Shown here: positions 1-35,401 of the stretch, one piece after another | Layout: each line of letters starts with the position of its first letter | How positions within the stretch are numbered: position 1 is the stretch's first letter | Origin: an uncultured Bacteroidia bacterium | GTDB taxonomy: Bacteria > Bacteroidota > Bacteroidia > NS11-12g > UBA9320 | Reading direction: 5' to 3' | Length of the DNA stretch: 35,401 bases | Assembly: GCA_905478335.1 (NCBI GenBank) | Contig: CAJQIC010000004.1 | Location: 1-35,401, forward strand | Notes under the pieces: generated by a model | What the model saw: the letters and a program-made list of their open reading frames with translations, nothing else | What the model was told of the DNA's origin: nothing | Databases searched by the model: none | Program-made: the position numbers and the translations under genes

Positions 1-1029
1 GAAGTGCAAAAAATCGAGGATCAGATTCAAACAGACATTCCTACACCAGGCAAATCATACGAAGCCCATAAAGCGGATGGTTTGATTGAAATCATCGACA
101 TGGAAACCATGTATTTTGACCATGTAGAAGCCAATTTTGACATGGATACGCTCAGAAGTGGGAAGCTTGAACTGGCATACGATGCTATGTATGGCGCTGG
201 TCAAGACATCGTAAGACGGTTATTACCGGATGCAACATTTTTACATTGTGAGTATAATCCAGGATTTGACGGTCAAGCGCCAGAACCAATTCATAAAAAC
301 CTTCAAGAATTCAGCCAGTTGATAGAAATGTCTGGCGACATTGATAGCGGATTAGCCACAGACGGTGACGCCGATCGCGTAGGTTTATACAACGCTACAG
401 GTAGGTTTATTGACTCCCACCATATCATCCTGTTACTCATCCATTATTTACACAAGCACAAGGGCTTGTCTGGTAAAGTAGTTACAAGCTTTAGTTGTAC
501 AGGAAAAATTAAAAAGCTCTGTTCGATGTATGGATTAGAGCAACAAACGACAAAAATCGGGTTTAAATATATCTGCGACATTATGGTACAAGAAGACGTA
601 CTGATTGGTGGAGAAGAATCTGGCGGTATCGCCATAAAAGGCCATATACCAGAACGTGATGGGGTTTGGATTGGGTTTGTTATTTGGGAATTCATGGCAA
701 AAACAGGTAAGTCTCTTGACGAACTTATCCAAGAAATATACGACCTAGTAGGTTCGTTCGCGGTTGAACGTTATGATTTGAAACTCGATGAAAAATTAAA
801 GCAAACAATTGTTGCCAATTGTAAGAACGGAACCTATTCGAAATTTGGCGACTACACGGTAGAATCAGCAGAAGATACAGATGGATTTAAATTTCATTTG
901 GGTAATGACCAATGGGTGATGATTAGACCTAGCGGTACAGAACCAGTTTTACGCGTTTATGCTGAAGCTGGAAATACAGAAGAAGCTTTTAACATTCTAG
1001 ATGCAACCAAAAGCACCATTTTGGGGTAA
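1..1029 (+). CDS. Phosphoglucomutase/phosphomannomutase (alpha-D-phosphohexomutase), 5' end missing
   Basis: The last 342 residues of an alpha-D-phosphohexomutase, a cytoplasmic enzyme that moves phosphate between C1 and C6 of hexoses to supply sugar nucleotides. Visible residues 121-126 are the Mg-binding loop DGDADR, 203-209 the sugar-specificity loop GGEESGG, and 309-315 the phosphate-binding loop RPSGTEP of the C-terminal domain. The reading frame is open at base 1, so the GTG at position 4 is an internal codon. The N-terminal domain with the catalytic phosphoserine lies outside the window; family members have about 460 residues, so roughly 120 are missing. The next gene starts inside its 3' end (29 bp overlap). 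Glucose versus mannose specificity cannot be settled from this part. Confidence 0.93.
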   Translation, partial: EVQKIEDQIQTDIPTPGKSYEAHKADGLIEIIDMETMYFDHVEANFDMDTLRSGKLELAYDAMYGAGQDIVRRLLPDATFLHCEYNPGFDGQAPEPIHKNLQEFSQLIEMSGDIDSGLATDGDADRVGLYNATGRFIDSHHIILLLIHYLHKHKGLSGKVVTSFSCTGKIKKLCSMYGLEQQTTKIGFKYICDIMVQEDVLIGGEESGGIAIKGHIPERDGVWIGFVIWEFMAKTGKSLDELIQEIYDLVGSFAVERYDLKLDEKLKQTIVANCKNGTYSKFGDYTVESAEDTDGFKFHLGNDQWVMIRPSGTEPVLRVYAEAGNTEEAFNILDATKSTILG

Positions 1030-1936
1030 CACCATCATTCTTATACTTCTGTTGGTACGCTTGAATGGTCAGGCACAAACACAAGTATCTGACTCCTCAC
1101 ATAAGGTAAAGCAAAGAAAAACCTTTGTTTTGGCAGGGAATGCGGTTGCTTACTCTGCGTCTATGTACGGTTTATACAACCTCTGGTATAAAGACTATCC
1201 ATTAACATCATTCCATTTTCATAACGACAATAGAGACTGGTACCAAATGGACAAGGTTGGGCATGCCTATAGCTGTTACTATGAAGGAGTGGTTGGCATC
1301 GACATGTTAAAGTGGGCTGATTTCTCTCATCAAACAGCGTCTATACTTGGTGGATCATATGGCTTTTTCATCCAAACCGGTATAGAGATTTTTGATGGAT
1401 TTTCTGAACAATGGGGCGCTTCCACTGGAGACATCATCGCCAACACCATTGGTTCAGGAATGGTTATCAGCCAGAGCTTATTGTGGGATGAACAAAGAAT
1501 TTGGATGAAGCTATCGTATCAACCAACACGTTATGCGAACATTCGGCCAAGTCTACTCGGCCAGTCAGATGTCGAAAGGTTATTTAAAGACTACAATGGC
1601 CAAACCTACTGGTTGTCTGGCAACATAAAATCGTTTCTTAAAGAAGACCACCCTTTTCCAGATTGGCTAAACATAGCCGTAGGTTATGGAATAGACGGGT
1701 TTGTGAGTGCAGATGACAACCTTTTTGAATTAAACAACATGATGTTCGATTACCGCCACATTCCTCAAGCACGACAGTTTTATTTAGCGCCAGACATAGA
1801 CCTCACCCGCATAAAAACAGATAGTAAAGCGCTTCGAATTAGCCTAAGGCTCTTGAACTGCATTAAGTTCCCATTGCCTGGTTTGTCTTACAATGCCCAA
1901 AATAGAAAACTAGATTTCAACCTTATTCAATTTTGA
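1001..1936 (+). CDS. DUF2279 family (YfiM-like) membrane protein
   Basis: A 311-residue protein that starts with an export signal (residues 1-26, hydrophobic core IILILLLVRLNG, cleavage probably after GQA). The body matches the DUF2279/YfiM-like family as found in Bacteroidota: an N-terminal membrane-associated stretch with the motif MDKVGHAYSCYYEG near residue 84, then glycine-rich hydrophobic segments (ASILGGSYGFFIQTGIEIFDG, then TGDIIANTIGSGM). The family has no established biochemical role; an envelope location is likely. The ATG at 1001 lies inside the upstream mutase gene in another frame, which suggests translational coupling. The soluble C-terminal half (about residues 180-311) is less familiar. 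Family assignment is by pattern recognition. Confidence 0.72.
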   Translation: MQPKAPFWGNTIILILLLVRLNGQAQTQVSDSSHKVKQRKTFVLAGNAVAYSASMYGLYNLWYKDYPLTSFHFHNDNRDWYQMDKVGHAYSCYYEGVVGIDMLKWADFSHQTASILGGSYGFFIQTGIEIFDGFSEQWGASTGDIIANTIGSGMVISQSLLWDEQRIWMKLSYQPTRYANIRPSLLGQSDVERLFKDYNGQTYWLSGNIKSFLKEDHPFPDWLNIAVGYGIDGFVSADDNLFELNNMMFDYRHIPQARQFYLAPDIDLTRIKTDSKALRISLRLLNCIKFPLPGLSYNAQNRKLDFNLIQF

Positions 1937-1966
1937 TCAAAACAAAACTGTAACTACCAACGTAAT

Positions 1967-3709
1967 ATGAAACTCAATATTCTCGTTTCTTTTCTGCTTT
2001 TTTCCATCTGTCAAAAGGCGCTTGGCCAACTCCCTGAGCTTACTCAACAGACCGAAACACTTAAGACCGAAATTAAAATGTTGACTGAGGCTGCTTCAGA
2101 TGAGCAATTACAGATCTACAATACGTTGAGTCTTGCAAGAAACGAATACCTTCTAGACAACTACCTTGAGGCGGAGAAACACTATTTAAAGGTGATAACC
2201 GATCCAGTTTGCACCGCACTTGACTACAAAGCACTGGCCATTTGTTTGAAACATAATGGAAAAACCAGTTTGGCCAATGAATTCTACGAAGCCTATACTA
2301 AAACCTCCGAGACGACATCTTTTAACACCTTATGGAATTCTGACAATACCACAAGTAAAGGAATAACCAGGCCAATCGAAAGCAAGTTAACGCAGTACGA
2401 CTTTATTTATGGAAGCGTCAATCCCAATGGATCAACCAATTTAAATATTGACCACGGTACAGTTACGGGAAACATCAGTTGTGAATCGTTTCTTAATCTA
2501 GAAGCCGTGCAATTTCCTGTTGAATCCTTTAACAATGTCGGCTCATTTACAAAAGGAGAAAAAAGTGGTAGCTACTACTTCAGTTATAAAAAAGCGAACA
2601 GTTACTACGGAATTTATTATGTAGAATTTAAGAAGAACAAATGGACTAAGGCGCGTGAACTCAACTTAGGTCAGCCATCCGCAAATTACTGTTTCCCATT
2701 TTTCTTAAATGGAAATTTGTTTTTCAGCAGCGACAAAGGAGGAGGTTATGGATTGTTTGACCTGTATAGCGCCAAAGTGCAAGGGAAAAACAGCATAGAA
2801 GTCAACAATCTAGGACCACAAATCAACACCGACAAAAACGAAATTTTACCGAGTGTTTATGGCGGCTTATTTGGTTATTCATCAAATGGACTTTCTGGCC
2901 AAGGTGGTTACGACATCTATTATTCCGATTGGTCATTTCAACGCGTAAAAAGTATAGAATACCCTTTTAATTCTACTGCTGACGAATTTATGTTAATCCA
3001 AAAAGACAAGGAAAAAGCGAGTCTGCTCCGTGGTGCCGGAAACAAGATAAACTTGGTACGTGTCTCCTATTATGTAGACTACCTAAAAACACTGAATGGT
3101 CAGGTGGTCGACAACCAATCCAACGGACTTCAGAATGCGCGTATATTGCTGACAAAGTCTTTTCAAGATCAAGGTGTATTTCAAACTTCATCTTCAGACG
3201 GAACCTTTTCCGTCGTAATCTCAGATACGATCAATTCTTGGATGATCGAATGCTATAAAGATGGATTTATCAAACGCAATGTAGCAATTGACATAACCAC
3301 ACTGGGAGAGAATCCTTTAATCATCGTTTTAGAACCAATTAAACCTGTCGAACCAGAGCCCATTTTTATCGTTAGTTCGAAATCTGAAAACGTGATACCG
3401 GCCGAACCTCAAGTCAGTAATGAAAGCATTATACACCCCAGTAACGACGACAGCACGTTTAATGAAGTAAACAATTCAGGTAGGTTTTACATCGTCTTGG
3501 CGTCAACCAAAAAGTATGAAACTGCCTATGCCATATGCGATAAACGTCGCATGATGTATCCAAACATTGAAATCCTTAAAAATGATGAAATGCACGTATA
3601 TAGAGTTGGTGTATATGCTGGAACAAGTTATAAAGAAGCCATGACGGTATATCGGAAGGCAAGAAAAACAGTTTCAGACGCGTGGATATTACGACCTGAT
3701 ATGCAGTAG
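1967..3709 (+). CDS. Exported TPR / beta-propeller / CRD / SPOR-domain protein
   Basis: A 580-residue secreted or periplasmic protein of unknown role. Residues 1-20 are a signal peptide ending in ALGQ. Residues about 25-115 are helical with TPR-like periodicity. About 165-330 carry PD40/WD40-like propeller strands, with motifs such as FFSSDKGGGYGLFDLYSA and GYSSNGLSGQGGYDIYYSD. About 372-455 form a carboxypeptidase-regulatory-like (CRD) beta domain starting LNGQVVDNQSNGLQNARI. About 504-580 are a SPOR domain (RFYIVLAST...YRVGVYAGTSYKEA), a fold that binds denuded septal peptidoglycan. The order parallels the PorE-like gene at 6863, with SPOR in place of OmpA. It stands 30 bp after the DUF2279 gene and ends 2 bp from the converging gene. 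Confidence 0.8.
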   Translation: MKLNILVSFLLFSICQKALGQLPELTQQTETLKTEIKMLTEAASDEQLQIYNTLSLARNEYLLDNYLEAEKHYLKVITDPVCTALDYKALAICLKHNGKTSLANEFYEAYTKTSETTSFNTLWNSDNTTSKGITRPIESKLTQYDFIYGSVNPNGSTNLNIDHGTVTGNISCESFLNLEAVQFPVESFNNVGSFTKGEKSGSYYFSYKKANSYYGIYYVEFKKNKWTKARELNLGQPSANYCFPFFLNGNLFFSSDKGGGYGLFDLYSAKVQGKNSIEVNNLGPQINTDKNEILPSVYGGLFGYSSNGLSGQGGYDIYYSDWSFQRVKSIEYPFNSTADEFMLIQKDKEKASLLRGAGNKINLVRVSYYVDYLKTLNGQVVDNQSNGLQNARILLTKSFQDQGVFQTSSSDGTFSVVISDTINSWMIECYKDGFIKRNVAIDITTLGENPLIIVLEPIKPVEPEPIFIVSSKSENVIPAEPQVSNESIIHPSNDDSTFNEVNNSGRFYIVLASTKKYETAYAICDKRRMMYPNIEILKNDEMHVYRVGVYAGTSYKEAMTVYRKARKTVSDAWILRPDMQ

Positions 3710-3711
3710 TT

Positions 3712-5844
3712 TTATTCTAAGAAACTGGAAAAGTCCAGTTTCCAGACGCCGTTACCAAAAGTGGCTGCATACACTGAGTTGTCATACGCATCAAATTCTA
3801 TGTCAATTACATGCGCATTTGGCATGTCACCATCCAATTTCAACCAATCACCAGCATACGCACTTCGGTAATAGACACCTTCATCTGTCGCCAAAAGTTG
3901 ATGTTTTGATTCACCTACAAGTATCATTTTTAACGCATTGAGATTTGGTAATCCTTCGCTATAGTTTGTCCAAGTTTGTCCGCCATCAACACTTCTATAC
4001 ACGCGATGTCGTTGATTTCCGTCGTCAAATCCATAAAGTGTCACATATACTTCATCGCTGTAAGTTGGGTTGCTTACGACAGACGTAATTTCTCGCCATG
4101 CCAGAATTGGTAACGCATTCGTAATATCATTCCATTCATATCCATCACCCATTCTTTTTCCCTTATACAACTTCCCAACGAGTCCATTTTCTGAAGAATT
4201 CCAAGTGGGTTGGTCTTTGGCGAAATAGACGATGTTACTGTCATTGTCAGACACGTCGAGCGCCACAATTTTTGTAAACCCATGGGGCACCTCTTTCGTT
4301 AAGTTGATCCAGTTCTTCCTTGCTTGCAACTCCCATATGTCGTGGTCTGCCGCCCAAATCTTATCGGTATTGCGCGGACTGAACACAAACGGATATTTGA
4401 ATCTATTCGGCCTGTATGGCGTATAAATCACCTCCCAACTTTTGTTAGAAAAGTTTCCTTTACGTAAACGCATACCATTTTGCATGACATATACGTCCTC
4501 TCCTTGAATGAGGTTCATCCCGCCATCTCCATAAATAGTTGACGTATTATGCCATACATTGTTTTTATAAATCATGGAGGATAAGTCTTGACACCCTCCG
4601 ACAACTCTCCCATTATCCACAGCTATATCGTAAAACTGAGTGGCTTGCAAACCATATCCGTTCAACCCAATCCATGTTTGTGCTGCGTCTTTGCTGACTG
4701 AAACGCCGCCGTCATTTCCAACCAGTAAGTGACCATTTGACGTGTACATCAAAGATCGAATGTCGTCGTGCATAAACTGAGGAGATTTCCATACAGGTTC
4801 AGAAACCAAATCAAATGATTCCCCTTGGTCTGTTGATTTATATAACCGCACACTGCCAACAACAACCTGATTTGAATCGGTTGGGTGCCACACAATTTCA
4901 GCATGATTAATATCGACCCGATCAAAATCCCGATTTCTCAATACATTATACCACGTAAGCCCAAAATCGTCTGACCTATCAATATAATTCACCCTCTTGT
5001 AACTATACACAACCATGATTTGGTTGTTGTTTTGTGGATTCAATGCATAGGCATACCGGCTCGGTAAAGAGTCTTTCTTATTATTATACTTCTGAAAAGT
5101 GAACTTTCCTTGATGCGCTTTCCATGATTGTCCGCCATCCATACTCGTCATTAACGAAGCCCCAGAAACAATTACCTTGTTGGGTTCCATATTGTGAATG
5201 TTTAAGTGCCTAAAGTTTACGCGTGCTTTCGCATCTCGGTCGTATACTTTTTTCCACGCTTTTGTTTTATCAGCGCTTTTATAAATATCAGTCGCAGAAC
5301 AGGCATAAAACAGTTCTGAATTAACTGAGCTTTGTTCAATGCAGTACATTGGCGTTTTATCTGTTGGGTTAAACGTAAGCCCTGTGGCTCTCCACTTTTT
5401 ACCTCCATTTTTTGAATATAATATTCCATGGCCCCATTTATTATCCCAGGTATTTGTTGCTGTGGCAACCCATAGCCTTTTTTTGTTTTTGAGGTCTACT
5501 GCAATATCCCAAACTCCGCATACTTTGTCGACGTCAAATCGAAACTTCCACGTTTTTCCAGCATTTTTAGAGACAAACATTCCGCCGACGTTACTGCCAG
5601 CATACAGTCGCTTTTCTTTTTTATTGCCAGGAACGACGTGCTCTATCCAGCCAATTCCATTAGCTGTCCAAACGCCTGAATCCACGGCACTTATTGGTGT
5701 TTCAAAAGGACCTAAAGAGACCCATTTATAATGAGGAAGTTTTTGTTGCGGAAAAGCAAATGAGCAAACACACAACAAATTAACAAGAATCAAATATTTA
5801 CGTCCTAGCACAATCAAAAGTAGCAACTTTAACATGAAATACAC
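3712..5844 (-). CDS. Exported Asp-box (BNR/sortilin-type) beta-propeller protein
   Basis: About 700 residues with an N-terminal export signal (...LILVNLLCVCSFAF, cleavage near PQQ). At least seven Asp-box-like hairpins (S-x-D-x-G-x-x-W type) are visible: SKNAGKTW, SKNGGKKW, TSMDGGQSW, SDDFGLTW, KSTDQGESF, SKDAAQTW and SVDGGQTW. This indicates one or two propellers of the VPS10/sialidase-like superfamily. Sialidase catalytic residues are not evident, so I call it a propeller protein and not an enzyme. The C-terminus (KLDFSSFLE) has no T9SS sorting domain. The start is uncertain: ATG 5844, ATG 5835, or GTG 5811, which gives the cleanest signal peptide and follows a TACTTTTG box at 5822-5815. 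Confidence 0.78.
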   Translation of the reverse strand: MYFMLKLLLLIVLGRKYLILVNLLCVCSFAFPQQKLPHYKWVSLGPFETPISAVDSGVWTANGIGWIEHVVPGNKKEKRLYAGSNVGGMFVSKNAGKTWKFRFDVDKVCGVWDIAVDLKNKKRLWVATATNTWDNKWGHGILYSKNGGKKWRATGLTFNPTDKTPMYCIEQSSVNSELFYACSATDIYKSADKTKAWKKVYDRDAKARVNFRHLNIHNMEPNKVIVSGASLMTSMDGGQSWKAHQGKFTFQKYNNKKDSLPSRYAYALNPQNNNQIMVVYSYKRVNYIDRSDDFGLTWYNVLRNRDFDRVDINHAEIVWHPTDSNQVVVGSVRLYKSTDQGESFDLVSEPVWKSPQFMHDDIRSLMYTSNGHLLVGNDGGVSVSKDAAQTWIGLNGYGLQATQFYDIAVDNGRVVGGCQDLSSMIYKNNVWHNTSTIYGDGGMNLIQGEDVYVMQNGMRLRKGNFSNKSWEVIYTPYRPNRFKYPFVFSPRNTDKIWAADHDIWELQARKNWINLTKEVPHGFTKIVALDVSDNDSNIVYFAKDQPTWNSSENGLVGKLYKGKRMGDGYEWNDITNALPILAWREITSVVSNPTYSDEVYVTLYGFDDGNQRHRVYRSVDGGQTWTNYSEGLPNLNALKMILVGESKHQLLATDEGVYYRSAYAGDWLKLDGDMPNAHVIDIEFDAYDNSVYAATFGNGVWKLDFSSFLE
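3721..3742. terminator. Perfect hairpin at the meeting point of two convergent genes
   Basis: GAAACTGG (3721-3728) and CCAGTTTC (3735-3742) form an 8-bp perfect stem with loop AAAAGT. It lies 12 bp past the stop of the plus-strand SPOR gene and inside the last codons of the minus-strand propeller gene. Only 2 bp separate the two genes, so any intrinsic terminator must lie inside a coding end. Neither flank has a true U-tract, so a terminator role is uncertain. Confidence 0.35.
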
Positions 5845-5969
5845 GAGCGTTGACTGCTAAAACGATTACAACCGAATTTGTGATTAAAAAGTGCACAAAC
5901 AGTGAAGAACTTCCTCCGTACGTCATCTCGAGTTGCAACGTTTCTCTGTACATTCGAATAAAAAAAAGC

Positions 5970-6353
5970 ATGAGTTTAGAAGTCACTGGACAAATTATAA
6001 AATTATTACCTGAGCAAAGCGGACAAAGTCAACGTGGTCCTTGGAAAAAGCAAGACATGGTTATCGAAACCAACGAGCAATACCCTAAAAAAATTGCGAT
6101 TACATGCTGGGGAGATAAAGTAGACGAAATTCAACAGCTTACACCAGGGACAATGGTTAAAGTTGCTATCAATATTGAATCACGAGAGTATAACGAGCGT
6201 TGGTATACAGACATTAAGGCGTGGAAAATTGATACGCAATTGAGTCAACCTGCAGACAACACCAATACAGCGTCATTTAACAGTATCAATGAAGAACCAG
6301 CAGGTGATGCGGTCTTCACTTCAGATGAAACAGAAGGCGACTTGCCATTCTAA
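5970..6353 (+). CDS. DUF3127 domain protein (OB-fold-like, SSB-like)
   Basis: A 127-residue cytoplasmic protein. It starts at MSLEVTGQI, where similarity to the family begins; the frame is open 40 codons further upstream, but that part overlaps the divergent intergenic space and looks non-coding. The domain covers residues 1-87, with WKKQDMVIETNEQYPKKIAI and a second strand group around KVAINIESREYNERWYTDIKAW, typical of DUF3127, an OB-like fold. The acidic tail ending in EGDLPF resembles the acidic C-terminal tip of single-strand DNA-binding proteins (DxDxPF), which recruits partner proteins. A nucleic-acid-binding role is therefore plausible but inferred. The metallophosphoesterase gene follows after 13 bp. 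Confidence 0.83.
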   Translation: MSLEVTGQIIKLLPEQSGQSQRGPWKKQDMVIETNEQYPKKIAITCWGDKVDEIQQLTPGTMVKVAINIESREYNERWYTDIKAWKIDTQLSQPADNTNTASFNSINEEPAGDAVFTSDETEGDLPF

Positions 6354-6366
6354 CAAACTGTAGGGG

Positions 6367-6858
6367 TTGAAAAAAGTCCTAATTCTGTCTGACACGCATT
6401 CCCTCATAGACGCGCCTATTTTAAAATATGCTACGGCGCATGATGAGATTTGGCATGCTGGAGATTGGGGTACTATTGACGTGTATGATCAGTTGGCAGC
6501 GCTTAAACCTGTAAAAGGTGTTTATGGCAATATTGATGGCCAAACAATTCGTTCCGAGAACCCAAAAGGGAGATGTTTTACGGTTGAAGGAGTTAAGGTC
6601 CTTATGACACACATTGGCGGATATCCAAAGCGTTATAACGCCGAGTTCAAAGAACGCATAGTTAAAGAAAAACCCGCATTGGTAATAACTGGTCATTCAC
6701 ACATCCTTAAAGTACTATACGACCACAAACTAAAGCACCTGCACATTAATCCTGGAGCAGCAGGAATACATGGGTTTCATAAAGTCCGTACGATGGTTTC
6801 TATCGAAGTATCGGAACGAAAAATTAGTAATGCCAAAGTAATAGAACTGAAAAAATAG
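6367..6858 (+). CDS. YfcE/MJ0936-type metallophosphoesterase
   Basis: A 163-residue single-domain calcineurin-like phosphoesterase of the YfcE/MJ0936 family, a cytoplasmic two-metal enzyme active on phosphodiesters in vitro; its natural substrate is usually unknown. Metal-binding motifs are all present: D9-T-H11 in LSDTH, GDWG with D33, GNID, the GHSH motif, and the closing HINPGAAG. The start is TTG at 6367: the first strand KKVLILSDTH begins directly after it and no in-frame ATG precedes the catalytic Asp. The lipoprotein gene at 6863 follows after 4 bp, so both are probably co-transcribed. Confidence 0.92.
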   Translation: MKKVLILSDTHSLIDAPILKYATAHDEIWHAGDWGTIDVYDQLAALKPVKGVYGNIDGQTIRSENPKGRCFTVEGVKVLMTHIGGYPKRYNAEFKERIVKEKPALVITGHSHILKVLYDHKLKHLHINPGAAGIHGFHKVRTMVSIEVSERKISNAKVIELKK

Positions 6859-6862
6859 GGTT

Positions 6863-8809
6863 ATGTTAGCAAGGAATATGTCAATTAAAATACCAGTACT
6901 TGCCCTCTTAACCCTTTTCTTGTTTGGTTGTGGTGGTGGAAAAAATATTACACCCAAAGGAACAACCAGTAAAAAAGCCTACATGTTGTTTGGAGAAGCA
7001 CTAAAAATGCACAACCTCCTAGAAGATGATAAAGCTTTGGAGTTACTCGATAAGGCCATTGTCAAAGACCCACGTTATATCGAAGCACATGATTTAAAAG
7101 GAAACATCCTTATGAATCTGGGTCGATTTGATGAAGCCAAAACAACTTTTCAAACCATTTTGGGTATAAACCCAGATCACATATATGCGCTAACAGACTT
7201 AAGCAGCATTCATTTCCAATTGCATGAGTATGATGATTGTTTAAGAATCCTGAATCAACTGCTGCCCATTGTAGGAGTAGGCGATAAAAGAGCTGAAGTA
7301 CAGAATGAGATCAAACGAACCAAATTTGCGAAAAGATCTTACAACAACCCTGTTCCGTTTGACCCGGTTAATCTTGGTGAAGCAGTGAACACCAGACAAG
7401 AGGAATATTTTCCTGGTTTAGACATCGAAGAGCAAACGCTTTACTTCACTAGAAGAGACGCAACGCTTTCTCTATATGAACAGAACGAAGACTTGTACAT
7501 CAGCGACTTGATTCAGTCTAAAGAAAAGTGGACATGGTCACAGTCAAAAAACATTGGTGCTCCGGTAAATACGAGAGAAAATGAAGGTGCATTTAGTGCA
7601 AGCCCAGATGGCAAATACTTGTTTTTTACCTCGTGCTCAAGACCAGGTGGCGTTGGCCGTTGCGACATTTGGTATACCACCAGACTTGGCGATAAATGGT
7701 CTGAACCTCAAAACATTGGTCGTCCTGTAAATTCTAAAGAGTGGGAAAGTCAACCCAGTATTTCTGCAGACGGGGTTACTATCTACTTTGCTAGTAATCG
7801 TCCTGGCGGATATGGAGGGACAGACATTTGGTACTCAAAGAAAAAGAACGGGCAGTGGGGTGCTCCTATAAACTTAGGTCCATCCATAAACACGGCTCGC
7901 GATGAACAATTCCCATTCATTCATAACGATGGAACGACGTTGTACTTCACCTCTGAAGGACTACCGGGCATGGGTAAATCCGACATATTCTTAACCCGCT
8001 TGATCAACAATGAATGGTCGACACCAATGAACCTAGGCTACCCCATTAATACGTCAGGAAACGAGTGGAATTTTATTGTGAATCGCAAAGGCGACGTGGC
8101 CTATTTTTCAAGCACGGGTATTAAACCAAACTATGGCAGAATGGACATTTACTCCATCGAGTTATATGAAGATGCCAGACCAAAAAAGACGAGCTATGTT
8201 AAAGGAATCGTCACTGATAAATTCACTGGGAAAGCACTTAAAGCAGACATTGAACTATTTAGCTTAAAAACCGGCGACATGGTTACCAAGACCTATTCCG
8301 ATGCTACGAATGGAAAATTCTTATTGAATCTTCCTGCTAATAGCGACTATGCTTTAAAAGCTGGTGCTGAAGGCTATGCCTATCATTCTGAGAATTTCTC
8401 TTTAACCGAAAGCGCTTTAAACGAACCCTACACCTTGATTATTAAGCTTGAGCCTATCAAGAAAGACGTGCGTATGGTAATGAAGAATGTTTTGTTTGAG
8501 GTTGATAAATCTCAACTAAAAGCGGAATCATTTGTCGAATTAAACCAATTGGTTGAATACCTAAATCGCAACGCAACATTGTACATTGAAATAGGTGGCC
8601 ATACAGACAATACAGGTTCTGCCCAAAGAAATACTGTTTTGTCAGAAGCAAGGGCCAAAGCCGTATTCAGCTACTTAGTCTCAAAGGGAATCGCAGCCGA
8701 TAGACTTACATTTAAAGGCTACGGAAGTACTCAACCAGTGGCAACAAACGACACGGAGGCAGGAAGAGCTCAGAACCGTAGAACAGAAATAAAGATTATA
8801 AAAAACTAA
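6863..8809 (+). CDS. PorE-like lipoprotein: TPR, PD40 propeller, CRD and OmpA peptidoglycan-binding domain
   Basis: A 648-residue outer-membrane lipoprotein. A signal peptide ends in lipobox LFGC (Cys23). Then come TPR repeats (about 35-150), a beta-propeller of PD40-type blades (about 175-440; motifs PDGKYLFFTSCSRPGG, ADGVTIYFASNRPGG, NDGTTLYFTSEG), a CRD-like beta domain (about 445-530, VKGIVTDKFTGKALKADIEL) and an OmpA_C domain (541-648) with GHTDNTGS and the closing NRRTEIKI. This order equals that of PorE (PG1058) of the Porphyromonas T9SS, which ties the machinery to peptidoglycan; but Bacteroidota carry several paralogs of this build. ATG 6878 has a better upstream AAGGA and signal-peptide start than ATG 6863. 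Its stop interlocks with that of the converging PRTase gene. Confidence 0.88.
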   Translation: MLARNMSIKIPVLALLTLFLFGCGGGKNITPKGTTSKKAYMLFGEALKMHNLLEDDKALELLDKAIVKDPRYIEAHDLKGNILMNLGRFDEAKTTFQTILGINPDHIYALTDLSSIHFQLHEYDDCLRILNQLLPIVGVGDKRAEVQNEIKRTKFAKRSYNNPVPFDPVNLGEAVNTRQEEYFPGLDIEEQTLYFTRRDATLSLYEQNEDLYISDLIQSKEKWTWSQSKNIGAPVNTRENEGAFSASPDGKYLFFTSCSRPGGVGRCDIWYTTRLGDKWSEPQNIGRPVNSKEWESQPSISADGVTIYFASNRPGGYGGTDIWYSKKKNGQWGAPINLGPSINTARDEQFPFIHNDGTTLYFTSEGLPGMGKSDIFLTRLINNEWSTPMNLGYPINTSGNEWNFIVNRKGDVAYFSSTGIKPNYGRMDIYSIELYEDARPKKTSYVKGIVTDKFTGKALKADIELFSLKTGDMVTKTYSDATNGKFLLNLPANSDYALKAGAEGYAYHSENFSLTESALNEPYTLIIKLEPIKKDVRMVMKNVLFEVDKSQLKAESFVELNQLVEYLNRNATLYIEIGGHTDNTGSAQRNTVLSEARAKAVFSYLVSKGIAADRLTFKGYGSTQPVATNDTEAGRAQNRRTEIKIIKN

Positions 8810-9315
8810 ATTAAATGAACCGTCATTTTACCCTTTTTGTCTTGGGTAAACTGGATGTGCTCTTGCAGTGTGGTTGCTAAAGATATCCCAACAAAATCCG
8901 CTTTTATTGGAAATCTGGTATGATCTCTATTGGCTAAAATGGCTGTTTGTAATTGATATGGATTTTGTGCCAAAATAGGAAGTGTGGCATACATTAAGGT
9001 TTTCCCACTGTTCAACACATCATCAACCAGTACCACATGACTCTTTTCTAAATCTGTATCACAACTAATCGAGATGCCATCCATGGTGGGGTTATCCTTA
9101 TCAATTGTGATTGATCCTTGATACAATTTAACCTTAGAAATACCAGACAATACATCAACCAAAAGCTTGCTCACAATGCACCCCTTTTTCTCAATACCCA
9201 AGACAACCAACTTCTTAGCATTGTGGTTGTTCTCAAGAATTTGCCACGCCATTCGCGTTATTTTCTGCTGAATAGCTTCATGGTCCAAAATTAATGTTTG
9301 CTTCAGCTCACTCAT
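8806..9315 (-). CDS. PyrR-like phosphoribosyltransferase-domain protein
   Basis: A 169-residue type I phosphoribosyltransferase. The PRPP-binding loop VVLVDDVLNSGKT is at residues 94-106, preceded by the substrate-side motif LGIEKKGCIVSKLL (39-52). Length and layout fit the PyrR/uracil-PRTase-like group, which acts in pyrimidine salvage or regulation, but many Bacteroidota copies have no proven substrate. It is the last gene of the minus-strand nusB cluster: its ATG overlaps the stop of coaE (9312-9315, TCAT on plus), a classic coupled junction. Its stop overlaps that of the opposite PorE-like gene by 4 bp (8806-8809). Confidence 0.82.
   Translation of the reverse strand: MSELKQTLILDHEAIQQKITRMAWQILENNHNAKKLVVLGIEKKGCIVSKLLVDVLSGISKVKLYQGSITIDKDNPTMDGISISCDTDLEKSHVVLVDDVLNSGKTLMYATLPILAQNPYQLQTAILANRDHTRFPIKADFVGISLATTLQEHIQFTQDKKGKMTVHLI
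8813..8840 (+). terminator. Weak hairpin followed by T-tract after the PorE-like gene
   Basis: AAATGA (8813-8818), loop ACCG, TCATTT (8823-8828), then TTACCC and a run of five T (8836-8840). The stem is 6 bp and AT-rich, and it lies in the 3' end of the converging PRTase gene. It could end plus-strand transcripts, but the evidence is thin. Confidence 0.28.
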
Positions 9316-9941
9316 GACATTGATTTTGAATCTGATGATAATTTTAGACTAAACTCTTTGTGTAGCAACAAGACCTGCTTGATTAGCGAAAAGTTTGTTG
9401 CATTTTTTACAACATAGTCCGCATGTTGCAGTCGGTCTTTGTCACTCAGTTGATTTTCTATGCGTTTCAAAACCTCTTCACGTCGGATACCATCACGTTT
9501 TGTAATCCGTTCCAAACGTGTGTAGAGAGGGCAAGTAACCACGATTAGCTTGTCCAGTTCTTTATAACTCTCGGCTTCTACCAATAATGCAGCCTCCTTT
9601 ACAGAATACGGATGACCAGCATCCATCTGTTTTTTAACCCATTGTGCATAATCTTCAAAAACCGCCGGATGAACGATATGGTTAAGAATTCGAAGCTGAG
9701 GAGGGTTATTAAAAACAATCTTAGATAAATACGCTCTATCTAATTCGTCATTCTTGTCGTATACATCCCAACCAAATGCTAAACGAAGCTTTTTCTTTAG
9801 CTCTTCGTCTTCGGCCATTAATTGTTTCGCGCGGTTGTCGGCATTATATACAGGCACCCCCAGATGTTCAAAAATGGAACACACTGTTGATTTACCTGAG
9901 CCAATCCCCCCGGTCACACCAATTTTTAGATGATTTGACAA
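9312..9941 (-). CDS. coaE: Dephospho-CoA kinase
   Basis: A 209-residue enzyme of the last CoA synthesis step (dephospho-CoA + ATP gives CoA), cytoplasmic. The P-loop is GGIGSGKST at residues 11-19. The family motifs YNADNRAKQLM (first Asp of the CoA site), HPAVFEDYAQWV and VVTCPLYTRLERITKRDG (lid and arginine region) follow in the usual order. Length is standard. It lies between yajC (10 bp gap) and the PRTase (4 bp overlap). In many flavobacteria I recall a YbbR-domain gene between yajC and coaE; here it is absent. Confidence 0.96.
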   Translation of the reverse strand: MSNHLKIGVTGGIGSGKSTVCSIFEHLGVPVYNADNRAKQLMAEDEELKKKLRLAFGWDVYDKNDELDRAYLSKIVFNNPPQLRILNHIVHPAVFEDYAQWVKKQMDAGHPYSVKEAALLVEAESYKELDKLIVVTCPLYTRLERITKRDGIRREEVLKRIENQLSDKDRLQHADYVVKNATNFSLIKQVLLLHKEFSLKLSSDSKSMS

Positions 9942-9951
9942 TACCTAATTT

Positions 9952-10284
9952 TTACTTTTTAGCTGGTGCTTGACCACTTAACATGTTGGTCGAGTCCATA
10001 GAAACCGAAGACTTATCAATTCTAAGCTTGCCTCCTGCTTCCGTATCAATAATAAAAGTTGTATCCCTAACTTCTGAAATCTTTCCATGGATTCCACCTG
10101 TGGTTACAATTTTATCTCCTTTTTTTATTGAGTCTTTAAACGCCACCTGCGCTTTATTCTTTTTCATTTGTGGACGTATCATAAAAAAGTACATCACTAC
10201 AAACATGGCTCCAAGCATGATTAACATGCTGTATCCGCCGCCTCCTGCTGGTGCAGGTGTTCCTTGAAGAATTATTGAGTTCAT
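9952..10284 (-). CDS. yajC: Preprotein translocase subunit YajC
   Basis: A 110-residue inner-membrane accessory subunit of the Sec translocon (SecDF-YajC). There is one N-terminal transmembrane helix (about residues 18-37, YSMLIMLGAMFVVMYFFMIRP), then the family hallmark RPQMKKNKAQ and a small SH3-like cytoplasmic domain with KGDKIVTTGGIHGKI. The glycine/proline-rich N-terminus (APAGGGGYS) is usual for Bacteroidota YajC. It lies 12 bp after the DUF1573 gene and 10 bp before coaE in a tight minus-strand operon. Confidence 0.96.
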   Translation of the reverse strand: MNSIILQGTPAPAGGGGYSMLIMLGAMFVVMYFFMIRPQMKKNKAQVAFKDSIKKGDKIVTTGGIHGKISEVRDTTFIIDTEAGGKLRIDKSSVSMDSTNMLSGQAPAKK

Positions 10285-10296
10285 TATATTTTTTGT

Positions 10297-10791
10297 TTAA
10301 CTACTTGGTAAAACTTGAGCTTTAAAGGTAAGTATTGTTTCAGGTGGGTTGGTGTTGGCAGTTATGGTCACGTTTTTAATCTGGTTTCCTGGTTTGTTCT
10401 TGCTATTGAATTTCACTTCAATCTCGCCAGACTCTCCAGGTGCTATTGGCTTTCTATCCCAACGTGGTACCGTACAACCACAAGTGGCTCGTACGTTTGA
10501 AATCACCAATTCTTCGTTACCCACATTGGTGAATCGGTAAATATGTTTCACTTCTTCCCCTTCGTTGATTTTTCCAAAATCCCACTGATCATGCAAAAAT
10601 TTGAACATTGGTTCAGGATTTTGTGCGTCAGGGTTACTGGCCGTTTTGTTATTATCGGCAATTGATGGATCAACTTCTTTTTCAGTTGATTGTGTTGATG
10701 AGTTACAACTTGAGATTGTCAATGTCCCAATACAAATAAGGGCAATAATCCAACTTTTATTCATGCGCTTTTGTGTGTTCAATGTATCCAT
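10297..10791 (-). CDS. DUF1573 lipoprotein
   Basis: A short exported protein with a DUF1573 immunoglobulin-like (ASH/MSP-type) domain: HDQWDFGKINEGEEVKHIY, then VRATCGCTVPRWDRKPIAPGESG, where the conserved CGCT pair stands, then IEVKFNSKNKPGNQ. Function unknown. Two starts fit: ATG 10791 (164 residues) or ATG 10764 (155 residues), which gives a cleaner signal peptide (MNKSWIIALICIGTLTISSC) with the lipobox cysteine at residue 20. A TAATTTTG box at 10809-10802 (minus) could give this gene its own promoter inside the cluster. Its place between nusB and yajC is common in Bacteroidota. Confidence 0.88.
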   Translation of the reverse strand: MDTLNTQKRMNKSWIIALICIGTLTISSCNSSTQSTEKEVDPSIADNNKTASNPDAQNPEPMFKFLHDQWDFGKINEGEEVKHIYRFTNVGNEELVISNVRATCGCTVPRWDRKPIAPGESGEIEVKFNSKNKPGNQIKNVTITANTNPPETILTFKAQVLPSS

Positions 10792-10823
10792 TTATAGGTA
10801 ACAAAATTAGAGGATTTAGGGGC

Positions 10824-11762
10824 TTAACCCACCATTCCTCTTCCTTTTTTTACCAATTTGTTCTCCGCTTTTAATTGCTTTACAAGCTTGTCTAAAACAC
10901 CATTTATAAACTTGCTGCTCTGCGGTGTACTGTAATCTTTTGCCAGTTCCAGATACTCATTCAGACTGACCTTAATAGGTATATATGGAAAATGCATCAA
11001 CTCCGTTAACGCCATAGTCATCAATACCATGTCTGTTTTAGCAATACGTTCTTTATCCCACTTTGGAGCAGACTTGTCAATCAAATCTACAAACGTATCA
11101 TAATGCCGAATTGTTTTTTCAAGCAACTCTTCGGCGTATAACCAGTCAGACTCTTCCGTGTTGTTTCGGTTAGACTTGGTCGACTTTTCTGCCAGTACAC
11201 TTTTCGTAAATTGTTGCACTGCGTTTCGGACAGGAATTCGTTCGTCCTCCCACAGCATATTGATTTCTTCCATTTCTTGGGAAAAATCATCGTTTGCCTC
11301 AATGATGTACTTGTACAGTTGGACAAACCCTTTTTCTTGTTCTGCTTTGCTCGGATTATCGATGCTGAGATATTCCTCCATCAATTCACCCTTACGAATA
11401 CCATTGGCAACTGCCCTTAATACACCCGGGTGATCTTGCCAGCGATGCGCTGGCTTCTTCATGAAATGAGCAATCTCATCATGATGCACCAACCGCTCAT
11501 ACACCTCTGGGAACGAAAGGTTAGCATAAACGCGCTTGTCTTCCTCAGACGGCAAATACTTATTCTCAGCAGGATTCATTTGAGATCGCAAAAAGTGCGT
11601 TAATTCAATTGGGAATAGCAAAACAGTTATGAAGTTGTTCTCTATGCCTGAAACAGAATTTTTTAAGTACGACTTTGACTTATTTAAACTTGGAACCTCG
11701 TCCTGTAAATAAGCATATAAGGCTTGAAAAACCTTTATCCTAATGAGTCTTCTATTGAGCAT
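10824..11762 (-). CDS. nusB: Transcription antitermination protein NusB, long Bacteroidota form
   Basis: A 312-residue NusB. E. coli NusB has about 140 residues; Bacteroidota forms are twice as long, with an N-terminal extension that begins with the family start MLNRRLIRIKVFQALYAYLQ. The core NusB helices are in the C-terminal half (DWLYAEELLEKTIRHYDTFVDLI, then RIAKTDMVLMTMALTELMHFPYIPIKVSLNEYLELAKDYS and SSKFINGVLDKLV). NusB with NusE/S10 binds boxA RNA to assemble the antitermination complex on rRNA operons. It is the first gene of the minus-strand operon and has a TATCTTTG promoter box 13 nt upstream. Confidence 0.96.
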   Translation of the reverse strand: MLNRRLIRIKVFQALYAYLQDEVPSLNKSKSYLKNSVSGIENNFITVLLFPIELTHFLRSQMNPAENKYLPSEEDKRVYANLSFPEVYERLVHHDEIAHFMKKPAHRWQDHPGVLRAVANGIRKGELMEEYLSIDNPSKAEQEKGFVQLYKYIIEANDDFSQEMEEINMLWEDERIPVRNAVQQFTKSVLAEKSTKSNRNNTEESDWLYAEELLEKTIRHYDTFVDLIDKSAPKWDKERIAKTDMVLMTMALTELMHFPYIPIKVSLNEYLELAKDYSTPQSSKFINGVLDKLVKQLKAENKLVKKGRGMVG

Positions 11763-11775
11763 GAAAATAAAGCGG

Positions 11776-11806
11776 CAAAGATATGTGATTAGCTCAGAGC
11801 TTAAAC
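11776..11806 (-). promoter_or_regulatory. Bacteroidota-type promoter of the nusB operon
   Basis: On the minus strand TATCTTTG (11783-11776) fits the -7 consensus TAnnTTTG. A TTTA at about 11806-11803 lies 19 bp further upstream as a weak -33 element. The start codon of nusB (11762) is only 13 nt from the box, so the leader would be very short. Motif match only. Confidence 0.5.
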
Positions 11807-13027
11807 ATTGCCAGAGAATAAAAAGTCGATTTCTTTTGAAGGTATATTAAAGCGTTCGCCAAGGGCATGATTTGTCAAGTGTCCTTTATAAACATAAACA
11901 CCTTGTCGTAAGCCGTCACTTCCCCACAGATAATTATAAATACCGCCTTCATTTCCGATGTGCAGCATAAGCGGTGACAGAATATTGCTCAAGGCATAAC
12001 TTGCCGTTCGGCTAACTCTTGATGCAATGTTTGGCACACAGTAATGCAGCACTTCATGTTTCAGAAATGTTGGGTTTTCGTGGTTCGTAATTTCACTTGT
12101 TTCAAAACATCCACCCTGATCAATAGAAACATCTACAATCAGAGACTTTGATTTCATTTTTTGCACCATTGCCTCGGAAACAACCAATGGGCTTCTGCCC
12201 TCAGAACTGCGCAAAGCGCCTATGGCAACGTCACAATTCATTAGAGCCTTTTGCAGTATATGCGGCAAAATGGTTGACGAGGCAAGTCTGCGTCCAAGAC
12301 TTGATTCAAGTCTGCGTAAACGATGCAATGAATTATCAAAAACGGTAACATGAGCACCTAAACCTAAGGCCGCTCTAACGGCATATTCACCTACCGAACC
12401 GGCACCGATAATCACAATATCTGTTGGAGGGATTCCGGGGATTCCGCCAATCAACTCACCTTTACCATTTTTGGCATTGTTTAAGTATTCAGCCGCAATT
12501 AAGACTGATGCCCTTCCAGCGATTTCACTCATGGCTCTAATCACTGGTAAGGTTCCGCCATCATCACGCATAAACTCATACCCAACAGCTGTAATTTTCT
12601 TTTTGGTCATTTGGACCAGGCATTCTCGATCCAAATTTGACAACTGAAGCGCACTAAAAATAGTTTGCCCAGGTTTCATGAGGGCAATTTCTTCAATGGT
12701 TGGTGGTGCCACTTTTAGAATTATATCACCTTCAAATGCCGCTTCGTGATCATAAAGTATTTGCGCGCCTACAGCACTGTATTCAATATCCGAAAAATTC
12801 GCAAGCTTACCGGCATTGGTTTCGATGCGCACATCATGCCCATTATTAACGAGCATATCAACAGACAAAGGCGAAAGAGAAACTCTTTTTTCCTGGTAAG
12901 TAATCTCGGCTGGAACGGTTATACATAAGCGGCTGTGCTTTTGTTTTAACTGTTGCAATTTCTCTTGTGGCTGCATACTTGCCTGTTTAGCCAAGTCCGA
13001 CCATGCTTTCTTTGAAAAATCTGCCAT
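11801..13027 (-). CDS. ald: Alanine dehydrogenase
   Basis: A 408-residue member of the alanine dehydrogenase / NAD(P) transhydrogenase alpha family, which converts L-alanine to pyruvate and ammonia with NAD+. The N-terminal catalytic part has EKRVSLSP (residues 46-53) and the KVAPP loop (105-109). The NAD-binding Rossmann motif IGAGSVG is at 207-213 with the acidic end of beta-2 in TVFDNS. The C-terminal catalytic segment contains VSIDQGGCFETSE and HYCVPNIASRVSRTAS, a clear family signature. Compared with the usual 370 residues it has about 30 more at the N-terminus, as do other Bacteroidota copies. It has its own TATCTTTG box at 13061-13054. Confidence 0.95.
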   Translation of the reverse strand: MADFSKKAWSDLAKQASMQPQEKLQQLKQKHSRLCITVPAEITYQEKRVSLSPLSVDMLVNNGHDVRIETNAGKLANFSDIEYSAVGAQILYDHEAAFEGDIILKVAPPTIEEIALMKPGQTIFSALQLSNLDRECLVQMTKKKITAVGYEFMRDDGGTLPVIRAMSEIAGRASVLIAAEYLNNAKNGKGELIGGIPGIPPTDIVIIGAGSVGEYAVRAALGLGAHVTVFDNSLHRLRRLESSLGRRLASSTILPHILQKALMNCDVAIGALRSSEGRSPLVVSEAMVQKMKSKSLIVDVSIDQGGCFETSEITNHENPTFLKHEVLHYCVPNIASRVSRTASYALSNILSPLMLHIGNEGGIYNYLWGSDGLRQGVYVYKGHLTNHALGERFNIPSKEIDFLFSGNV

Positions 13028-13053
13028 TTACACTGAAAATTACTGATGTTTAT

Positions 13054-13061
13054 CAAAGATA
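13054..13061 (-). promoter_or_regulatory. Promoter -7 box of ald
   Basis: TATCTTTG on the minus strand (plus CAAAGATA) matches TAnnTTTG, 26 nt upstream of the ald ATG, a normal leader length. No convincing TTG appears in the -33 region. Confidence 0.42.
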
Positions 13062-13080
13062 ATTTAATTGGAAGAATTCA

Positions 13081-13088
13081 TACTTTTG
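13081..13088 (+). promoter_or_regulatory. Candidate promoter -7 box of the transglycosylase operon
   Basis: TACTTTTG matches TAnnTTTG about 100 nt before the ATG at 13189. A second match, TACGTTTG at 13167-13174, lies only 14 nt before the ATG. Either could serve; neither has a clear -33 TTG at the right distance. Confidence 0.35.
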
Positions 13089-13188
13089 AGCCCACTTTTA
13101 TTGTCTAGTAATTAGTTCGGTATTAGATAATTAATTTTTCAAACTCAACAATTATTGCTGTTCTTGTACGTTTGAATAACACTTTGAT

Positions 13189-14406
13189 ATGATTAGAAGA
13201 AGAAACGTTTTAGGTTTAACGCTGGCAATTGGTCTTATTGGTCAACAAGCGTTTGCAGAAAATGAGGTGGTGAAGGCAGACTCTACAGAAGATACAGCGC
13301 CAACCACAGAAAATATATCTGATGCTGAAACGCTAGTTACGATAGATGCAGCAGACGCTAATCCATTGTGTTTCACGGATGAAATCACAACTTTTTTGGA
13401 TGACGAAATCCCAGTGGACAGTAGCCTGTTTTTCAAACATGTCAATTCATTGGAGTTTCAAATACCAATGGATTACAACAGTGAGGTAAAACGATTTATA
13501 GACTACTTCGGAACCAGCTGGCAATCGAAGCTAAAAGAAATGATCACCCTCAGTGAGCATTACTTCCCTGTATATGAAAGCATTCTTGACAAAAACGACC
13601 TTCCTTTAGAGCTTAAGTACGTCAGTGTAATAGAAAGCGCGCTAAACCCGTATGCCACATCAAGATCTGGCGCAGTGGGTTTATGGCAGTTTATGCCGTA
13701 TACCGGTAAAATTTATGATTTAAAGATTGACCGCTACCAAGACGAGCGACGCGACGTCAAAAAAAGCACGGCTGCAGCTGCGCATTACTTTAAAGACATG
13801 TCACTCGTTTTTGACGATTGGCTTGTGGTCATTGCATCATACAACTGTGGACCTGGCAACATTCGCAAGGCCATAAGACGATCAGGTGGCAAGACCGGTT
13901 TTTGGGAGATTTACCCCTATTTACCTCGTCAAACGCAGAATTATATTCCATCCTATATAGCCGTAGCTTACTTAATGAACTTTTATGAAACGTATGGCAT
14001 TTTCCCTGCCTACGTTGAGAAACCAGAAACAAACGTAACGAAAGTGGTGTGTAACCCGAATCACAATTTAAAAGCGATTTCGGAGATACTAGAAATGACG
14101 GTAGAAGACATTAGGACCTTAAATCCTCCGTTAAAAAGTAATAACATCCCTATCAATGTGACTGAAATGGAGATCTATCTTCCGAATGAAAAGGCGCTTA
14201 ACTTTATTGAAAAAGAAGGTAAAATTCTTCAACTGAGCGAAACCTATAAACCTGCAGTAGTTGAAGCAGTGTACGTTGTAAGACGTGGTGACTCTTTAGG
14301 TGCGATAGCAAATAGAAAAGGTTGTAGTGTGCGAGAAATCAAAGAATGGAATAACTTGCGGTCTAACACCATACATCCGGGAAACCGGCTGAAACTCTAT
14401 TTGTAA
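13189..14406 (+). CDS. Lytic murein transglycosylase with LysM domains (MltD-like)
   Basis: A 405-residue exported enzyme that cleaves the glycan strands of peptidoglycan to 1,6-anhydro products. The signal peptide is MIRRRNVLGLTLAIGLIGQQAFA. The SLT domain (about 125-265) has the catalytic Glu149 in VIESALNPYATSRSGAVGLW, then the family motifs GLWQFMP and SYNCGPGNIRKA. A degenerate LysM-like segment (about 290-335) and a clear C-terminal LysM (about 361-405, YVVRRGDSLGAIANRKG...IHPGNRLKLYL) bind the wall. The DUF4837 gene begins at the base right after the stop, so both are translated from one message. Confidence 0.95.
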   Translation: MIRRRNVLGLTLAIGLIGQQAFAENEVVKADSTEDTAPTTENISDAETLVTIDAADANPLCFTDEITTFLDDEIPVDSSLFFKHVNSLEFQIPMDYNSEVKRFIDYFGTSWQSKLKEMITLSEHYFPVYESILDKNDLPLELKYVSVIESALNPYATSRSGAVGLWQFMPYTGKIYDLKIDRYQDERRDVKKSTAAAAHYFKDMSLVFDDWLVVIASYNCGPGNIRKAIRRSGGKTGFWEIYPYLPRQTQNYIPSYIAVAYLMNFYETYGIFPAYVEKPETNVTKVVCNPNHNLKAISEILEMTVEDIRTLNPPLKSNNIPINVTEMEIYLPNEKALNFIEKEGKILQLSETYKPAVVEAVYVVRRGDSLGAIANRKGCSVREIKEWNNLRSNTIHPGNRLKLYL

Positions 14407-15486
14407 ATGAAAAATAAAGTTGCATTAATCGTCATTAGTTTTACCCTTTTAACGGGATTATCCTGCGAGAAATCGTCACAATCTTCGAGTTTAGTTGCAA
14501 AACCACACGCCAAAGGCGAGGTCGGAAAAGTGGTTATGTTAATCAACGACGAGACCTATGTGCATTGTAAAGACGCCATCAAAGAGGTTTACCAGAAACC
14601 TCTGGAAGGGATGGCTGCGTATGAGCCGTATTTCCGCATTAATCACTGTAATGAAGGTGGTTTTACCAATTATTTCAAATACAACTACAATTTGTGCATT
14701 GTTTACGATCAAGAAAAGGGCGACAAACTCACATCCTTGGTTGGATCTAAACTGACCGATTTACTTGATGATAAACTAACCAAAGGACAATCCTTTTTTG
14801 TGGTAAAAGACCTGTTTGCAACACCTCAAGAAGTGGCATTCATTATGGGTCAAAACAAAGATTATTTGGTAGTGAACATGTTGAAACACAAGGACAAAAT
14901 CTTGGATTTAGCATTGCAAACCGAAAGAAAAACAACTGTTGAATTGGTTATACGAGACAAGGTTGAAGACGATGTGTTTTATAACCAAATGTTGAAGGAT
15001 TATGGCTATGCATTTCGTACTCCAGGCAACTTCAAAAGGTCTGTAAAAAGTGCAGAATTTAATGGTGTGAATCGCATAATCGGCGAAAAAAGAAGCGGCT
15101 TGTATCTGTATGACGAAGCCTATACTGGAGAGGAACAATTTACCAAAAACTATATCATTACGAAACGTAACAACATGTTGCGCAATCATTTAAACGGCCC
15201 AGACCGAAAAGACAGCGTTCCAACGTATGTAACTACAGATACGTTAAACTTAGACATATTTACCAAAGAAATTACGCTGAACGGGTTTCGAGCTATAGAA
15301 ACGCGAGGTTGGTGGGAAATGGCTAACGAATTTTTCGCTGGTCCATTTGTTAGCTACACGATATACTGTCCGTCTTTAAATAAAGTCGTAACCATTGAAG
15401 GCAATGTTTTTGCGCCAAGCAAGAAGAAACAAGACTTGATGAGAACCTTGGAACTAGCCTCTACCTCATTTACCGTTAAAGAATGA
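14407..15486 (+). CDS. DUF4837 family lipoprotein
   Basis: A 359-residue lipoprotein of the Bacteroidota-specific DUF4837 family, function unknown. Signal peptide with lipobox GLSC (Cys20). The rest is a mixed alpha/beta protein, with GKVVMLINDETYVHCKDAI near the N-terminus, DYGYAFRTPGNFKR in the middle and a C-terminal part with the motifs ETRGWWEMANEFFAGPFVSY and VFAPSKKK. It sits directly between a LysM transglycosylase gene and purN, and is likely coupled to both (0 bp gap upstream, 4 bp ATGA overlap downstream). The first junction suggests an envelope role beside the transglycosylase; this is inferred from context only. Confidence 0.82.
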   Translation: MKNKVALIVISFTLLTGLSCEKSSQSSSLVAKPHAKGEVGKVVMLINDETYVHCKDAIKEVYQKPLEGMAAYEPYFRINHCNEGGFTNYFKYNYNLCIVYDQEKGDKLTSLVGSKLTDLLDDKLTKGQSFFVVKDLFATPQEVAFIMGQNKDYLVVNMLKHKDKILDLALQTERKTTVELVIRDKVEDDVFYNQMLKDYGYAFRTPGNFKRSVKSAEFNGVNRIIGEKRSGLYLYDEAYTGEEQFTKNYIITKRNNMLRNHLNGPDRKDSVPTYVTTDTLNLDIFTKEITLNGFRAIETRGWWEMANEFFAGPFVSYTIYCPSLNKVVTIEGNVFAPSKKKQDLMRTLELASTSFTVKE

Positions 15487-16064
15487 TACGATTAGGAGTT
15501 TTCGCAAGTGGGAGTGGTACAAACGCCATGAACATCAACCGTTATTTTGCCGACCACAGCAACATAGCATTATCCAAAATATACTGTAACAATCCCGTCG
15601 CAGGGGTTATTACGAAAGGATATAGCGACGACATACCTACACAGATATTCACACGCCGACAACTACAAAACGGCAGTTTATTGCAGCAACTTAAGAACGA
15701 CAATATCGACGTCATTGTACTCGCTGGATTTTTATGGCTCATACCCGCAAACTTGATTGAGGGATTTCCGAATAGGATAATAAATATTCACCCTGCTTTG
15801 CTGCCAAAATATGGTGGTAAGGGGATGTATGGCATGAATGTACACCAGGCTGTTATTGATGCTAAGGAAAAGGAAACCGGGATTACCATACATCTCGTAG
15901 ACGAAAAATATGACACTGGCGATCATTTGTTTCAGGCGACAGTAGCCATAGACAAAACAGAAACTGCTGAATCCGTAGCAAATAAAATTCATACCCTTGA
16001 ATACAAGCATTTCCCTGAAGTAATAGAGCGATATGTAAGGTCATTAAACACTTCTCAGCGTTAA
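15483..16064 (+). CDS. purN: Phosphoribosylglycinamide formyltransferase
   Basis: A 193-residue enzyme that transfers the formyl group of 10-formyl-THF to GAR in purine synthesis, cytoplasmic. The N-terminal phosphate-binding loop is FASGSGTNA (residues 7-15). The catalytic triad is present: Asn101 and His103 in IINIHPALLPKYGGKGMYG, and Asp144 in VDEKYDTGD. The insertion GKGMYG after the catalytic loop is typical of the Bacteroidota and Firmicutes type. The ATG overlaps the DUF4837 stop (ATGA at 15483-15486), an odd partner for a purine gene, so the operon is probably a matter of packing. Confidence 0.95.
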   Translation: MIRLGVFASGSGTNAMNINRYFADHSNIALSKIYCNNPVAGVITKGYSDDIPTQIFTRRQLQNGSLLQQLKNDNIDVIVLAGFLWLIPANLIEGFPNRIINIHPALLPKYGGKGMYGMNVHQAVIDAKEKETGITIHLVDEKYDTGDHLFQATVAIDKTETAESVANKIHTLEYKHFPEVIERYVRSLNTSQR

Positions 16065-16067
16065 TAC

Positions 16068-16087
16068 ACCAACCAATCCATGTTGGT
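16068..16087 (+). terminator. Hairpin just after purN
   Basis: ACCAAC (16068-16073), loop of 8, GTTGGT (16082-16087): a 6-bp perfect stem 3 nt after the purN stop, followed by TTATGAG and no real T-run. A weak terminator candidate. Confidence 0.3.
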
Positions 16088-16380
16088 TTATGAGAATATG
16101 ATATCTGAACAGAAATTCGCCTAATTGCACTTTGGTGGTTGGCAATTCATGATTTAGAGGACATAGCGCACTTTACGAATCAAATTGTCAAGAGTTGCGA
16201 CAGGCCAATGCTCGTTTCGCATTGTGGCCAGATTTTCCGTAAAACAAACCAGGGGCAATGCGAAGCGCGGGAGGCTAAAAATAATCGGTGGTGTGCGCTG
16301 GCGGGTTTTGGTGGACAAGAGGAAGAGGGTGAAATGCGCCTACCAAAACGACGGGCATATTATTTTTGAAGCTTTTCTTG

Positions 16381-16409
16381 TTTCGTTCTTTTGGCTCAAA
16401 AGAATGAAA
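16381..16409. repeat. 12-bp inverted repeat (strong hairpin)
   Basis: TTTCGTTCTTTT (16381-16392), loop GGCTC, AAAAGAATGAAA (16398-16409). All 12 positions pair, one as G-U. A second palindrome TAGGCT-GATA-AGCCTA follows at 16418-16433. No gene is nearby on either strand for which this would be an obvious terminator, as purN ends 317 bp before. Confidence 0.6.
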
Positions 16410-16488
16410 ATCGGTTATAGGCTGATAAGCCTAAGCAAAGCATGCATCTCATAATTCACATTTGAGGTATTTAATCCAATCTCAGTCC

Positions 16489-16560
16489 AATGGTATAAAG
16501 AAGTATTATTTCTTATCGTATGGAATTGATAAGACTTTACCCTACCATTTCCATACCAAT
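16489..16560 (+). promoter_or_regulatory. Potentially structured leader of phoH
   Basis: TCTTATC (16511-16517) pairs with GATAAGA (16528-16534). The loop between them, GTATGGAA (16518-16525), is complementary to TTCCATAC (16549-16556), giving the layout of an H-type pseudoknot. TGGTAT (16491-16496) could compete for ATACCA (16553-16558). I see these complementarities directly; transcription and function are unknown. Confidence 0.3.
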
Positions 16561-16627
16561 AGTTATAGACAACTAAGTAACATGCGTTATTTACTGGGTT
16601 TTCACTTTTACCTTGCGGTTATCGCTT

Positions 16628-17956
16628 ATGACCAACAGTAAAAAGAAAATTTTCGTACTTGACACCTCCGTAATTCTATACGACCATAATTCAGTATGCA
16701 CGTTTGAAGACAACGACGTCGCTATACCCATTCAAGTACTAGAAGAATTGGACACCTTTAAAAAAGGTGGAGACTCCAAGAATTACGAAGCCAGAAGCTT
16801 TATTCGCTTCTTAAATTCCGTATCAACTGACTCATTACTAGACAATTGGGTTAAAATTGGAAAGGGTCTCGGGAAACTCAAAATTATCAAACAAATGGAT
16901 GGATTGGTTAACAATGCAGCAGACACTTTTGATGATTACAAGAATGATAATAAAATCATTAACGCGGCATTAAGCGTACAACAGGAACTTCCAAATCGCC
17001 CTGTAATATTAGTCTCAAAGGATGTTTGTTTGAGGGTAAAAGCCAGAGCGTTTACCTTAAAGTCAGAAGATTACCGGACCGGCAAAATCGAGAATGTCGA
17101 CAAACTCTACACGGGTAAATCGGTAGTTGAAAACATAGACACCACATTAATTGATGAGCTTTTCACTAAAAAAACCATTCCGGTAAAAGCCATTAGTAAA
17201 ACGAAGTTCCCGTTCAATCATTTCCTTATTTTAAACAATGGTAAGAAATCTGCCCTTGGCTATTATAATTCCAGTGAATCTGTGGTTGAACGCGTTGATA
17301 AACAAACCGTACACCGAATAAAACCCAGAAATGCGGAGCAAGCTTTTGCGATACACGCATTAATGGATCCAGACATTAAACTCATCACGTTGCGCGGAGT
17401 AGCAGGTACAGGAAAAACGTTGATGGCACTTGCTGCTGCGTTAGAACAAAGGAGCATGTTTCATCAGATTTATATTACAAGGCCGATTGTACCGCTAAGC
17501 AATAAAGATATTGGCTTTTTACCTGGTGATGCGAATGCCAAAGTAGACCCTTACATGCAACCTATCTGGGACAATTTGAAGTTCATCAAAAGTCAGTACA
17601 AAGAAACTGATCGGGAATTCAAACGTATCAACGAAATGGTACAAACTGAAAAAATAGCGATAGCGCCACTGGCTTACATCAGGGGGCGGACGCTCAGCAA
17701 CGTATTTTTCATTGTTGACGAGGCACAAAATTTGACCCCGCACGAAATTAAAACCATCATTACACGTGCTGGAGAAAACACAAAAATCGTTTTTACTGGC
17801 GATATCAATCAAATAGACACACCGTACCTAGATGCTGAAAGTAACGGGCTTTCTTTCTTAATAGATAAAGTAAAAAACCACCGTTTATTCTGTCATGTAA
17901 ACCTAGAAAAAGGAGAAAGAAGTGAGTTGGCGAATTTGGCGAATGAGATGTTGTAG
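16628..17956 (+). CDS. PIN-PhoH family ATPase (PhoH2-type)
   Basis: A 442-residue fusion of an N-terminal PIN-like RNase domain (about 1-140; Asp12 in FVLDTSVILYDH, then VLEELDTFKKG and LVSKDVCLRVKA) and a C-terminal PhoH ATPase (about 235-442). Walker A is GVAGTGKT at 257-264; Walker B is FIVDEAQNLTPHEIK, followed by sensor-like KIVFTGDINQID. Mycobacterial PhoH2 with the same build unwinds and cuts RNA, so an RNA helicase-nuclease role is likely. Start: ATG 16628, where the PIN beta-strand begins; the frame stays open to a TTG at 16613. A single gene with a 560-bp gene-free stretch upstream; it converges on the T9SS gene. Confidence 0.94.
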   Translation: MTNSKKKIFVLDTSVILYDHNSVCTFEDNDVAIPIQVLEELDTFKKGGDSKNYEARSFIRFLNSVSTDSLLDNWVKIGKGLGKLKIIKQMDGLVNNAADTFDDYKNDNKIINAALSVQQELPNRPVILVSKDVCLRVKARAFTLKSEDYRTGKIENVDKLYTGKSVVENIDTTLIDELFTKKTIPVKAISKTKFPFNHFLILNNGKKSALGYYNSSESVVERVDKQTVHRIKPRNAEQAFAIHALMDPDIKLITLRGVAGTGKTLMALAAALEQRSMFHQIYITRPIVPLSNKDIGFLPGDANAKVDPYMQPIWDNLKFIKSQYKETDREFKRINEMVQTEKIAIAPLAYIRGRTLSNVFFIVDEAQNLTPHEIKTIITRAGENTKIVFTGDINQIDTPYLDAESNGLSFLIDKVKNHRLFCHVNLEKGERSELANLANEML

Positions 17957-18025
17957 CTATTTGTGTAGCTTAATGTGCTTTAATCATATATAGATATTTC
18001 CACACTTCCTAAATCAGGAACCTAC

Positions 18026-18778
18026 TCATTCTTTTACAAACTTCTTTGTAAAATACTCCCCGTCAATTTGGGTACGAATGAAGTAAGTACCCGCTGGTTC
18101 TTCAGCAATTTTAAAGGTATACGGCTGCATAAGATTCTCATGGTCAGTTTCGGCGATTATTTGCCCAAGCGAGTTGGTTAAGGTTAAATGTCCTGCTATT
18201 GGTTCTTTTACATCAAATCTTACGGATACATGGTCATTTGCTGGTGAAGGGTAAGCTACCATGCCTGCTCCTTCTGGACTTCTTTTCAAATCCACAACTG
18301 CCTGACTACTGATAACGTACTTTTGTCGAATAAGAAAACGTTCAAATCCACCATAAAAAAATTCTTCTTCTGCCGACCTTTTCGCCACTTCGGATTGACT
18401 AATGTAATATCTGACAAATATTGAGTCCCCTAAGTTAAGCTTCGGTAATAAGGTGTCAACCATTCGCTTATACGATTGATGAACTGTAACCGGTTCTTCA
18501 GATTCATAGTCGTGTGAATATCCAACTGATGTGTGCACCACATCGCCTACCCTACTAAATTCCGTGTAAAAACTGGTAATTTCTTTGTCTACTATGGCCT
18601 GATTACTTGTGTCTTTGATGTCATCTAAATTCAATTTTTCTAACTCGAGAGCTGTAAAATTAGCCCCAGGATGTTGGACATATGCGGCTAGCGTTACGTA
18701 ATAGATTGGACACGCAGAAGGTGTATAAACGAGCAACACTGACAAGGCTGCCAGCAACAGTGGTCTAAGTAAATGCAT
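18026..18778 (-). CDS. Small secreted protein with T9SS type A sorting domain
   Basis: A 250-residue exported protein. Residues 1-22 are a signal peptide. The central 150 residues match no family I recognise and contain a charged helical stretch with DSIFVRYYISQSEVAKRSAEEE. The last 75 or so residues form a T9SS type A C-terminal sorting domain: it opens with VAYPSPANDHVSVRFD, then GHLTLTNSLGQIIAET, and ends with AGTYFIRTQIDG-type strands and KKFVKE. Such domains direct proteins through the type IX secretion system to the cell surface or the medium. An inverted repeat sits immediately upstream of its ATG. Confidence 0.85.
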   Translation of the reverse strand: MHLLRPLLLAALSVLLVYTPSACPIYYVTLAAYVQHPGANFTALELEKLNLDDIKDTSNQAIVDKEITSFYTEFSRVGDVVHTSVGYSHDYESEEPVTVHQSYKRMVDTLLPKLNLGDSIFVRYYISQSEVAKRSAEEEFFYGGFERFLIRQKYVISSQAVVDLKRSPEGAGMVAYPSPANDHVSVRFDVKEPIAGHLTLTNSLGQIIAETDHENLMQPYTFKIAEEPAGTYFIRTQIDGEYFTKKFVKE

Positions 18779-18782
18779 ATTT

Positions 18783-18821
18783 CATTTCAGTAAGGTGGAA
18801 AAACCTAAAACGGCTGAAATG
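18783..18821 (-). promoter_or_regulatory. Inverted repeat in the leader of the T9SS cargo gene
   Basis: On the minus strand CATTTCAG and CTGAAATG (8 bp, perfect) enclose a smaller pair AGGT/ACCT. The structure ends 4 nt before the ATG at 18778. It could be an RNA hairpin that affects translation, or an operator. Seen in the sequence; the role is inferred. Confidence 0.4.
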
Positions 18822-18845
18822 TCATTTTATTGTTAGGACAAAAAA

Positions 18846-18901
18846 TTGAAAGTTGAGAATTGAAAGTTGAGAATTGAGAGTTGAGAGTTGAGAGTTGAGA
18901 A
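18846..18901. repeat. Heptanucleotide tandem repeat, 8 copies of TTGARAR
   Basis: Eight successive 7-mers: TTGAAAG, TTGAGAA, TTGAAAG, TTGAGAA, TTGAGAG (three times) and TTGAGAA. The period is exact and only the two purine positions vary. Non-coding, between two minus-strand genes. Confidence 0.85.
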
Positions 18902-18913
18902 AATTAGTCAGTA

Positions 18914-18935
18914 AGAAGAAAATCGGCCTTCTTCT
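18914..18935 (-). terminator. Hairpin between inverted heptamer tracts, possible terminator
   Basis: AGAAGAA (18914-18920) and TTCTTCT (18929-18935) form a 7-bp stem with an 8-nt loop, 36 bp downstream of the flavoprotein gene stop on the minus strand. No clean U-run follows. Confidence 0.3.
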
Positions 18936-18947
18936 GATGAAAAACAT

Positions 18948-18975
18948 TGTCAACTATCATTTATCAACTATCAAC
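18948..18975. repeat. Second heptamer tract, opposite orientation, 4 copies (TATCAAC)
   Basis: TGTCAAC, TATCATT, TATCAAC, TATCAAC. The reverse complement GTTGATA is the same family as the TTGARAR tract at 18846, so the two tracts face each other across the hairpin at 18914-18935. The last copies run into the 3' end of the flavoprotein gene, whose TGA stop is part of a repeat unit. Confidence 0.65.
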
Positions 18976-20518
18976 TAATTATTTGGGCAATCGCCTTCGC
19001 ACAAGCAATACCGTCTAATGCTGCCGACATAATGCCTCCTGCATAACCAGCCCCTTCACCACACGGATACAACCCGACAATGTCAGGATGCTGCAGTGTG
19101 ATTTTATCTCGGGGTATTCTTACTGGCGACGACGTCCTGGATTCCACGCCGACAAGCATGGCCTCATTGCTGTTATATCCCTTTAGTCGTTTCCCAAAAT
19201 GCTGTATTGCGGGGCCAATTCTTGAATGAACCACCTGTGGCAAAACTTGTCTCAAATCCACCGATTCCACCCCTGGGATATAGGAAGTCTCTGCAAGCGA
19301 CGTCGACACCCGTTTTTTCACGTAATCCCCTACCCGCTGTGCAGGTGCTTGTAAGTTTGAACCGCCAGCAACAAAAGCTTTCTTCTCTACTGCGGCTTGG
19401 AATTCCATTGCAGCCAGTGGATTTTGTCTGCCGAACTGATTCCAATCTTCTGGTCTTATCTCAACGACAAAACCGCTGTTGGCGAATTCACCATTCCGTT
19501 TGCTGGGCGACCAACCGTTAACGACAACTTCGTCGCTTGCCGTCATCGCTGGGGCAATAATTCCTCCTGGACACATACAAAAACTAAATACTCCACGCCC
19601 ATTCACCTGATGAACCAAGGAATAACTCGCTGGAGGCAAGTATGCTCCTCTCGTCTTGCATTTATATTGAATTTGATCAATGAGCTTTTGCTGATGCTCA
19701 ATGCGCACACCCAAGGCGAAGGGTTTTGCCTCAATAACTATCTCTTGCTTATGCAGTAATTCAAAAACGTCACGTGCGGAATGACCAGTTGCTAAAATGA
19801 CCTGTTTTGTTGCGATTCGGCCGTTATTGGTTTCTACCGCTACAACCTCACCATTGTCTATTTCGATGCCTGTTAACTTGGTATTAAATCGCACCTCACC
19901 CCCTGCAGTTAGTATGGTTTCTCTAATGTCACTTACAATTTCAGGAAGTTTATTAGTTCCAATGTGTGGATGGGCTTCGTACAATATGTTGTCTGGTGCT
20001 CCATGATTGACAAATGTTTGCAGCACCTGTTTGATCTCACCCCTTTTTTTGCTTCGTGTATATAATTTGCCATCTGAGAATGTACCTGCCCCGCCTTCTC
20101 CAAAGCAATAATTGCTATCGATGTGCACGTGTTGTTTTCTAAAAATATCAACTAAATCTCTTCGTCTCTCTTTTACGGGCTTACCTCTTTCTATAACAAT
20201 GGGTTTAATTCCAGATTCAAGCAATTGCAGTGCAGCAAACATCCCTGCCGGACCAAAACCAACAACAATGGCCGTGTCGTCGGTGTTTTCCACTCGCGGT
20301 GTAAATGTCGGTTGATCTTCAAAAGGTTCTTGCTGAAGTGAGACACGAAATCGGTTTACAATCGGCTCTTTACGGGCATCCAACGACTTTTTATCAATGC
20401 GATAATACCATCCGTCTAGGCTTCTGATTCTGGCATTTTTACATATCGCGCGCTCAATTGACTCCACCATAGTAGACTCCTTTAAAGGCAGCTTAAATTC
20501 AATCGATTTTTGACTCAA
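18971..20518 (-). CDS. FAD-dependent dehydrogenase (COG2509 family)
   Basis: A 515-residue flavoprotein of the COG2509 group, annotated elsewhere as NAD(P)/FAD-dependent oxidoreductase; substrate unknown. Residues 1-75 are a small alpha/beta N-terminal domain (IEFKLPLKE, then YYRIDKKSLDARKEPIVN), typical for the group. The FAD-binding motif VVGFGPAGMFAA is at 85-96, followed by the acidic E of VIERG, GEGGAGTFSDGKLYTR, the ATG-type motif VILATGHSARD and the C-terminal GLYPCGEGAGYAGGIMSAA. The start must be TTG 20518, since an in-frame TAA lies just two codons further upstream and the first beta-strand begins at once. Divergent from the transketolase operon. Confidence 0.9.
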   Translation of the reverse strand: MSQKSIEFKLPLKESTMVESIERAICKNARIRSLDGWYYRIDKKSLDARKEPIVNRFRVSLQQEPFEDQPTFTPRVENTDDTAIVVGFGPAGMFAALQLLESGIKPIVIERGKPVKERRRDLVDIFRKQHVHIDSNYCFGEGGAGTFSDGKLYTRSKKRGEIKQVLQTFVNHGAPDNILYEAHPHIGTNKLPEIVSDIRETILTAGGEVRFNTKLTGIEIDNGEVVAVETNNGRIATKQVILATGHSARDVFELLHKQEIVIEAKPFALGVRIEHQQKLIDQIQYKCKTRGAYLPPASYSLVHQVNGRGVFSFCMCPGGIIAPAMTASDEVVVNGWSPSKRNGEFANSGFVVEIRPEDWNQFGRQNPLAAMEFQAAVEKKAFVAGGSNLQAPAQRVGDYVKKRVSTSLAETSYIPGVESVDLRQVLPQVVHSRIGPAIQHFGKRLKGYNSNEAMLVGVESRTSSPVRIPRDKITLQHPDIVGLYPCGEGAGYAGGIMSAALDGIACAKAIAQIIS

Positions 20519-20539
20519 AATTATTATCCATTAACTATC

Positions 20540-20582
20540 CACAAATATTTACATAAATGAATATAATAAGGACCTTTGTGGC
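20540..20582. promoter_or_regulatory. Divergent promoter region with 7-bp inverted repeat
   Basis: CCACAAA (20540-20546) and TTTGTGG (20576-20582), 29 nt apart, in the 79-bp space between the flavoprotein and transketolase genes. The right half includes GACCTTTG, one base off the TAnnTTTG box for the plus strand; the left half read on minus gives AATATTTG, one base off for the other gene. The symmetry may simply come from the two promoter boxes facing each other. Confidence 0.35.
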
Positions 20583-20597
20583 TTAAATTATCCCGCT

Positions 20598-21443
20598 TTG
20601 AAGACTGTAGCTGAATTAAATGACATCGTAAAACAAGTTCGACGTGACATAGTACGCATGGTGCATGCTGTACAATCAGGTCACCCAGGAGGTTCTTTAG
20701 GTTGTGCTGAATACTTTACTGTGTTGTATCAAAACACAATGTCGTATTCTGCAGTACCTTTTAATATGGAAGGCAAAAACGAAGACGTTTTTGTTTTAAG
20801 CAACGGCCATATCAGCCCGGTTTTTTATTCGACCTTAGCACACGCTGGGTATTTCGACAAAAGCGAGTTGGCAACATTTAGAAAACTAGAATCAAGACTG
20901 CAAGGCCATCCTGCAACGGAAGAAGGCTTGCCTGGTATTCGTATTGCTTCAGGATCATTAGGACAAGGATTATCCGTCGCCGTAGGGATTGCACAGTCTA
21001 AAAAACTAAACAAAGATGCGCAAAACGTATACGTTTTAATGGGCGATGGCGAATTGCAAGAAGGTCAGAATTGGGAAGCCATAATGTATGCTGGCCATAA
21101 CAAGGTTGACAACATCATTGCCACGGTTGATTTTAATAAAGCACAGATAGACGGTTCTACAACCGACATTATGGGTTTTCACGAGTTAAATTCCAAGTTT
21201 GAATCGTTTGGATGGGATGTAATGGAAATGGATGGAAACGACGTAGCCTCTGTAACTGCCGGACTTGAAGAGGCGAAACAAAGAAGTGGAAATGGTAAAC
21301 CAGTGGTAATTATCATGAAAACTGAAATGGGCAATGGCGTTGACTTTATGATGGGCTCTCACAAATGGCACGGGATACCACCAAATGACGAACAATTAGC
21401 CTCTGCTTTAGACCAAAATATCTCAACTATCGGCGATTATTAG
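20598..21443 (+). CDS. Transketolase, N-terminal (TPP-binding) subunit
   Basis: A 281-residue half of a split transketolase (pentose phosphate pathway, two-carbon transfer). It holds the thiamine diphosphate binding site: GDGELQEG at residues 149-156 with the Asn of TVDFNKAQIDG, plus the conserved histidines in SGHPGGSLG (His29), LSNGHISP (His71) and GHP (His104). Split transketolases are usual in Bacteroidota, and the two subunits are normally next to each other; here the C-terminal subunit begins 1415 bp later, after a VWA gene. The start is TTG at 20598; no ATG lies before MVHAVQSGHPGG, where essential sequence has already begun. Confidence 0.95.
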   Translation: MKTVAELNDIVKQVRRDIVRMVHAVQSGHPGGSLGCAEYFTVLYQNTMSYSAVPFNMEGKNEDVFVLSNGHISPVFYSTLAHAGYFDKSELATFRKLESRLQGHPATEEGLPGIRIASGSLGQGLSVAVGIAQSKKLNKDAQNVYVLMGDGELQEGQNWEAIMYAGHNKVDNIIATVDFNKAQIDGSTTDIMGFHELNSKFESFGWDVMEMDGNDVASVTAGLEEAKQRSGNGKPVVIIMKTEMGNGVDFMMGSHKWHGIPPNDEQLASALDQNISTIGDY

Positions 21444-21490
21444 TTGATGTAGCACACTATTTGATGTCTGTCTTAGGTTATAAGCAATAT

Positions 21491-22852
21491 ATGAAACATG
21501 TTATTTTAATATGTTTTGCTGTGCTCCTAAGTGTAAAGGGCATTGGTCAAACATCAGAACCACAAACTCGAATACTATTCTTGTTTGACGCGTCATTCAG
21601 TATGACGAATAAGATGGGTCGCAACGATTCGAGAATGAAAGTAGCCAAGAAGCTACTCGGTCGGATGGTTGATAGTCTTGAAAAGATTGATGGGTTAGAA
21701 ATTGCCTTGCGTGTATACGGTCATCAATACACAACAAAAGACTACAACTGTAAAGACACCAAACTGGAAGTTGGATTTAACCCCAACAACCACGAACAAA
21801 TTAAAAGTCGGCTTAACGAGATTAAACCGAGTGGCACAACGCTCATCGCTTACTCTCTAGAACAAGCCGCTTACGACTTTCCCGTAAACAGTACTTCTCG
21901 AAATATTGTCATTCTGATAACCGATGGCATCGAAGAGTGCAACGGAGACCCTTGTGCTGTATCACAAGCCTTGCAAAAACAGGGGGTATTACTCAAGCCA
22001 TTTATTATTGGCGTGGGTTTAAACGAGGATTTTAGAAAACAATTTGACTGTGTAGGTAAATATTTTGAAGCCACCACCGAAGCGGAATTCAAAGAAACAT
22101 TGGCCATTGTTGTGTCTCAGGCGTTAAGTAACACTACCATTACCGTTAATCTGAACAACACAGAAGGAAAGCCATTGGAAACCAATGTAAATATGTCGTT
22201 TGTCGATGCCTACTCAGGTAAGTTTATTGCCAATTATGTACACACAATGAATCGAAGAGGCTTCCCGGATACTTTATATATCGACCCAATTTACGACTAC
22301 GATATCATTATACATACCATTCCCCCGTTGGTCAAAAAACAAGTTTCAGTGCCTGCAGGCAAACATACCACTGTAGACTTTGACGCTCCTCAAGGGAATT
22401 TAGAATTGAATGTAGGCGGTGTCTCTGGATATAAAAATTTACAAGCAATTATTTACAAACCGGGAACAAAGGAAATTGTCCATGTGCAATCCTTCAACAC
22501 TAAAGAGCCATATATAACAGGCAAATATGATATTGAAATTCTGAGTTTGCCTCGAATTTTCAAAAACGACATCCCGATTGTTCAGTCAAAAAAGACCAAT
22601 CTTAGGATCCCACAACCAGGGAGTGTCAACCTCATAACGAAGACACGATATTGGGGAGATATTTACCAAATTAAAGGGGACTCCAGAACTTGGGTATGCA
22701 ACATAGACCTTGACGGAAACAGTCAATTCATTGCCATGCAGCCAGGTAATTACGTGCTCGTATTGCGCGGCAAAACAGATACAAATATTGAGAACTCCAA
22801 AGAAGAGAAGTTCATCATAAATTCAGGAAAGGTAACAAACATCAAAATATAG
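21491..22852 (+). CDS. Exported von Willebrand A (VWA) domain protein between the transketolase subunit genes
   Basis: A 453-residue exported protein. The signal peptide is MKHVILICFAVLLSVKGIGQ; ATG 21491 is chosen because this peptide starts there, though the frame is open to ATG 21464 and TTG 21461. Residues 27-215 are a VWA domain with an intact metal-ion-dependent adhesion site: D33-A-S35-F-S37, Thr116 in PSGTTLIA and Asp145 in ITDGIEEC. Residues about 223-453 are beta-rich repeats, probably Ig-like or prealbumin-like (QVSVPAGKHTTVDF, then FIAMQPGNYVLVLRGKTD). Partner and role unknown. It lies 47 bp after the N subunit and 6 bp before the C subunit of transketolase, in the same direction. 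Confidence 0.87.
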   Translation: MKHVILICFAVLLSVKGIGQTSEPQTRILFLFDASFSMTNKMGRNDSRMKVAKKLLGRMVDSLEKIDGLEIALRVYGHQYTTKDYNCKDTKLEVGFNPNNHEQIKSRLNEIKPSGTTLIAYSLEQAAYDFPVNSTSRNIVILITDGIEECNGDPCAVSQALQKQGVLLKPFIIGVGLNEDFRKQFDCVGKYFEATTEAEFKETLAIVVSQALSNTTITVNLNNTEGKPLETNVNMSFVDAYSGKFIANYVHTMNRRGFPDTLYIDPIYDYDIIIHTIPPLVKKQVSVPAGKHTTVDFDAPQGNLELNVGGVSGYKNLQAIIYKPGTKEIVHVQSFNTKEPYITGKYDIEILSLPRIFKNDIPIVQSKKTNLRIPQPGSVNLITKTRYWGDIYQIKGDSRTWVCNIDLDGNSQFIAMQPGNYVLVLRGKTDTNIENSKEEKFIINSGKVTNIKI

Positions 22853-22858
22853 TAATCA

Positions 22859-23818
22859 ATGGTCAACACTGAAGTTTTAGAAAAAAAAGACACCCGCTCA
22901 GGATTCGGAGCAGGACTGCTCGAATTAGGCAGAACAAACCCTGAAGTTGTAGCACTTTGTGCCGACTTAACAGGTTCGCTTAAAATGAATGCATTCGAAG
23001 ACGAATTCCCAGACCGATTTTTTCAGGCGGGTATTGCTGAAGCCAATATGATTGGAATGGCAGCAGGTTTAGCAACCGGAGGCAAGATTCCTTTTACAGG
23101 AACGTTTGCTAACTTTTCTACCGGACGTGTGTATGATCAAATACGACAATCCGTAGCCTACTCCGAAAAAAACGTTAAGATATGTGCATCGCACGCTGGA
23201 CTGACCTTAGGAGAAGATGGAGCCACTCATCAAATTTTGGAAGACATTGGATTAATGAAAATGTTACCCAATATGGTGGTAATTAACCCATGTGATTACA
23301 ATCAGACTAAGGCGGCGACCATTGCCATAGCTGAGCATCACGGACCATGTTACCTTCGATTTGGTCGTCCAAAATGGCCAGTTTTCACTGACCCAAATCA
23401 AAAGTTTGAGATTGGAAAAGCATGGACGATTCAAGAAGGAACGGATGTTACCATTTTTGCAACAGGCCATTTGGTTTGGAAAGCGATGGAAGCGGCAAAT
23501 GAATTAGAACAACAGGGCTTATCTGTGGAATTAATAAACATTCATACGATTAAACCTCTTGATGATGCTGCTATATTAAAATCTGCCTCAAAAACGGGTT
23601 GTGTTGTTACTGCGGAAGAACACCAGATGAATGGTGGATTAGGTGACTCGGTATGCCAATTGTTGGCACGCAACACCCCTACCCCAGTGGAAATGGTGGC
23701 TGTTGATGATCAATTTGGAGAAAGTGGTAAGCCTGAACAATTATTAGACAAATACGGTTTAGGTACAGTGGACATTGTGAATGCTGTTCAAAAAGTGATT
23801 GCGCGTAAAAATGGATAA
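22859..23818 (+). CDS. Transketolase, C-terminal subunit
   Basis: A 319-residue second half of the split transketolase: the pyrimidine-binding domain with the catalytic Glu61 in [18 protein letters not shown], the following [20 protein letters not shown], and the C-terminal domain with [17 protein letters not shown], typical of transketolase and DXS proteins. Works as a heteromer with the product of 20598-21443. Its last 8 bp overlap the start of dapD (ATGGATAA at 23811-23818), which points to translational coupling with a lysine/peptidoglycan gene. Confidence 0.95.
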
Positions 23819-24626
23819 CAGACAGACAAAAATTGAAGCGATTTGGGATAACCGAGAGTTACTCAAGGAGGAATCAAGCAAAGAATTAATCCGTACGGTT
23901 ATTGCCGACTTAGATTCTGGTGAACTACGCTGTGCATCGCCATCTGCTGATGGCTGGGTAGTGAATGACTGGGTTAAGAAAGCGGTAATACTATACTTCC
24001 CCATCCAAAAAATGGAAGTGAGTCATGCTGGGCCAATGGAGTTTCATGACAAAATGGAACTTAAAAAGAACTACAAGGAATTAGGAATACGTGTAGTTCC
24101 ACACGCCGTTTCTCGATATGGAAGTTACATCGCACCTGGCGTTGTTTTGATGCCGAGTTATGTAAACATCGGCGCATTTGTTGATTCAGGTTCTATGGTC
24201 GACACATGGGCAACTGTTGGAAGCTGCGCACAGATTGGCAAAAACGTACACCTCTCAGGTGGAGTGGGTATAGGCGGGGTTTTAGAACCTGTTCAAGCTG
24301 CTCCTGTGATTATCGAAGACAACTGCTTCATTGGATCAAGGTCTATTATTGTTGAAGGTGTCCATGTAGGATCAGAAGCTGTTATCGGTGCAGGAGTAAC
24401 GTTGACGATGTCAACCAAAATTATTGACGTAAGCGGCGAAGAGCCTAAAGAATACAATGGCTATGTTCCACCAAGGTCAGTTGTTATACCAGGCATGCGC
24501 ACGAAAAAATTCCCAGCTGGCGAATATCAAGTTCCTGTGGCATTGATTATCGGACAACGTAAAGAAAGCACGGACAAAAAGACGAGCTTGAACTCTGCTT
24601 TACGGGAGTTTGATGTAGCGGTGTAG
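23811..24626 (+). CDS. dapD: 2,3,4,5-tetrahydropyridine-2,6-dicarboxylate N-succinyltransferase
   Basis: A 271-residue enzyme (E. coli DapD has 274) that succinylates tetrahydrodipicolinate in the succinylase branch to meso-diaminopimelate and lysine. The centre is a left-handed beta-helix built from hexapeptide repeats: [20 protein letters not shown], then [20 protein letters not shown], then [20 protein letters not shown]. The first part holds the family's helical domain with TADGWVV-like [16 protein letters not shown], and the end has [13 protein letters not shown] 23811 gives the normal length; the frame is open four codons further upstream. Likely co-transcribed with transketolase. Confidence 0.95.
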
Positions 24627-24704
24627 TAAGTATTGAATATAAAGTAGTGAAATGGATGAATCAGGTCCTGATGACTCAAGACTTCTTAAGTCAATCAATC
24701 AATA

Positions 24705-24732
24705 TTTTCAACTTTCAATTCTCAATTATCAA
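24705..24732. repeat. Third heptamer tract, 4 copies
   Basis: TTTTCAA, CTTTCAA, TTCTCAA, TTATCAA. On the minus strand this reads TTGATAA, TTGAGAA, TTGAAAG, TTGAAAA, the same TTGA-based unit as at 18846 and 18948, 5.8 kb away. It lies directly upstream of the glycosyltransferase promoter box. Confidence 0.6.
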
Positions 24733-24733
24733 C

Positions 24734-24741
24734 TAAGTTTG
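24734..24741 (+). promoter_or_regulatory. Promoter -7 box of the glycosyltransferase gene
   Basis: TAAGTTTG matches TAnnTTTG and ends 4 nt before the ATG at 24746. If used, transcription would begin at or next to the start codon (leaderless message). It abuts the heptamer repeat tract. Confidence 0.4.
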
Positions 24742-24745
24742 CGCC

Positions 24746-25840
24746 ATGCGAATTGGCTATGATGCAAAACGGTATTTTCACAACTGCACGGGACTAGGAA
24801 ACTACTCCCGCACTTTGGTGAACGGTATGATGGCACAATACCCAGAGCATGAGTACAGTCTGTTTGACAAAAACGCCCCAAAACATCTTGATTTACCGGC
24901 CAGCATTGTATCTAAACGCAAGTCGGCATTTTTTTGGCGACAACTGGGTATATCCAAAGACATTAACAAAAGAGGGCTAGATGTTTACCATGGTTTAAGT
25001 GCAGAATTGCCTTACTCAAGACCAAAAAAAGCAAAACTTGTGGTAACGATTCATGATCTGATATTCATGAAATTCCCTGAATATTACAAGACTTTAGACC
25101 GCTTGATTTACGCGCGCAAAACGGAAAATGCGCTTCGTACGGCCGATATGGTCATTGCCACCAGCAAGCAGACCAAAGCTGATTTGCAAGACCTTATGCC
25201 TGATGATGAAATCCCCATTGAGGTAATTTATCAAGATTGTGATCCATTGTTCTATTCGTCAGTCGGAGAATCTCAATTGAGCAAAACGGTAAAGAAGTAC
25301 AACCTTCCAGAAACCTATATCTTGATGGTTAGTAAATTCGAAAAACGAAAGAATCACTTGAACGTGCTAAAGGCGCTTTTATCCTTACCGAATGAATCCC
25401 TACCTGTTGTTATGGCAGGCAAAAAGGGAGACACCTATGATGAGGTAAACTCGTTTATTGCAGCAAACAACTTATCATCGCGCGTTAAACTACTTGTGGA
25501 TGTGCCAACACAAGATCTTCCGAGATTGTACAAATCTGCCATTGCCAGTATCTTTCCTAGTTTGTATGAAGGATTTGGGATTCCTGTTTTAGAAAGTCTT
25601 GTCTCTGGAACGCCTGTTTTAACAAGCCACAAAAGCTGCATGGAAGAAATTGCCGGCGACGCCGCGTTGTATTTTGACCCTAAAGATTCGGAAAGTATTG
25701 CCTATTCAATCAGCCAGATTGAAGACACCATGACACTTGACGGGCTCAACCTCCAAGTCCCAAATAGAATAGAACCCTTTAGTAACGCCAACATTTTGGT
25801 TCAACATAATTCATTATATATGCGCTTATGCTCGAAGTAG
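24746..25840 (+). CDS. GT-B glycosyltransferase, family 4 type
   Basis: A 364-residue retaining glycosyltransferase of the GT4 group, cytoplasmic or membrane-associated. The N-terminal Rossmann half begins MRIGYDAKRYFHNCTGLGNYSRTL, with the acceptor-side GLGNYSR motif and VVTIHDLIF. The C-terminal half contains LMVSKFEKRKNHLNVLKAL and the EX7E element EGFGIPVLE in FPSLYEGFGIPVLESL, which binds the nucleotide sugar. Donor and acceptor cannot be told. It is not in a polysaccharide cluster; the only close neighbour is the CvfB-like gene, which it overlaps by 13 bp (25828-25840). Confidence 0.92.
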   Translation: MRIGYDAKRYFHNCTGLGNYSRTLVNGMMAQYPEHEYSLFDKNAPKHLDLPASIVSKRKSAFFWRQLGISKDINKRGLDVYHGLSAELPYSRPKKAKLVVTIHDLIFMKFPEYYKTLDRLIYARKTENALRTADMVIATSKQTKADLQDLMPDDEIPIEVIYQDCDPLFYSSVGESQLSKTVKKYNLPETYILMVSKFEKRKNHLNVLKALLSLPNESLPVVMAGKKGDTYDEVNSFIAANNLSSRVKLLVDVPTQDLPRLYKSAIASIFPSLYEGFGIPVLESLVSGTPVLTSHKSCMEEIAGDAALYFDPKDSESIAYSISQIEDTMTLDGLNLQVPNRIEPFSNANILVQHNSLYMRLCSK

Positions 25841-26661
25841 GTCAATATCACAATTTAACAGTCTTACGAGACACCAGTGTTGGAATGTTTCTTGGTGATT
25901 TAAAAGGAAATGAAATTTTATTACCGTTAAAGTACATCCCCAAAGGACTGGCTATTGACGATAGTATTGAGGTTTTTGTATACAAAGATTCTGAAGACCG
26001 ACCTATTGCCACCACCTTAAAACCACTGGTATTACCTGGTGAGTTTGCTGTGCTAATGGTGAACGATGTCTCCAGTTTTGGCGCGTTTTTAGAAATGGGT
26101 CTTGAAAAAGAGCTACTCGTTCCTTATAAAGAACAAAACCAAAACCTAACGCGCGGAAAAAAAGTGCTTGTTTATGTATATCTAGACGAGCTTACGAATA
26201 GGTTAGTCGCTTCTTGCAAAACCAATAAGTTTGTTGAAAGAGATGATATCGCGTTAGAAGTCAATGAAGAAGTAAGTTTACTTATTGGCCCAAGAACGGA
26301 TATGGGTACAAACGTCATAATAAACAATACCTACGCAGGACTTTTGTACGACAACGAAGTATTTAAGCGGTTACACTTGGGAGATAAAACCACTGGTTTT
26401 ATTCACAAACTTCGTGAAGACGGAAAAATTGATGTTAGGCTGCAACCAGCAGGATTTGAAAACATTGACGCGTTTGAGCAACAATTACTGGATGTAATCA
26501 ACAAACATGACGGCACACTGCCAATTGGTGACAAATCGCCACCAGAAAAAATCTATGCTATCGCAGCCATGAGTAAAAAGAACTTTAAAAAAGCGGCAGG
26601 TGGTTTATATCGCAAAAAATTAATTACCATTTCTCCGCAAGCATTGGAATTGGTTAAATAG
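25828..26661 (+). CDS. CvfB-type S1 RNA-binding protein
   Basis: A 277-residue cytoplasmic protein of the CvfB family: tandem S1-like OB domains followed by a C-terminal winged helix. Seen here: a first domain with DTSVGMFLGDLKGNEILLPL, a second with VNDVSSFGAFLEMGLEKELLVPY (the clearest S1 motif), a third with GLLYDNEVFKRLHLGDKTTG, and the winged helix around KIYAIAAMSKKNFKKAAGGLYRKKLI. CvfB proteins bind RNA and affect virulence or translation in Firmicutes; the role in Bacteroidota is unknown. It begins inside the glycosyltransferase gene in another frame. Confidence 0.92.
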   Translation: MLEVGQYHNLTVLRDTSVGMFLGDLKGNEILLPLKYIPKGLAIDDSIEVFVYKDSEDRPIATTLKPLVLPGEFAVLMVNDVSSFGAFLEMGLEKELLVPYKEQNQNLTRGKKVLVYVYLDELTNRLVASCKTNKFVERDDIALEVNEEVSLLIGPRTDMGTNVIINNTYAGLLYDNEVFKRLHLGDKTTGFIHKLREDGKIDVRLQPAGFENIDAFEQQLLDVINKHDGTLPIGDKSPPEKIYAIAAMSKKNFKKAAGGLYRKKLITISPQALELVK

Positions 26662-26701
26662 TAACATTAAGTTATTCTGCTTTTTAGTAGATTGCGGTTA
26701 G

Positions 26702-27356
26702 ATGCAATTGAATTTTGCCATACGCCTTGTCATTTGCTTGACTACAATCTTAGGTGCTTATTCGTCGTTTGCACAAACGGTTAAAAATCAAAAAGTATTC
26801 AATCTACATGCTGGATCAAGTCTTGTCGGTGGCGCAATTAACTTAATTATTGGGTCTGGTGTTTGATACGGACACGTCCAACAATTTCATTGAAATCAAC
26901 AATTCTTCAGTTTCTGGAGGGCGCGCATTGCTTCTTGGATTTGATTACGGGCTGTCATCCCGATGGAGTCTGGGTGGATTTGTCTCAACCCAGCGACGGC
27001 ATGGATCTACTGAGTTTAGTTATGAAGATCAGTCATCATCGATTCAAACTGAAACGGTCAAGTTTAACTTAAGAAGAAACAGCATAGGGTTTACGCCAAA
27101 ACTGCACTACGGCAATAAAGAACGTTTTGATTTGTATTCCGGTGTTCGATTGGGTTGGTTATTTTGGGTGAATTCCATTGAATCAGAATCTGGCAAGTTT
27201 GATTTGTTCGACGACATAATCACTTCTCGGCCGTTTTTTGGATTAACAGCCTTTGGTGCTCGTGTGTACCCGACCGAAAACATTGGACTCAATTTTGAAT
27301 TAAATCTTGGTGCACCAAATATTATTGGATTTGGCGCCGTCGTAAAACTTCCTTAA
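26702..27356 (+). pseudogene. Outer-membrane beta-barrel protein gene with a frameshift
   Basis: The first frame starts at ATG 26702 with a signal peptide (MQLNFAIRLVICLTTILGAYSSFAQ) and runs to a TGA at 26864-26866. The rest, in the next frame (from about 26867 to the stop at 27356), is a typical small porin-like beta-barrel: alternating aromatic strands such as LLLGFDYGLSSRWSLGGFVS, SIGFTPKLHYGNKERFDLYSG and VRLGWLF, ending in a strand with hydrophobic C-terminus (IIGFGAVVKLP). The downstream frame has a stop at 26844-26846, so the shift lies between 26847 and 26866. Removing one T from the TTT at 26862-26864 restores one frame of about 217 residues. Either a true lesion or a sequencing error. 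Confidence 0.75.
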
Positions 27357-27539
27357 CACCCCAAAATTTAGTCTTAACACGGCTCACTTCAGATACGTGT
27401 CAGAACTACGACATTCTAATGACGTGAATCTTACAACCTTTGCTCAACAAGTGCGTTCTATATACAAGTGCTTGCAATAGCAGGTACAAAACAAGTTTAA
27501 TAGTGGTAAATTAAATTTCAGTTTTAGTTTTTGGTTACG

Positions 27540-27571
27540 AAAGGGGAATCTTAGGGTTCCCTTTTTGTTTT
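27540..27571 (+). terminator. Rho-independent terminator
   Basis: AAAGGGGAA (27540-27548), loop of 8, TTCCCTTTT (27557-27565), then more T (TGTTTT). The stem is 9 bp with one G-U pair and a T-rich 3' side. It lies 184 bp past the barrel gene and before the cox promoter, so it separates the two units. Confidence 0.7.
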
Positions 27572-27637
27572 CGACAAGGCCTCAGTTTAATTTGTATTCT
27601 TTCTAAATAAATGCCCCTAGATAACTGGGGAAAACAA

Positions 27638-27671
27638 TTGCTTTATTCTTTTTAAAAACCCCTTATTTTTG
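27638..27671 (+). promoter_or_regulatory. Bacteroidota promoter of the cytochrome oxidase operon
   Basis: -33 TTG at 27638-27640, spacer of 23 bp, -7 box TATTTTTG at 27664-27671. This fits the TTG/TAnnTTTG consensus (spacer range about 17-23). The leader to the ATG at 27737 would be about 60 nt. Confidence 0.6.
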
Positions 27672-27736
27672 CCAAAATTTCAGGGAAGGCACAGGACATT
27701 CCGGTGTCGACACAACTCCCTGAAAATAAGAGGTTA

Positions 27737-29527
27737 ATGAAAAACTTTTCATCAAAAAGTATGCGATTACAGTTTCTTAAAACGAGTGCTTTTGCATTTT
27801 TACTCGTTCTATCATCTCTGCAAGGATTTGCAGCATTAAAAATTGAAACAAGTGCCACTGGACTTCCTGTATCGGAAGAAACAATTAAATCAGGGGAGGC
27901 TTTGTTCAAATCCAAGTGTCAATCTTGTCACCAACTAAACAGACGTTCTACTGGTCCTGCCTTAACGGGTGTGACAGAACGACGAGAAATGGATTGGTTG
28001 ATTCAGTGGATTCGAAACAACAACGAGTTACGTCAATCAGGTGATGCAGACGCCATCGCTATTTACAATGAATACAATGGTACTGCCATGAATGTATTTG
28101 CTGATTTGAGCGACGACCAAATCAAATCCATTTTAATGTATACCGAAAACGGCCCTTTAGCAGCTCCAGTTGTTGAAAGCGGAGGCGTTGAACAAAAACT
28201 AGACGAAGGGTTATTTAATAAAACCAATTGGGTCTTGTTTTGGTTGTCAATACTCGTTTTTGTCGTGATTATTCTAATCATTAAAACAATTGACATTGTT
28301 GGTAAACTAACTGGCAAAGAAGTAATTCCTTGGAACAACATTAACGCTGGTTTGATGCTGGCATTCTTGATCGTAGGAATGATTGCTGGTTTATATGAAC
28401 TGTCAATCCATAGTAAATATCTATTACTCTCAAATGCGTCTTCTGCGCATGGTGGGGAACTAGACAGAATGATGAAGATTACCTTTATCATCACTGGATT
28501 TGTATTTTTTGTTACTCAAATCGTCCTGTTCACATTTGCATTCAAGTACCGAGCGAAAAAAGGTGTAAAAGCGTTACACTATCCGCACAACGATAGATTA
28601 GAAATTATTTGGACTGCAATTCCAGCCGTTGTGTTGACCATATTGGTTTTAGGCGGGTTAAAAGCTTGGACCCACATCAACGAAAAGCCAGCTGAAGGTA
28701 CAGCTCAAATAGAAGTATTTGCACAGCAGTTTGCTTGGCAAGTGCGCTATCCTGGTGCCGATGGTAAGTTAGGTAACTCAAGTCACAACTTAATTTCAGA
28801 AAAATCAAATCCATTAGGTGTTGCCGTTACCTACAAAGCACAGGAAATCTTAACCGAGTTAGAGGCAGACTTAAAATACTACGAAGAAGCCAAAGCCGGA
28901 TTACCTGAAAAACTTGGAGATTTAAAATCTACTTTAGGTGGACGTGTTGGTAAGGATCTCAAAAATCACCTTAAACTCATTGAAGAAATTGAGTCGGGCA
29001 AAGAAGCTTCTTTCTACGATTTACAATTGAGAAGAAGAAACACTCAGATCAAGCGAATTAAATTGTCATTATCTGGAGATGCGCCATTATATACAGCAGC
29101 TGCTAACGATGACATTATCTCAGACGAGATTCACTTGGTAGTAAACGAACCTATTACGTTTAAGTTGCGTTCAAGAGACGTAATACACAGTGCTTTAATG
29201 AAAGAATTTAGAGCGCAAATGAACGTTGTTCCAGGTATCCCTACACAATTCACGTTTACTCCAATCACTACAACTAAAGGGCGTAGAGATGAATTAAAGA
29301 ACCCTGAATTTGACTATCACGTTATCTGTAACAAGATATGTGGAAACTCTCACTTCAACATGAAAATCAAAATCGTCGTTGAAACACAGGCAGAGTATGA
29401 TAAATGGATGGCAGATCAAAAAGCAACGTTTGCTCGAGAAGAAGCTGAAGAAGCGCCTGCTGAGGCACCAGCTGAAGAGAACACAACTGAACCAACCGAA
29501 AACAGTGGCGAAGTAGCCATGAACTAA
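27737..29527 (+). CDS. coxB: Cytochrome c oxidase subunit II with N-terminal heme c domain
   Basis: 596 residues, much longer than a plain subunit II (about 250-350). In order: signal peptide (1-32); a cytochrome c domain (about 48-138) with heme motif CQSCH at 61-65 and likely axial Met118 in GTAMNVF; two extra membrane helices (about 165-185 and 204-222); the usual subunit II helix pair (about 247-268 and 290-309); and the CuA domain. CuA ligands are present: His484, then C531-N-K-I-C535-G-N-S-H539-F-N-M542. About 90 residues (362-455), charged and helical, are inserted in the CuA domain. The tail is Glu/Ala/Pro-rich. ATG 27737 is taken because AGAGG precedes it; ATG 27761 is possible. Confidence 0.93.
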   Translation: MKNFSSKSMRLQFLKTSAFAFLLVLSSLQGFAALKIETSATGLPVSEETIKSGEALFKSKCQSCHQLNRRSTGPALTGVTERREMDWLIQWIRNNNELRQSGDADAIAIYNEYNGTAMNVFADLSDDQIKSILMYTENGPLAAPVVESGGVEQKLDEGLFNKTNWVLFWLSILVFVVIILIIKTIDIVGKLTGKEVIPWNNINAGLMLAFLIVGMIAGLYELSIHSKYLLLSNASSAHGGELDRMMKITFIITGFVFFVTQIVLFTFAFKYRAKKGVKALHYPHNDRLEIIWTAIPAVVLTILVLGGLKAWTHINEKPAEGTAQIEVFAQQFAWQVRYPGADGKLGNSSHNLISEKSNPLGVAVTYKAQEILTELEADLKYYEEAKAGLPEKLGDLKSTLGGRVGKDLKNHLKLIEEIESGKEASFYDLQLRRRNTQIKRIKLSLSGDAPLYTAAANDDIISDEIHLVVNEPITFKLRSRDVIHSALMKEFRAQMNVVPGIPTQFTFTPITTTKGRRDELKNPEFDYHVICNKICGNSHFNMKIKIVVETQAEYDKWMADQKATFAREEAEEAPAEAPAEENTTEPTENSGEVAMN

Positions 29528-29558
29528 TTGAATTAAAATTTTAAGTAACGATACGAAG

Positions 29559-31433
29559 ATGAGTAACGATCACGGACATCACAAAGAAACCTTCATTTCG
29601 AAGTACGTATTTAGTATGGATCATAAGATGATATCCAAGCAATTCCTGATTACAGGAATTATCATGGGTGTTATGGGTGTGGCCATGTCGATATTATTTC
29701 GTTTGCAACTTGCTTGGCCAGACACGAGTTTCCCAATTTTAAACTGGTTGTTTGGTGACCAATGGGCACCCGAAGGCCGTTTAGATTCTGGATTTTACAT
29801 GGGATTGGTAACAATTCACGGTACAATCATGGTATTCTACGTACTTACAGCAGGATTGAGTGGTACTTTTTCGAACCTTTTGATTCCATTACAAGTTGGC
29901 GCACGTGATATGGCATCGCCATTTATGAACATGCTTTCTTACTGGTTCTTCTTTCTTTCTAGTGTCGTGCTAATGAGTAGCATGTTTGTTTCTACTGGAC
30001 CTGCATCAGGTGGTTGGACAATCTATCCTCCATTAAGTGCATTAGCCAAGGCAATGCCTGGTTCCGGTTTAGGAATGACTTTGTGGCTGATTGCCATTAT
30101 TCTGTTTATTGTATCCGCCCTGCTTGGCGGTATTAACTATATCACCACAGTTCTGAACATGAGAACGAAAGGTATGTCAATGAACAGAATGCCACTAACT
30201 ATTTGGGCATTCTTATTGACAGCAATCTTAGGATTACTTTCTTTCCCAGTTTTACTAGGTGGTGGTTTACTGCTTATGTTTGATCGACTGGCAGGTACTA
30301 GTTTCTACTTATCAGATATTTTCTTAGGTGGTGGTATTGGTGCACTTGAACAATCAGGTGGTAGTCCAATCCTTTTCCAGCACTTGTTCTGGTTCTTAGG
30401 TCACCCAGAGGTTTACATTATCATTATGCCAGCCTTGGGTATTACCTCTGAAGTTATAGCAGTAAATTCAAGAAAGCCAATTTTTGGTTATACGGCTATG
30501 GTTATCTCATTGATAGGTATTGCAGTATTGTCCTTTTTGGTTTGGGGTCACCATATGTTTATAACAGGTATGAATCCTTTCTTAGGAACAGTATTCCTGA
30601 TTATGACCTTAATTATTGCCGTTCCATCTGCCGTAAAAACCTTCAACTATCTGGCCACTTTATGGAAAGGTAGTATTCGGTTTACAAACGGGATGATGTT
30701 TGCCATTGGTTTGGTTTCCTTTTTCATCACTGGTGGATTAACTGGGTTATTTCTAGGAAATGCGGCGTTAGATATTTCTTTACACGATACGTACTTCGTT
30801 GTAGCTCACTTCCACTTAGTTATGGGTAGCTCTGCGATATTCGGGATGATGGCAGGTATTTACCATTGGTTCCCTAGAATGTTTGGAAGAACAATGAATA
30901 AGACATTGGGCTATATTCATTTTTGGTTGACATTTATCTCTGCGTATATGGTGTTCTTCCCAATGCACTTCCAAGGTTTGGCTGGTGTACCAAGAAGATA
31001 TTACACATTTGATATACTTCCTGAATTTGCTCCATGGTTAGACGTTAACGTGTTTATTACGATGGCAGCTATATTAGGAGGCGTTGCACAAATCATATTC
31101 CTATGGAACTTCTTCTCAAGCATATTTGCTGGAGAAAAATCAAGTCAAAACCCATGGGGTGCGAATACACTTGAATGGACATCTCCTGTAGAGCATATCC
31201 ACGGCAACTGGCCTGGTGAAATTCCAACTGTCTATCGTTGGCCTTATGACTACAGTTTACCTGATATGGATGAGGATTTTGTTCCTCAGAACGTCCCAGA
31301 TGAAGGTAGTAGTGAAGAAATACATGTGACACCAGTTAATCCTGTGTCGTCAGATGCAAAGAAAGAACCTGAAGAAAGTAACGTAATGTTCTTTACGATG
31401 GTTAAAAACTGGTTCGGGTTAGGTAGAGCATAA
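29559..31433 (+). CDS. coxA: Cytochrome c oxidase subunit I
   Basis: The 624-residue catalytic subunit of an aa3-type heme-copper oxidase, inner membrane, 12 or more helices. Visible metal ligands: His87 (TIHGTIMVF, low-spin heme a), His282 of LGHPEVY, with Tyr286 as the His-Tyr cross-link (CuB), His331-His332 in WGHHMF (CuB), and HDTYFVVAHFHLVM at 409-422, with His417 (heme a3) and His419 (heme a). The HPEVY tyrosine makes this an A-type oxidase. The C-terminal 70 residues are a soluble acidic extension (PDMDEDFVPQNVPDEGSSEE). It follows coxB by 31 bp. Confidence 0.98.
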   Translation: MSNDHGHHKETFISKYVFSMDHKMISKQFLITGIIMGVMGVAMSILFRLQLAWPDTSFPILNWLFGDQWAPEGRLDSGFYMGLVTIHGTIMVFYVLTAGLSGTFSNLLIPLQVGARDMASPFMNMLSYWFFFLSSVVLMSSMFVSTGPASGGWTIYPPLSALAKAMPGSGLGMTLWLIAIILFIVSALLGGINYITTVLNMRTKGMSMNRMPLTIWAFLLTAILGLLSFPVLLGGGLLLMFDRLAGTSFYLSDIFLGGGIGALEQSGGSPILFQHLFWFLGHPEVYIIIMPALGITSEVIAVNSRKPIFGYTAMVISLIGIAVLSFLVWGHHMFITGMNPFLGTVFLIMTLIIAVPSAVKTFNYLATLWKGSIRFTNGMMFAIGLVSFFITGGLTGLFLGNAALDISLHDTYFVVAHFHLVMGSSAIFGMMAGIYHWFPRMFGRTMNKTLGYIHFWLTFISAYMVFFPMHFQGLAGVPRRYYTFDILPEFAPWLDVNVFITMAAILGGVAQIIFLWNFFSSIFAGEKSSQNPWGANTLEWTSPVEHIHGNWPGEIPTVYRWPYDYSLPDMDEDFVPQNVPDEGSSEEIHVTPVNPVSSDAKKEPEESNVMFFTMVKNWFGLGRA

Positions 31434-31434
31434 A

Positions 31435-32472
31435 TTGTTCAAACCTCAATTCTTTAATCGGTTTTGTGGCCTGTCGATAATCGGCATAATCATCCTATTT
31501 TTTTTAGGAGGCTTGGTCAGAATAACTGGTTCAGGAATGGGTTGTCCGGATTGGCCAAAGTGTTTTGGAAGTTGGGTTCCACCTACTTCGGTTGATCAAC
31601 TACCTGAGAACTACGAAGAAGAATATATAGTTAAACGAAAAGTAAAGATTGCTCACTTGGCAGACGTACTTGTAAATATGGGAATGACGAATAAGGCAGA
31701 GGTGCTTTTATCCACCACTAAGGAGGATTATTCCACCGAGCCTTTTAATGTCCGCAAAACATATACGGAATATGTTAACCGGCTATGGGGTGCCCTTACA
31801 GGTATATTCACCTTGCTAACAGTCGTGTCATCTTTCCAGTTTCGCAATACGCATATTGCCTTGTTTTGGTACAGTTTCTTTGGAACCTTATTTGTTGTTT
31901 TAAATGGCTGGCTTGGATCTGTGGTCGTAGATACCGATTTACTCGGCGGTGTCGTTTCGCTGCATTTCGTTCTTGCTTTTATCTCATTAACATTTTTCAT
32001 GATTGCCTATTATTGGGGTAAAGGAAAAGAAGGCACATCAAACAAGTTGATTAAGAGTTTGGTTGTACTAGGTCTCATATTGAGCACTGCACAATTGTTA
32101 ACCGGCACTAATGTGCGAGAAGGAATAGATAGGTTTGGTAATGCCGGAGTAAAAATAGGCCTCGGTAATTTTGAACTTTTAGGTACGGCGTTTAACGTAC
32201 ATAGGTTACTGGCTTTAATTAGTGGAATCGTATTGATATTCCTTTTCATTCAAAACAAAAACAAAACTGCGCGTCCTAAAACAGGCATGATCATATTGGT
32301 GACAACCATATTTGTGGCATTACAAGCACTTACTGGAATCCTAAACATTCGTTTTGATTTTCCAGCACTAGCACAGCTATTACATGTAACCTTAGGAAGC
32401 TTGACACTTGTGTCATTTATATATTTAACGATCCAAGAATTTAAATCTAATCGTGTTACGCATGTCTACTAA
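31435..32472 (+). CDS. ctaA: Heme A synthase (CtaA/COX15 type)
   Basis: A 345-residue inner-membrane monooxygenase that oxidises the C8 methyl of heme O to give heme A. The first helix ends in GGLVRITGSGMGCPDWPKCFG, with the cysteine pair Cys37 and Cys43. Later histidines His74 (KIAHLAD), VVSLHFVL, FNVHRLLAL and LLHVTLGS are the heme ligands of the two half-molecules. A loop of about 60 residues between helices 1 and 2 is usual for the Bacteroidota type. The start is TTG 31435, one base after the coxA stop; the next ATG (in SGMGCP) would delete the first helix. Confidence 0.94.
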   Translation: MFKPQFFNRFCGLSIIGIIILFFLGGLVRITGSGMGCPDWPKCFGSWVPPTSVDQLPENYEEEYIVKRKVKIAHLADVLVNMGMTNKAEVLLSTTKEDYSTEPFNVRKTYTEYVNRLWGALTGIFTLLTVVSSFQFRNTHIALFWYSFFGTLFVVLNGWLGSVVVDTDLLGGVVSLHFVLAFISLTFFMIAYYWGKGKEGTSNKLIKSLVVLGLILSTAQLLTGTNVREGIDRFGNAGVKIGLGNFELLGTAFNVHRLLALISGIVLIFLFIQNKNKTARPKTGMIILVTTIFVALQALTGILNIRFDFPALAQLLHVTLGSLTLVSFIYLTIQEFKSNRVTHVY

Positions 32473-33358
32473 AACAGCAACATCCATATTGCCAATATCG
32501 CTGACAGCGAAACTGCAGGATTATCATCAGTTAGCTAAAACAAGGCTAACCATCACAGTGGTTCTATCTGCTGTGTTTGGATTTTTAATTGCAGCGAATG
32601 GTGCAACAAATTATGGTGACATTTTCGCCTTGATTTTTGGTGGGTTCTTTGTTGTGGCTTCATCAAACGGACTTAATCAAATCATTGAGAAAGACTTTGA
32701 CAAGTTAATGATGCGTACGAATAACCGACCGGTAGCAACCAATCGGATGTCTATAAAAGAAGCCGCTATATTCTGTACCATTAGTGGTGTATTGGGTGTT
32801 TTCATCTTAGGCCAATATCTCAACCAAATGAGTGGATGGTTAGGCCTTTTTGCCTTACTAAGCTATGCCTTTCTATATACACCGTTAAAACGAATTAGCC
32901 CAATTGCAGTGTTTGTTGGAGCATTTCCAGGTGCTATTCCTCCATTATTGGGTTGGGTAGCCGCAACAGGTACTCTGTCTTGGGGTGGATGGGCACTATT
33001 TGCCATTCAGTTTATCTGGCAATTCCCACATTTCTGGGCTATCGCTTGGGTATTAGACGACGATTATCAACGAGCTGGTTATCGCTTACTTCCATCAAAA
33101 ACAGGAAAAGATAAAAAATCAACCGCATTAACGATTTGGTATATCGCTTTACTGATACCTTTAAGTTTAGTTCCTTACTTGTTAGGAATAACGGGTTGGG
33201 TGTCTGCACTCATAGCCGTTGCAGCAGGATTGGTGTTTTTAACACAAGGAATTAAGTTTCATAAATCGCCTACAACAAAAGAAGCTAAGCGCTTAATGTT
33301 TTATTCGATTATATACAATCCATTGGTTTTATTGGCATTTGTAATTGACAAAATATGA
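32462..33358 (+). CDS. ctaB: Protoheme IX farnesyltransferase (heme O synthase)
   Basis: A 298-residue inner-membrane UbiA-family prenyltransferase that adds a farnesyl group to heme B to give heme O, the substrate of CtaA. The prenyl-diphosphate/Mg site is N72-QII-E76-KDF-D80 followed by MMRTNNRP, and the second acidic loop is WVLDDDYQRAGYRLLPS. About nine hydrophobic helices. ATG 32462 is used; the frame is open to GTG 32453. It overlaps the ctaA 3' end by 11 bp, which supports coupled synthesis of the two heme A enzymes. Confidence 0.95.
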   Translation: MSTKTATSILPISLTAKLQDYHQLAKTRLTITVVLSAVFGFLIAANGATNYGDIFALIFGGFFVVASSNGLNQIIEKDFDKLMMRTNNRPVATNRMSIKEAAIFCTISGVLGVFILGQYLNQMSGWLGLFALLSYAFLYTPLKRISPIAVFVGAFPGAIPPLLGWVAATGTLSWGGWALFAIQFIWQFPHFWAIAWVLDDDYQRAGYRLLPSKTGKDKKSTALTIWYIALLIPLSLVPYLLGITGWVSALIAVAAGLVFLTQGIKFHKSPTTKEAKRLMFYSIIYNPLVLLAFVIDKI

Positions 33359-33960
33359 TTAGGGCAGCACAAATGGAAGAATATAACAACAACGGAAAAA
33401 TGCACCCAAAGAAATTCTCTTTGGTACTGCTTATCGTTGGTATGACGATGCTATTTCTCGGTTTAACCAGTGCCTTTTTAGTTCGTGAAGCTGAAGGCAA
33501 TTGGCTTCACTTTAGTTTACCTCCTCAATTTGTAGGTAGCACAGTTGCCGTTGTGATCAGTTCATTGTCAATGTACTTTGCCTATTATTCAGCGAAAAAA
33601 GACAACCTAAAAAGTGTCACAATCGGCATGGCAGTGACGCTTGTTGCTGGTTTGAGTTTTGTCTATTTCCAATACTTAGGATTCAACGACATGGCCGATA
33701 GAGGTATTTACTTTTCGCCCGCCAACGGAAGTGCAGGTGGCTTAGTAAGTGGTTCTTTCGTCATTATGTTTATTGCCTTGCACTTGCTGCATTTATTAGG
33801 TGGTATCATATTCGTTACCGTCGTTTTAGTAAAGAGTTTAATGTTAAAAGTTCATAAGAAGGATACGCTGTCGATCAGTATGTGCAATACATACTGGCAC
33901 TTTGTAGGAGTCTTATGGATATATTTATACCTGTTTTTAAATTTTGCACCGCAACTTTAG
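33355..33960 (+). CDS. Cytochrome c oxidase subunit III, short paralog
   Basis: A 201-residue subunit III-like membrane protein with five helices, from LVLLIVGMTMLFLGLTSAFLV to TYWHFVGVLWIYLYLFLNFA. The closing motif YWHFVGVLWIYLY and the SFVIMFIALHLLHLLGG segment are the family marks. ATG overlaps the ctaB stop (ATGA at 33355-33358). Bacteroidota often carry two subunit III genes in a row, as here. Confidence 0.93.
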   Translation: MIRAAQMEEYNNNGKMHPKKFSLVLLIVGMTMLFLGLTSAFLVREAEGNWLHFSLPPQFVGSTVAVVISSLSMYFAYYSAKKDNLKSVTIGMAVTLVAGLSFVYFQYLGFNDMADRGIYFSPANGSAGGLVSGSFVIMFIALHLLHLLGGIIFVTVVLVKSLMLKVHKKDTLSISMCNTYWHFVGVLWIYLYLFLNFAPQL

Positions 33961-33966
33961 ATTATT

Positions 33967-34749
33967 ATGTCAAATACCGCAGTAAGCACAACGTCCACAT
34001 GGGCTGGAGGGAAATCACCATTTAAAATAAGCTACGGAAAGCTTATGATGTGGTTCTTCCTACTTTCTGATGCATTCACCTTTTCTTCTTTGTTGGTTGG
34101 TTATGCCACCGTTAGATTCTCATTCCCTCAAGCGAATGAAACTCAAATGGCAGAACTAAGAAAAGAAATGCCGTTTGGAACTGATGTTCATGAAATGTTT
34201 CATGCTAACCCAGATGGGTTTGTTGGAGCAATGAATGACCGAGGAATTTTTGCTGAAACACAATGGCCAGCTCCAGAGTTGGTATTTAATCACTTCCCAG
34301 GTCATCACTTACACTGGCCTCTGATGTTTGTGAGTTTAATGACTTTTATACTCATTATGAGTAGTGTCACCATGGTACTTGCCGTTGAGGCGGGCCAAAG
34401 GATGGAGCGGAAAAAAGTAGAGATATTTATGCTACTGACAATCATTGGTGGACTGATGTTCCTTGGTTGTCAAGCGTGGGAATGGACCAAATTTATAGGT
34501 GAGGGTGCAAAACTGTATACCAACCCATTTGGGCCAGTTACATTTGCGGCACTTTTCTTCTTGGTAACGGGCTTCCACGGATTCCACGTACTGAGTGGTG
34601 TAGTGATAAACTTTATTATTTATTTAAACGTGCTTAAAGGAACATACGAAGAACGAGGCCATTACGAAATGGTTGAAAAAGTTGGTCTATATTGGCACTT
34701 TGTAGACTTAGTTTGGGTATTCGTATTTACCTTCTTTTACCTTATATAG
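33967..34749 (+). CDS. Cytochrome c oxidase subunit III, long paralog
   Basis: A 260-residue subunit III: helices starting with KLMMWFFLLSDAFTFSSLLVGYA, a loop with PAPELVFNHFPGHHLHWPL, then GCQAWEWTKFI, FLVTGFHGFHVLSGV (the lipid-binding His pair region) and the closing YWHFVDLVWVFVFTFFYL. The loop between helices 1 and 2, about residues 50-115, is longer than in the short paralog. It starts 6 bp after the first subunit III gene. Confidence 0.95.
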   Translation: MSNTAVSTTSTWAGGKSPFKISYGKLMMWFFLLSDAFTFSSLLVGYATVRFSFPQANETQMAELRKEMPFGTDVHEMFHANPDGFVGAMNDRGIFAETQWPAPELVFNHFPGHHLHWPLMFVSLMTFILIMSSVTMVLAVEAGQRMERKKVEIFMLLTIIGGLMFLGCQAWEWTKFIGEGAKLYTNPFGPVTFAALFFLVTGFHGFHVLSGVVINFIIYLNVLKGTYEERGHYEMVEKVGLYWHFVDLVWVFVFTFFYLI

Positions 34750-34771
34750 TAACCTTTAATCGTATCATATC

Positions 34772-35134
34772 ATGAGTAATCATAAAACACCAGTAGACAT
34801 ACACGACGAAGTAAATTACGATCCAACAGTTTGGGTACCAAAAGCACATTCGCATGGTACTAAAGGGTTATGGAAAACGTTTTGGATTCTTTTGTTCCTT
34901 ACAATCGCAGATATTGGATTGTATTTTACCTTAGAACCTGGCACCTTCCGAAATGGCGTATTTATCTTTTTAGGTGTCGTTAAAGCAGCATTTATCGTGT
35001 ATAGCTTTATGCACTTAACTTTTGAACACACAGGGCTTAAAAAATCGATTGTATTACCAATGCTTTTCGTGATTTACCTGATTGTGTTAATGCTATCTGA
35101 AGCCTATTACTGGCTTGATTTAAACTGGTTATAG
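34772..35134 (+). CDS. Cytochrome c oxidase subunit IV (prokaryotic type)
   Basis: 120 residues with three helices: TFWILLFLTIADIGLYFTL, FIFLGVVKAAFIVYSFMHL and KKSIVLPMLFVIYLIVLML. The AAFIVYSFMHL motif is typical for small subunit IV (COX4_pro) proteins, which are thought to stabilise the oxidase core. The N-terminal 30 residues are soluble, with His-rich patches (HDEVNY, KAHSHGTKG). It stands 22 bp after the subunit III gene; its stop shares a G with the next start. Confidence 0.9.
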   Translation: MSNHKTPVDIHDEVNYDPTVWVPKAHSHGTKGLWKTFWILLFLTIADIGLYFTLEPGTFRNGVFIFLGVVKAAFIVYSFMHLTFEHTGLKKSIVLPMLFVIYLIVLMLSEAYYWLDLNWL

Positions 35135-35401
35135 TGGATAAGCAAAAGCGCGGTCGCATTGCGGTCGCTTTATTTATACTAATACCTATTGGCCTTTACT
35201 TCCTCTGGAGCAAAGCAAAGGAAACCTTCATTCCCCTAGATTATATGGGATCTTATTATGCAGACACTTCTTTGTTGGCAAATAAGGCACTTATTGATTC
35301 AACGATTGGCGATAATTACTATGTTACTGGCGACAGTATCATGGAGATATGGACGGTTAGAGATTTTGAATTAGTTGATCAAACGGGATCTCCCATTTCA
35401 C
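35134..35401 (+). CDS. N-terminal part of a SCO1/SenC-like copper chaperone, cut by the window edge
   Basis: 89 codons are visible. Start GTG 35134, overlapping the TAG of subunit IV by one base. After a short basic segment (MDKQKRGR) comes one membrane anchor (IAVALFILIPIGLYFLW), then a periplasmic linker and, near the edge, FELVDQTGSPIS, which resembles the opening strand of SCO/thioredoxin-like domains (FxLxDQxGxxI). SCO proteins help load copper into the CuA site of CoxB, and this gene is usual at this place in Bacteroidota cox operons. The CxxxC copper motif is outside the window, so identification is probable only. Confidence 0.72.
   Translation, partial: MDKQKRGRIAVALFILIPIGLYFLWSKAKETFIPLDYMGSYYADTSLLANKALIDSTIGDNYYVTGDSIMEIWTVRDFELVDQTGSPIS

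Follow-up and report, generated by a model that had tools for sequence, protein, structure and literature searches.

A VWA protein gene lies between the two genes of a split transketolase in many families of Bacteroidia

In the 35,401-nucleotide stretch of DNA analysed here (the window), a gene for an exported-type VWA protein was found between tktN and tktC, the genes for the two subunits of a split transketolase. The order tktN-VWA-tktC is an old, kept arrangement in Bacteroidia and not a recent insertion, as the VWA gene sits between the transketolase genes in many families of this one class. The gene order and its breadth, the operon-like spacing, the conservation of residues and the predicted VWA fold are directly supported. 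On balance, the sequences suggest that the VWA protein probably acts as a metal-dependent binder in the periplasm and belongs to an old, envelope-linked operon of Bacteroidia, being made together with transketolase.

The locus and its gene order

The gene tktN (20598-21443, plus strand, TTG start) encodes the N-terminal (thiamine-diphosphate) subunit of 281 aa (Pfam PF00456 Transketolase_N, E 3.4e-54), while tktC (22859-23818, plus strand) encodes the C-terminal subunit of 319 aa with the pyrimidine-binding and C domains (PF02779 Transket_pyr, 3.5e-42; PF02780 Transketolase_C, 9.5e-31). By Pfam, one gene thus carries the N half and the other the pyrimidine and C halves, the same division as in other split transketolases, but here a third, exported-type gene is kept between them. 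This VWA gene runs on the plus strand from an ATG at 21491 to a stop at 22852 (PF00092, E 3.1e-10) and has one match within its own genome. The mechanical call gave a 463 aa product from an upstream TTG, and the ATG (453 aa) was chosen. These coordinates bear out the sequence-only reading in placing a gene for a 453-residue protein between tktN and tktC on one strand, with gaps of 47 bp (21444-21490) and 6 bp (22853-22858). Downstream lies dapD (tetrahydrodipicolinate N-succinyltransferase; 23811-24626, plus strand; PF14805, 5.1e-22), whose in-frame ATG gives an 8-bp overlap with tktC. This gene occupies the place of an ECF sigma gene of many other families, and was present anywhere in the locus in only 2 of 80 loci (the best 80 of 495; four of the 80 were later dropped, and L130 and L171 were also left out of A2).

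Among 97 relatives, with gene order scored from the best VWA piece of each genome, 82 have the order tktN>VWA>tktC, the remaining 15 showing contig breaks or missing genes; tktN was matched in 92 and tktC in 91. The subunit genes had been expected to be normally adjacent, which fails for this group, as tktN is directly beside tktC in 0 of 97 relatives. The VWA gene is present in 35 of the 38 genomes of the window's family. Across the class, taken to be Bacteroidia on the strength of record titles, the order was found in 87 of 103 genomes with all three genes present among the matches listed, representing 28 families (genes at most 2 kb apart being counted as adjacent, with one gap above 300 bp in 7 of the 87), and fetched loci added five further families. 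The VWA gene family itself was detected in 175 of 247 sampled class genomes, a count which scores as positive some genomes that lack VWA among the class order matches listed. When the phylum was searched with a profile, 8 of 247 genomes gave a match, and in the two that lie outside the class it covered the VWA half alone; this is weak evidence of absence because only six candidates were scored per genome (among the matches listed). The surrounding genes are not kept in the same way. When 19 other window genes were sought around 20 intact loci, one per family, just two appeared, in 2 and 1 of the 20 loci (flanks of ~8 kb, or 1.2 kb after tktC in L095, with some window genes lying up to 12 kb off). 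The loci of this control were picked as intact; a second set was picked mostly as seemingly broken, and five of these proved intact.

Within the window's family, distances between VWA proteins track those of both tktC (r 0.81) and tktN (r 0.82; 30 loci; 0 of 2000 permutations). At class depth (37 loci), the correlation of VWA with tktC was 0.19, reached in 154 of 2000 permutations, and with tktN 0.34 (17 of 2000), compared with 0.56 between tktN and tktC. It had been proposed that the VWA gene could be a simple insertion, that is, an unrelated gene which recently entered the transketolase operon of one genome. Nothing speaks for this except that an exported protein is an odd member of an enzyme operon. 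It is refuted by the gene order shared with 82 of 97 relatives and across 28 families sampled in the class (among the matches listed), as well as by the within-family tracking of both transketolase genes, such that its likelihood is negligible. Nor was the gene found at unrelated loci in close relatives, as it occupies the same place in those that could be judged.

Both VWA and tktC were matched in 164 of 247 genomes (Fisher p 6e-9, a value which ignores kinship). However, 45 of the 247 have tktC without a VWA match and, among the matches listed, tktN directly adjoins tktC with VWA absent in four f42 and two f16 genomes, so that VWA is dispensable for the split transketolase. Conversely, transketolase is dispensable for VWA, since 11 of 247 genomes carry VWA without a tktC match. 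The VWA gene was also found apart from both transketolase genes in several f29 genomes, G118 and G304 (among the matches listed), and in family f52, where VWA is present, there is no split tktC to adjoin. The position between two subunit genes and the co-occurrence with tktC would suit a protein that targets transketolase itself, helping the split enzyme to assemble or regulating it. This is disfavoured by the separate occurrence of the genes and by the signal-peptide-like N-terminus of the VWA protein, a feature which the N-termini of the subunits lack by eye, and a direct action is considered highly improbable.

The VWA protein and its relatives

The protein can be divided into a signal-peptide-like segment (residues ~1-20), a VWA domain (~22-214) and C-terminal beta modules (~214-453). 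The VWA domain scored 41 bits with PF00092 against a cut-off of 23.8. Its MIDAS consists of D33-x-S35-x-S37, T117 and D145, and these residues are invariant in all 92 distinct full-length proteins, the window's included, those being the proteins whose match reaches near the C-terminus; the MIDAS previously read as intact is therefore present and kept. Cysteines 87, 150, 155 and 187 are likewise invariant in 92 of 92. The signal peptide assigned earlier agrees with a hydrophobic N-terminus, a Kyte-Doolittle mean of 2.0 over 12 residues being reached in 85 of the 92 proteins, and with a helix at residues 2-17 of the model. After residue 45, no 19-residue Kyte-Doolittle window of at least 1.6, as would indicate a second membrane span, was seen in any of the 92 (0/92). 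A lipobox-like pattern was found in 1 of 92 and LPxTG in 0 of 92. The Por_Secre_tail domain (T9SS C-terminal sorting domain) was absent from the VWA protein at E<=0.001, and was found in the window at 18026-18778. A defence system was considered and rejected, as PADLOC gave no match for the three window proteins (tktN, VWA and tktC products) and three L205 proteins.

The predicted structure has a VWA fold (Z ~20) followed by a C-terminal region (22127-22849, plus strand, residues 213-453; AlphaFold2 mean pLDDT 93) in which 21 predicted strands are read as about three beta-sandwich modules. These modules gave weak transthyretin/CnaB-like matches (Z 7.3-8.5, among the matches listed), and the C-terminal half of the window's protein matched no Pfam family at its cut-off. 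Seven matches came from a sequence search of the PDB; the best, 4cn8 (1.6e-16), falls inside the VWA half. The fold list is filled by VWA domains with many different functions, and no function was therefore taken from single families within it.

Several known systems share parts of this architecture. The BatB/aerotolerance VWA proteins of Bacteroides (3ibs and 4jdu) are alike in the VWA fold (Z 20.5 and 20.4 over 173 and 169 residues). In BatA and BatB, membrane spans flank the VWA domain, whereas the window protein has no membrane span after its N-terminus and comes with its own long C-terminal half. Its score with the Leptospira BatB model of NCBIfam was 12.1 bits, the cut-off being 350, and membership of BatA/BatB was rejected on the basis that none of the 92 proteins has a membrane span after residue 45. 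No MoxR AAA+ model was matched on the 18 window ORFs scanned with Pfam, the VWA gene being directly flanked by the transketolase genes. VWA pilus adhesins (SpaC 6m48, RrgA 2ww8 and Porphyromonas Mfa5 6tnj) combine a VWA domain with beta-sandwich modules, a layout that the window protein may resemble. SpaC was the best whole-model Foldseek match (E 5.0e-14), yet with a TM-score of only 0.35, and Mfa5 reached Z 20.4 on the VWA part; however, the window protein has neither the sortase motif LPxTG nor a lipobox, and its gene belongs to a transketolase operon with no pilus genes adjoining it. Plasmid VWA proteins of Deinococcus and Alphaproteobacteria share 26-33% identity over the VWA half, with matches stopping at residue 191-259 of 453 (12 of 79 records), and none of the 79 records had one place covering 80% of the query. 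No account of the tktN-VWA-tktC arrangement was found in literature searches, as judged by the titles and abstract beginnings of the papers listed, and the term transketolase is absent from the passages of PMC7159879 and PMC9723704.

Outside the transketolase context the gene is still full length in 21 loci without an adjoining split transketolase, loci which were selected for VWA presence. Together with the strong conservation of the MIDAS, the cysteines and parts of the C-terminal region, this indicates that the protein has a function of its own. Against its nearest relative dN/dS was 0.010, with dS already at 1.3; three other VWA comparisons gave no dS. These observations bear on the possibility that the gene is a passenger which entered the operon long ago and was kept only because a gene caught between two others is hard to remove without damage to tktC, in which case its place would be uninformative on function. 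The tight spacing, the tolerated loss and separation described above, the weak agreement of distances at class depth and the lack of a VWA-ECF association (see below) are all compatible with such a history. It accounts for the place of the gene but not for the protein, whose conservation and persistence at full length argue against it, and it is regarded as rather unlikely.

Transcription signals and the downstream sigma factor module

The Bacteroidota -7 promoter box TANNTTTG was searched around the transketolase loci, with expectations from single-base shuffles and with loci that are kin and hence not independent. Ahead of tktN, 46 occurrences were found in 96 regions of 150 bp compared with 7.8 expected. 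The tktN-VWA regions, whose median gap in the 99 loci of relatives is 47 bp, had 3 in 99 against 6.2 expected and thus no enrichment. In the VWA-tktC regions, 14 sites were found in 9 of 99 regions (4.0 expected), for which reason tktC may sometimes have a promoter of its own. In the window, no exact plus-strand TANNTTTG was found ahead of tktN, and the tktN-VWA gap has neither a plus-strand box nor a plus-strand terminator-like site. Terminator-like sites between 20400 and 24800 numbered 7 (4.2 expected), with the lone plus-strand one at 23361, inside tktC. A separate promoter and terminator for the VWA gene, which would have spoken for an independent unit, are therefore not indicated. Sigma-70-type promoters were uninformative (10 against 10.9 expected), and Rfam gave no match at gathering score in 18000-26000. 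The operon-like layout is compatible with the earlier suggestion that expression of VWA may be linked to central carbon metabolism.

An ECF sigma gene carrying Sigma70_r2 and r4 (Pfam) was found at most 2 kb after tktC on the same strand in 69 of 104 genomes from 23 families (among the matches listed, leaving out two second tktC matches, G188 and G250), and genes for a small membrane protein and for an exported, Spy-like one often accompany it. ECF sigma/anti-sigma/Spy-like modules thus recur downstream in other families but are absent at the window's locus, where no ECF sigma gene follows tktC and dapD stands instead; at E<=1e-30 that sigma gene was found in 0 of the 38 genomes of the window's family, its own genome included. 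This module points to the cell envelope no less than to carbon metabolism.

It could be proposed that the ECF sigma module has its periplasmic sensor or effector in the VWA protein, with transketolase as a rider in that operon. The frequent position of the sigma gene after tktC favours this, as do three f52 genomes and L176, where split transketolase is absent and VWA stands immediately next to ECF-Y-Z. However, the window's family keeps VWA while lacking that ECF gene, and co-occurrence of the two was not above chance (131 genomes with both, 44 with VWA only, 48 with ECF only and 24 with neither; p 0.21). Moreover, among 13 class genomes of the matches listed with VWA and tktC apart or on separate contigs (some of which may be assembly breaks), 11 have the ECF gene, and in 8 of these 11 it is beside tktC. 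A sensor of this kind is accordingly judged improbable. In the 21 loci where VWA has no adjoining split transketolase, ECF and Z neighbour it in five loci each and other neighbours form groups of two to four loci, while the Pfam names of 10 further neighbours show no common theme.

Proposed role of the VWA protein

For the favoured reading of a periplasmic binding protein made with transketolase, a promoter ahead of tktN would probably drive tktN, VWA and tktC together. With its signal-peptide-like N-terminus, no lipobox and no other membrane span, the VWA protein would then be exported to the periplasm, where the MIDAS most likely carries a divalent metal ion and engages a protein or a peptide as ligand, and the beta modules may serve as a stalk or a second binding surface. 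In many families the gene run continues into the ECF sigma gene, a small protein with one hydrophobic stretch (a probable anti-sigma factor) and the Spy-like exported protein, and because these genes belong to the same run, the VWA protein most likely serves cell-envelope upkeep, being made together with transketolase and not as part of the enzyme.

A more far-reaching proposal is that in Bacteroidia an old operon of tktN, VWA, tktC, ECF sigma, membrane protein and Spy-like genes couples the supply of sugar phosphates by transketolase to an envelope-stress circuit, in which the VWA protein would be a metal-dependent periplasmic binder or sensor; this is put forward tentatively and seems rather doubtful. 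Labilibaculum euxinus has a transketolase of another, fused type between VWA and the sigma gene, in the place held elsewhere by split tktC, and this hints at selection for a link between enzyme and locus. If such a link is functional, central carbon metabolism would be tied to envelope upkeep across much of Bacteroidia, and a role would be given to a conserved, uncharacterised exported protein family. Records titled as strains of L. euxinus and Splendidivirga corallicola carry the VWA gene, the latter with the complete gene order at locus L188, and the presence of the gene in named species makes the question testable.

Gene order around the split transketolase

In the window, the genes for the N-terminal (tktN, 20598-21443, plus strand) and C-terminal (tktC, 22859-23818, plus strand) transketolase subunits were found to flank a gene for an exported-type VWA-domain protein of 453 aa (VWA, 21491-22852, plus strand). 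ORF prediction and Pfam assignment of all three products confirm this arrangement, with its gaps of 47 bp (tktN-VWA) and 6 bp (VWA-tktC), as it was described by the sequence-only reading. A search of the organism's own genome (2.78 Mb, 74 contigs) gave this single VWA match.

The same reading had put forward a simple insertion as one of two options, and a comparison of gene order around the split transketolase in relatives was suggested and has been made. Among 97 relatives (the organism's own genome counted), VWA, tktC and tktN were matched in 91, 91 and 92 genomes, respectively, and 82 genomes carry them in the order tktN>VWA>tktC, with contig and strand shared by all three. The other 15 had the genes on different contigs (7) or were without one or more of them (8), and in none of these 15 did tktN directly adjoin tktC. 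Of 247 genomes sampled across the class, which is taken as Bacteroidia, 175 had a match for VWA, 209 for tktC and 211 for tktN; where all three genes were among the matches listed, the order was kept in 87 of 103 genomes, from 28 families. Insertion is rejected on this conservation. Five further families (f10, f21, f46, f54, and f62) show the order in fetched loci, as do 54 of the best 80 of 495 genome-record loci from a VWA-alignment scan, a set biased to near relatives, with two more reaching a contig end after VWA. In one sister-family genome (G056 C1:1312093-1315300) the VWA gene flanked by tktN and tktC was matched only as pieces with internal stops, due to either decay or sequencing errors.

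As a control, each of 20 families was represented by a single intact locus with ~8 kb on either side, and 22 window genes were sought in these loci. The trio was present in all 20 by choice of loci, and of the 19 other genes only that for a FAD protein (2/20) and the gene at 10824 (1/20) were seen, which shows that the trio, and not the surrounding region, is conserved. The FAD-dependent protein gene (18971-20518, minus strand), divergent and upstream of tktN, is the next commonest neighbour (13 of the best 80 of 495 loci). Within the window's family (30 loci), VWA distances agreed with those of tktC (r 0.81) and tktN (r 0.82), values reached by none of 2000 permutations. Across 37 loci of the class the agreement was weak both for VWA-tktC (r 0.19, reached by 154 of 2000 permutations) and for VWA-tktN (r 0.34, 17 of 2000), with 0.56 for tktN-tktC, so that strict vertical co-inheritance is unsupported class-wide; saturation, paralogy or transfer may each contribute.

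Likely co-transcription and the sigma factor module

In 99 distinct intact loci the median gap was 47 bp for tktN-VWA and 12 bp for VWA-tktC, with gaps of 100 bp or less in 74 and 90 loci, respectively. The motif TAnnTTTG is described as the -7 box of the flavobacterial main sigma factor (PMC9723704). Set against shuffles of single bases, and with counts that are not independent as the loci are related, 46 sites were found ahead of tktN (43 of 96 regions of 150 bp; 7.8 expected) and three in the 99 tktN-VWA regions (6.2 expected). Given the short gaps and this box pattern, tktN-VWA-tktC is predicted to be likely co-transcribed. The VWA-tktC regions held 14 sites of TANNTTTG boxes (4.0 expected) in 9 of 99 loci, an excess which suggests that tktC may have a separate promoter in some lineages. 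No exact plus-strand TAnnTTTG was present at 19360-24733 of the window.

The ATG of dapD (23811-24626), which encodes a lysine/cell-wall precursor enzyme, lies in frame within the end of tktC with an overlap of 8 bp. The operon therefore probably runs on past tktC in the window, with dapD sharing it; dapD was found in 2 of the best 80 of 495 genome-record loci.

Elsewhere, recurrent neighbours of VWA genes without a split transketolase beside them are an ECF sigma factor gene (Sigma70_r2, 3.4e-17 by Pfam in locus L111), a small membrane protein gene, Y (probable anti-sigma; outside any Pfam family, a single hydrophobic segment being read by eye), and gene Z for a short exported protein (LTXXQ/Spy-like in L111 at 3.9e-4, below the Pfam cut-off; no Pfam family in L205). 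Of 104 class genomes having ECF and tktC among the matches listed, 69 (23 families) carry the ECF gene on the strand of tktC and at most 2 kb after it, the median gap being 62 bp. The gene was present there in 26 of 75 fetched loci having at least 700 bp to view, the fused enzyme of L205 counted. In genome G109 (C110:4353-9563) tktC is followed by the ECF gene at a distance of 3.75 kb, on one strand; this may be the same module interrupted by additional genes.

VWA directly adjoins the sigma module in three f52 genomes (L111, L112, and L124) and in L176. Among genomes with such loci, G156, G192, and G333 had no tktC match in the class-wide search; a separate search gave only matches of 29-32%, in long frames, for G156, G192 and the L176 genome. 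In L205 (Labilibaculum euxinus, 5908-11133) the order is VWA, fused transketolase, ECF, Y, Z, so that a fused enzyme of a different type takes the position held in other families by split tktC. The fused enzyme (686 aa; Pfam Transketolase_N 1.7e-93; best NCBIfam model TIGR00232, 620.9 bits, below the cut-off of 682.25) shares 28-34% identity with the window's subunits, so that a simple, recent joining of the two does not account for it. The genome's only tktC match (29% identity, frame of 645 aa) is taken to be a DXS-type protein, and no split-type tktC was matched in the genome.

Separation of the parts

Of the 247 genomes, 164 had both VWA and tktC, 45 tktC alone, 11 VWA alone and 27 neither; a Fisher test, which does not take kinship into account, gave no association of VWA with ECF across them (p 0.21). 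Among class genomes listed, tktN adjoins tktC with VWA absent in four f42 and two f16 genomes. In the window's family, 35 of 38 genomes have VWA and none of the 38 has this ECF at E<=1e-30. In the sister family it was found in 49 of 59 genomes, 46 of them with tktC, the two lying on different contigs (44) or at least 50 kb apart on the same contig (2). VWA and tktC were apart or on different contigs in 13 class genomes; 11 of these have ECF, beside tktC in eight. As the parts separate in all combinations, neither transketolase nor sigma factor is required for VWA retention, and the protein has a role of its own, with the operon a frequent, not binding, home. Seven f43 genomes (G137, G176, G209, G239, G268, G295, and G322) have two VWA matches each, the second copy of G322 (L114) lying away from the transketolase genes and adjoining an M23 peptidase gene.

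The VWA protein and its predicted role

In 92 distinct full-length proteins the N-terminal ~20 residues are hydrophobic and signal-peptide-like (in 85, a 12-residue stretch there reaches 2.0 as its mean on the Kyte-Doolittle scale), with no further membrane span, no LPxTG and a lipobox-like pattern in one. The metal-ion (MIDAS) residues D33, S35, S37, T117, and D145 and cysteines 87, 150, 155, and 187 are invariant in all 92, and the cysteines suggest putative disulfides. MIDAS sites are reported to take peptide ligands via a divalent metal (PMC7159879), and by analogy that of the window's protein may do likewise.

AlphaFold2 modelling (mean pLDDT 87.9, pTM 0.66) gave a VWA domain as the first half (fold match Z about 20). 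The second half, modelled alone (pLDDT 93), has 21 strands, interpreted as roughly three beta-sandwich modules that show only weak likeness to transthyretin/CnaB-like folds (Z 7.3-8.5) and, in the window's protein, no Pfam family at its cut-off. Outside the class, relatives carried on plasmids of Deinococcus and Alphaproteobacteria are similar chiefly over the VWA half (12 rows among the matches listed), as do two out-of-class genomes, there the VWA half alone, in a phylum-wide profile search of 247 genomes; the C-terminal half has thus been seen so far within the class alone.

The protein most likely acts in the periplasm as a metal-dependent binding protein that serves the upkeep of the envelope, and would be made with transketolase from an old operon which in many lineages carries an envelope-type sigma switch as well. 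Transketolase yields sedoheptulose-7-phosphate and erythrose-4-phosphate, precursors of cell-surface sugars and aromatic compounds, and this supply would be one reason for a link between transketolase and the envelope. The main rival to this reading is a frozen accident, in which the gene is useful in itself but its position carries no meaning.

Elsewhere in the window, 18026-18778 (minus strand) encodes a Por_Secre_tail type IX secretion C-terminal sorting domain, and 27704-31433 holds cytochrome oxidase genes, with one for a protein that carries COX2 transmembrane and cytochrome c domains, followed by COX1.
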